Shown: positions 1-45,593 of the stretch, piece after piece
How positions within the stretch are numbered: the first letter of the stretch is position 1
Layout: each line of letters begins with the position of its first letter
Position numbers and translations under genes: made by a program
Notes under the pieces: generated by a model
Databases searched by the model: none
The model's input: the letters and a program-made list of their open reading frames with translations, nothing else
What the model was told of the DNA's origin: nothing
Assembly: GCA_027449105.1 (NCBI GenBank)
Contig: DAIDMG010000006.1
Coordinates: 1 to 45,593 of the forward strand
Direction of reading: 5' to 3'
DNA length: 45,593 bases
Source: Acidiphilium sp.
Lineage (GTDB): Bacteria; Pseudomonadota; Alphaproteobacteria; Acetobacterales; Acetobacteraceae

Positions 1-1210
1 AGCGTTTGAGCTTCTTTCTGATCTTGGCCAAGCGGCCACGCGTCCGTTCGTTCCACATAAACAGCGTGAATCACGACACCCACTCAGCCGCAAGGTCATT
101 TTTCAAAAAGTCTCTAAGATATCTCCGAGCAGGCTCCCGAAAAAACTGGATGCGAAAGAGCCACTCTCTTCGCTTTCCCCATCCTCATAGTCATCGTCCT
201 GACGACGGTGCATCAAAGCCTCCTTCGTCCTTGGCCACGACAGTCGCTCGCATCGTGGCCTTCGCTCCCGCTATCACCGCTGGATCAATCAAGCGCCGAG
301 CAATGAAGATCTCAGAATATTTTCGGCCGCATCAAATGAGGCCAGTGGCATGCTGTTCTACCTCGGTGTTGGACAAATTCCCTTACAGGATGGCAGCTGA
401 TTCCGAAAAGGAATCGTTACGCGGATACGCGAAACACCCAGCTATTCCGGGGCTTCTGAGCTCAATAGGTGGCACATCAACCAGTACAAAATCGCCGATT
501 CAATTATACGTCGTAATTTGCGGCATGGATGTCACACGCTCGTGTAATCACACCTTTGTGTTGGCCGTGCGTGGGTGCATAAATTCCTGAACCGCTCGAG
601 GCTGTTCGGCAGTCGTGTATGCGTGCCCCTTTCAAAAGCACGGACCATTATTCGTTGTGGAGCAAGCGTACTTGGCAGGCCCCACCTTGGTGCAACACGA
701 CCGCGTGGACAGGCGTTTGTGAAATCCGGGCCCGGCCCGACAAATGGAGAAGTCCTGCAACCGAAGGATTTGCGTTGGCAGTTCTGACCAATAAAAGGAG
801 ATGCGACCAGCTTGTCGATGATACAAAATTTGGTAGGTAACATCATGCGCCCATGTGTCGTGTACGCCTTGGATGCGTCTCTGCGTCGGTCGTACGGCCC
901 ACCTACTCACTGCATACTGATCTAACCTCTTCATGACACAAAAGGTCGGCGCCGGACTCCATCTTGGTTACCAAAGATCCAATCGCACCCTCCATTGGTT
1001 AGATCCTCGCCCGTGAATGAATAAAAGGGTGCGAGACGCGGTTCTCGCCTTTCAGAAAAAGGGGTGCCTATATGCCGCTGCCCAGTTTAGGTTGATACGA
1101 CCTGTTCTTCGTGCTGGAGCCGCTGATCGGACAGCATTTTGCCCCGCTAGTGATTGTGTTAGGCGGTTTTACGTATGCATGCGCGGGTCAGCACAGCGGG
1201 CGTGTGAAAG
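1..1210. other. Gene-poor left edge, no supported gene
   Basis: Several open frames exist here, the longest covering 6-590 on the plus strand. None has a recognisable domain, a convincing ribosome-binding site or protein-like composition; the translations are rich in Arg, Ser, His and Pro, as expected for chance frames. The stretch may be decayed accessory DNA, but I cannot name a parent gene. Confidence 0.5.
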
Positions 1211-1429
1211 CTAACCTGATGGTGGTAACATTCTGCCAGATTTGGTTTGCGATCTGGTTGCGTCCGTTGCTGACCAAACAAGCGCAGCGACCCATCCCAA
1301 AAACGTCCATCCCAGAAATAGATTCAAGATCAGTATAGCAGCGGCGTTGCGATGGTCGCGGAGAATCGCCACTATGGTTGGCAAGAAATATAGCACCAAT
1401 AGCCCGATCATGGCCATCATTATGAACAT
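1211..1429 (-). CDS. Superinfection immunity family small membrane protein
   Basis: A 72-residue protein with two hydrophobic segments, roughly residues 5-22 and 30-52. Between and within them lie the motifs LPTIVAILRDH, AAILILNLFLGW and GWVAALVWS, which are the hallmark of the superinfection immunity family (related to phage T4 Imm). In phages such proteins sit in the inner membrane and block DNA entry of a second phage; chromosomal copies are widespread and mostly uncharacterised. The ATG is preceded by AGGGTGA at suitable spacing. The C-terminal 20 residues are polar. No phage structural gene is nearby, so it stands alone in a gene-poor region. Family assignment is fairly safe from the motif pattern; function in this cell is inference. 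Confidence 0.75.
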   Translation of the reverse strand: MFIMMAMIGLLVLYFLPTIVAILRDHRNAAAILILNLFLGWTFLGWVAALVWSATDATRSQTKSGRMLPPSG

Positions 1430-1713
1430 TTGTCACCCTAAACTTAGTACCATCTCGCTTGAGACGAGCCTGACGCCTACGCGTACCAGCCGTCTCAAAT
1501 CAACTATTACCAACACGCGGTGTCCGCCCTGCGACCATCGCCATGACGAGCCACGCGTAATGTTCTTGTGACGCTTCGACGAAGTTTGTCGTGCGTCGCT
1601 CAACAAGAGAAGTTCAACAAGTCGGTTGTCTCTCTACACATGAGATCGCGCGTCATCCGGAGGTGCATGTTATTCCAGATCATATGTCGTTCTACTCACG
1701 GCAATTGCATCAT

Positions 1714-1887
1714 CTAAATTGCACGCAATATGCGCCCGATTAGCACTAGGAACCCGGTAATAATCAGCACGGCAATCCAGCCGTTTGGGGCTTTGATGCC
1801 GAGCACGCGCCTAATGCGATACTTCCGCGACGTTCGCGTAAAGATCCGTCGTTTGAAACGGGGTATTTTGCGTCCGGTCTTCATCAT
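1714..1887 (-). CDS. Possible small basic membrane protein
   Basis: A 57-residue frame: a strongly basic N-terminal half (many Lys/Arg, residues 1-38) followed by one hydrophobic segment near residues 40-55 ending in a short basic tail. The ATG-ATG start gives a more plausible N-terminus than the GTG 12 bases upstream; GGGAAAATGG before it is only a weak ribosome-binding site. I do not recognise the family. The charge-then-helix pattern is more ordered than the chance frames around it, but at this length that is weak support. Confidence 0.25.
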   Translation of the reverse strand: MMKTGRKIPRFKRRIFTRTSRKYRIRRVLGIKAPNGWIAVLIITGFLVLIGRILRAI

Positions 1888-2228
1888 CCATTTTCCCACG
1901 CCATCAATGCACGCACGAGGATATGATAGAAAGAGCTGCTCGAAAGAATGGCGGAAATACTCCCGCTGTGCGATAGCGTATCAAACTCGGCTGCCTTAGC
2001 GGCGTTGCATAGGGACCTCGATCTGTTCTTTATTGCACCCACGACATCATTACCCCTCTATGTTGTCGGAAACGAGTATGACTGAGAAGCTATCATTGTG
2101 AAAGGAAGCAACGCTTGACCGATCCGCGCAAGCAGGGGCGGAAGGAAGGCGGAGTTTATGGTACGACCGGCACGTTGTTCATCATAAAATAAAGAACCTG
2201 CATCGAATGCGCTCCAAAGGAGGTGTTT

Positions 2229-2498
2229 ATGGACGAATTGCGTGAACTGTCTGAGCGCTACTCGCCTGCCAAAGGCTATTATGTTTGTGGCCTGATTTTT
2301 TGCGAAGACGGGAACTTCTATGTCGAAACAACCGTCAGGTTGCGAGGCAAGACATATTTTTCTGATCCCCTCCCCGTTCCTCGTAGATTGCCACATTCGA
2401 CCAAGGAAAACGCGATTAAATCACTGGAGGAAATTAGGACCTTTGCCGAAAGCCTTGGATTTGGATTCGAAATCGAAGATCGAAGCACTAGGCTGTAA
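2229..2498 (+). CDS. Small conserved-looking protein of unknown function
   Basis: An 89-residue acidic/basic mixed soluble protein beginning MDELRELSERYSP. AAAGGAGG at 2216-2223 lies five bases before the ATG at 2229, a textbook ribosome-binding site that decides this start over the in-frame GTG at 2223. The sequence looks like a compact alpha/beta protein: an amphipathic start, beta-rich middle (YYVCGLIFCEDGNFYVETTV) and a helix near residues 58-75. No membrane segment or signal peptide. I do not recognise the family and neighbours give no hint. The strong Shine-Dalgarno and balanced composition favour a real gene. Confidence 0.55.
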   Translation: MDELRELSERYSPAKGYYVCGLIFCEDGNFYVETTVRLRGKTYFSDPLPVPRRLPHSTKENAIKSLEEIRTFAESLGFGFEIEDRSTRL

Positions 2499-2995
2499 TC
2501 ATTACTTTCCCCAAACAAATTCCAGATTGCACTTGGCATGGGACACTGGAGCACGGATACCCTGATTCCAGCCTGAAAAGGCCACGAAAACAGCACGACC
2601 GGCGAATGTCTTTAACAATGGGCTACGGACAACCTTCAAAGACAAATTAGAGTGGAGGCCGTGATGTTCTGGACGTTGCCGCCTCGTTGGCTTTTGCAGG
2701 TGACGATTCAGGCCGGGGTGACGGATCATACATGCCCTGTAAGGGCGTCAATCGGAGAAAGCTGCATTGGTTTGAAGGAGGCGCCGACCAGTCTGCGGGC
2801 GGAGATCAGTTGGCGTCATGCAGGCGCCTGCCAACCGCTGACACCGTGCGAAAGTCCCTTTGGTATTGACTGGGTCCAACCGACTCGGAGTCGATATAGG
2901 CAAATAGCTGGGGTCAACCGTTCTGCAGGCTGATGCAGAGTAGTCATCGCAGGGCGTCCTTTGCTGATCTTGTTCCGTGCTCCAGGTCACGACAG
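2499..2995. other. Intergenic stretch before MFS gene
   Basis: No protein family is recognisable on either strand. The only point of note is a TTGACT hexamer near 2867 that could contribute to a promoter for the downstream transporter, without a clear -10 partner. Confidence 0.4.
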
Positions 2996-4240
2996 ATGAT
3001 CGCTATGAGTGTTCGTCTGCCGCGACCCGCCCGCCAGTTACTCGCAGCTCGCACCGTCATCAGCGTTGGCCAAGGCGCGATGGGTGTGGACTTTGCACTC
3101 TATGCCAGAGCCCTGCATTGGTCGCCGGGCTTTCTGGGCGCAGTGGTCGGCACTGGGATTCTTTTTGGTGGGGTATTAACCGGCGCGGTTGGGCCACTCT
3201 CTGATCGCTTCGGCCGCAAGCCTTTTCTGTTGGCGTATCTTGCGGCAGTTTCGGCGGTGGCCGGCTTGGCAACTTTTTCGGCGAATACGGTTGTAGTGGC
3301 AGGCGCCGCAGTCGTCGCAGGCTTCGGGCGCGGCGCTGTCGGGGTGCCAGGGCTTTTCGGTGCGGTACAGCAGGCATGGCTGTCCGACCAGATAGCCGGT
3401 CCTGGATTAAGCCGTGCTTTGGCGCGCAACGCAGCAATGGGCTTTTTTGCTACCGCCGTTGGGACATTTTTAGGTGGTTTGCCGCACCTATGGCGTGGCG
3501 CTTTGCCGGGAGCGCTTGGGTACCGGCCGCTATTCGCATTGGCAGCGATAACAACCTTCGTCTCGCTCGCGTTGCTCGCCGTCGTGCCGGAATCACGATA
3601 CATGACACCCATGCAATCGGGGTTGGCCGACGCAGACAGCGTCCAAGCCGCCGAAAACCGGCTATTAGTTCGAGTGGCGGGAATCAACGCGCTGAACGGA
3701 GTGGGAATCGGATTGGCGGGGCCGCTGCTGTCATGGTGGTTGGCTGAACGGTTCGGCGCTGGGCCCGGGCAGATTGGCCCGGCAATCGGGCTTGTGCTGT
3801 CGGCCGCCGGATGCGCGAGCCTGGTGGCGGCTCGGCTGGCAACGCGATACGGATTGGTGCGAGTGGTATTAGGGATGCGCGCGGCTGGCCTAGCGCTTAT
3901 GGTCGCGATGCCGTTTGCACCGAGTTTTGGCTGGGCGATAGGGGCCTATGCGGCGCGCACGGTGTTAAACCGAGGGACGGCCGGCCAGCGCCAAGCCATC
4001 GTGCTCAATGCAGTCCGCGGCCATCGCAGGGGGCTTGCTGCAAGCGTAAGCGCCGTGTCAACGCAGTTGCCACGTGCGATTGGACCCTGGGTAGCAGGAT
4101 TGATGTTCGGTGCAGGCTGGTTCGCCGCCCCATTCCTGTTGGCCGCGACTTTTCAGGGGGCATATCTGGCGTTGTACCGGCGCGTGTTTGGCGATGTAGA
4201 CAGGAAACTTTCACGGCGTCCTGCGATATTCATGGACTAA
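2996..4240 (+). CDS. Major facilitator superfamily transporter
   Basis: About 414 residues with some twelve hydrophobic segments, the standard MFS exporter size. MFS motif A is visible between helices 2 and 3 as GPLSDRFGRKP. A second Gly-rich repeat in the C-terminal half (RLATRYGLVRVVLGMR) fits the internal duplication of the family. The protein would work in the inner membrane as a proton-coupled transporter, probably for efflux, but the substrate cannot be told from sequence. I prefer the ATG at 2996; the frame is open to 2933, and ATG 3005 is also possible, since no strong ribosome-binding site separates them. It appears monocistronic, with no regulator beside it. Confidence 0.85.
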   Translation: MIAMSVRLPRPARQLLAARTVISVGQGAMGVDFALYARALHWSPGFLGAVVGTGILFGGVLTGAVGPLSDRFGRKPFLLAYLAAVSAVAGLATFSANTVVVAGAAVVAGFGRGAVGVPGLFGAVQQAWLSDQIAGPGLSRALARNAAMGFFATAVGTFLGGLPHLWRGALPGALGYRPLFALAAITTFVSLALLAVVPESRYMTPMQSGLADADSVQAAENRLLVRVAGINALNGVGIGLAGPLLSWWLAERFGAGPGQIGPAIGLVLSAAGCASLVAARLATRYGLVRVVLGMRAAGLALMVAMPFAPSFGWAIGAYAARTVLNRGTAGQRQAIVLNAVRGHRRGLAASVSAVSTQLPRAIGPWVAGLMFGAGWFAAPFLLAATFQGAYLALYRRVFGDVDRKLSRRPAIFMD

Positions 4241-4382
4241 TTCATGTTGATGTTGGCAGCTCTTCAAGCAAGAGAAGAAGACAAAAGGCTGGGGCAATAA
4301 GTTTGTCCTTGACGGAAATCGGCCCGTCCGTTCCGATGCGCGATTGCTCGCCATAGCCAAGTGTTTGGCCGTCGTGTCGGAA

Positions 4383-4419
4383 CCTGACCGCCTCACTTTA
4401 AGGGGGTCAGAACCCTTTA
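4383..4419. repeat. Imperfect inverted repeat around GGGGTCAG
   Basis: CTGACC and GGTCAG form inverted arms around a 16-18 base loop. The right part (AAGGGGGTCAGAACCCTTTA) contains a second nested AAGGG/CCCTT repeat. GGGGTCAG-type inverted repeats are common in REP elements and some insertion-sequence ends, but no transposase is adjacent, so its identity is open. Confidence 0.3.
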
Positions 4420-5278
4420 GGTTTTGCATCTCCATGGCCATGAAACCGCTTTTTCTCACGCATGCCGTTTGTGTTGCTGCTTGCCGACGTCAGTCTGCTA
4501 CTCGGCGTCACCTAGCAAAAACATCACCTTGTTGTTGTCCGTCGTGTGCGGGCGCTGCGAGCTTCATCCTGTGTGGCATGAAATGCGCGCGTCGACTCTT
4601 CAGCGCGCCGATGGAGACTCTCTACGAGCAAGCGACAATGCCTTGTGACGAGTGTCAGACACCGAGTGTGCCCTCGAAGGCAGCGTTAGTGCGTTGCCGG
4701 CCGGTGTGTAATACGAACCTGAAAACAAATATGCAGCGACTGAATTGCCGGTGGTTTCCCTATCAAGATCGGGCCTAGCTATTGAACACGACAATCCAGT
4801 TTTATGTTCATGTTTGACGCCAAATTCAGGTCTCTAATAAGCAGAAAATTTTAGCCCCATGTTCACCTGACATGCTCCATTTTCAGTAGTTTATACTGCT
4901 TATTGTCTTTTAATTATGAAACGCAAAAAGCTCGGCGGCGTACCAGGCCTTATTAACCCATTGATTGTAAGATATTATTATCCCTCGCTGTAGCTTCGTC
5001 AGTAAAACGCTCGGATTAGGCGCAACCTGCGGCTATTTGGTATGGACCGTTCTTCGGCAAGAGGTAGCCCCCCTCGCCTGCTCAGTACCTATTTGCTTCG
5101 GGCCCCCGTTGTCGTGCTGTCAAACCTTGACACCTCGGCGTGCCAATACGGCGGCGCATTTTCCAATTTGCAGTCAGTCCTGATGTAGGAAACCCGGCTG
5201 GAGCCTGATGAAGCTGGGACGCTATTAGACAGTATGACTCGGTTTTCCTTTTGGTAAGGCTGTCTCTTTCAACAAAGG

Positions 5279-5307
5279 CAGAGCCGTTAAAAAAACGGCC
5301 CTGCCAA
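5279..5307. repeat. Hairpin in gene-free region
   Basis: GGCAG-A-GCCGTT, an A-rich loop and AACGGC-C-CTGCC form a stem of about eleven pairs with one mismatch. No T-run follows on either strand, so it is not a clear intrinsic terminator, and no gene end is close by. Possibly a relic of a former gene boundary. Confidence 0.35.
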
Positions 5308-6480
5308 GGCGTTAGCGCTTAGAAATGTTCCACTCTGGAGGAGGTCAGTTAGACATCCATATCGGAGCGCAATCAACACCGATTCGTCTATTCACTTTTT
5401 CGTGAATTCGGCGCGTTCAGGGGCCTTGATAAGGCCAATAAAATTTTTTTGTTGGTAATGTATACCGCATACACCAGTAACGCTTCCCTATTCCACGACT
5501 TTCTAGCATGCGAAGATCTAGCTAAGGCGTTTTGGCCTACCTAAAAAATTTCTTGGCGGAACTGATTAGACCTGCCGCCGAAGTCGTTGGTAAAAAACAG
5601 AAAATACGCGTAGCGTGAAAATTTCATGCTCGTTCCTGATAGCTCGTCTACGGTATTAGCGCCGAATGTTTGGGCACATTCGATAGCTGTTGCTGAAACT
5701 CCTCTGCGGGACGGCACAATGCTCAAATGCCATGACACAGACATAACAATCTATGGGCCATTACTTGTCGGTTGTTGTTAAATTCAATCCATCTTGGTTA
5801 TGTACGACGTCATGTCCGAAGATTTTTAACTGTCACCTCAAGATCTGTATGGCATAACCGGTGATGGCATACCTATTCTGGAAGTCATTTGCCGAGCCGC
5901 AACTGGTTCGTCTATAATTGCGTCTGGATAAAGAGACGAGCAGTGGCGTCCCACATCGTGGCCAGATGACCGTATAGTCTCCGAAATTGACGCAAGAGAA
6001 GTTTTCCTCTTCTGTCAATTTGTGCCTGCTGGCCCGATTTGTAACAGGTAACGCTCCTGTGCTACCCGTCAAAAGTCACGTCTGTAATATTCTGGAACGT
6101 TTATATTTTTTGCTACCGTACCTGCCCCTCAAAAACTATTTGGCAATACTAAAAATGCAACTCCTGTTATTTAATTATTGTGCAAATTACGTTGACAGAG
6201 TCTTTTATGGGTAAAATACGCTGATGTCCTCGATGGAGACTGACATGTTAGCAACATCAGTGGCGAATTGATGGCCTAACAAAACTTTGACGCATAGGAA
6301 GTTTGATAGATGTCTAGTGAGACAAGTGCTCTCCTTCGGACGCGATCAAAGGTCTTCTCTCCGCAATATTTGTAACTGTCTTACGGATGCATGGATGCTC
6401 ATCGAGCATATCGTCTCTTTTGGACGCCAGAAATGCGGTGGCCACCGGCGTTCGGTACGTCCGTTCTAAAATAACAAACA

Positions 6481-6495
6481 ATAAAGTAACTTTAT
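6481..6495. repeat. AT-rich palindrome upstream of TonB receptor
   Basis: ATAAAGT-A-ACTTTAT is a perfect 7-bp inverted repeat with a one-base centre, about 345 bases before the receptor start. It has the shape of an operator for a dimeric regulator but matches no consensus I can name, and its distance from the gene is large. Confidence 0.25.
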
Positions 6496-6840
6496 GCTTA
6501 ATGTGCTAATGGTAGGTAACAAGCGGCATTAGCAGCCACAAGCATCGCTCATTCTGACAGGCGCGCCTGACATGGCCTTATGCGGAGTCAAGAGAGAGCT
6601 TTTCTCAGCAAAAAAAGGCAGACACTGCACGTATCGATTTATACTTCGTGAACATGGTCAGCGAAGGATCTGTGCGCGCAGCGAGGAAATATGACAAACT
6701 CGGGACATTTTTTTGAAGGTTTAATGAAATCAATCACGCCGGCCTTCATTCCGGTTGTTCTGCTTGTCCTGCGCCAGTAAGCGGAAGCGGGCATTGCTGC
6801 CCCATATGCTAAAAAAGTCAAATAAATGAGGAGAGCTTTG

Positions 6841-9240
6841 GTGAGAGATAGACAGCCGACAATCCCCATACCGCTTAATGCAAAGGCGCTTGGCGCTTTG
6901 CTATTGACCAGTACGGCGCTCATGCCCGCGAGCGCGTTCGCTCAGACACTAAACGCCGGGACGGTAAGTGCAAGTGCCGCAACGGCATTACCTGGGGCCA
7001 CAACCAGCCCGAGCCAAAAGCAGATTTTCAAGTCTACCGGAACAACCCGTGTTCTCAGCCGCAAGATCATGGACTCTGCAGGCCCGGTTGCCGGCGCAGC
7101 GCAGGTTTTGTCCTACTCTCCCGGTGTGGCGGTTACTGGGTACGGCAACAATGGCTCGAGCAAATACACCATTACTCTCGACGGTGTGCAACAAGGTTGG
7201 GGAGGTTTTGGCGGGTTTAGCGGCAATGGCGCAGTCGCCATCACCTTTGATGGCGTTCCGGTGGTCGACCCATCGACGGACTTGTTTCAGTCTAACATGA
7301 TACCGCAAGCTGGTATGCTCGCCAGCACCAATGTGACATACGGCCCAGGCGATCCCGTCGACCGTTGGTATAATAACATTGGCGGAAGCGTTGAGTATAC
7401 ACCGTTACAACCTAGTGCAGGGCCTGGAGGTGACATCAACCTTACCTATGGCAGCTATGGTCAGAAAAATGTCGAATTCGATTTGCGCAGCGGCCTATAT
7501 CACGGCTGGTCGACGATCATTGCCGGTGGGGCTGGTAATGGCGACAGCTTCCGAGAGGCGGTCGATGGCTTTAAAAGCCCTAATGAAAATTACTCTATTT
7601 ATCTCAAGACCGTTAAACAATTTGCTGCTGGATCGGTGGCATTTGGAGGTTATTTCGCGCGCAGTTCCGGCTACCGTGTTCCGGTCATTCCTACTACGCC
7701 TCAAGCAGGTGTAACCGTTACTGGGAATCCTGGCGAACCAGGTTCCATGCTCTACAGCCAGCAGACATCCGGCTTCCTCAGTGCGCTACCATTTAGCACG
7801 TACGAAAAATTGGATAGCGACGCACTCTGGGTAATCTACGGCAGAGAGAATTTCCGGCTCAACGATGAAACGACCCTTCATAACTTAACATGGTATGAAA
7901 ATTTTACTCGGACGCATTCGAGACTCAATGATTTGTTCAGCACGGGAGCGCAGCAAGACGAGTATAACAGTCCATACACAAATGTGTTTGGAGACAAATT
8001 GTGGCTTACGGAAAGGCTCCCGTTCAACACCTTGAGCCTTGGTGGATACTACATTCACGACACCTACAATTCACGGAACAATTTTTACAATCCAACTATC
8101 GGCGGTGACAGGGCAGTCGTCAATATCGGAGGCAAGATTCGTTCATCCTATTTTAACCAGGATGATTTCGCGTTTTTTGTACAGGACGATATTCACCTTT
8201 TACGCCATCTTCATGTCATTCCCGGAATCCGCTTCGTAAGCTTTCAGACTAGCTATTCCAATGGTAGCTTGCAGGACTTCGGATTTGCACCTGGTGTTGT
8301 GCTATCAAGCCACTGTCCCTTAAACGGTACATCTACCAACGGGAACGCCACCGATCAGGGCGCTAGTTGCGATGCGAACGAAAGCCGGAACGGTGTTGAG
8401 CCGTCATTGTCAGCAAATTATCGGGTTCTCCCGTGGATGTCAGTTTATGGTAGTTACGCAGAGGCGCTCAGAACCCCATCACTGGGTGGTGGCGGCGGGT
8501 TATTCCAATCAATCGATCCAAATTCGTATCATCTCGAACTTGGGCAGGAATTTCAGGCAGGGGCAAAGTTCCATGTTCAGAATAATGGAATTCTACGCAA
8601 TTTTCTGGCTGGCGTAAGCTATTTCCATCTGCGATATGCGAAACAGTCCCTGAAATATACGCTCGCCAACGGTGATACGATTTCAGCGAATGGGAGTTCG
8701 ATCTACAAGGGCGTAAATGCATTTGCCGATGACAATCTTATCTACAACCTTTTCGTCTATGGAAACGCTGCCTATGTTGACGCGAGTTACCAGAACTACG
8801 TAACGGGCGCGGGAGCAGTGAAGCCAGGCACGAGTTATGCCGGAAGCAGCGTGCCCTATGTACCAAAGATCAGCTTCAATCTTGGGGGTTATTATGACTA
8901 TCCACTACATGGCATGCTGATACAGCCACGGGCGTGGTATCAATATATGGGTACACAGCACCTGTTCAATAATGTTACGGGAGCACCGAGCAACCAGACT
9001 ATGCCTAGCTATGGTACGTTAAACGTCTCAATAAAGATTGAGGCGCCACTAAATTTGGCATACGTCGGAAAGAAAACGGTCGATTTTACGCTGACAGCGC
9101 TGAATGTAGCCAACAACCACTACAATCAGTATGAATATATATCGTCCGGGGGGTATTTTGGAACACCAAATGGCGGTTACACATTGGCCTATCCGGGCGC
9201 GCCATTCAGCGTATACGGTAGTGTCGGCTTGCACTTCTAA
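6841..9240 (+). CDS. TonB-dependent outer membrane receptor
   Basis: A 799-residue outer membrane receptor. Residues 1-35 form a signal peptide ending ASAFA before QTLNAG. A plug domain follows (about residues 55-200; DGVQQGWGGFGG and DGVPVVDPSTD are plug-type loops), then a beta-barrel rich in alternating aromatic strands, closing with YGSVGLHF, a terminal Phe as in barrel proteins. It would import a ligand (siderophore, metal or organic compound) using TonB-ExbB-ExbD energy; the ligand is not evident. I chose the GTG at 6841 because GAGGAG at 6828-6833 sits seven bases before it; the ATG at 6826 in the same frame overlaps that Shine-Dalgarno and is less likely. It is transcribed alone and ends at a clear hairpin terminator. 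No siderophore synthesis or TonB gene is in view. Confidence 0.88.
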   Translation: MRDRQPTIPIPLNAKALGALLLTSTALMPASAFAQTLNAGTVSASAATALPGATTSPSQKQIFKSTGTTRVLSRKIMDSAGPVAGAAQVLSYSPGVAVTGYGNNGSSKYTITLDGVQQGWGGFGGFSGNGAVAITFDGVPVVDPSTDLFQSNMIPQAGMLASTNVTYGPGDPVDRWYNNIGGSVEYTPLQPSAGPGGDINLTYGSYGQKNVEFDLRSGLYHGWSTIIAGGAGNGDSFREAVDGFKSPNENYSIYLKTVKQFAAGSVAFGGYFARSSGYRVPVIPTTPQAGVTVTGNPGEPGSMLYSQQTSGFLSALPFSTYEKLDSDALWVIYGRENFRLNDETTLHNLTWYENFTRTHSRLNDLFSTGAQQDEYNSPYTNVFGDKLWLTERLPFNTLSLGGYYIHDTYNSRNNFYNPTIGGDRAVVNIGGKIRSSYFNQDDFAFFVQDDIHLLRHLHVIPGIRFVSFQTSYSNGSLQDFGFAPGVVLSSHCPLNGTSTNGNATDQGASCDANESRNGVEPSLSANYRVLPWMSVYGSYAEALRTPSLGGGGGLFQSIDPNSYHLELGQEFQAGAKFHVQNNGILRNFLAGVSYFHLRYAKQSLKYTLANGDTISANGSSIYKGVNAFADDNLIYNLFVYGNAAYVDASYQNYVTGAGAVKPGTSYAGSSVPYVPKISFNLGGYYDYPLHGMLIQPRAWYQYMGTQHLFNNVTGAPSNQTMPSYGTLNVSIKIEAPLNLAYVGKKTVDFTLTALNVANNHYNQYEYISSGGYFGTPNGGYTLAYPGAPFSVYGSVGLHF

Positions 9241-9265
9241 GGCTGCGGCTACGGCTTCGTCAGGA

Positions 9266-9301
9266 GGCGGCGCAGTCTCATGCGAGTTGCGCCGTCTTTT
9301 T
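9266..9301 (+). terminator. Intrinsic terminator after TonB receptor
   Basis: GGCGGCGCA pairs with TGCGCCGTC (one G-T wobble), with an inner CTC/GAG extension, followed directly by TTTTT. It begins 25 bases after the receptor stop codon. Confidence 0.8.
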
Positions 9302-9979
9302 GTCGTAATGACCAGGTGCTAAAATTCGCTGTCGTGACGCCACCCCGGCGACACGAAGGCTACGTGAATTGAGAGCGAGGCCGAACCAGTGGCGCTTTGA
9401 AGAAGGCTATGAGGCTATCATGACCGACGATGCGCGTAGTTTCTGAACCCGCTTGCGGCAGTTTCATGAAGTGGCTTCGTACCCCACGAGTAGGCCAGCA
9501 CGATGGCAGACGATACGCGAGCGCTGGAAATTGCCGTCGTGCTCTGAGGCTGGAGGGTTGTTTGACGATCATGCTGGCGGCTAATCTTTTGGGCTTCCTA
9601 CCCTCCTTCCCGGTTTGAAATGGCTGTTTATTCGCGCTCAAAGCGGCGACGATGATTTGCGATTAGTCGATGATCGAACGTTAGGTATGTGGCCGCACCT
9701 GCCTCCTGCGCTCCGCACCCGCATATAGCCGTCATCGCAAGGAAGGCCACAAACGTCAGGTCTAAGGCGATGGGAGCCAAGAAATCTGGTGGTCACAGAT
9801 GCTGCTCCCAAGTTTTGGAAGAGAATTCAAGGTTCGGCAGTTTCCCCGCTGCCAAATGCTGGATTGCTTCCTGCCAAAACATCATATGCAAGCATTGGAA
9901 ACTTGATCGCACAGGAGATCAGGTACCGCTCACGGCCGCGCAATCGCTTTCTACCCGGACACAAAAGCGTTCGAGCCGA
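9302..9979. other. Intergenic stretch between receptor and sulfur locus
   Basis: Short open frames on both strands show no recognisable domain. The low-complexity look of their translations suggests non-coding or heavily decayed DNA; I could not match it to an insertion sequence. Confidence 0.4.
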
Positions 9980-10984
9980 TTACGGCGACCTAGCCGCCGA
10001 TTCTCCGTCGCGAAGCGTCCCGGGAACCACGGGCAAGTCTGGATGTCGCGTCCAATCCGCCATTGAGCCGGTGTATAGTGCAACATTTGGGTCTTTCTCG
10101 ACTTCCCGCAAAACAAACCAATCGCCTGAAGCCAAATAAGAAGTGTTACAGAACGTGATCATCGGCTTGTTCATGTTGAGGCCGGCCGTCTCAATTTGCG
10201 TTTTTATTTCCGATTCCGGCCGGAGCCCTTGGCCAGTAGCCGTTAACATGTATTGAATAGGGAGATTAATGGCGCCGGGAATGGTACCTGCTTTCAATAC
10301 AACCGGTGATTTCACTTTTCCTTCGAACTGTTCTGGTGGTCGCGCGTCAACAAGAATAGGCGTACCATTCCTCATCGCGGCTTCAACGGTCGCTGCTGTC
10401 GCCATGTATCCCGGCTGCAATTTTCCCGTGAATGTAACCGCATGTGGTGTTGCGGCGCCAGTTTCTATCGGGTCCGTGGAGTCAGATCTCCATGCTTCGT
10501 TACCTCCATTCAGAATCGAGACATAATGTTGACCTTCTGCGTTCAATGCCCAATAAATCCAGGTTGCTGCACTGAACACGTCAACTCCCGTTGGGCCACT
10601 GCCTGCAGGTACAAGAATCACGCGAGTACCCGGAGCAATTCCAAATCGACCAATGACCGCATCAATATTTTTTTGTGGTGGTAGCAACCCAGGTACACCA
10701 TTAACTGAAAATCGCCATCCATCACTGACAAAACCCGTGAACACAGCTCCCGGAATATGGCCTTTTTCGTATGTGCTTTTATCACTAGCTGCCGGATAAA
10801 TATCCAGGATCACCATGTTGGCATCATTTAGATGGGCTTTCAGCCAAGCCGTGTCTACTAGTGGAGGAACACTTGATTGTGCCATCGCATTCGCAAACGG
10901 AAAGACCGATAGATAAATTGACGCGACCGCAATGGCGATTGTCGATAATGCACGTTGACTGGAAACCGCTTTTGATATGCTCAT
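9980..10984 (-). CDS. Exported tandem-rhodanese sulfurtransferase
   Basis: A 334-residue protein with a Sec-type signal peptide (residues 1-36, hydrophobic core ALSTIAIAVASIYLS, cleavage after NAMA), so it should act in the periplasm. Two rhodanese domains follow, about residues 40-165 and 180-315. The second carries the candidate sulfur-binding cysteine near residue 279 in ITFCNTSYLASG; its loop differs from the usual CRxGxR of SseA-like enzymes, so substrate choice is uncertain. The first domain has no cysteine at the equivalent place, as usual for tandem rhodaneses. The ATG at 10984 is preceded by AAAGGGAGC, which decides the start over an upstream in-frame extension. It is divergent from the psr operon across about 240 bases containing an FNR-type box, suggesting a role in supplying or handling sulfane sulfur for periplasmic sulfur respiration (inference). 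Confidence 0.85.
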   Translation of the reverse strand: MSISKAVSSQRALSTIAIAVASIYLSVFPFANAMAQSSVPPLVDTAWLKAHLNDANMVILDIYPAASDKSTYEKGHIPGAVFTGFVSDGWRFSVNGVPGLLPPQKNIDAVIGRFGIAPGTRVILVPAGSGPTGVDVFSAATWIYWALNAEGQHYVSILNGGNEAWRSDSTDPIETGAATPHAVTFTGKLQPGYMATAATVEAAMRNGTPILVDARPPEQFEGKVKSPVVLKAGTIPGAINLPIQYMLTATGQGLRPESEIKTQIETAGLNMNKPMITFCNTSYLASGDWFVLREVEKDPNVALYTGSMADWTRHPDLPVVPGTLRDGESAARSP

Positions 10985-11113
10985 AAAGCTCCCTTTCCAT
11001 CTCTTTAAGAGAGGCATGCGTCCTATTTGACGGCCATAGCGCACCCTCGCAGCAACACAAGAGTCTCGGCCGGCAACGGCACAGTTGACTATGCCCAATG
11101 GGCGTATGCGTCA

Positions 11114-11127
11114 TTGACGTAGATCAA
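11114..11127. promoter_or_regulatory. FNR/Anr-type box between sulfurtransferase and psrA
   Basis: TTGAC-GTAG-ATCAA differs from the FNR consensus TTGAT-N4-ATCAA at one base. It lies 100 bases before the psrA start and 129 before the divergent sulfurtransferase. Exactly 22 bases downstream, towards psrA, is GCTAAT (11150-11155), a 4/6 match to a -10 element at the class II spacing; the same offset towards the sulfurtransferase gives no -10-like hexamer. Confidence 0.6.
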
Positions 11128-11227
11128 TGACCGATTAGGGTCATCCGACGCTAATAACGTCTGGGCATATGATTCATGGCCTCACGAAGCAACTGCATGT
11201 CATTATTGTTCCGGACTGACACAGGCC

Positions 11228-13453
11228 GTGAATATTCGCAGATCGGATGTCAGGATGCAAAGGCGTGAGTTTTTAAAGCTAAGTTCAGCTGTCGCATCGA
11301 CCGCCTTGTTGGGTGGCGGCCTCACCGCATGTAGTGAACCGGCTGAATGGCAGAAGATGATGACGGAAGCACCGGCGAAAATAACACCAACCGTTTGCAA
11401 CATTTGCTTCTGGTCTTGTGCGGCTCAAGTGCATACCCGAGGTAACCGACTCTGGAAAATCACAGGAAATCCAGCCGATTCACATTCTGAAGGGCGGCTA
11501 TGCACGCGGGGAACCGGAGGTATCGGCGCATATGCCGATCCTAATCGTCTCCTCAAGCCCTTGTTACGCGTTTCGAAAGGGGGATCTCAAATTCTGGAGC
11601 CCGTAAGCTGGGACGACGCTCTTAATTTCATTGCCGAGCGAATGACCAAGATTGCAGCAGAATATGGACCTGAGCATTTTGCGGCGATGGTGCATGGAGC
11701 GGGTGCGCAGCATTTTCTTCATCTTGCCCGCGCTTATGGTACGGACAGCGTCGCGGAGCCGGCTTTTGCGCAGTGTCGAGGCGCGCGGGACACGGGATAT
11801 TTCCTCACTTTTGGCCAGGGGCTTGCGTCGCCTGAACAAACGGATATGGAAAACGCCCGCTGTGTGGTTTTGATCGGGACCCATATCGGTGAGAATTTGC
11901 ACAATAGCCAAGTCCGGACGTTTACCGATGCGGTTCGGAACGATGCCCATATAATTGTTGTCGATCCCCGCTTCTCCGTGGCTGCGAGCAAGGCGGACCA
12001 CTGGCTACCCATTCGCCCCGGCACTGACATTGCATTGATGCTGGCTTGGATGAACGTGATACTGGCTGAACGGCGTTTTGATGCAGCTTATATTTCGACC
12101 AACACGGTAGGCTTCGATGAGTTAGCTGCCCATGTGGCCCCTTTCACGCCCGAATGGGCTTACGGAGAGACGGGAATCACAGCTGCTCAGATTCGTGAAA
12201 CTGCGCGCTTGATGGCTATGGCTGCACCGGCCTGCGTATTTCATCCGGGCCGACATGCGGCGTGGTGGGGTGATGATACACAACGCGCGCGAGCAATGGC
12301 AATTCTTTCCGGCCTTCTGGGCATCTGGGGCCAAAAAGGCGGTTATTATCTTCCGGAAAAGGTTGATGTTCCACCTTATCCCGTGCCCTCCTATCCGGTG
12401 CCAAAAACGAGCTGGCGTGACTTAACACTTAAGCAGTTCCCGTTAGCTGGCGCGCCGGTGACAAACGTTGTTCTTGAGAACTCCATTGGTAAGGATGCTT
12501 TCTACAAAGGATTGTTAGTATATGAGACTAATTTGCCAATGACAATACCAAACGGCGCACAGCAACTCGCTCAGGCCGCTCAATCTCTCGATCTAATTGT
12601 TGCGATTGACGTGCAGCCATCTGAAATGACGGGCTTTGCTGATGTTATACTGCCTGAATGTTCCTACCTGGAACGGTACGACGGCCTGCGTAACGACGCA
12701 GAACGTGAACCTTCAGTGGCTGTTCGTACGCCAGCGTTACGGCCGCTAGGAGATTCGAAAGCAGGTTGGTGGATTGCAAAGCAAATTGGTGGGCGGTTGG
12801 GCCTCGACGCATTCTTTCCATGGAGTGACTATAAAGAGGTGATTGACTGGCAATTGAATCAGGTTGGATTGTCGCTGCTCGAACTAGAGAAGACAGGTGT
12901 ACACTACTTCCCGCGCAAAACTCCTGTCTATAGTGAGCCTGGCACGATTCCACGACTCGCCACGCCAAGTGGGAAGATCGAATTTTTTTCTTCCACATTG
13001 CAGGAAGCTGGGTTCGATCCACTGCCGCGTTATACAGCACCAAAGGTGCCACCCAGCGGCTACTACCACCTTAATTATGGGCGCGCGCCACAACACAGTT
13101 TCAGCCGTACGCAGAATAACCCTGTATTGTACCAGTTGATGCCGGAAAATGTTGTGTGGATACACCCACTCGTAGCTGCCCAGTTTGAAATTGCGAACGG
13201 GAGTTATGTACGCCTCTTAAATCAGGATGGAATTGTCAGCAATAAGGTGCGAGTACGCGTAACAGAGCGTACGCGCCCAGATTCGGTTTGGCTGGTACAC
13301 GGGTTCGGACATGAGGCGCGTGGCCTTGTCCTTGCCTACGGCCGCGGAGCAAATGATGCCGCATTGATGACACGTATTCTATACGATCCGATAATGGGCA
13401 GCACGGGTATGCGCGGAAACTTTGTTACGTTCCGCAAGGAGATTACCGTATGA
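11228..13453 (+). CDS. psrA: Polysulfide/thiosulfate reductase molybdopterin subunit
   Basis: A 741-residue catalytic subunit of the DMSO-reductase superfamily, close in length to PsrA/PhsA (about 760). The N-terminus holds a Tat motif (RREFLK, residues 12-17) and a lipobox-like LTAC with Cys35, so it is probably a Tat-exported, membrane-anchored periplasmic enzyme. CNICFWSC near residues 57-64 and a later Cys in GRLCTRG bind a [4Fe-4S] cluster. The cysteine in AFAQCRG is the probable molybdenum ligand. Expected reaction: reduction of polysulfide, elemental sulfur or thiosulfate to sulfide with electrons from PsrB/PsrC. The three substrates cannot be separated by eye. The GTG at 11228 gives the full frame; the ATG at 11255 (residue 10) is a good alternative that still keeps the Tat signal. 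It overlaps psrB by four bases (ATGA). Confidence 0.88.
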   Translation: MNIRRSDVRMQRREFLKLSSAVASTALLGGGLTACSEPAEWQKMMTEAPAKITPTVCNICFWSCAAQVHTRGNRLWKITGNPADSHSEGRLCTRGTGGIGAYADPNRLLKPLLRVSKGGSQILEPVSWDDALNFIAERMTKIAAEYGPEHFAAMVHGAGAQHFLHLARAYGTDSVAEPAFAQCRGARDTGYFLTFGQGLASPEQTDMENARCVVLIGTHIGENLHNSQVRTFTDAVRNDAHIIVVDPRFSVAASKADHWLPIRPGTDIALMLAWMNVILAERRFDAAYISTNTVGFDELAAHVAPFTPEWAYGETGITAAQIRETARLMAMAAPACVFHPGRHAAWWGDDTQRARAMAILSGLLGIWGQKGGYYLPEKVDVPPYPVPSYPVPKTSWRDLTLKQFPLAGAPVTNVVLENSIGKDAFYKGLLVYETNLPMTIPNGAQQLAQAAQSLDLIVAIDVQPSEMTGFADVILPECSYLERYDGLRNDAEREPSVAVRTPALRPLGDSKAGWWIAKQIGGRLGLDAFFPWSDYKEVIDWQLNQVGLSLLELEKTGVHYFPRKTPVYSEPGTIPRLATPSGKIEFFSSTLQEAGFDPLPRYTAPKVPPSGYYHLNYGRAPQHSFSRTQNNPVLYQLMPENVVWIHPLVAAQFEIANGSYVRLLNQDGIVSNKVRVRVTERTRPDSVWLVHGFGHEARGLVLAYGRGANDAALMTRILYDPIMGSTGMRGNFVTFRKEITV

Positions 13454-13992
13454 CCCATTATGCGATGGTAATAGATACCAAGACTTGCATTGGCTGCACG
13501 GATTGTGTTGATGCATGTCGGATGGAAAACAATGTTCCGGAGGGCCTTTGTTACGATTGGGTCGTTGAAATTACAACCGGGCGGTATCCTGTTCTCAAAA
13601 CGGAGTTCCGTTCGGAACGCTGCAATCATTGCTCACACGCGACATGCGTTGAAGCATGCCCTACCGGAGCAAGCCAATATTGGAACGACAGCAATATCGT
13701 CGTTGTTGATGCTACGAAATGCACAGGCTGCAAAGCGTGCATTGCGGCTTGCCCTTATGACGCGCGCCTGATCATGCAGCCACAGGGGTACATCGGAAAA
13801 TGCACGTTCTGTGTCCAGCGCGTACAATATGGCATGGATCCCGCATGTGTCGCAGTTTGCCCAGCGCACGCAATGCATTTTGGTCTTCTCGACGATCCGA
13901 CAAGCACGGTCAGCAGATTGTTGGACGAGCGCGACAATTATACGTTGCACCCTGAAACCGGAAATCATCCTAACGTGTTCTATCTCCGTTAA
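13450..13992 (+). CDS. psrB: Four-cluster ferredoxin electron-transfer subunit
   Basis: A 180-residue PsrB/PhsB/NrfC-type protein with sixteen cysteines in four groups (CIGCTDCVDAC, CNHCSHATCVEAC, CTGCKACIAAC, and CTFC with CVAVC), binding four [4Fe-4S] clusters. It should carry electrons from the quinol-oxidising membrane subunit to the molybdenum subunit on the periplasmic side. It has no signal peptide of its own, as is normal when exported bound to the Tat-carrying catalytic partner. The start overlaps the psrA stop by four bases, indicating translational coupling. Confidence 0.9.
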   Translation: MTHYAMVIDTKTCIGCTDCVDACRMENNVPEGLCYDWVVEITTGRYPVLKTEFRSERCNHCSHATCVEACPTGASQYWNDSNIVVVDATKCTGCKACIAACPYDARLIMQPQGYIGKCTFCVQRVQYGMDPACVAVCPAHAMHFGLLDDPTSTVSRLLDERDNYTLHPETGNHPNVFYLR

Positions 13993-14018
13993 GGTAAAGT
14001 CAACCAGGAGAATCTGAG

Positions 14019-15059
14019 ATGCGTGAAGAAGTATTGGCAAGCGTGCTGGCAAACCCACGGGTGGAGCCGCATCTCGCAATATGGGGTTGGCAGATTGCCA
14101 CGTACCTTTTTCTAGGAGGCCTCTCTGCTGGATTGCTGATTTTTTCTGGATGGGTGGTGGCGACCCGACGAGTTGGCCGAGCACCGTTCGCAGCTAATCG
14201 GGCGCCACTGATCGGCCTAATCATTCTGTCGATTGGAATGGGTACGCTGTTTCTGGACCTTGAGCGTAAAATTAACGTGTGGCGCTTTTATGCCTATCTA
14301 AATCCTACATCGCCAATGTCGTGGGGTGCTTGGATACTAATTGCAGTGTTTCCAGTTTTCGCATTGCTGGCGGTAGCTGGGTTGCCAGATGGCTTTCCTC
14401 AGCTTGCTGGCAAGCTGCGAGAACTGCCGGTTGTCGGCAAGTCGACGATGGCTCCTTTGATCGACATGTGTGGCGTTATTCGTAGTCCGCTCGCCGTTGC
14501 CGGGATCGGCCTTGGCGTTGCGCTTGGCATTTACACGGGCGTTCTGCTCTCGGGATTCAACGCGCGGCCCTTCTGGCACTCGGCACTGCTTGGACCGCTT
14601 TTTCTTGTATCGGGACTTTCGACCGGGGCAGCGCTTCTGGTTCTCGGGGCTGGAACTGCGGAGGAGCGTCATCTTTTCAGCCATATCGATCTCGGGCTTA
14701 TTGTAGTCGAGATTGCGTTGGTTTTTCTCTTCCTGATTGATATGCTGAATGGTGATGCGCTTCAGCAGCATTCGGTATTTCTTGTTCTTGGTGGTGGCGC
14801 AACCGAGTTGTTTTGGATCGGTTTCATTGGTCTGGGCCTTGCAGTTCCGCTGACTCTGGAGACAGCGATATGGCAGCGTTCGACAGCTTTGATTGCCGGT
14901 GTTGCCTCGGTGCTGGTTCTGGTCGGTGGTTTTCTACTTCGCGACGTCATGGTAACGACAGGACAGCAAACGAGTTGGGCTAGTTTCCATAACCAGTTCA
15001 ATGCCTCGTTGCTCGCCAAGCTGCGGACTGACGGTGAAAACCCCAACGGACGTTTCTAG
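14019..15059 (+). CDS. psrC: NrfD/PsrC-type membrane quinol subunit
   Basis: A 346-residue integral membrane protein with about eight to nine hydrophobic helices, typical of the NrfD/PsrC family. It anchors the reductase and oxidises quinol. AACCAGGAG precedes the ATG by about eight bases, 26 bases after psrB. Family features include the early GWQIATYLFLGGLSAG helix and LDLERKINVWRF after helix 3. The gene context (psrA, psrB) makes the assignment safe. The type of quinone cannot be read from sequence, but the UbiA-type prenyltransferase two genes downstream is relevant to that question. Confidence 0.9.
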   Translation: MREEVLASVLANPRVEPHLAIWGWQIATYLFLGGLSAGLLIFSGWVVATRRVGRAPFAANRAPLIGLIILSIGMGTLFLDLERKINVWRFYAYLNPTSPMSWGAWILIAVFPVFALLAVAGLPDGFPQLAGKLRELPVVGKSTMAPLIDMCGVIRSPLAVAGIGLGVALGIYTGVLLSGFNARPFWHSALLGPLFLVSGLSTGAALLVLGAGTAEERHLFSHIDLGLIVVEIALVFLFLIDMLNGDALQQHSVFLVLGGGATELFWIGFIGLGLAVPLTLETAIWQRSTALIAGVASVLVLVGGFLLRDVMVTTGQQTSWASFHNQFNASLLAKLRTDGENPNGRF

Positions 15060-15069
15060 GAGCCCTGGC

Positions 15070-15729
15070 ATGACGAAGTCTAAACCGCGCCCGACCGGCC
15101 TGTCTCTTCTTGCGATGGTTGCTGCTGTTCCCACGTTACCAGCCGCAGTCCCTGCACTCTCGCCACTCCGGGTGGCATGGGCCAACGCGTCCAAATCAAC
15201 ATCATTGCAGAGCCTTGCTCAGGTAGTGGCGCGCGGTGAAGACATGGTCACGCCAGAGCATCTAAGCTCCCTGATCCTAGCAAATCGACGTGATTTTAGT
15301 TTAATTGACGTCCGAACTCAGCAAGAGTTTGTACGTGGCCATATTCAAGGCGCGGTGAATATTTCCATCCCGAAGCTACTTGAACCAGCTGAAGTTGTCC
15401 GGTTACGCCGGATGTCACGCGTGATTCTGTATGGCGATAATACGGTGCGCGCGGCAGAGGCAGCGACCTTGTTACGCGTTGCTGGTGTGCCAGCTCTGAC
15501 GCTTGAGGGGGGACTCGTCGGATGGGCACAGCATCTGAGCTCAGATGCCAGACGACCAGAAACCACTGCAATCGTAAGGGCACTAAACCTATGTCCGGAA
15601 ATCACTCCAGCGAGCATTGCACCGCTCGCTCCGAACCCCACAACGGCACCGACGACATCCGCTCCTGCTGCGGTTCCCGCTACACCAAAAAGCAAAACGC
15701 CTGTGAATCTCAACGGTATGTGTGGGTGA
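15070..15729 (+). CDS. Exported rhodanese-fold protein lacking catalytic Cys
   Basis: A 219-residue protein. Residues about 10-40 are hydrophobic and end in AWANA, a likely signal peptide. Residues about 60-160 form one rhodanese domain: LIDVRTQQEF, HIQGAVNI and EGGLVGW are its landmarks. The active-site loop, usually YCRSGNRS, reads YGDNTVRA here: the cysteine is replaced by Gly122, so it cannot act as a classical sulfurtransferase. A Pro/Ala/Thr-rich linker (about residues 178-212) leads to a C-terminal GMCG with Cys218 as the penultimate residue; the only other Cys is Cys175. TAGGAG, which includes the psrC stop codon, serves as ribosome-binding site for ATG 15070. It is the fourth gene of the psr operon. 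A sulfur-binding or carrier role is inference. Confidence 0.8.
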   Translation: MTKSKPRPTGLSLLAMVAAVPTLPAAVPALSPLRVAWANASKSTSLQSLAQVVARGEDMVTPEHLSSLILANRRDFSLIDVRTQQEFVRGHIQGAVNISIPKLLEPAEVVRLRRMSRVILYGDNTVRAAEAATLLRVAGVPALTLEGGLVGWAQHLSSDARRPETTAIVRALNLCPEITPASIAPLAPNPTTAPTTSAPAAVPATPKSKTPVNLNGMCG

Positions 15730-15733
15730 GGAA

Positions 15734-17287
15734 ATGAGCGCGATCGGGGCAAGGGTAGATACTGTTAAGCCTTTTGGCCCTTTCTTAAACCCTGAGGTCG
15801 AGGCGCTTTTCGAGTCGGCTCGCTATCTTGTGTTGGCTGCTTCCGTAGACGGAAACAACTCGGCAGCTCCATTCTTGTGCCGACGCGACGGGCCAACACT
15901 GGTATTTATGTGCTGGCGAGGCGCCCGCGTTGCCGCACAAATGGCAATCAATCCTTTAGTCCAGGCAGTGATTCTTGGGGATTCTCCGGCGGATCAAAAA
16001 ACAGCCGCACTGGAAGTCACCGGCCACTGTCACACCATACGTGACCGCAGCGAGCGCGAGCGTATCGCGTTCCTTTTGTTGTCGGATTTTGAAGGACTGG
16101 ACCTTGCGAACTATGCTGTATTTCAGTTGCTCCCGACCCGTCTTGCGCTGGTCAACCCTCTTGGAGCATCCATCCACAGGTCGCAGCGGGTAGCCAATTA
16201 TGAATTAACGGATACGCGCGAAGCCATGACGGCGGTCGAGGGATTCATGCGACTTTGGATTCGCGCAATCCGCGCGCCTTTTTTTACCGCGGCAATCATT
16301 CCAGTAATCCTTGGCGGCGCCGTGGCGTGGGCAGGAATGACGCGTCTTGGTACAGAGCAGGCGTTTTCTTGGCCGTTAATGCTGTGGTGCCTTCTCGGTT
16401 CAATACTGGCCGCCGCGGGAACCAACCTAGTGAACGACTATGGTGATGACGAAACCGGCGCTGATGATCCGAATGAGGCGACAGGCAATCCCTTCACTGG
16501 CGGTAGCCGTACGATCCAGCTTGGGCTTGCCGCCCCGTGGAAGATCTTTGCGGCGGGATTGAGCTGTTTTGCCCTCATGGGACTGGTCGGACTACATATC
16601 AATGCACTGATCGCAGGTGCACCTCTTGCACGATCTCCTTTGTTTTTGTTTGGGTTGGCTGGGGCCCTCCTTGGAATTGCCTATACGGTAGGTCCGTTCC
16701 GCCTCTCCTACCGAGGATACGGAGAACTTGCAGTTGCTCTTGGGTTCGGACCTGTCATCTTGCTAGGCACGCTATATGTGTTGAGCCATGCTGCGAAGAT
16801 CGCAACTCCTTGGGCCGCGGGAGTATTAGCAGCGCTTCCGATTTCAGTTTTCGTCCTGCTCGTCCTTTGGATTAATCAGTTTCAGGACGCCGGGGCAGAT
16901 TCGGCTTCTGGGAAAAGGACCTGGGTAGTTCGACTGGCTGAGAAATCAGCCGACCTTGACTTCACTCTACCGTTCAGAGTCTACGTGGTGCTCAACGTTA
17001 TGGGCTTTGGTTTCGTGGCCGTGATTGCGACGCTTGGATTTTTTGCGCCAACCGTCGGAACGCCATACGCGGCTTTAGCCCTCCTCGCCGTACCGCTATT
17101 TGTACGAGCTCAAAAGCTCGGTTCGACGTGGGTTAAGCAATGGGCCTCAAGGACTGACAGCCCAGATGAACGACGTCGATTGTTTTTTTCTTTACTGCCT
17201 GTCAATGCACTTACGATCTCTATTCATGCGGCCGCTGGGATCCTTTTGGCGGTTGGTTATATTATCTCTGGATGTACTGCTTTGTAG
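15734..17287 (+). CDS. PNPOx-like flavin domain fused to UbiA prenyltransferase
   Basis: A 517-residue two-domain protein. Residues about 15-160 resemble the pyridoxamine-phosphate-oxidase-like split-barrel family (FLNPEVEALFESAR, LAASVDG, NPLVQAVILGD, TGHCHTIRD), which often binds FMN or F420. Residues about 175-517 are a UbiA-type membrane prenyltransferase with roughly eight or nine helices and both Asp-rich motifs: NDYGDDETGADD (234-245) and NQFQDAGADSASGK (381-394). The first motif and the following GGSR resemble MenA (1,4-dihydroxy-2-naphthoate prenyltransferase) more than UbiA proper. A quinone-biosynthesis or quinone-modification role for the Psr system is inferred. The ATG at 15734 follows GAGGA closely; GTG 15722 is an alternative. 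It starts five bases after the rhodanese-like gene and ends overlapping the convergent START-domain gene. Confidence 0.82.
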   Translation: MSAIGARVDTVKPFGPFLNPEVEALFESARYLVLAASVDGNNSAAPFLCRRDGPTLVFMCWRGARVAAQMAINPLVQAVILGDSPADQKTAALEVTGHCHTIRDRSERERIAFLLLSDFEGLDLANYAVFQLLPTRLALVNPLGASIHRSQRVANYELTDTREAMTAVEGFMRLWIRAIRAPFFTAAIIPVILGGAVAWAGMTRLGTEQAFSWPLMLWCLLGSILAAAGTNLVNDYGDDETGADDPNEATGNPFTGGSRTIQLGLAAPWKIFAAGLSCFALMGLVGLHINALIAGAPLARSPLFLFGLAGALLGIAYTVGPFRLSYRGYGELAVALGFGPVILLGTLYVLSHAAKIATPWAAGVLAALPISVFVLLVLWINQFQDAGADSASGKRTWVVRLAEKSADLDFTLPFRVYVVLNVMGFGFVAVIATLGFFAPTVGTPYAALALLAVPLFVRAQKLGSTWVKQWASRTDSPDERRRLFFSLLPVNALTISIHAAAGILLAVGYIISGCTAL

Positions 17288-17731
17288 GTCACACACTGAC
17301 AACGGACGGCGCAGAGCTTCGTCATGAAACGCACTAACGGTCTTCCGAAGTAACATCGGTAATAGTCTCCGAGACATAGTATCCAGCGTCGCTGGACGAA
17401 AGCTAATCGCAAGATCCGCACTGATTTTTGTTTCCCGTGAGCTGATTTCAGCTAACGTCCAGCACAAATGAAAGCGGCGTAGGGGAACGGTAGTTCCTGT
17501 TATCTCTAAATGGTGCGGAGGCCGCAAGCGAGCAATCGTCTCAAATTGAAGCAAAATGCCAAGGACAGAAACCGCCTGTTGGACTCGCCAAAAACATGGG
17601 TCACGTTGGATAATCTTTGCGGTGTGCCAAAATGGGACAAAGTGTGGATATGACTCGATGTCAGAAATCAGATCAAAGACAGGTTGAATAGGGAGATTGA
17701 TTCTTGTTTCCGCATGCGTTGTGTTCAACAT
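17192..17731 (-). CDS. COQ10/RatA-type START-domain (SRPBCC) protein
   Basis: A 179-residue soluble protein. Residues 8-145 match the coenzyme-Q-binding COQ10/RatA pattern: an opening strand, PIQPVFDLISDIESYPHFVPFW (the family signature around DIExYPxFxPW), a middle LQFETIARLRPPHHLEI and a final amphipathic helix. COQ10 proteins bind quinones in a hydrophobic cavity and help deliver them to respiratory complexes. The last 30 or so residues are polar, low-complexity, and encoded antisense to the 3' end of the prenyltransferase gene (96-base tail-to-tail overlap), so the frame may have been extended past an ancestral stop. Being next to a UbiA-type gene favours quinone binding over a RatA-like ribosome role; this is inference. 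It is transcribed away from the hydrogenase operon. Confidence 0.72.
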   Translation of the reverse strand: MLNTTHAETRINLPIQPVFDLISDIESYPHFVPFWHTAKIIQRDPCFWRVQQAVSVLGILLQFETIARLRPPHHLEITGTTVPLRRFHLCWTLAEISSRETKISADLAISFRPATLDTMSRRLLPMLLRKTVSAFHDEALRRPLSVCDLQSSTSRDNITNRQKDPSGRMNRDRKCIDRQ

Positions 17732-18164
17732 GCTAGGTCTACACCAACGAAGCTAAAAGGGTGAATGGGGATTCGCGTAAGAATTTCGAGGTTTCTCCCG
17801 GTGGCCGCCCCGCATGTAACCACTGCACGGACATTATTGGCGTCAAATCATCTGCAAGCGCGCGAAGCCATATGGCAGGACATTGCGCACCTGCAGCATC
17901 GAAACGATGTGTAGAGTGCTAACATATTGAGTTAAAACGAAAAAGTATATAAAAATGCACGCATCAAAACGAATTAACCACCAGAGATGCATTTTCGGCT
18001 CAATCGGCCTTTAAGACCAAGGTCCACCATCGAGAAAGCGATCCTCTCAGCATATGACCGATTCAAAAATAGCAAACGAGATGTTTTGGCTCAGCGAACT
18101 CGATCACGCAGGTAGTGGAATGCGGCGCAACCGATGAAACTATACAAAATAATTTCAAATCGTC

Positions 18165-18178
18165 TTGATCGAAATCAA
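18165..18178. promoter_or_regulatory. Perfect FNR/Anr box upstream of hydrogenase operon
   Basis: TTGAT-CGAA-ATCAA matches the FNR consensus TTGAT-N4-ATCAA at every defined base. It ends 125 bases before the small-subunit start. An FNR or Anr homologue is expected to activate transcription here when oxygen is low; the regulator gene itself is not in the window. Confidence 0.75.
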
Positions 18179-18200
18179 GGATCAGTACTGAAAAGACAGC

Positions 18201-18206
18201 AATAAA
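18201..18206 (+). promoter_or_regulatory. Candidate -10 element for hydrogenase promoter
   Basis: AATAAA matches TATAAT at four of six bases and lies exactly 22 bases after the FNR box, the spacing of class II FNR promoters (box centred at -41.5). This predicts a start of transcription near 18213 and a leader of about 90 bases. Confidence 0.5.
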
Positions 18207-18303
18207 TAAAAGACAAGCTTAAACGTCGAGAATGCTGCCGACATAGTCACCTTCGCCTCGTGAACGGGTGGCCCACGCCGCAGCGGTTTCGGGGAGCACG
18301 AGG

Positions 18304-19428
18304 ATGGCGGCCGAGATCCAAACGTTCTATGATGTCATGAGGGCGCAAGGAACAAGTCGCCGCTCTTTTTTGAAATTCTGTAGTCTAACCGCGGCAGCGT
18401 TAGGCCTCGAACCGATTTACGCATCCAAAATTGCTCACGCGATGGAAACAAAGCCAAGAATACCCGTGCTTTGGATGCATGGTTTGGAATGTACCTGTTG
18501 TTCAGAGTCGTTCATTCGCTCAGGTCATCCGTTGGCAAAAGACGTGATCCTAAAGATGATCTCTCTTGATTACGACGATACACTGATGGCAGCCGCCGGC
18601 GCTCAAGCAGAGGCAATTCTCGATGAAATTCCGAAAAGGTACAAAGGTGAATATATTCTTGCGGTAGAAGGTAATCCTCCGCTCAACGAAGACGGAATGT
18701 ATTGTATCGTTGGCGGAAAGCCATTTGTCGAAAAACTTCGGGCCGTGGCTGCCGATGCTAAGGCAGTGATTGCATGGGGCGCTTGCGCGTCATGGGGATG
18801 CGTACAGGCGGCACGGCCCAATCCTACGCAGGCCACACCGATTGATAAAGTAATCACTGACAAACCTGTAATTAAAGTTCCAGGCTGTCCACCGATTGCC
18901 GAAGTGATGACTGGCGTAATCAGTTATATGATTACTTTTGATCGGCTGCCGGAACTCGACGGGCGGGGCCGCCCCTTGATGTTCTATGGACAGCGCATTC
19001 ACGACAAATGTTACCGCCGGCCTCATTTTGACGCCGGGGAGTTCGTTGAATCCTGGGATGATCTTGGTGCCAGAGAAGGTTACTGCCTCTACAAGATGGG
19101 ATGCCGTGGCCCAACAACATACAATGCGTGTTCTACAATTCGCTGGAATGGCGGAGTCTCATTCCCGATTCAGGCTGGTCACGGCTGCATTGGCTGTTCC
19201 GAGGACAATTTCTGGGACAATGGACCCTTCTATCATCGGCTATCGCATGTGGGTGCGGGCTTCGGAGTTGAGGCGACAGCCGACGAGATTGGTGGTTTGG
19301 CCGCTAGTGCAGTTGCGGCGGGCGTAGTCGCCCACGCGGGACTTAGTGCCGCCAAACATTTGCGAAAAAACAGGCATGACGACCACCCATCGCCGAACCG
19401 TAAGACGGACGATGGAGAGCGGTCATGA
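18304..19428 (+). CDS. hupS: [NiFe] uptake hydrogenase small subunit, O2-tolerant type
   Basis: A 374-residue precursor with a Tat signal (RRSFLK, residues 19-24; cleavage after about residue 47), so the mature protein is periplasmic. It carries the Fe-S relay of a membrane-bound group 1 [NiFe] hydrogenase. The proximal-cluster cysteines are 63, 65, 66, 161, 166 and 195. Subtracting 46 gives 17, 19, 20, 115, 120 and 149, the six ligands of the [4Fe-3S] cluster in E. coli Hyd-1. ECTCC and GACASWGC therefore include both supernumerary cysteines of oxygen-tolerant (group 1d) enzymes. [12 protein letters not shown] belongs to the medial-cluster region, and a C-terminal hydrophobic helix (about 325-345) anchors the complex. 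The ATG at 18304 follows GCACGAGG; an in-frame GTG at 18268 is less likely. It overlaps the large-subunit gene by four bases. Confidence 0.93.
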
Positions 19429-21221
19429 CTACTATAACGACGCCAAATGGCTTCACGATCGATAACAGTGGAAAACGGATGGTTGTTGACCCGATCACCC
19501 GTATCGAAGGCCATCTGCGCTGCGAAGTTAATCTCGATCAAAATAACGTCATCCGAAACGCAGTTTCATCAGGGACGATGTGGCGTGGATTGGAGGTCAT
19601 ACTCAAAGGGCGCGACCCACGCGACGCGTGGGCATTTTGTGAGCGGATTTGTGGCGTTTGTACAGGTATTCACGCCCTCGCGTCCGTTCGTGCAGTAGAA
19701 GATGCGTTGGGGATCAAGATTCCCGAAAACGCAAACTCGATACGCAACCTGATGGAAGCCACGCAGTGGGCACAAGACCATCTTGTCCATTTTTATCATC
19801 TGCATGCCCTAGACTGGGTCGACGTTGTCAGTTCATTGAAAGCGGATCCCAAGGCAACCAGCGACCTGGCCCAGAGTATTTCCCCTTGGCCCAACTCATC
19901 GCCAGGGTATTTTCGCGACGTCCAATCCAAATTAAAGAAATTTGTAGACTCTGGACAGCTCGGCCCTTTCATGAATGGCTATTGGGGAAATCCAGCCTAT
20001 CTTCTGCCGCCGGAAGCCAATCTGATGGCCGTCTCCCATTATCTTGAAGCGCTGGATTTTCAACGCGAGATCGTCAAGATTCATACTGTTTTCGGCGGAA
20101 AAAATCCGCATCCGAACTGGCTGGTCGGCGGCATGGCCTGCGCCATCAACGTGGATGGCCCTCTTGCCGCAGGTGCGCCAGTGAATATGGTGCAGCTCAA
20201 TCTTGTTTCCTCAATTATTGACCGTACGATTGCCTTTATTGACCAGGTTTATATTCCCGATCTGATGGCGATCGCTTCCGTCTATAAGACTTGGACTTAT
20301 GGCCGTGGGCTCGCCGGACAGAATGTTATGTCGTACGGCGACTTTCCTCTGCATGCCAACGAGTTTTCCGAACAAAATCTGTTAATACCACGTGGCGCCA
20401 TCGTCGACGGCAAGCTCGACGCTGTTTTTGATGTCGATCTGAGAGACCCCTCACAAGTACAGGAATTCGTAGATCATTCCTGGTATCGGTATCCTGATGA
20501 AGCGGCCGGGCTTCATCCTTGGGCGGGCATCACCGATCCGAACTTCGTTCTTGGTCCGGCCACGGTTGGAACGAAAACGGATATTAAACAACTAGACGAG
20601 GATGCGAAGTATTCATTTATCAAGGCACCGCGCTGGCAGGGACATGCCATGGAGGTGGGTCCTTTATCACGATTCACAATAGGATACGCGAAAGGGATTG
20701 CGGATTTTAAGGAACCTGTTGACAAAATGCTGACAGATCTCGGCTTGCCGATAGACGCGTTGTTTACAACGCTTGGGAGAACTGCCGCACGAGGCCTTGA
20801 GGCCTCATGGGCGGCCCACAAGATGCGGCTCTTTTTCGATCAGTTGATGAGCAATCTCCGAGCTGGCGATTTGGCCACGGCAAGTACCGAGAAATGGGAA
20901 CCGGCCACGTGGCCGAAAGAGGCGAAGGGCATCGGTCACGTCGAGGCGCCTCGCGGGTCACTGGGGCACTGGATCCACATCAAGGACCAAAAAATAGAAG
21001 CATATCAGGCAGTAGTCCCGACCACATGGAACGGCTCACCTCGTGATCCCTCCGGCAATATCGGGGCATTTGAGGCCGCCTTGCTTCATACACCTCTTGC
21101 AGAAGCCACTCAGCCTCTCGAGATCCTGCGAACGCTGCACAGCTTTGATCCCTGTCTCGCGTGTGCAACCCACGTGCTCGCACAAGATGGTGGCGAACTG
21201 GTTCGCATCCAAGTCCGGTAG
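19425..21221 (+). CDS. hupL: [NiFe] uptake hydrogenase large subunit
   Basis: A 598-residue catalytic subunit, standard length for group 1 enzymes. It holds the NiFe(CN)2CO site that splits H2 into protons and electrons. The N-terminal nickel motif is [12 protein letters not shown] and the C-terminal one DPCLACATH. After the His the precursor has a 15-residue tail (VLAQDGG...), which the endopeptidase removes once nickel is inserted. [11 protein letters not shown] near the start is the family signature. The protein has no signal peptide and would be exported with the small subunit. It overlaps hupS by four bases and is followed 28 bases later by the cytochrome b gene. Confidence 0.95.
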
Positions 21222-21249
21222 TTAACGGCGATGAGTAGAGAACGAAGCA

Positions 21250-21972
21250 ATGCTTGATCGCACGGAATCAATTGACGTTGACGAGTCTAGCGCGCCAATC
21301 TCTGCGCCGGTGTATGTGTATGAAGTTCCCGTTCGTCTGTGGCACTGGACAACAGCGGCAGTCTTTTTTGTCCTCTGCGTAACTGGATTCCTGATCGGGG
21401 ATCCAGTATGGCCGCAGTTCATAGGTCAGCCTTATGATCACTTCCTGATGGGTGAAATCCGGCTTGTTCACTTTGTCAGTGGCTATATTCTCGCGCTAGC
21501 GATGCTGGTTCGCATCTATTGGGCATTTGTAGGGAATCGGTACTCGCGGGAAATATTTTTTCCGAAACTATGGTCGCCGGCATGGCGCCAGCAATTCGTC
21601 AAAACTATTCGCTGGTATTTTTTGATTGAGTCCGAGTCCGGCAGAGAGATTGGACACAATTCTCTGGCTCAAATCACCATGTTCATGATGTTCGTCGTTG
21701 GCGTTATTTTTGAAATCATTACTGGTTTCGCTTTGTATGGAGAAGCCAGCGGTTATGGATCGTGGTCCTATACGCTCTTTTCACGCTGGGTAGTGCCTCT
21801 TTTCGGCACTGGTCAGGAAGTTCATACGTGGCATCGTCTTGGCATGTGGTATCTTGTCATCTTCATGATCGTGCACGTCTACATGGTAATTCGAGAAGAC
21901 ATTATGTCGCGTCAGACAATGCTCAGTACCATGATCAATGGATGGCGCTATTTCAAGGATCGCGGTCAATGA
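21250..21972 (+). CDS. hupC: Ni/Fe-hydrogenase b-type cytochrome subunit
   Basis: A 240-residue inner-membrane diheme cytochrome b with four hydrophobic helices. It anchors the hydrogenase heterodimer and passes its electrons to the quinone pool. Histidines in VRLWHWTTA, in LVHFVSGYILA and in HTWHRLGMWYLVIFMIVHVYM are at the expected heme and distal-cluster contact positions. The C-terminus is cytoplasmic. Its stop codon overlaps the start of the protease gene (ATGA), so the two are probably translationally coupled. The ribosome-binding site is weak (GAGAACGAAG). Confidence 0.93.
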   Translation: MLDRTESIDVDESSAPISAPVYVYEVPVRLWHWTTAAVFFVLCVTGFLIGDPVWPQFIGQPYDHFLMGEIRLVHFVSGYILALAMLVRIYWAFVGNRYSREIFFPKLWSPAWRQQFVKTIRWYFLIESESGREIGHNSLAQITMFMMFVVGVIFEIITGFALYGEASGYGSWSYTLFSRWVVPLFGTGQEVHTWHRLGMWYLVIFMIVHVYMVIREDIMSRQTMLSTMINGWRYFKDRGQ

Positions 21973-22514
21973 GAAATAGCGCTGCCATTCTTGGAATTGG
22001 AAACGTTCTTTGGGCCGATGAAGGATTCGGCGTTCGTGCCGTCGAAGCGCTACACGCACGCTATTGCACCAAAGACGATGTTGCGATCATCGACGGTGGT
22101 ACCCAAGGGCTGAGCCTTCTTCCCATTGTCGAGGACGCGGAGTTTCTTCTTATTTTTGACGCAATCGACTTTGGTTTGCCATATGGAACCATGAAATCCG
22201 TTTTCGACGAGGATGTGCCGCGTTATCTTACGGCAAAAAAATTAAGCCTTCATCAAACGAGCTTTCAAGATGTCTTGGCACTCGCACAACTGTCTGGTCG
22301 GATTCCCTCACGAATGGCCCTAATAGGGGTTCAACCTCTTGATCTCAATACTTATGGAGGCGGCCTCACGGCGCCGGTCGCAGCGCAAATCAGGCCCGCA
22401 ATCGATCTCGCGTTGTTTTACCTAGAGGACGCTAATGTTAAATTTATACCGCGCCTTGAGGGTGATGAAATAGAACCGCTCAGCCCGTTATCTGTTGTCG
22501 GAGTTGACGAGTAA
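21969..22514 (+). CDS. hupD: Hydrogenase maturation endopeptidase
   Basis: A 181-residue cytoplasmic HyaD/HupD-type protease that cleaves the C-terminal tail of the large subunit after nickel insertion. Nickel-recognition residues are in place: the Glu of LWADEGFGV, the Asp of IDGGTQG and the His of LHQTSFQD. GIGN near the N-terminus is the usual opening motif. The ATG overlapping the cytochrome b stop codon gives the normal family length; longer upstream versions of the frame run inside that gene. Its presence directly after hupSLC follows the standard order of uptake-hydrogenase operons. Confidence 0.93.
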   Translation: MRNSAAILGIGNVLWADEGFGVRAVEALHARYCTKDDVAIIDGGTQGLSLLPIVEDAEFLLIFDAIDFGLPYGTMKSVFDEDVPRYLTAKKLSLHQTSFQDVLALAQLSGRIPSRMALIGVQPLDLNTYGGGLTAPVAAQIRPAIDLALFYLEDANVKFIPRLEGDEIEPLSPLSVVGVDE

Positions 22515-22556
22515 AATCGATGTGTAACACGCATGATATATTTGGATTTTCGTTAA

Positions 22557-22958
22557 ATGAAACGAGCGATGGCGGTTAATCGACTGATCACGCAATATGA
22601 CGTTCATGACTTCACGGGTGTGGCGCTTGACGCCTTTGTTCGTGACGGTCTGACATTGTTGTTTTTTACGGGCGATCCAATACGATATCCTGAAATCGAC
22701 GACGTCGCAGTTGTACTTGTGGAACTTATTAAAACATTTAGCGGACGTTTCCGCTGCGCCATAATAAACCCAGATCACGACGGGCCCGCTGCCGCGCGCT
22801 TCGGCGTTACGATCCGGCCAACCCTTGTCTTCGTGTACGATGGCGCCGTGATGAGCAGTCTCCCTCGAATGCGAGATTGGTCTGAATATGTAGAGAAAAT
22901 CAGTGTACATCCAGATCTTTCTAAACCATTCCAGGTGCCGGCTGTAAGGGAGCGGTAA
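22557..22958 (+). CDS. hupG: Hydrogenase expression protein HupG/HyaE
   Basis: A 133-residue thioredoxin-fold protein of the HyaE/HupG family, which chaperones the Tat-dependent small subunit before export. The usual thioredoxin CxxC is absent (FFTGDPIRYPEI at that place), as expected for this family. A cis-Pro-type segment, GVTIRPTLVFVYDG, is present. ATG 22557 is taken; ATG 22569 is almost equally good, giving a protein four residues shorter. It is two bases from hupH, so the operon continues without a break. Confidence 0.85.
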   Translation: MKRAMAVNRLITQYDVHDFTGVALDAFVRDGLTLLFFTGDPIRYPEIDDVAVVLVELIKTFSGRFRCAIINPDHDGPAAARFGVTIRPTLVFVYDGAVMSSLPRMRDWSEYVEKISVHPDLSKPFQVPAVRER

Positions 22959-22959
22959 A

Positions 22960-23799
22960 ATGACCCAGCCACTCTCGGATAATGTCTTTCCCGGTTTGCC
23001 TTTTTCTGAGCCCGCCGCAGAATATCTGCCGATTCGGCGAGAGATGAATGTGTTATCGCCTCCGGCGTTACCAGCTGAGTTACAACTGAATGGGCGAGGA
23101 AGTTACTGGGTTAATAGGATTGCCAGCTGCCTCGAAGCGTTCGCCCCGGGAAAGAGTGTTGAGGCGATAGATATTTCCAGACTCACTGACGAAGAGAGCC
23201 GCTTTCTTGACGAGATTTTACTCCATGGTGAGGTCAGTGCGCTTATCCTGGGCGAACCCGAGTGGCAGATTGAGGAAACGGCTTATATCGGTCTATGGCG
23301 CATGCGGGCACGCGATCCTGAGACAAATGCGCTTTTGGATAGACTGGTAGTCGGGGAGATACCCAAGATCATCCACGCGCGCGCGGCATCCTTTTGCCAA
23401 CCGATTACTATGCCTCATCGAGGCGCGGTGCCCTTGGGCATAATCAACGCTCCGCACGTGCTGGCCGAACTTGTCGCACGGAGCAAAGCGTTTAATGAAA
23501 CTGGTGTTGGCTATGTCGTCAATCTGGGACTATTGCCTCTCACCGAAGATGAGATGACGTGGCTCGTCAAGAGCCTCGGTGAAGGTCCGGCCATCATACT
23601 GTCGGGCGGGTACGGTGTCTGCCGCATTCGCAGTACACGGCTGTCTGCCACCTGGTGGGTCCAATACTACAACGCAGCGGATGTTCTGATCCTGAATTCA
23701 CTCGAAATCGCAACGGTTCCGTCTGTTGCCTGTGCCTGCAGAGATGACATCGTCGAATCTGCCGCCCGGATCCGGGCGCTTGAGTCTGCTTATCCATGA
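22960..23799 (+). CDS. hupH: Hydrogenase expression protein HupH/HyaF
   Basis: A 279-residue cytoplasmic protein of the HupH/HyaF family. These help mature the small subunit, particularly when hydrogenase is made in the presence of oxygen. The C-terminal half contains the conserved segments LSGGYGVCRIRSTRLSATWW and YYNAADVLILNSLEI. There is no signal peptide or membrane helix. The start lies two bases after hupG, and its stop overlaps an ATG of the rubredoxin frame. Together with hupG and the rubredoxin, it is expected in operons for oxygen-exposed hydrogenases. Confidence 0.9.
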   Translation: MTQPLSDNVFPGLPFSEPAAEYLPIRREMNVLSPPALPAELQLNGRGSYWVNRIASCLEAFAPGKSVEAIDISRLTDEESRFLDEILLHGEVSALILGEPEWQIEETAYIGLWRMRARDPETNALLDRLVVGEIPKIIHARAASFCQPITMPHRGAVPLGIINAPHVLAELVARSKAFNETGVGYVVNLGLLPLTEDEMTWLVKSLGEGPAIILSGGYGVCRIRSTRLSATWWVQYYNAADVLILNSLEIATVPSVACACRDDIVESAARIRALESAYP

Positions 23800-23819
23800 T
23801 GTCCTCAGGGAAAATTAGC

Positions 23820-24002
23820 ATGCCAGACAAATTCGAATGCCGAATATGCTGGCACGTATACAACCCGACTACGGGGGATTCCATTTGGCAAATCCCTGCT
23901 GGAACGACATTTGAGAACTTGCCAGGTGCGTGGCGCTGCCCCAACTGTGACGCTGATAAGAGCCATTTTCTGCCGATCGAGCAGGTTGACTGCGATGCAT
24001 GA
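23820..24002 (+). CDS. hupI: Rubredoxin of hydrogenase operon
   Basis: A 60-residue one-iron rubredoxin. The Fe(Cys)4 site is visible as CRICWHVYNP near the start and CPNCDADKSHF near the end. HupI-type rubredoxins in hydrogenase operons help protect or assemble the small subunit's Fe-S clusters under oxygen. CAGGGA about nine bases before ATG 23820 supports this start; an in-frame ATG at 23796, overlapping the hupH stop, would add eight residues. The stop codon lies inside the hypA start region (8-base overlap). Confidence 0.9.
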   Translation: MPDKFECRICWHVYNPTTGDSIWQIPAGTTFENLPGAWRCPNCDADKSHFLPIEQVDCDA

Positions 24003-24336
24003 AATCGCGCTCTGTGAAGGTTTGGTACAAACCCTTGAAGAGCAAGCAGGATCGCACGGATTCCGCCGTGTTCACAGAGTTTGGCTAGAAATCGGCTCGC
24101 TTGCCTCGGTAGAATGCGACGCCGTCCGGTTCAATTTTGATATTATGGCGCGCGGGACTATTGCTGAAAATGCACAACTTGACATCATGGAAGTCAATGG
24201 AACGGCATGGTGTTTGCCCTGCGGTCTGACTGTTGACCTCCATCGTTTCGGCGACCCCTGTCCGAACTGTGATAGCCACCAGCTTCAAGTGCTCGATGGC
24301 ACCCAGATCAAAATCAAGAAACTCGAGGTGACGTAA
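23995..24336 (+). CDS. hypA: Hydrogenase nickel insertion protein HypA
   Basis: A 113-residue cytoplasmic nickel metallochaperone that works with HypB to insert nickel into the large subunit. The strictly conserved MHE start (nickel site at His2) fixes the start codon at 23995. The zinc site is seen as CLPCG and CPNCDS in the C-terminal half. It overlaps the rubredoxin gene by eight bases and shares one base with hypB (TAATG), so translation is coupled throughout the operon's tail. Confidence 0.94.
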   Translation: MHEIALCEGLVQTLEEQAGSHGFRRVHRVWLEIGSLASVECDAVRFNFDIMARGTIAENAQLDIMEVNGTAWCLPCGLTVDLHRFGDPCPNCDSHQLQVLDGTQIKIKKLEVT

Positions 24337-25181
24337 TGTGCGGAATTTGTGGCTGCGAGCAAACCGCGTCGGGGCTCGGAGGCTACCATACTCATGACCA
24401 TGTTCATAACGAAGTTGCAGAGCTTTGCAATACTTCCGGGCTGCCCAGGACACGCATGGTTCAGGTTGAGCAGGATATAATGGCGGCAAACCAAAGCTAT
24501 GCCGATGCGAACAGGACATACTTTACCGAGCGTGCTATCTTCGTGGTCAACCTCCTATCTAGCCCAGGGTCGGGCAAAACATCGCTGCTGGTCGAAGCGA
24601 TTACTCTGCTCAAGACGCGCTTTCCAGTCGCGGTAATCGAGGGCGACCAGCAGACCAGTCTTGATACCGCGCGAATCTCGGCGACAGGCGTACCTGCATG
24701 GCAAATCAACACGGGAAAGGCCTGCCATCTTGATGCCCACACTATCGCCCATGCGCTCGAACATCTGCCTGCAATCGACGGAGGGATTCTGTTCATAGAG
24801 AACGTAGGCAACCTGGTATGCCCAGCAGGATTCGATCTTGGCGAATCACACAAAGTTGTCATTTTGTCGGTAACGGAAGGTGATGACAAACCGTTAAAAT
24901 ATCCAAATGTGTTTCATGCCGCAGATTTGATGTTGTTGAACAAGATCGATTTGCTACCTTACGTGCGCTTTGATATGAACGCGGCCATCGAAGCGGCTCG
25001 TCAGGTCAATCCGAAAATTGGCGTTTTTGCCGTCTCCGCACTAACAGGCGATGGCCTGGTGGCGTGGCTAGAATGGATCATGGCCGGAATCGATCATGCC
25101 AAAGAGCGTCGTCAGATGGCTTTGCTTGCACGGAGAGCGGCGCTGCAACACGAACTCGATTCAATTGACTTGCAATTTTGA
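24336..25181 (+). CDS. hypB: Hydrogenase nickel incorporation GTPase HypB
   Basis: A 281-residue GTPase that delivers nickel with HypA. Residues 2-7 (CGICGC) are the high-affinity nickel motif; a short His-containing patch follows (YHTHDHVHN), much smaller than the poly-His nickel store of some HypB proteins. The GTPase domain shows the P-loop SSPGSGKTS, GDQQTSLDTARI, the metal-binding CHLDAH, ENVGNLVCP and NKIDLL. It is the last gene of the plus-strand operon. Its 3' end overlaps the convergent kinase-fusion gene by 21 bases. Confidence 0.95.
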   Translation: MCGICGCEQTASGLGGYHTHDHVHNEVAELCNTSGLPRTRMVQVEQDIMAANQSYADANRTYFTERAIFVVNLLSSPGSGKTSLLVEAITLLKTRFPVAVIEGDQQTSLDTARISATGVPAWQINTGKACHLDAHTIAHALEHLPAIDGGILFIENVGNLVCPAGFDLGESHKVVILSVTEGDDKPLKYPNVFHAADLMLLNKIDLLPYVRFDMNAAIEAARQVNPKIGVFAVSALTGDGLVAWLEWIMAGIDHAKERRQMALLARRAALQHELDSIDLQF

Positions 25182-26669
25182 GGTGCTCAGAACAGACATC
25201 ATCTCTGCAAAACCACCATCGTTCTGTGTCGTATCAATCAGCGACCACGCCGGCGGAGCCGGTTGTGCTGCGGCAAGCATAGAACGCAATAGTGGAACAT
25301 CCGCATCGGAGGCGTCGGCTGTTCGCGCACCGACTCGTTCCTCAAGCGCGGCTAAAGGTGCGGTAAGCCAAAACCCGAAAAACGCAATTTTATGTGTGCG
25401 CGCCGCCTCTTCGATGGCATGTTGAAAATGGGGATTTCGACACGTTGCATCAACTATAATCGCGCGAGAAAAATCGCTTGCTTTCATAAGATCAAGACTG
25501 CGCCGCTCCACCCGATCATTCATCTCAGGAGTGTAGAACGATGGATCAAGTTTTCGTTCCGGGGGCACGCCTGCCAGCTGTTTGCGAATTTCGTCATGCC
25601 TTAGGATTAATCCCCCTGGAGAACTTCCAAGACGTGGTGCCAAGCGGTATGCGAGTGTAGACTTCCCGCTCCCAGGCAGCCCGCCGATTGCGACGAGAGC
25701 CACGGGATTTGGCTGAAGATATTTGATCGCAGACCCGAGCAAGGTATTCGTGACACTAAGGTCACCGGAAAGCGCCGCAACATGGGCACGGATGATTGCC
25801 CGGAGCGATAGGTAGAGCGGCAGGAGCGGCACCATGGCCGCGTCACCACTGCGCGCAATAACGCGGTTGAACACCAGATTAGCTGTTGCCGAGCCTAGTC
25901 GCTGATCGAGATCCATAAGCAGGAACGCAAAATCATACGCGGTATCAATAGTTGCTAGTTTTTCGTCGAACTCGAGCGCATCGAATAGTGTTGGTTTAGA
26001 GTTCCAGAGGCAGATATTACCAAGATGTAGATCACCGTGTGCGCGGCAGATGAATCCACCTTCACCACGCGCCGTGAAATCCGCCCATCTGGCTTGGAGC
26101 GCCAAAACGGCCAGTTCATACCACTGCGTTAATATTGTGGTATCAAGCCCCGTGTATTCGGCCGAAAGCATGTTCTCATCAATGAGGCGACGAAGTTCAT
26201 CTGGCCAGTCTTTGCTTGTGACGGGTACGAGACCAGCGTGAAAGAAAAAGACCGTGTCTGCCAGTGCCTTCAGAATATCAGTTGTTATCGGACCTTGAGC
26301 AGCAATGTTATCGAAAAGGTCCTTCTTAGGAATTTTTGCCATTTGCAGGACGTAGTCGACGGCGTCGGCCGGCAGATCCTGACCATCTTCAGTTAACGCA
26401 AGTTTTCCGTTCAAGGTGTGGTATATTGCCTTCACATGCTGGTAGATGTCTGGTGCAGTCCTCTTGTTAAGAATCAATTCCCTGCGCAGGAAGCGTAGTC
26501 TTCGCGTCGGAGTCGAAAAATCAAGGTAAGGCAGAACGACGGCCTTCTTCAATTTGAAAGCGTGCCTGTTGCCGCAGTAAATGGCAGAAATATGCGTCTC
26601 AATCGGTTGTGCGCCGGTAAGTTCCTGCAAAAATGTGGAAGCCTCAGCCTGAGGCCCTGGAATAGGCAT
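25161..26669 (-). CDS. APH-family kinase fused to P-loop ATPase domain
   Basis: A 502-residue cytoplasmic two-domain protein. The N-terminal part (to about residue 320) has the aminoglycoside-phosphotransferase-type kinase fold, with catalytic loop HGDLHLGN and, in place of DFG, a FDALEFDE metal-binding segment. The C-terminal part (about 330-502) is a P-loop kinase-like domain with GGLPGSGKST and a lid-type Arg-rich region. Databases call such fusions bifunctional aminoglycoside phosphotransferase/ATP-binding proteins, but no physiological substrate is established to my knowledge; resistance is unlikely. It starts three bases after the hypE stop, so it belongs to the hyp operon, and overlaps hypB tail-to-tail. 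A link to hydrogenase maturation is suggested only by position. Confidence 0.82.
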   Translation of the reverse strand: MPIPGPQAEASTFLQELTGAQPIETHISAIYCGNRHAFKLKKAVVLPYLDFSTPTRRLRFLRRELILNKRTAPDIYQHVKAIYHTLNGKLALTEDGQDLPADAVDYVLQMAKIPKKDLFDNIAAQGPITTDILKALADTVFFFHAGLVPVTSKDWPDELRRLIDENMLSAEYTGLDTTILTQWYELAVLALQARWADFTARGEGGFICRAHGDLHLGNICLWNSKPTLFDALEFDEKLATIDTAYDFAFLLMDLDQRLGSATANLVFNRVIARSGDAAMVPLLPLYLSLRAIIRAHVAALSGDLSVTNTLLGSAIKYLQPNPVALVAIGGLPGSGKSTLAYRLAPRLGSSPGGLILRHDEIRKQLAGVPPERKLDPSFYTPEMNDRVERRSLDLMKASDFSRAIIVDATCRNPHFQHAIEEAARTHKIAFFGFWLTAPLAALEERVGARTADASDADVPLLRSMLAAAQPAPPAWSLIDTTQNDGGFAEMMSVLSTSKLQVN

Positions 26670-26672
26670 TGG

Positions 26673-27692
26673 TCAGCAGATGCGCGGAAGTGGGTCGGCC
26701 TCAAGCTCGGGAAGGAAACGCATGCCACCAATCCGAGTTCGAAGCACGACTTGGTTCGATAGATGGTCCGTTCCTTTCTGAATTGTTCCAATGGTGACGG
26801 CATCTTGGCCTTCGGGTAAAGACCGCCAGGCGGTCAACACCTCGTCTGCTGAGGCAGGCGAAGTGACTGCGACCACGCGCCCCTCGCTTGCGAGATAAAG
26901 AGGATCATAACCGAGAATGTCACAAACAGACCGTGTAGTTGGTCGTATCGGGATGAATGCTTCGTCAAGTTCCACAGCCTGCCCACAGCCAGCCGCGATT
27001 TCGTGGGCGACGGTGGCAAGCCCGCCGCGAGTTGGGTCGCGCATGAAACGCACTCCCGGCGTCGAGGCGATCGCGGTGGTTAAGGGCAATACACTCGCTG
27101 CGTCTGAAAGAACATTGCCGCGAAGGCCAAATGCCTCTCGAGCCAACATCACGGCGATCCCGTGATCGCCGATTGGACCGCTCACGAGCACCATGTCTCC
27201 TACAGAGATCATGTGGACGCCGAGCTGAGTACCGTGTGGTCGAACCCCAATCCCAGTTAAGGTAAGATAAAGACCTCCTCCCTGGCCGCGTGGCACGACT
27301 TTTGTGTCGCCGGCCACAACCTTGATGTTGGAAGTGCGCGCCGCCCTCGCCAATCCAGCCACGATCCGTTCTAGTAACGCAATTTCAAGACCTTCCTCGA
27401 TCAATGCGGCAAGGGTGACGTAGAGGGGACGGGCTCCCGAGACAGCGAGATCGTTAACGGTACCGTGCACCGCAAGGGCTCCGATGTCACCGCCCGGGAA
27501 ACACAGAGGCTGCACCGTAAAACCATCCGTTGTGATTACGATCTCACCGTCGGGCAACGCTATGGGTACAGCATCGGCTTCGGTATCTAGTGATTCTTTT
27601 CCGAGATGGCGCACGAATAACTCGTTGATGAGTACACGCATAAGGCGGCCACCATTGCCGTGGGCAAGACTAACATGGACATCCTCAATCAC
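26673..27692 (-). CDS. hypE: Hydrogenase maturation protein HypE
   Basis: A 339-residue PurM-like enzyme that dehydrates a thiocarbamate on its own C-terminal cysteine to a thiocyanate, the source of the active-site cyanide ligands. The essential C-terminal Cys is present: the protein ends PRIC. AHGNGGRLM near the N-terminus and the glycine-rich DPTRGGLAT loop are ATP-binding features of the family. It overlaps hypF by four bases. Confidence 0.95.
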   Translation of the reverse strand: MIEDVHVSLAHGNGGRLMRVLINELFVRHLGKESLDTEADAVPIALPDGEIVITTDGFTVQPLCFPGGDIGALAVHGTVNDLAVSGARPLYVTLAALIEEGLEIALLERIVAGLARAARTSNIKVVAGDTKVVPRGQGGGLYLTLTGIGVRPHGTQLGVHMISVGDMVLVSGPIGDHGIAVMLAREAFGLRGNVLSDAASVLPLTTAIASTPGVRFMRDPTRGGLATVAHEIAAGCGQAVELDEAFIPIRPTTRSVCDILGYDPLYLASEGRVVAVTSPASADEVLTAWRSLPEGQDAVTIGTIQKGTDHLSNQVVLRTRIGGMRFLPELEADPLPRIC

Positions 27693-29938
27693 GATTGTCC
27701 TCCAAAATCGATGATTTGACCAAAACTGAGGCCTGCATCATTGCAGGAAATCATTTCTCCAAGCAACGTTTCGTAACCGAGCCGTTCCAGGCTACTTATC
27801 AACGTTTCAGTGAGCAAACGATTCTGAAATACTCCGCCCCCAAGGCCAACCGTCGAGAACTTATGCCGAGCACCAACTGCTTTCACAATCTCGATAGCGG
27901 TCGCTGCCAGTGTTCCGTGGAAACGTGCTGCGCAATTAGAGGCCGTCAGCGAGGGATCGAGGAGCATGGGTAATAGCGTCCCCCAATTGGCCTCCAGCAA
28001 CCCATCGCTGGTTTCATAGAGCGGCAGCGACAAGAATGCTTCCCCGCATTCTGCTCTTCCGGCAAGAGTTTCGAGCAGTGCAGCTCCCTGACCCTCGAAG
28101 CTCGCTGAATAACATAGACCGAGAAGCGCCGAGGCGGCATCAAAAAGCCGCCCTACTGCGGAGCTGACATGACAGTTGACGTTTTTTTTCCAAGCTAACA
28201 GGGCTAACTCTTCACTGGCCTTCGGTACGACGGCCAGTGGCGGCGTTATTCGTTCTTCCCAGCATAATGCCGCTGCGCTTCGCCAAAGCTCGCGGCCAAC
28301 AGCGTCCCCTCCTTGCAGGCGGAACTGCCTGAAACGAGCCACGCGATGCCATTGGCCTGGCATGCCAAGGAGAGCCTCCCCTCCCCACAATGTGCCATCT
28401 GGGCCAAGGCCGACGCCATCCCACGTGAAGACCAGCATCGGGGTGACAAAATGCCCTCCCTCGCCCGCAATTGCTGACGCGTGCGCATGATGGTGCCAGA
28501 TCGGAACAATTTCCAGGCCTTGGCGTTTCGCCCAAGCTGTACTGGCATAACCAGAATGCGCATCCACCAACAGACGTCGGGCACGCGTATCATAAAGAGA
28601 TTGAAGATCTGCCACCATGCGGACAAAACCAGCGAGCGCATGTGGACTATCCAGATCACCAAGGTGAGGTGAAATTACCACGCGGTTCTCGAAAGCGAGG
28701 GCAACTGTTGATTTCATGTGGCCGCCAAGCGCAAGCACCGGCTCGGCAAGCCGGAACGGCAAATCCCGCTCCAACGGACACATGCCTCGGCCATTGCGGA
28801 TGGCACGAGGTAGGCCGGAAACAATTCGGACAACACTATCGTCAACGGGTCGTTCAATGGGCCGATTGTGGTGGAGGAATGCGTCAGCGATGCCGGCCAA
28901 AGAGGTAACAGCTGCTTCCGGTGCGGTCAGCATGGGCTCACCGGAGCGGTTGGCCGAGGTAGCGACAAGAGGTCTGCTGAAATTTTCCGCAATCAGATGA
29001 TGCAGGGGGCTGTCGGCGAGCATGGCCCCAACGGTGCCCAAGCCGGGTGCAACAGAGGGTGCTAGTGGGGCGTCAACACGCCGGTCAAGCAGTACGATCG
29101 GACGGGCAGCCGATCGTAGTTGTTCGACTGCGGCACGATCGGTGATAGCACACCCGTCTAGAATCGCCTGATTTTCAGGAAACAATAGTGCAAACGGCTT
29201 ATCTGGCCGCAACTTTCGATGGCGTAACGTTACTACTGCGGCCTCGTTCTCCGCATCACAAAACAAGTGATATCCGCCGACACCTTTGACGGCCACAATC
29301 TTGCCGTTTTGCAAGGCCGTAATTGTCGCGTCGAGTGCGGCGCTGCCTATCTTCGCGGGATTTTCTCCGTCAACGAAGACGCAAGTCGGGCCGCATTCAG
29401 GGCAAGCAATGGGCTCGGCATGAAACCTCCGGTCGAGGGGATTCAAATATTCTGCAGAGCATGCGCTACACATAGCGAACATGGTCATTGCAGTATTCGC
29501 GCGGTCGTATGGCAAAGCGCGAATCAGGCTGTAGCGCGGTCCGCACTGGGTACAATTGATGAAGGGATAGCCTCTGCGTCGGTTCTGAGGGGCCAACAGC
29601 TCCTTAAGGCAATCCGGGCACGGCGCGAGATCGGGTGGAAAGCAAGGTCGAGCACCAGGTAACGCTGCACTTTCTCGGATGACGAAACCGCTCGCCCCAT
29701 CCGGTTCTGCCGGCATGCTTCCAATTAGCGCCGGCTGCGCAGCTGGTGGAGCTTCTGTAATCAGGCTGCTTGCGAATCTATCAAGATCAGGTTCGGTGCC
29801 GGAGGCAAGGATTTCCACGGTTCCAAGCCCATTGCGGACCCAGCCGGAGACGGCAAAACGCTGCGCCAGGCGGAATACGAAAGGTCGATAGCCGACACCT
29901 TGAACTCTGCCACCAACCGCGATTCGACGTGTCGTCAT
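27689..29938 (-). CDS. hypF: Carbamoyltransferase HypF
   Basis: A 749-residue enzyme that makes carbamoyl-adenylate from carbamoyl phosphate and ATP and transfers the carbamoyl group to HypE. Domains in order: acylphosphatase-like (residues 1-90, GRVQGVGYRPFV), two zinc-finger-like modules (about 105-185, with CPDC, CTQC, CSAC, CPEC), a YrdC-like domain (about 200-390, KGVGGYHLFCDA) and a Kae1-like C-terminal domain (HHHAHASAI as metal site). The ATG at 29938 gives the usual HypF N-terminus, MTTRRIAVGGRV; the open frame continues about 100 codons upstream but only inside hypD. It begins ten bases after the hypD stop. Confidence 0.95.
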   Translation of the reverse strand: MTTRRIAVGGRVQGVGYRPFVFRLAQRFAVSGWVRNGLGTVEILASGTEPDLDRFASSLITEAPPAAQPALIGSMPAEPDGASGFVIRESAALPGARPCFPPDLAPCPDCLKELLAPQNRRRGYPFINCTQCGPRYSLIRALPYDRANTAMTMFAMCSACSAEYLNPLDRRFHAEPIACPECGPTCVFVDGENPAKIGSAALDATITALQNGKIVAVKGVGGYHLFCDAENEAAVVTLRHRKLRPDKPFALLFPENQAILDGCAITDRAAVEQLRSAARPIVLLDRRVDAPLAPSVAPGLGTVGAMLADSPLHHLIAENFSRPLVATSANRSGEPMLTAPEAAVTSLAGIADAFLHHNRPIERPVDDSVVRIVSGLPRAIRNGRGMCPLERDLPFRLAEPVLALGGHMKSTVALAFENRVVISPHLGDLDSPHALAGFVRMVADLQSLYDTRARRLLVDAHSGYASTAWAKRQGLEIVPIWHHHAHASAIAGEGGHFVTPMLVFTWDGVGLGPDGTLWGGEALLGMPGQWHRVARFRQFRLQGGDAVGRELWRSAAALCWEERITPPLAVVPKASEELALLAWKKNVNCHVSSAVGRLFDAASALLGLCYSASFEGQGAALLETLAGRAECGEAFLSLPLYETSDGLLEANWGTLLPMLLDPSLTASNCAARFHGTLAATAIEIVKAVGARHKFSTVGLGGGVFQNRLLTETLISSLERLGYETLLGEMISCNDAGLSFGQIIDFGGQS

Positions 29939-29948
29939 CGCGGTTGGA

Positions 29949-31049
29949 TCAGGTGGTCCGGATGCCAGCCTGCCACCAGATGTGGCAAGCCCCTTCATCG
30001 GAAACCATGCACGGTCCAATTGGGCGCTGCGGGGTACAGGCCTTTCCGTAAAGACGGCACTCGTTTGGGCGTACCTTACCGAGAACAACACGTGCGCAGT
30101 CGCATCCAGGCGGCATATCGCCTGGACGACGGCGTTCGGAAGCCACGATTTCATGCCGCATTCGGGCATCGTAGCGTTGCCATGGCCCTCGAAAAGAGAA
30201 GCCAGAGTCAGGAATAATTCCAATGCCTCGCCATTGTGCATCCGTCACAGCCATCACCTCAGCGATCATACGGCGTGCATTTCGATTACCCTCCGGGCGC
30301 ACTAACTCCTGGTAGCAGTTATCAAGAAAGGCGATTCCTTCGTGAAACTGGCGCAGAACCGAATAGATTCCGGCAAGCAAACTTTCTGCCGAGAATCCAG
30401 CAACCGCTACCGGTAAGTGATGCCGGTTCGCGACAAATCGCCATTCGTCTGCGCCCATCACAGTTGCTACGTGACCCGGCGCAATCAGCGCGTCCAGTGC
30501 ATGATCTTCGGCTCTTAGAAGCATGGCGACAGCAGGCCACGTTCGACGTGCGGCAAGCAAAATTGATAGGTTGTCGGGAACACCTTCCATGAGCATTGCT
30601 GCAACAGGCGCCGTGGTCGTTTCAAAACCGGCAACAAAAAATACCACCGGCTTACCCGGCAATGACCGCGCAATCACAACGGCTTCCTGTGGCGAAGAAA
30701 TTGGACGGACATCGGCGCCCGCCGCCCTCGCTTGCGCTAGCGACGCTATATCGCCTTTCGAGACGTTTGTCGGGACACGCAGCATGTCTCCGAACGCCAC
30801 GAGAGTCACGTGGCCTGTCATTGCAACCGCGATTGCATCCGCGAGATCTTCTTCTGGACACACGCAGACGGGGCATCCCGGCCCGGGAATCACTTGCACA
30901 TGTTCGGGTAAGGCCGTGCGTAAACCAAGCATGCTGAGGCTGCGCTCGTGGCCGCCGCAAACATTCATAATCGTCACTTGGCTGGCGGTCGGGATACCGC
31001 CGATCCGCTCAAGCAAAGCGCGCGCCGCGGCTTCTCCAGCTTCTATCAT
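29949..31049 (-). CDS. hypD: Hydrogenase maturation protein HypD
   Basis: A 366-residue [4Fe-4S] protein that, with HypC, forms the scaffold on which Fe(CN)2CO is assembled. Conserved motifs are visible: MNVCGGHE (catalytic Cys), GPGCPVCVCP (the thiol/redox CxxC), GFETTTAP and the C-terminal cluster cysteines, including CRLYGKACTP. The start overlaps the hypC stop by four bases. The C-terminal residues run close to the hypF start, with no room for another gene. Confidence 0.95.
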   Translation of the reverse strand: MIEAGEAAARALLERIGGIPTASQVTIMNVCGGHERSLSMLGLRTALPEHVQVIPGPGCPVCVCPEEDLADAIAVAMTGHVTLVAFGDMLRVPTNVSKGDIASLAQARAAGADVRPISSPQEAVVIARSLPGKPVVFFVAGFETTTAPVAAMLMEGVPDNLSILLAARRTWPAVAMLLRAEDHALDALIAPGHVATVMGADEWRFVANRHHLPVAVAGFSAESLLAGIYSVLRQFHEGIAFLDNCYQELVRPEGNRNARRMIAEVMAVTDAQWRGIGIIPDSGFSFRGPWQRYDARMRHEIVASERRRPGDMPPGCDCARVVLGKVRPNECRLYGKACTPQRPIGPCMVSDEGACHIWWQAGIRTT

Positions 31050-31276
31050 GGTGATGACTCGCTGCCGAGTTGCTCTAGAAGGTCCCAGACTGTGCGTGCT
31101 TCTCCGTCGCTCATTTTTCGCAGTGCGTATCCCACATGAACCATGACATGGTCGCCCACAGCAACCAGGTCATCCTGAAGCATAAAAAGGCTGATCGTCC
31201 GCTCTACACCCTGGGCGCAACAGACAGCATTGAATCCGTCGATGGCTACAACCTGCATTGGGATCCCAAGACACAT
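31046..31276 (-). CDS. hypC: Hydrogenase assembly chaperone HypC
   Basis: A 76-residue chaperone that binds HypD and carries the iron moiety to the large subunit. The essential N-terminal MCLGIP with Cys2 fixes the start at 31276, supported by GGGAGGA about seven bases upstream. The frame stays open further upstream but that part lacks family similarity. It is the first gene of the minus-strand operon hypC-hypD-hypF-hypE-kinase. An FNR-like box lies 83 bases upstream. Confidence 0.93.
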   Translation of the reverse strand: MCLGIPMQVVAIDGFNAVCCAQGVERTISLFMLQDDLVAVGDHVMVHVGYALRKMSDGEARTVWDLLEQLGSESSP

Positions 31277-31288
31277 TGAGCAGTCCTC

Positions 31289-31368
31289 CCATATCATGCA
31301 GCAGCGCTCTATCGTTGCGTAAACTGGCGCCAGCGTGCCCGAGGACGGCACTCGGTACCATGATATGG
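31289..31368. repeat. 10-bp inverted repeat flanking hypC leader
   Basis: CCATATCATG at 31289-31298 and its perfect reverse complement CATGATATGG at 31359-31368 are 60 bases apart. On the minus strand the hypC-proximal copy runs directly into the hypC ribosome-binding site (ATATGGGAGGA), and the distal copy is part of the FNR-like box. A transcript starting further upstream could fold the two arms together next to the Shine-Dalgarno. Confidence 0.4.
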
Positions 31369-31373
31369 ATCAA
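31360..31373. promoter_or_regulatory. FNR-like box upstream of hypC
   Basis: ATGAT-ATGG-ATCAA on the plus strand reads TTGAT-CCAT-ATCAT on the minus strand, one base from the FNR consensus with an intact TGAT-N4-ATCA core. It lies 83 bases before hypC. No good -10 hexamer occurs at the class II offset, so the arrangement may be class I. Confidence 0.5.
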
Positions 31374-31425
31374 TTAAGCAGGCGCGCCGGCCACAACGTT
31401 CCAAATTCGGTCGGTGTGGCAGGCG

Positions 31426-31527
31426 CTATTGCCGGCCGGTCGAATGATTAGGTGTAATATCATCTTCGGTACATCTGCAGACATGGCAATCGGCCCGCCT
31501 GCCGCCGAGCTCCATTGCTAGATTCAT
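31426..31527 (-). CDS. Possible 33-residue Cys-rich peptide upstream of hypC
   Basis: A short frame beginning MNLAMELGG and containing DCHVCRCTEDD, preceded by GAGGGGAG at good spacing. The CxxCxC cluster with nearby His and Asp could bind a metal. I do not recognise a family, and a frame this short with one good ribosome-binding site can arise by chance. It reads in the same direction as hypC, just upstream of the FNR-like box. Confidence 0.25.
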   Translation of the reverse strand: MNLAMELGGRRADCHVCRCTEDDITPNHSTGRQ

Positions 31528-31630
31528 TCTGCTCCCCTCAGCCTTGCGTTAGGGCATAGGCCAAATCATCTTCTTCTGGGAGCAACGTGCCATATCTCCC
31601 TTCCGGCTCGTTGTTTCCGTGTCTAAAGAG

Positions 31631-31648
31631 GCGTGTTTTCAAACACGC
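31631..31648. repeat. Hairpin downstream of GNAT gene
   Basis: GCGTGTTT-TC-AAACACGC is a perfect 8-bp inverted repeat 26 bases past the stop of the minus-strand acetyltransferase gene. No T-run follows in either direction (only CTCTTTAG on the minus strand), so terminator function is possible but unproven. Confidence 0.4.
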
Positions 31649-31673
31649 AAAGACTCTGGAATGTTCTCACCAG

Positions 31674-32438
31674 CTAGAGATCTGTCTTGACCATACAGAT
31701 CGACCATACATCGTGATGTTCAGGTTCGAAAATCGACGTAGGTCGACAATCGTAGACGGAGAACCCGAAACGGCCATACGCTCTCTCAATAATTTTCGGG
31801 CGATCACTTACAATTTCCCCAAAATAACGCCTGCGGCCAGTTGCATTCAGCTTGTTCTCAAAGGCACGCCACAGTGAATATGCGACCGACGTGCCCCGGT
31901 AGCCACGTACGACATTAAAGTGAAGATGCGCGGCGCACGACGGACGCCGCGCCCGTTCAAATGCAGCGTGTGTGAGCAGCCAGCGGATGAATTGCCGACT
32001 GCGGTTATGTTGTCGATACTTTCCGGCCCACATGTTGGCGACCATCTTCGCGGCCACACTAGAACAACTCAAAATCTGAACGTTTAAAAAGCGCGCGCTG
32101 ACTGCACCCGTTAGGTAACCTATTATACCGGATTCGTTTTCGGCTACAAACGCCCACTCACTCGCATGGTCAAGATAAGGGTCAACAAACATTGCTGAAA
32201 ATAGCTTGCGATCGCAGAATATCGTATCGATCTGTTGTCCAAGAAAAGCGTTGTCACAACAGATTGTTTGAACTGCTAGACGATCTTTTTCTCTATAGAG
32301 ACGAACACGAAAAGACGCTGGCATCCTTGATAGAGATGATTTTTCTCGCGCTAAGTCCACGCACAGACTACCGGATTCCGTGCGATCTTCAGGGTATACC
32401 GGCTCTCTGTTCCTTTTTTGAATAGGAACGATTATCAT
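31674..32438 (-). CDS. GNAT-family N-acetyltransferase
   Basis: A protein of up to 254 residues. The GNAT fold is indicated by RLYREKDRLAVQTIC near residue 45, EWAFVAENESGIIGYLTG in the central strands and RGYRGTSVAYSLWRAF, which fits the acetyl-CoA pyrophosphate loop (RGxGxA-like). The acceptor is unknown. The ATG at 32438 is the longest start; the Met at residue 39 (MPASFRVRLYRE) would begin just before the domain and is at least as likely, since the first 38 residues have low complexity and their DNA includes a GTTCCT/AGGAAC inverted repeat. It stands alone and has no obvious link to the hyp operon downstream. Confidence 0.65.
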   Translation of the reverse strand: MIIVPIQKRNREPVYPEDRTESGSLCVDLAREKSSLSRMPASFRVRLYREKDRLAVQTICCDNAFLGQQIDTIFCDRKLFSAMFVDPYLDHASEWAFVAENESGIIGYLTGAVSARFLNVQILSCSSVAAKMVANMWAGKYRQHNRSRQFIRWLLTHAAFERARRPSCAAHLHFNVVRGYRGTSVAYSLWRAFENKLNATGRRRYFGEIVSDRPKIIERAYGRFGFSVYDCRPTSIFEPEHHDVWSICMVKTDL

Positions 32439-33550
32439 GCGGCAATTCCCAGCGCTCTTTCTACCTGGGTTCTATTTAAGGAAACGTTTGTCATATCGCC
32501 TTTTTTTTCGCCACATCCATGCATGAAGTTATGATATCAAAATGTTCTGCAGCCACGTTTATCCTGGACTCTCAAATGATCATCAAAAGTATCATCTGGT
32601 ACACCGACAAAAAAGGAAAATACGATTCCCTTCGTGTATGAAGCCGATTACAGCCACGTCGTAGTATAGATAGGGCGTTGATTTGAAATTAGGACAAAAA
32701 ATTAAATATAGCTCGATAACAATTCCGTGTCTTCAACCCGAGAATGCCATTTTTGGCAGCAGTCATCTCGAGGGAGTGTCAGAGCAATTGCCTGAGTGGG
32801 TCGAACGTTCCAGATCAATGCGACTCAATCTCGATTCAACGACTTCTTCTTATTTTCTGAGGTTTTTGACATCTGCTGCGAGGACATATTTTTGCACCAC
32901 GCTCGCGTTGTGCTGCTGATAGCTGTGACGATGAGGCGATCGTACCGCAAATTGCGTGGAGATTTTAAACCTGACCAGCACAAACGCCAAAAACCGTACT
33001 TCCTCGTGAAACTGTAAAATAGCCTCCGCTCCACCGTAGGTTCGCTGTCTTTATGGCGATACAATTTGCACGCCACCACATGGACGAGAGGCTAAAGTCA
33101 TGATTGCGACAGGAAACCGTTTGCCAGATTATGCAACGCCTGGAAATTATTGCTGGCACTTCAGGATTTCGGCTTTACCGCGGATTCGTGGAATCATGGC
33201 ACCCAAAGATGAGAAGCCTTGCTTCTTGACGAGCGCCGGTAAGTTGGAAGCTCAAGCGACTGCCTCCGAATGCTGCGCCGCAACATGGACCGGAGACCGT
33301 TGTCGAACAGCCCCGATAGAGCAGCGATGCTTCTGCCCGCTTTTCATATGAATAAGATCATGAGGGGTGCTGCAATGCGGCAGCGCTACCGGTCAGCGAG
33401 CGTGCGTGCGTGGCAAATTGACTTCACAATGCTTCTCCCCCAGTTTCACATGCCGCAGAGCTGGACTTGATCCAAACGAGACATTCCTTGACCCGAATAC
33501 GGGTGTGAACGAGAGACGGCCAACCCGATATATTACGCCAGGAGAACAAA
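32439..33550. other. 1.1-kb stretch without a recognised gene
   Basis: Frames of 60-115 residues occur on both strands, but none shows a domain, a strong start or coding-like composition. The part from 32460 to 33030 is AT-rich. The promoter of metY must lie near the right end; I could not identify a SAM riboswitch there. Confidence 0.45.
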
Positions 33551-34852
33551 ATGACGACCAAGAGTATTCACCCGGAAACATTGGTGCTGCACGCGGGATG
33601 GCGCGCCGACCCGACAACGGGGTCAGTAGCTGTGCCGATCCATCAGACCACTTCGTATCAATTCCGTTCCCCGGAACACGCAGAGAATCTGTTCGCGTTA
33701 AAGGAGTTAGGTAACATTTACACGCGCATCATGAATCCGACGACGGCGGTCCTTGAGGAGCGCCTTGCCGCGATCGAAGGTGGCGTTGCTGCGTTGGCGG
33801 TGGCATCGGGTCAGGCGGCATCAGCGTTTTCCATCCAGAATCTTGCCCGCGCCGGAGACAACATCGTTTCATCAACGGATCTTTACGGAGGCACATGGAA
33901 TCTCTTCGCGAACACGTTAAAAGATCAAGGTATCGATGTACGGTTTGTTGATCCGTCTGATCCCGAAAATTTTCGCCGTGCCACTGACGATAAAACTCGT
34001 GCGTATTACGCGGAGACCTTACCCAACCCAAAGCTCGTTGTGTTTCCGATCGCAGAAGTTGCGGCGATCGGGCGCCCTCTCGGAATCCCATTGATCATCG
34101 ACAACACTGCTGCCCCCATACTCTGCAGACCATTCGACCACGGCGCGGCGATCGTTGTTTACTCGACCACGAAATATATCGGTGGTCATGGAACGAGCAT
34201 CGGCGGCATGATCATTGACGGTGGTAACTTTGACTGGTTCCGTAACAAAGAGCGTCAACCAATGCTGAATACTCCGGATCGAAGCTATCATGGAGCAATC
34301 TGGGCGGAGGCAACAAAACCTCTAGGGCCAGTTGCGTACATTATTCGCGCCCGCGTTGTTCTCTTGCGGGATCTTGGAGCAGCGTTGTCGCCGATGAACG
34401 CATTTCAGATTATCCAAGGTTTGGAAACCTTACCTTTGCGAATGGAACGTCATTGCAGTAATGCAACAACGGTTGCAAAATTCCTTTCTGGGCAGCAAGG
34501 TGTAACAAAAGTGATCCATCCGAGCCTTGCAACAGGTTCGGCGCGAGAAAGAGCAGACCGTTACCTCCATGGCGGGTATGGAGGCCTTCTTGGTTTCGAG
34601 TTGGCTGGCGGCCGGGAAGCCGGAGTGAAATTCATTGAATCTCTGAAACTGTTCTATCATGTTGCCAACATTGGTGACGTCCGAAGCCTCGCCATACATC
34701 CCGCAAGCACCACGCACTCGCAGCTATCAGCGGACGAGCAGGCAATGACGGGCGTCACGGGCGGTTACGTGCGGTTATCGATTGGCATCGAACACATCGA
34801 CGACATCATCGGCGATCTCACCCACGCCCTGAACGCCGCGCAAACTGTATAG
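33551..34852 (+). CDS. metY: O-acetylhomoserine sulfhydrylase
   Basis: A 433-residue PLP enzyme of the Cys/Met-metabolism family. It makes homocysteine (or methionine) from O-acetylhomoserine and sulfide (or methanethiol) in the cytoplasm. The PLP lysine is in VVYSTTKYIGGHG; other landmarks are ETLVLHAG at the start, TSYQFRSPEHAENLFAL and the tail STTHSQLS. The length is that of MetY rather than the shorter MetB/MetZ. CCAGGAGAAC before the ATG is a good ribosome-binding site. It is monocistronic and converges on lpd with 69 bases between. It could use sulfide released by the Psr system, though that is speculation. Confidence 0.93.
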   Translation: MTTKSIHPETLVLHAGWRADPTTGSVAVPIHQTTSYQFRSPEHAENLFALKELGNIYTRIMNPTTAVLEERLAAIEGGVAALAVASGQAASAFSIQNLARAGDNIVSSTDLYGGTWNLFANTLKDQGIDVRFVDPSDPENFRRATDDKTRAYYAETLPNPKLVVFPIAEVAAIGRPLGIPLIIDNTAAPILCRPFDHGAAIVVYSTTKYIGGHGTSIGGMIIDGGNFDWFRNKERQPMLNTPDRSYHGAIWAEATKPLGPVAYIIRARVVLLRDLGAALSPMNAFQIIQGLETLPLRMERHCSNATTVAKFLSGQQGVTKVIHPSLATGSARERADRYLHGGYGGLLGFELAGGREAGVKFIESLKLFYHVANIGDVRSLAIHPASTTHSQLSADEQAMTGVTGGYVRLSIGIEHIDDIIGDLTHALNAAQTV

Positions 34853-34921
34853 CGGTCTGGAGTGTTCTGCTTTCCTTGGACGGGCATGCATTTGCACATC
34901 GACCAAATCGTATTGTCTGGA

Positions 34922-36316
34922 TCAAATGTGCAAGGCGCGCCCGTCAACGGCCAGCGCGGCCTCTTTCACTGCTTCGCTTAGCGACGGGTGTGCATGGCTT
35001 GTGCGCGCGATATCTTCAGCGGATGCACCAAACTCCATGGCAACCACAAGCTCCGCGATGATCGTGCTCGCGTCAGGCCCAATAATGTGTGCTCCGAGCA
35101 GCGTGTCGGTTCTCTTGTCGGCCATAATCTTCACGAATCCATCCGTGTCGCCCATGGTACGAGCTCTGCCATTGGCGGCGAATGGGAATTTCCCCACCTT
35201 GTAGGAAACACCGGCTCCCCGCAACTCATCCTCCGTTTTCCCCACCGACGCCATTTCGGGCCACGTGTAAATCACTGCAGGGATCGCCGAATAATTCACA
35301 TTCCCTGCCTGCCCCGCGAGGATTTCAGCCAAAGCTATCCCTTCCTCCGCGGCCTTATGCGCCAGCATTGGCCCGGCAATCACATCACCGATCGCATAGA
35401 TGCCGGGAACGTTAGTCGCAAACTGCTTGCCGGTCTTAACTCTCCCGTGATCGTCCAACGCTACACCAATACCGGTCAGCCCTAAACCTGAGGTATGGGC
35501 TCGCCGGCCGATCGCAACAAGAACGACATCAGCTTCAAGAGTCTCATTACCGTCCCCATTCGTGGGCTTAAGCGTCAGGCTTATGCTCGCATTGCTCCGC
35601 GTAGCCGCAACCACGTGCCTTCCAAGTTTAAATTTAAGTCCCATTTTTTCAAAAATTTTCTTGGCCGATTCGGCAATTTCTGCGTCCATCGTTGGGATCA
35701 GCCGGTCGAGAAATTCGATCACAGTTACTTCGGAACCAAGTCGGCCCCACATTGTTCCGAGTTCCAGTCCAATATAACCACCTCCGATCACAACGAGACG
35801 GCGCGGCACAGCTTTGAGCGCGAGGGCTCCTGTTGACGTAACAATTCTGGTTTCATCAATCTCGATACCGGGGATCGACAAACTCTCGCTACCTGTCGCG
35901 ATAACAAAATGTTTTGCCGAGTAATCAATTCCTGCCACGACAATCGTTCCTGCATCCTTGAATTCTGCAGCACCTTTGATCCATGCAACATTATTTTTGT
36001 TAAACAGAAATTGAACACCCTTGACATTGGCCGCTACGATTTGGTTCTTATGCGCCATCATACTTGCCAGATTGAACGATAGTTCTCCCGCGACAATGCC
36101 ATGGTTTGCAGCCTGGTTCTGAAACCAGAAGTATTTTTCAGATGATTGAAGCAACGCCTTCGAAGGAATGCATCCTACATTCAGGCATGTCCCTCCTAAC
36201 GTGCTGCGCCGCTCGACGCAGGCGACTTTCATTCCCAACTGAGAGGCTCGAATAGCACATACATAACCGGCAGGTCCGGCACCGATCACGATGACATCAT
36301 ACTGGATACTCACCAC
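34922..36316 (-). CDS. lpd: Dihydrolipoamide dehydrogenase (E3)
   Basis: A 464-residue FAD flavoenzyme that reoxidises the lipoyl groups of the 2-oxoglutarate dehydrogenase complex with NAD+. The FAD-binding GAGPAGYVCAIRA, the redox disulfide GGTCLNVGCIPSK, the NAD-binding GGGYIGLELG and the C-terminal active-site HAHPSLSEA are all intact. It starts eight bases after sucB and is the last gene of the sucA-sucB-lpd operon, which makes it the dedicated E3 of that complex. Confidence 0.95.
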   Translation of the reverse strand: MVSIQYDVIVIGAGPAGYVCAIRASQLGMKVACVERRSTLGGTCLNVGCIPSKALLQSSEKYFWFQNQAANHGIVAGELSFNLASMMAHKNQIVAANVKGVQFLFNKNNVAWIKGAAEFKDAGTIVVAGIDYSAKHFVIATGSESLSIPGIEIDETRIVTSTGALALKAVPRRLVVIGGGYIGLELGTMWGRLGSEVTVIEFLDRLIPTMDAEIAESAKKIFEKMGLKFKLGRHVVAATRSNASISLTLKPTNGDGNETLEADVVLVAIGRRAHTSGLGLTGIGVALDDHGRVKTGKQFATNVPGIYAIGDVIAGPMLAHKAAEEGIALAEILAGQAGNVNYSAIPAVIYTWPEMASVGKTEDELRGAGVSYKVGKFPFAANGRARTMGDTDGFVKIMADKRTDTLLGAHIIGPDASTIIAELVVAMEFGASAEDIARTSHAHPSLSEAVKEAALAVDGRALHI

Positions 36317-36324
36317 TCCCCCCC

Positions 36325-37533
36325 TCAGATATCCAAGAGCAGACGTTGTGGATCTTCGATGTTCTCTTTTACACGCACCAGGAACGATACGGCTTCTCGG
36401 CCATCGACAATCCGATGGTCGTAAGATAGGGCTAGGTACATCATGGGGCGAATCTCAAGTTTTCCACCCATTGCGATCGGGCGCTCTTGAATCTTGTGCA
36501 TACCGAGAATGCCCGACTGTGGCGGGTTTAGTATTGGTGTTGACATCAGAGAACCAAAGATACCACCGTTCGTGATCGAAAATGTTCCGCCAGACAACTC
36601 ATCTAGTCTAATGGTGCCATCATACGCCCGCTTCCCGAAATCCGTTATTGCTCCTTCAAGTGCTGGAAAGCCAAGTTGATCTGCATCGCGAATAACCGGA
36701 ACGACCAGGCCATTTGGCCCACTGACTGCGATACCCATGTTAACAAAATGCTTATACACGATATCATTTCCATCAATTTCGGCATTCACAGCAGGAAACT
36801 CTTGCAGGCCCACGACACAGGCCTTGATAAAGAAGCTCATCAATCCAAGGCGGATACCCCCATGTTTTTTTTCAAAGGACTCCTTGTATTGCGCGCGCAA
36901 TGCCATTACCGCGCTTAGGTCAACTTCGTTGAAGGTTGTGAGCATCGCGGCGGTGTTCTGGGCCTCTTTGAGTCTCGCGGCAATCGTGCGCCGCAAGCGC
37001 GTCATTCGGACCCTTTCCTCACGGACCTCGTCAACTCGTGGAGGTTTCGGCTTTGGTGGCCCTTCCGCTTCTGGCTTCCTGTCGAGAAATGCGATTACAT
37101 CCCCCTTGGTGATCCGGCTACCTTTGCCACTTCCCGCCCCGATGTCCTCAGGCGCGATCTGCCGCTCATCCATCATTTTTCGGGCCGCCGGCAGCGATGC
37201 CATGGTGCCATTCCGGGCGACCGGACCTGACGGTGGCGGGGGAGGATTGACGCCAGGTTGCGGGTTGGCTGCCGGTCTGGGTACGGAGGTTTCGCCAGTC
37301 ACTTCCAGAACACCCAGAACAGATCCAACCTCGACTTCGCTTCCTTCCTCTGCAGAAATGGAGCTGATTCTTCCAGACTCCGGCGCGTTAACCTCAACGG
37401 TCACCTTGTCTGTTTCCAGCTCAACTATCGGCTCATCGCGGTCCACAGCGTCGCCGGCCTTCCTGATCCAGCGTGAGACTGTTGCGGTTATGACGCTCTC
37501 GCCAAGAGATGGGACCTTAATATCCGTTAACAT
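36325..37533 (-). CDS. sucB: Dihydrolipoyllysine succinyltransferase (E2)
   Basis: A 402-residue E2 component of the 2-oxoglutarate dehydrogenase complex. Domains in order: lipoyl domain (residues 1-76, lipoylated Lys in ETDKVTVEV), a Pro-rich linker, the E3/E1-binding domain (about 110-150, PAARKMMDE and [10 protein letters not shown]) and the catalytic acyltransferase domain (about 170-402) with [11 protein letters not shown]. The TVEV form of the lipoyl site and the catalytic core indicate succinyl rather than acetyl transfer. It follows sucA by 47 bases. Confidence 0.95.
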
Positions 37534-37580
37534 TCTGCGCTCCTCAGAAATTCAGATCATTGCCGTGTTTCTAAGTTAGT

Positions 37581-40433
37581 TCAAATTGTCAAAGCCTGAT
37601 GAACCAGGGCCGCTTGTTCCTCAACATGGACTTTTGCGAGACCGGTTGCCGGGCTGGCGGCAGCTCTGCGCCCGGCAAAGATTGGCCTAGTTTTGTTCTT
37701 CCGCGACGGGATACAGCCCAAGGTCTCCTCGATGCGTCGATCAACAAACTGCCAACCTCCCATGTTTTCCGGTTCCTCCTGACACCAGACAATTTGCGCC
37801 TTCATATACGGAGAAAGGACCGTCTTCAAAGAAGTTTTTGGGAATGGGTAGAGCTGTTCTAGACGCACAATTGCAACATCATTGATGCCAAGCCGACGTC
37901 TTTCAGACAAAAGATCATAATATACCTTACCTGCGCATATCACCACTCGTTTTACCTGATTTGCCGGTTGCAGGGAATCAATTTCCGGAATGACGGCATG
38001 AAATATCGAGTTATCGCCCATATCTGATAACGCTGAAACGGCAAGCTTATGTCGCAACAAAGATTTCGGCGTCATGATGATCAATGGCTTGCGAAAGTTC
38101 CTTTTTAGTTGCCGACGAAGAACGTGGAAATAATTTGCGGGTGTCGTAATGTTACAGACCGACATGTTGCCTTCAGCGCAAAGCTGGAGGTAGCGTTCCA
38201 GTCGGGCTGAAGAATGCTCCGGCCCCTGTCCCTCGTATCCGTGCGGCAGAAGCAGCGTTAGCCCAGACATACGTAGCCATTTGCTTTCGCCAGCGGACAA
38301 GAATTGGTCGATAATGACTTGGGCTCCATTTGCAAAGTCGCCAAATTGGGCCTCCCAAAGAACTAACGTATGCGGGTCGGCCAGTGAATAACCGTACTCA
38401 AAGCCAAGGACACCTGCTTCGGACAATAGCGAATTAAAAATTTCGATTTTTGCCTGGTCACCCCGAATATTGTTAAGGGGAACATACTCGTGCTGATTTC
38501 TCTGATCGATCAAAACAGCATGTCTCTGACTAAATGTTCCACGCTGGCAGTCTTCTCCCGACAGACGAACTCGGTGTCCCTCCAACAGCAATGAGCCAAA
38601 TGCCAGCGCTTCGGCAGTGGCCCAGTCGATCCCCTCCCCGGTCTCGATCATCTCTCGTTTTGCTTCCATCTGCCTTGCAATTTTCGGGTTGATATCAAAT
38701 TTTGAAGGTGTCCGTGTGAGACTCAAACCGATTTCGACCAGCGTGGAAGCATCGACTGCTGTGGGTTCCTCTGCGTTGTCTCCTTCATCGTGGGACTGGT
38801 TGAATCCTGCCCAGTGGCCTTCTAGCCAGTCTGCCTTGTTAGGTTTGTAGCCAGATGCCGCCGCGTATGCATCATCCATCGTTTGCACAAACTCATCGTA
38901 TAGCTGCTTCGCCTGCTCAGCATCAACAACGTGTTCATTAACGAGGCGCTCTGCATATAGATGGCGCGTGGTTTTCTGTGCGGCTATAGCGCGATACATG
39001 ACTGGCTGGGTGAACGCCGGCTCGTCCGTCTCGTTATGTCCGTGGCGGCGATAGCAAACCAGATCTATTACAACATCCACACCAAATTCTTGCCTAAATT
39101 CTCCTGCAAGTTTTGCCACAAATACAACCGCTTCCGGATCATCACCATTAACATGAAAAATGGGAGATTGCACGGACTTAGCAATATCTGTGCAGTAGAG
39201 ACCAGAGTATCCATGGGCCGGAACGGTTGTGAAACCTATCTGATTGTTCACGACGATATGGATTGTGCCGCCTGTACGGTATCCGATGAGTTGGCTCATT
39301 GCCAGCGTCTCGTAGACGAGTCCTTGCCCTGCAAAGGCGGCGTCTCCATGCATGAGAATGCCCATGACCGATCGTCTCACCCTTGTGTCGCCAGCCATAT
39401 CTTGGCGCGCGCGTACCTTGCCCGCAACGACGGGATCGACAGCCTCAAGATGAGATGGATTCGGTTGCAACGACACGTGCACGTTATTGCCTGCGATCAC
39501 CAGGTCTGTCGAAGTGCCGAGATGATATTTCACATCACCAGCCCCCTGTACCGTATCGGGCTTAAAGCTTTCCCCTTCGAACTCTGAAAAAACCGCCGTA
39601 AAGGGCTTCTTGACGACGTTGACGAGCGTGTTCAGGCGGCCCCGATGTGGCATTCCAATCGCGATTTCCCTTACGCCTGCCCGGGCGGCCACCTCGATCA
39701 TCGCATGAAGAGCTGGAATCGTGCTTTCGCCTCCCTCAAGACCGAATCGCTTCGTACCGACGAAGCGTCGTTGACAGAAGGTTTCAAATCCTTCGGCTTC
39801 TGTTAATTGCTCCAGGATCTTTCGCTTCTCTGGCGCATCGAACGCCGTACGCCACGGTGCCCCTTCGATCCGTTTCTGGATCCAAAATTTTTGGTCTGGA
39901 TCCTGAATATGCATAAATTCAACGCCGATCTTTCCGCAGTAGCTCGCGCGGACGATGTTAACAATCTGCCGTAACGTTGCAGTCTCAAGCCCGAGTACCT
40001 GGTCGATGAAAATGGGTCGATCGTAATCGGCCTCTGTGAATCCATAGCTACGCGGATCAAGTTCGACATGATGGCTAGGTTTACGTAGACCTAGTGGATC
40101 AAGATCGGCCTCCAGATGGCCACGCACCCGGTATACCCTAATCAACATCAGGGCGCGGATTGAATCTTTAATTGCTTGTCGTGATATCGTCCTGCCCGAC
40201 ATGATGGTGTCAGACGCGGCGACGGGACCCGGAAAGCCAAAGGGCCGTTTCGCCCAGGACGCCCCCTCGATGTCTCTAAGAACCTGCTGCGCCTCGTCAC
40301 CAAGAGTGGCGAACAAAGTCGCGAATTCCGGGTCGATGCTACTCGGCGCTTGCACCCATTTCGCATAAAGATTGCCGATAAACGCGGCATTGTTACCGTT
40401 CATCACGGTTGCCAGACTATCGGTGCCGGCCAT
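37581..40433 (-). CDS. sucA: 2-oxoglutarate dehydrogenase E1
   Basis: A 950-residue thiamine-diphosphate enzyme of the citric acid cycle, decarboxylating 2-oxoglutarate and loading succinyl onto E2. RFGLEGGES, AIGMPHRGRLN, the ThDP motif GDAAFAGQG...NNQIGFTT and the C-terminal CQEEPENMGGW are conserved landmarks. The early FATLGDEA region is the usual N-terminal segment. A complete TCA cycle enzyme set next to respiratory genes fits an oxygen-respiring organism. It is the first gene of sucA-sucB-lpd; zapE lies upstream on the same strand with 324 bases between. Confidence 0.96.
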   Translation of the reverse strand: MAGTDSLATVMNGNNAAFIGNLYAKWVQAPSSIDPEFATLFATLGDEAQQVLRDIEGASWAKRPFGFPGPVAASDTIMSGRTISRQAIKDSIRALMLIRVYRVRGHLEADLDPLGLRKPSHHVELDPRSYGFTEADYDRPIFIDQVLGLETATLRQIVNIVRASYCGKIGVEFMHIQDPDQKFWIQKRIEGAPWRTAFDAPEKRKILEQLTEAEGFETFCQRRFVGTKRFGLEGGESTIPALHAMIEVAARAGVREIAIGMPHRGRLNTLVNVVKKPFTAVFSEFEGESFKPDTVQGAGDVKYHLGTSTDLVIAGNNVHVSLQPNPSHLEAVDPVVAGKVRARQDMAGDTRVRRSVMGILMHGDAAFAGQGLVYETLAMSQLIGYRTGGTIHIVVNNQIGFTTVPAHGYSGLYCTDIAKSVQSPIFHVNGDDPEAVVFVAKLAGEFRQEFGVDVVIDLVCYRRHGHNETDEPAFTQPVMYRAIAAQKTTRHLYAERLVNEHVVDAEQAKQLYDEFVQTMDDAYAAASGYKPNKADWLEGHWAGFNQSHDEGDNAEEPTAVDASTLVEIGLSLTRTPSKFDINPKIARQMEAKREMIETGEGIDWATAEALAFGSLLLEGHRVRLSGEDCQRGTFSQRHAVLIDQRNQHEYVPLNNIRGDQAKIEIFNSLLSEAGVLGFEYGYSLADPHTLVLWEAQFGDFANGAQVIIDQFLSAGESKWLRMSGLTLLLPHGYEGQGPEHSSARLERYLQLCAEGNMSVCNITTPANYFHVLRRQLKRNFRKPLIIMTPKSLLRHKLAVSALSDMGDNSIFHAVIPEIDSLQPANQVKRVVICAGKVYYDLLSERRRLGINDVAIVRLEQLYPFPKTSLKTVLSPYMKAQIVWCQEEPENMGGWQFVDRRIEETLGCIPSRKNKTRPIFAGRRAAASPATGLAKVHVEEQAALVHQALTI

Positions 40434-40757
40434 AGCGGTTACCCCTTATTATCCTGTCCTGCCAAAAAATGCGCCAGATTTTAAGCTGTTCACCGTACAA
40501 TGCCGATATTTCGCCGATACGCAATGGAACATGATCGCTCGTTTAACGAAGCCGTGTGAGATGCACCGGGGCAGCGGCATCACCCGTCCAGCATTCCGAC
40601 GCAAAAAAGTTGAAAGATCAGGTTATGGGCTGGGCGTGCTATTGTTATAGCTCTCCTTGTCGGTACGATACTGTTCAACGAAGAGTATGCTAAACTCGTC
40701 TCTAAGGCTACACAATCCATGCAACCTACGGATGTATTCTTTCCGGAACTGCCCTAT
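40434..40757. other. Intergenic region between zapE and sucA
   Basis: A 324-base stretch expected to hold the suc promoter. No hairpin terminator for zapE and no known regulatory motif could be identified. A short hydrophobic plus-strand reading frame near 40640-40690 lacks a start and runs into zapE antisense, so I do not treat it as a gene. Confidence 0.4.
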
Positions 40758-41918
40758 TCACGGCAAATGTGCAAGAGTAGCATAGGCTTCGCTCTGCATC
40801 TCCTCGAGCCGAGAGAGCGTTCGCTCGAAGAGCTTGGTTCCTTCGCCAGCACGGTAAAGCTCAGATGGTGGTGCGGCTGCCGAGGCATAGAGCTTGACCC
40901 GATGCTCATAGAATGCGTCGACCAGCGTGATGAAGCGTCGTACTTGGTCAAAGTTGCTTGGCAAAAGTTTCGGTATCTCATCAATCAGCACCGTTGGGAA
41001 ATGCGTTGCGATCGCTAGAAAATCTCCCGATCCCAACGCACGGGCGCATAATGTCGCAAAATGAAACCTGGCGACCCCATTCGCCGCGACCGGCACTTCC
41101 AGATTGCGACCAAAAACCCGCAAGATCTCGGTTCGCTGTACTGCGCCTCCGGCAAGATTAGCAAAAATGGCATCGAGCGCTTTTCTGGCGTCTTCGTTTG
41201 CAGGCGCGTACCAGGTAGCAATCCCGCGCAAGCGGTCGCGCCGATAATCCCGTGCCGCCTCCAATACAAGCACATCCAGATGACGCTTCAACAGATCGAT
41301 AAATGGGCGCAACAAGTCGTATCCAGTCCCGCCTCGCAGCAAGTCGTCGGGAGGTGTGTTCGACGTCGCGACTACGACAACCGCACGCGAAAATAACCCT
41401 TCAAACAGACGGGCTAGAATCTGGCCGTCGCCAACGTCCAGAACCTGGAATTCGTCAAAGCACAACAGCGCCGCTTCAGCAGCAATTGATGCCGCAATTA
41501 CGTCCATTGGATCAACATCTATCTCTGCTTGATGGACCCGATGAAGCCTGGCATGCACCTCCTGCATGAACTGATGAAAATGAATTCGACGCTTTCGTTT
41601 TACTTCGGCCTGCTCGAAAAACAGATCCATCAGCATTGACTTGCCATGTCCAACTTCACCGACAAGGTACAATCCTGAAGGGTAATCGTCTGGCGCCTCG
41701 TCCACCCGCTTGCGGTTCAGCAACCTCCCGAGCCACCCGTTGTGGGATATCATCTTCGAGGGGTGCGGATCATATCCGCGCAAGCGTCGCCATAGAGCAT
41801 CAAGGCGCTCTGCCGCGCGCGTTTGTGCCGGGTCGGCTTGGAGTCTGCCGGCCTCAATCAGGGCGCGGTATTTTCCGAGAACCCCAATCGCTGAAGGTAT
41901 CGCAGGCTCATCCAACAT
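40758..41918 (-). CDS. zapE: Cell division ATPase ZapE (AFG1 family)
   Basis: A 386-residue AFG1-like P-loop ATPase. Walker A is GEVGHGKSML, Walker B ALLCFDEFQVLD; the sensor segment VVVATSNTPP and arginine-rich C-terminal part (RRFITLVDAFYEHRVKL) follow. In E. coli ZapE acts at the division ring under low oxygen or high temperature; the mitochondrial relative AFG1 is linked to respiratory-chain quality control. Position upstream of sucA is common in alphaproteobacteria, to my knowledge. The start at 41918 (MLDEPAIPS) gives typical length; no strong ribosome-binding site is visible. Confidence 0.92.
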   Translation of the reverse strand: MLDEPAIPSAIGVLGKYRALIEAGRLQADPAQTRAAERLDALWRRLRGYDPHPSKMISHNGWLGRLLNRKRVDEAPDDYPSGLYLVGEVGHGKSMLMDLFFEQAEVKRKRRIHFHQFMQEVHARLHRVHQAEIDVDPMDVIAASIAAEAALLCFDEFQVLDVGDGQILARLFEGLFSRAVVVVATSNTPPDDLLRGGTGYDLLRPFIDLLKRHLDVLVLEAARDYRRDRLRGIATWYAPANEDARKALDAIFANLAGGAVQRTEILRVFGRNLEVPVAANGVARFHFATLCARALGSGDFLAIATHFPTVLIDEIPKLLPSNFDQVRRFITLVDAFYEHRVKLYASAAAPPSELYRAGEGTKLFERTLSRLEEMQSEAYATLAHLP

Positions 41919-42772
41919 TTGAATTCGACGTCCGCCTTATTGGTTCTCCGCCCCCATCGCCCGCTGGCCAGATCGCCGGAACTCTTAGCTGCTTGTTTAT
42001 CGAATCCACCAGCTCGCATATAAATATTCTAAAAACTGAACCGATCTCCACCATGATAATCAGCCTCTTGCGCCCGTTCGCATAGCCTGCCCAAAAAAGG
42101 CAGGCAACACGTAGTTTCCGGTTCAGCCCCACACATTAAACGGTGGCGGGATTCATGCCGGCTTTATCAGCCTGTAGGCTCTGAAGTGGTTATCTTCCGA
42201 TCAGCCTACCAGACACCACGTTGTGCAGCTGTCATAAAGACTCGTTGATCCAGACTCCGCGTCCAACTCTGATCGCAGCGTGCAGAATCGAAGTCACCCC
42301 ATCGTGCAATTCGCGTGCATCCCAAGGCGACGCTCGTGACTCTCCGGTAAGGGGCAACCGCGGAGCGCCACCGATTTTGGTGAGCTTGAGGGCAGGAACA
42401 GCGAGGCCGGCAGCATAATTTCCGCACTTCCGCCCAACTTTCTGGCGTTCGAATTTCCTCATACCGCGGCAGCCCTGAGCTGCCATCGTGTGCTCGTTCA
42501 GATTCAAATACCTTGGCGCGGCTCACAACGTACCTCGGATCAGAATGTTAGAATGAGTCATGACACCGTACCGGCTATCGGCGTCGCTGGGGCATGACCC
42601 GCGTCAGCTCTTCAGGTTTGCTTTGATTCCCGTATCGGAATCTACCACACTCGAAAAGAAAATTATCATATCAGACAGAACGAAAACAAACCCGCGACGA
42701 CAAAAAATCGATTTTTCCGGTAGCGCGATGCTGTCAGACTCCGACGTCCACAGGGTGCATGATCGCTGTTCG
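41919..42772. other. Gene-free stretch between zapE and cyd operon
   Basis: Several short frames exist, including minus-strand frames across 42206-42526, but no domain is recognisable. It contains the hairpin 42085-42105 and an A6-ATCGAT-T5 palindrome at 42703-42716. Confidence 0.4.
42085..42105. repeat. GC-rich hairpin
   Basis: GCCTGCC-CAAAAAA-GGCAGGC is a perfect 7-bp stem with a seven-base loop. No T-run follows on either strand, so it is not a standard intrinsic terminator; a role upstream of zapE or downstream of the cyd operon is possible. Confidence 0.4.
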
Positions 42773-42898
42773 TCATGCTGGTGACAACGCTCGTAGTCCA
42801 AGCATAAACGCTGCAAATGCTGCAGTTCCTGCAGCATAGATTAAAATGAACCAGATCAATTTCCTCAGCCGAGGATATCCACCGCAAACCCGATTCAT
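42773..42898 (-). CDS. 41-residue membrane protein, DUF2474/CydX-like
   Basis: A 41-residue protein starting seven bases after the cydB stop. A basic N-terminal stretch (MNRVCGGYPRLRK) is followed by one hydrophobic helix, about residues 14-36 (LIWFILIYAAGTAAF). The RLxxLIWFxLIYxAGxxA pattern resembles the small DUF2474 proteins that accompany cydAB/cioAB operons in proteobacteria, and the size and topology resemble CydX, a small subunit that stabilises cytochrome bd. No strong ribosome-binding site is visible, so coupling to cydB is likely. It is short enough to be missed by normal gene calling. Confidence 0.72.
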   Translation of the reverse strand: MNRVCGGYPRLRKLIWFILIYAAGTAAFAAFMLGLRALSPA

Positions 42899-42905
42899 TA
42901 TGTTG

Positions 42906-43934
42906 TCAATGGTAGTAAGCGCTCGCATCGATCTTTCCCCGGAACACATAGTATGCGAAAATATTGTAGCCTACGATGATCGGAATCATGACCCCTGCGC
43001 CAATTAGCAGAAACAACTGGGAGCTTACGGGGGATGACGCATCCCAGATTGTCAACGTGGGCGGAACAATATTTGGATAGAGAGAATATCCAACGCCTGC
43101 AAAATTTATAAAAAATATCGTGATGGCAAAAACAAATGGTGCCCAGTCACGTTTTGTTACCCCAACTTTCCTTAGTCCGCGAAACAAACCATAGAAAAGG
43201 CAGATCAATATGAGAGATGCAAGGGCCGTTGCCAGAACACCTGTGCCGCTAAACCAACGTCGAGCAAAGTCATTATGCAACGTTGGCGTCCAGAAACTGA
43301 ATACCAGAACCAGTCCCAACATCGCCACAGCCAGTTTTACCGCAACCTTCCGCATGCGAGCCTGCAACCTACCGTCAGTGCGCCATATCAGCCATGTCGA
43401 ACCAAGGAAAGCGTAGGCAAGCACCACAGCAAAGCCGGTAAATATCGAAAAGTATGAAAAACAACGAAGCGCTCCACCCGTAAATTGCATATTCGACACC
43501 GGGATTCCATGGAGCACGGCGCCGAGAATCATGCCTTGACAGAAACCTGCAATAATCGATCCACTCATTAGTCCGACATCCCAGTTCCGCCGCCCTCGCT
43601 CCGTTGTTGCCCTAAACCGAAATTCAAATGATACGCCGCGTAGAATTAATGCCATAAGCATCGCAATGATCACGGGATAAACAGCAGGTAGAATCACGCT
43701 ATACGCTACAGGAAAAGCGCCATAAAGAAATGCCCCCCCAAGAACGAGCCATGTCTCGTTACCGTCCCAGACCGGCGCGATTGAATCAACCATGACATCG
43801 CGCTCCGGCCGTTCCCGTTCGGCGGCAAATAGGACTCCGACACCGAGATCAAAGCCATCAAGAGTTATATATGCAAAAATTACAAATGCAATGATAAAGC
43901 CCCAGACAACTGGAAGCCAATGATTGTTGATCAT
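42906..43934 (-). CDS. cydB: Cytochrome bd (CIO-type) quinol oxidase subunit II
   Basis: A 342-residue membrane subunit with about eight to nine helices. It supports the two-heme quinol oxidase and structurally mirrors subunit I. Landmarks are the N-terminal YITLDGFDLGVGVLF, WDGNETWLVLGGAFLYGAFP and LRGVSFEFRF, all typical of CydB/CioB; the length is in the CioB range. It follows cydA by 14 bases and precedes the 41-residue partner by seven. Confidence 0.94.
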   Translation of the reverse strand: MINNHWLPVVWGFIIAFVIFAYITLDGFDLGVGVLFAAERERPERDVMVDSIAPVWDGNETWLVLGGAFLYGAFPVAYSVILPAVYPVIIAMLMALILRGVSFEFRFRATTERGRRNWDVGLMSGSIIAGFCQGMILGAVLHGIPVSNMQFTGGALRCFSYFSIFTGFAVVLAYAFLGSTWLIWRTDGRLQARMRKVAVKLAVAMLGLVLVFSFWTPTLHNDFARRWFSGTGVLATALASLILICLFYGLFRGLRKVGVTKRDWAPFVFAITIFFINFAGVGYSLYPNIVPPTLTIWDASSPVSSQLFLLIGAGVMIPIIVGYNIFAYYVFRGKIDASAYYH

Positions 43935-43948
43935 GGCGCCTGCTCCGC

Positions 43949-45358
43949 TTATTTGACCCGTGAAACGCCCCCATGAAGCCCTTTTGGCCCATGGCTTCGC
44001 ATCGGCTTATCTCCCTCGACATCCGGTTCATCCAGCACCGGCTCGCGCGCCATCATCCGCAGCACATATCTGATACCGGTTCCGAAGATGAAAAAATACA
44101 GGATGATAATAATCCCGAACGACCATAACAATTCTCCGACTGTTAACGGTGAAGCGCTCTGCGCCGTTCTAAGGAGACCGTATACAGTCCACGGCTGTCG
44201 GCCGGTTTCCGTAACAACCCACCCGGCGATAATCGCAATGAACCCGGTAGGTCCCATTGCCATTGCAGCCTTCATGAAGAGCCGGTTATCAAATAGCTGA
44301 CCTTTGAAGCGAAGCCACAGCGACACCAAGCCCAATATCATCATGAGGCTCCACAACCCAACCATAACCCTAAACCCCACGAATGTTGGTATAAGGACCG
44401 GCCAGTCTCGCCTCGAAAAGGCATCAAGACCTTGTATTACGCCGTGCATTGAGTGCGTCACAATTAACGACCCCAGCCAAGGAATCTTTATGTCATACAG
44501 CAGCATTCCCAGTGCTCTGTCCGGGAGACCAAACAGATGCAATGCCTGCCCTGCTTTTGTATGAAAATCGCCCTCAATGGCAGCGAGTTTTATTGGCTGG
44601 TCGCGCCACACCTCGCGGCCGGACTGATCACCAATGAAACCTTGTACAGGCGTGACGAGTGCCGCCATCCACATCGCCATCGAAAACATTAATCGACTGA
44701 CCGGGTTGTGCTTATTCCGTAACAAATGAAATGCTCCAACTGCCCCTACCGCGAAAGCGGTTGCTAAAAACGCGGCCAAAAGCATGTGCAGCCATTCATA
44801 GGGAAAATCAGGGTTGAAAATAATCTTCAACCAATTCTGTGGCTCAAAAGTTCCGTTTGGCCCTATCGTGTAGCCTCGCGGCGTCTGCATCCAGGAATTT
44901 GCGGCCAAGATCCACGTCGCGGAAAGCAGCGTTCCAACTGAAACTAACGTTGTTGCAAGAAAATGCAACCGCGGCCCAACGCGCCTGAGTCCAAAAAGCA
45001 TGATTCCAAGAAATCCCGCCTCCAAGAAGAACGCGGTCAACGTTTCCCATGCCAGCAACGGCCCCAGAATTGGACCGACCTTGTTTGAGTATCCACTCCA
45101 GTTGGCGCCGATCTCGTAGGCCATGACCAACCCTGAGACAACACCAATGGCAAAGATAACAGCGAAAACTTTTAACCAATACTTGTATGTATCGAGGTAA
45201 ACTGCCTTTTTTGTCGCTAGCCACATCAGCTCCAGCACGACCAAATAAGCGGCGAGACCAATTGAGAACGCCGGAAACATGATATGAAATGCGATAGTAA
45301 AGCCAAATTGGGCGCGTGCCAGTTGAATTGCGAGTGGTGCTGCGACAAATCGTGTCAT
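43949..45358 (-). CDS. cydA: Cytochrome bd (CIO-type) quinol oxidase subunit I
   Basis: A 469-residue membrane subunit carrying hemes b558, b595 and d, reducing O2 to water with electrons from quinol. Heme ligands are seen as His25 in FTIAFHIMFP, the His in YEWLHMLLAA and the Met in GFRVMVG; GRQPW is the family signature. The quinol loop keeps the QPIKLAAIEGDF segment but lacks the long insertion of E. coli CydA, which places it in the short-Q-loop, cyanide-insensitive (CioA) group. High O2 affinity would let it serve as oxygen sink for the hydrogenase. First gene of the cyd operon. Confidence 0.95.
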   Translation of the reverse strand: MTRFVAAPLAIQLARAQFGFTIAFHIMFPAFSIGLAAYLVVLELMWLATKKAVYLDTYKYWLKVFAVIFAIGVVSGLVMAYEIGANWSGYSNKVGPILGPLLAWETLTAFFLEAGFLGIMLFGLRRVGPRLHFLATTLVSVGTLLSATWILAANSWMQTPRGYTIGPNGTFEPQNWLKIIFNPDFPYEWLHMLLAAFLATAFAVGAVGAFHLLRNKHNPVSRLMFSMAMWMAALVTPVQGFIGDQSGREVWRDQPIKLAAIEGDFHTKAGQALHLFGLPDRALGMLLYDIKIPWLGSLIVTHSMHGVIQGLDAFSRRDWPVLIPTFVGFRVMVGLWSLMMILGLVSLWLRFKGQLFDNRLFMKAAMAMGPTGFIAIIAGWVVTETGRQPWTVYGLLRTAQSASPLTVGELLWSFGIIIILYFFIFGTGIRYVLRMMAREPVLDEPDVEGDKPMRSHGPKGLHGGVSRVK

Positions 45359-45511
45359 GACATATCCTCGACTCGTGGACCGAAGGCATCTCTCTGGCCA
45401 TGTCAGTGCTATCGGTTACCCGTACGGTTCGACCGACAGGAGCACTCGAGACCCAGCGACGGCGGAGCAGGACCGGCGAGGCCCATGGCCGCCCGGACCA
45501 GGTCGGCATCT

Positions 45512-45546
45512 GGCGCGCTCTGTGTATCCCCTGGGATACACGCGCC
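45512..45546. repeat. Strong inverted repeat upstream of cydA
   Basis: GTGTATCCC-CT-GGGATACAC (45522-45541, nine-base perfect arms) is flanked by GGCGC and GCGCC, extending the stem to 14 pairs with a five-base bulge on the left. It lies about 155-190 bases before the cydA start in a locally GC-rich stretch. It could be an operator or the end of an upstream gene's terminator; no T-run follows. Confidence 0.45.
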
Positions 45547-45593
45547 AATGCGCCGAGTGGACCTCTCCGTCCTCTCGGACCGGAGTTGCACTC

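Follow-up and report, generated by a model that had tools for sequence, protein, structure and literature searches.

Structure of the psr locus and the tail-cysteine protein

In this study, a rhodanese-fold protein encoded directly behind psrABC was analyzed. The window, i.e., the whole stretch of DNA that was analyzed, comprises 45,593 nucleotides. The genes and features of the locus were as follows (coordinates, strand, description, and basis of the assignment).

9980..11098, minus: divergent tandem-domain rhodanese of the mercaptopyruvate/thiosulfate sulfurtransferase type (loop FCNTSYLAS, with Cys)
11228..13453, plus: psrA, molybdopterin subunit (Pfam; nearest solved structure Thermus 2vpw; start RREFLK, twin-arginine-like)
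13450..13992, plus: psrB, 4Fe-4S subunit (Pfam Fer4)
14019..15059, plus: psrC, NrfD-type membrane subunit (Pfam NrfD)
15070..15729, plus: probably exported rhodanese-fold protein of 219 amino acids, no loop Cys, tail end LNGMCG (translation, Pfam, alignment)
15070..15186, plus: residues 1–39, basic and hydrophobic N-terminal segment, likely signal peptide or membrane anchor (hydropathy only; low AlphaFold2 confidence)
15283..15531, plus: residues 72–154, rhodanese domain (Pfam; AlphaFold2 block means 92–96, residues 61–150)
15430..15456, plus: residues 121–129, vestigial active-site loop YGDNTVRAA, Gly122 at the catalytic Cys position (translation)
15577..15597, plus: residues 170–176, RALNLCP including Cys175 (alignment)
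15598..15699, plus: residues 177–210, Pro/Ala/Thr-rich linker (composition; low AlphaFold2 confidence)
15700..15726, plus: residues 211–219, tail PVNLNGMCG with penultimate Cys218 (translation, alignment)
15722..17287, plus: fusion of PNPOx-like and UbiA (MenA-like) domains, next operon gene (Pfam)

The frame at 15070–15729 on the plus strand encoded 219 amino acids followed by a stop. Pfam matched Rhodanese (PF00581) at residues 72–154 with 59.7 bits, the cut-off being 22.2. The loop read Y121-G-D-N-T-V-R-A, with Gly122 instead of the canonical cysteine after Tyr121. Cys175 and Cys218 were the only cysteines, and the linker at residues 177–210 contained 8 Pro, 8 Ala, and 7 Thr among 34 residues. 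The initial annotation had described a rhodanese fold with glycine in place of the loop cysteine and a Pro/Ala/Thr linker leading to a penultimate Cys218, with Cys175 as the only other cysteine. Translation, composition, and the Pfam score confirmed both points. Since a rhodanese requires its loop cysteine, the window protein should not act as a rhodanese. At E 0.01, Pfam returned Rhodanese alone for the window protein; a SoxY or DsrC profile was not found in it.

The N-terminus was basic, and the Kyte–Doolittle maximum over 19 residues was 1.80, starting at residue 13. Judged by this hydropathy, the signal peptide proposed earlier is plausible, and the segment is compatible with both cleavage and a membrane anchor. 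The structure of the window protein was predicted by AlphaFold2 from a 20-row alignment of the window and related-locus sequences. Ten-residue block means were 92–96 for residues 61–150 and 46–58 from residue 171 onward. Foldseek with this model returned rhodanese-like structures among its top matches. In a Bacteroidota relative (L027), the core reached 85–96 (residues 51–150) and the tail 46–69 from residue 171 onward, and residues 12–28 were modelled as an N-terminal helix. An ordered rhodanese core and a low-confidence tail were predicted in both modelled members.

The best PDB match of PsrA was Thermus 2vpw (E 1.2e-185). Cys183 of PsrA was aligned to a cysteine of 2vpw, a position that we take to be that of the molybdenum ligand. 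PsrA with this cysteine, the Fe-S subunit PsrB, and the NrfD-type PsrC were therefore all present. The ATG of the tail-cysteine gene at 15070 follows the end of psrC at 15059 with 10 bases between, and the next ORF overlaps the end of the gene. Of the operon membership claimed at first, the adjacency stood; cotranscription with psrABC is suggested by this spacing. The tandem rhodanese appeared by eye to have the N-terminus of an exported protein, and its active loop, FCNTSYLAS, is unusual. Downstream, [NiFe] hydrogenase subunit genes were followed by maturation genes that by eye were of the hyp type (18268–31049). Together with psrABC, this stretch looks like an island for H2-to-sulfur respiration.

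Orthologues in the window's bacterial family

The sample of the window's family comprised 397 genomes. Matches at E 1e-10 were obtained in 13 of them, and nine, including the window's genome, have an orthologue (G000, G002, G005, G007, G008, G133, G266, G288, and G354). The four weak matches (G098, G128, G189, and G384), three of which had stops inside the match, were left outside all counts. Identity to the window protein went down to 46%, and L214, N215, C218, and G219 were invariant in 8/8 full-length rows. The tail end was thus unchanged while the linker diverged, as had been expected of close relatives if the tail matters. The codons of the tail differed at third positions with the peptide unchanged: Cys218 was encoded by TGT or TGC, and Gly219 by any of the four Gly codons. 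A second block, R170-A171-L172-x-x-C175-P176, was invariant in the same eight rows and was not seen in Bacteroidota rows. In G133 the gene lay in two pieces on two contigs (L073 and L074), both with LNLCP and the MCG end. Cys175, which the initial annotation had passed over, was therefore conserved in every genome of the window's clade and is a possible partner of Cys218. Counted by genome, the terminal Cys and Cys175 were present and the loop Cys was absent in 9/9.

The gene order tandem rhodanese, psrA, psrB, psrC, tail-cysteine gene was the same at all eight other orthologous loci, each with a tandem rhodanese match upstream of psrA; at the G133 locus, psrA (gapped), psrB, and psrC matched in part only. 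Hydrogenase genes lay downstream in three of the five loci at which the contig continued (G005, G007, and G266), and were not found after psr in G354 (about 3 kb visible) or G288 (about 7 kb visible). Ten of the 397 family genomes had psrA at E 1e-100, and in nine of them the tail-cysteine gene was present. In the tenth (G009, locus L088), psrA was broken, the tandem rhodanese and a YeeE pair remained, and psrB, psrC, and the tail-cysteine gene were unmatched on the psrA contig. The tail-cysteine gene was not found genome-wide in G009 either, the only match being a weak generic rhodanese (E 8.6e-6). G009 is a case of stepwise module loss, and its tandem rhodanese gene has been kept despite the decay of psr.

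The YeeE pair adjoined the tandem rhodanese in G005, G007, G288, and G009. YeeE matches on contigs other than that of the psr locus were found in G000 (the window's genome, a pair), G008, G266, and G354. YeeE was not found at E 1e-10 in the fragmented assemblies G002 and G133, nor in the four psr-less relatives tested (G001, G003, G004, and G006).

Wider samples of the window's lineage were searched at E 1e-14. The class sample gave 1 match in 385 genomes, the window's own, and the phylum sample gave 2 in 398, the window's genome and G917. The G917 protein was rejected as a family member: it is an ordinary active-loop rhodanese, and psr was unmatched on its 15 kb stretch. A plasmid search gave four records, all below 60% identity and with query coverage of at most 52%.

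Relatives in Bacteroidota and the cysteines of the family

The Bacteroidota locus L027 holds psrA (51%), psrB (58%), psrC (39%), two YeeE/YedE-type genes that matched Pfam Sulf_transp, and a rhodanese of 219 residues. In this rhodanese the loop reads YSDGG, and the last residue is the sole cysteine. With the L027 protein as query, 23 of 247 genomes sampled in that phylum matched at E 1e-15. G1137 (E 1.5e-13) and a second copy in G1136 were added, which gave 25 Bacteroidota rows. All 25 ended in Gly-Cys, and the terminal Cys was the sole cysteine in 21 of them. Identity to the first row was 20–59%, and the only invariant columns were D75, R77, G140, G218, and C219; the last two residues were therefore conserved to the same degree as the core. 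When 28 other genomes were searched with a profile, 12 matches were obtained, including four further members, of which L147, L148, and L158 end in GC and L156 in GCN. Of the other eight matches, the seven that were read were ordinary rhodaneses.

The order psrA-psrB-psrC-yeeE-yeeE-tail-cysteine gene was found in 19 of 24 Bacteroidota genomes (loci L027, L095, L096, L118–L130, and L136–L138). At L135 the contig was cut just upstream, and psrA lay on another contig. At L131–L134 no psr was present within the 16 kb stretch, and the order was tandem rhodanese, YeeE, YeeE, tail-cysteine rhodanese (RMGC); the tandem rhodanese of L132 reads as two ORFs. A SufS-like cysteine desulfurase gene follows in L134, and by eye a similar ORF does so in L133. 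In G1201, one of the four genomes with a psr-less locus, psrA was not found genome-wide at E 1e-100; for G1279, G1228, and G1275 the absence of psr refers to the locus. The YeeE pair adjoined the tail-cysteine gene in all 24 Bacteroidota genomes and at the second copy in G1136.

Among 68 of the sampled Bacteroidota genomes, 10 had psrA at E 1e-100, and seven of these had the tail-cysteine gene. In G1176, G1180, and G1192, whose PsrA was 44–45% identical to that of L027, the tail-cysteine protein was unmatched at E 1e-15, and the contigs stop 0.3–0.7 kb past psrC, so that the region beyond is unseen. These three genomes suggest that Psr complexes may do without the tail-cysteine protein.

In searches with full-length queries, by which a tail-less sister group might be missed, Cys was the last or penultimate residue in 37/37 family proteins (both G1136 copies included, the G133 pieces left out). 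The canonical loop Cys was absent from 35 of the 37 and present in G1260 and G1167, both in psr operons. In G1376 and L148, a Cys lies one residue before the canonical position. Elsewhere cysteine was rare, with 20 among 7104 residues outside the last two positions (33 rows). Ordinary rhodaneses served as a control: the loop Cys was present in 26/26, and 1/26 had a Cys at one of the two final positions. Family and control were both collected by similarity, and the rows are related, so these counts are descriptive and not probabilities. The terminal cysteine expected by the initial annotation was conserved in every family protein read, and so was, at all nine orthologous loci and in 19/24 Bacteroidota genomes, the position beside psr. 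The dead loop held for most members only, as the two psr-operon proteins that keep the cysteine show.

The control consisted of single-domain or ArsR-fused rhodaneses from the same similarity searches, with the loop Cys scored by a scripted pattern. Excluded were 11 long, multi-domain metallo-beta-lactamase/rhodanese fusions, the unread L031, L033, L035, L050, L051, L053, L008, L009, L010, L013, L018, L089, and L094, as well as L006, L007, and L157 (no clean frame) and the near-copies L017, L151, L153, and L155. The one control protein with a cysteine near its end was L014, an ArsR-rhodanese fusion of G007 that ends in GCPIEC and keeps its loop Cys.

Profile-profile comparison of the two clades aligned 108 columns with a probability of 99.3. 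The tails were not aligned, so it is their position and the terminal Cys, not alignment, that speak for their homology. A tree from few columns (121), some of its branches being long, separated the window clade, the Bacteroidota clade, and generic rhodaneses (96/87, 100/99, and 80/93). Under this tree, the tail family can have a common origin only when the root is placed within the generic rows; the tails may also have arisen by convergence. The proteins of L126 and L128 have a canonical loop Cys (YCEDN and YCENN) plus the terminal Cys and were nested among relatives without the loop Cys. Their loop Cys was possibly regained.

Possible function as a sulfur carrier

The only thiol common to the family sits at the tip of a disordered arm, and the genes lie in operons of sulfur reduction and transport. 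This is the anatomy of a carrier. We therefore consider it somewhat probable that the protein is an exported carrier of sulfane sulfur that has its reactive thiol on a flexible arm instead of in the loop and serves PsrA and/or a YeeE/YedE channel; the carrier chemistry is deduced from this anatomy. Such a carrier would work outside the cytoplasmic membrane, and the rhodanese fold, its catalytic Cys gone, would be scaffold and docking surface. The reactive thiol would sit at the end of an arm of about 45 residues. Cys218 could be loaded with persulfide from polysulfide or from the adjacent tandem rhodanese, and the arm would then swing the persulfide to the client. In the window's clade, Cys175 would probably help as a resolving partner or by forming a disulfide or trisulfide with Cys218.

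The likeliest client in the window would be the molybdenum site of PsrA, to which quinone and PsrC would pass on electrons of the [NiFe] hydrogenase encoded nearby. PsrA is favoured by the place of the gene in the operon and by G009, where the gene is missing along with psrB and psrC. The gene neighbourhoods in Bacteroidota speak for YeeE, as a second client at the least, and there the YeeE/YedE sulfur channel might even be the older one. PsrA had been proposed as the client from the beginning. The psr operons support this proposal, but at 4 of 24 Bacteroidota loci the YeeE/YedE pair is present and psr is absent from the locus, which suggests that PsrA may not be a general client.

A carrier that works mainly with a YeeE/YedE (PmpA/PmpB-like) channel, giving or taking sulfane sulfur, with psrABC frequent but not obligatory, seems unlikely to us. 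In Bacteroidota the YeeE pair stands beside the gene in every genome, whereas psrABC does so in 19 of 24, and the four psr-less loci keep the tandem rhodanese and the YeeE pair, one with a SufS-like gene. Work on SoxT has considered that the SoxY cysteine may pass its sulfur into a YeeE-like channel (PMC11582611). However, the gene directly follows psrC in the window's clade, the YeeE pair of the window's genome lies on another contig, and none was found in the fragmented G002 and G133. Of the four psr-less cases, the absence applies to the locus in G1279, G1228, and G1275; G1201 is without psrA genome-wide at E 1e-100.

The cysteines could instead be structural. A Cys175–Cys218 disulfide would tie back the tail, or the terminal Cys would anchor the protein to a partner by a mixed disulfide. 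Disulfides are favoured in oxidising compartments, and both cysteines are invariant in the eight full-length rows of the window's clade. Against this, an internal disulfide is impossible in the 21 of 25 Bacteroidota rows with the terminal Cys alone, and a long disordered arm would be an odd anchor. This explanation is improbable.

A role as accessory or maturation factor of PsrA, as a binding module or in cofactor sulfuration rather than as a turnover carrier, is very improbable. The gene does stand after psrC in the operon, and FdhD-like sulfuration of bis-MGD enzymes is known. But PsrA has a twin-arginine-like start, and a twin-arginine PsrA would receive its cofactor in the cytoplasm before export, while the tail-cysteine domain looks to be outside; loci without psr also speak against this role. 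That the protein is a decaying, functionless rhodanese, as the lost catalytic Cys might indicate, is scarcely credible given an open and conserved frame and a tail constrained in two phyla, with tail and fold kept over long divergence.

The preferred reading, an exported sulfane-sulfur carrier, was compared with known systems. An active thiosulfate or mercaptopyruvate sulfurtransferase was rejected as an assignment, the catalytic loop Cys being absent. Sud of Wolinella succinogenes (PDB 1qxn) resembles the window protein in its rhodanese-type domain; it hands polysulfide sulfur to Psr, as is proposed here for the tail-cysteine protein. The single cysteine of Sud sits in the rhodanese loop, whereas the window protein has Gly there and its thiol on a C-terminal arm. 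Sud is a periplasmic rhodanese-type carrier of polysulfide sulfur for Psr and needs its single cysteine (PMC2754497). Both family profiles matched 1qxn, with E 0.0028 and 4.1e-8.

SoxY carries sulfur in the periplasm and has a Cys close to the end of its flexible C-terminus, but its fold is another one and its partner is SoxZ. The window protein has its Cys within the last residues of a C-terminus predicted to be mobile, but the SoxY fold and profile are absent. In DsrC and TusE, the reactive Cys is the penultimate residue of a mobile C-terminal arm, and a second, upstream Cys can pair with it. DsrC is cytoplasmic, has a different fold, and has its two Cys about 10 residues apart. The window protein likewise has penultimate Cys218 and conserved upstream Cys175, but these are 43 residues apart, and the DsrC profile is absent. 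A defining feature of each of Sud, SoxY, and DsrC was looked for and found missing, so the tail-cysteine protein was classed as none of these.

The gene order psrABC, DUF395, rhodanese is already known, and its last gene has been called a sulfurtransferase (PMC6338057). In Ca. Thermonerobacter and relatives, the genes behind psrABC encode a DUF395 sulfur transporter (two genes) and then a rhodanese-related sulfurtransferase; the closest counterparts of the Ca. Thermonerobacter psrABC are found in Melioribacter roseus and Ignavibacterium album (PMC6338057). The excerpt of PMC6338057 mentions neither the loss of the loop Cys nor the terminal Cys; the present analysis adds these and a branch in the window's lineage beside hydrogenase genes. 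The Psr operon of Desulfurivibrio includes a rhodanese gene with a signal peptide (PMC12142623). Its product, however, has three rhodanese domains and is called a sulfurtransferase, and a terminal Cys goes unmentioned in the excerpted text of PMC12142623. In the metallopterin-dependent ergothioneine synthase MES, Cys1135 is essential and the module ends at 1136; this cysteine was proposed to relay persulfide sulfur towards the metal site of the DMSO-reductase family (PMC9516567). In MES the relay is part of a cysteine desulfurase on the same chain, whereas here the rhodanese-fold protein is separate.

The exchange of a loop Cys for a terminal Cys in a rhodanese was not found in open-licence PMC literature by titles and the beginnings of abstracts. 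Tentatively, and with rather less confidence than would be needed to assert it, the window's lineage and Bacteroidota may share a new class of extracytoplasmic carriers, in which the loop Cys has moved to the tip of an arm that shuttles between a sulfurtransferase, the molybdenum site of PsrA, and the YeeE/YedE channel. To our knowledge, delivery of sulfur or polysulfide to the molybdenum site of polysulfide reductase has been little tested outside the Sud model, least of all at low pH, and sulfur and polysulfide are poorly soluble. At low pH, elemental sulfur prevails over polysulfide (PMC5317093). If the proposal is true, a long arm tipped with a thiol would offer a concrete and testable answer to how the delivery works. 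The recurring "rhodanese" gene of Bacteroidota psr operons would then also be explained, and the tail-cysteine protein would tie Psr to YeeE/YedE sulfur channels. The annotation "rhodanese" can mask a protein incapable of loop-cysteine chemistry.

Two neighbouring genes were also observed. The fusion of a PNPOx-like domain with a UbiA/MenA-like prenyltransferase sits inside the psr operon, and despite this MenA-like gene, MqnA/MqnD (PF02621) was not found in the source assembly, which is 88% complete. A Polyketide_cyc (COQ10-like) gene on the minus strand (17192–17731) overlaps the end of the UbiA gene. It was matched at six of the eight other orthologous loci, the contigs of the remaining two being cut.
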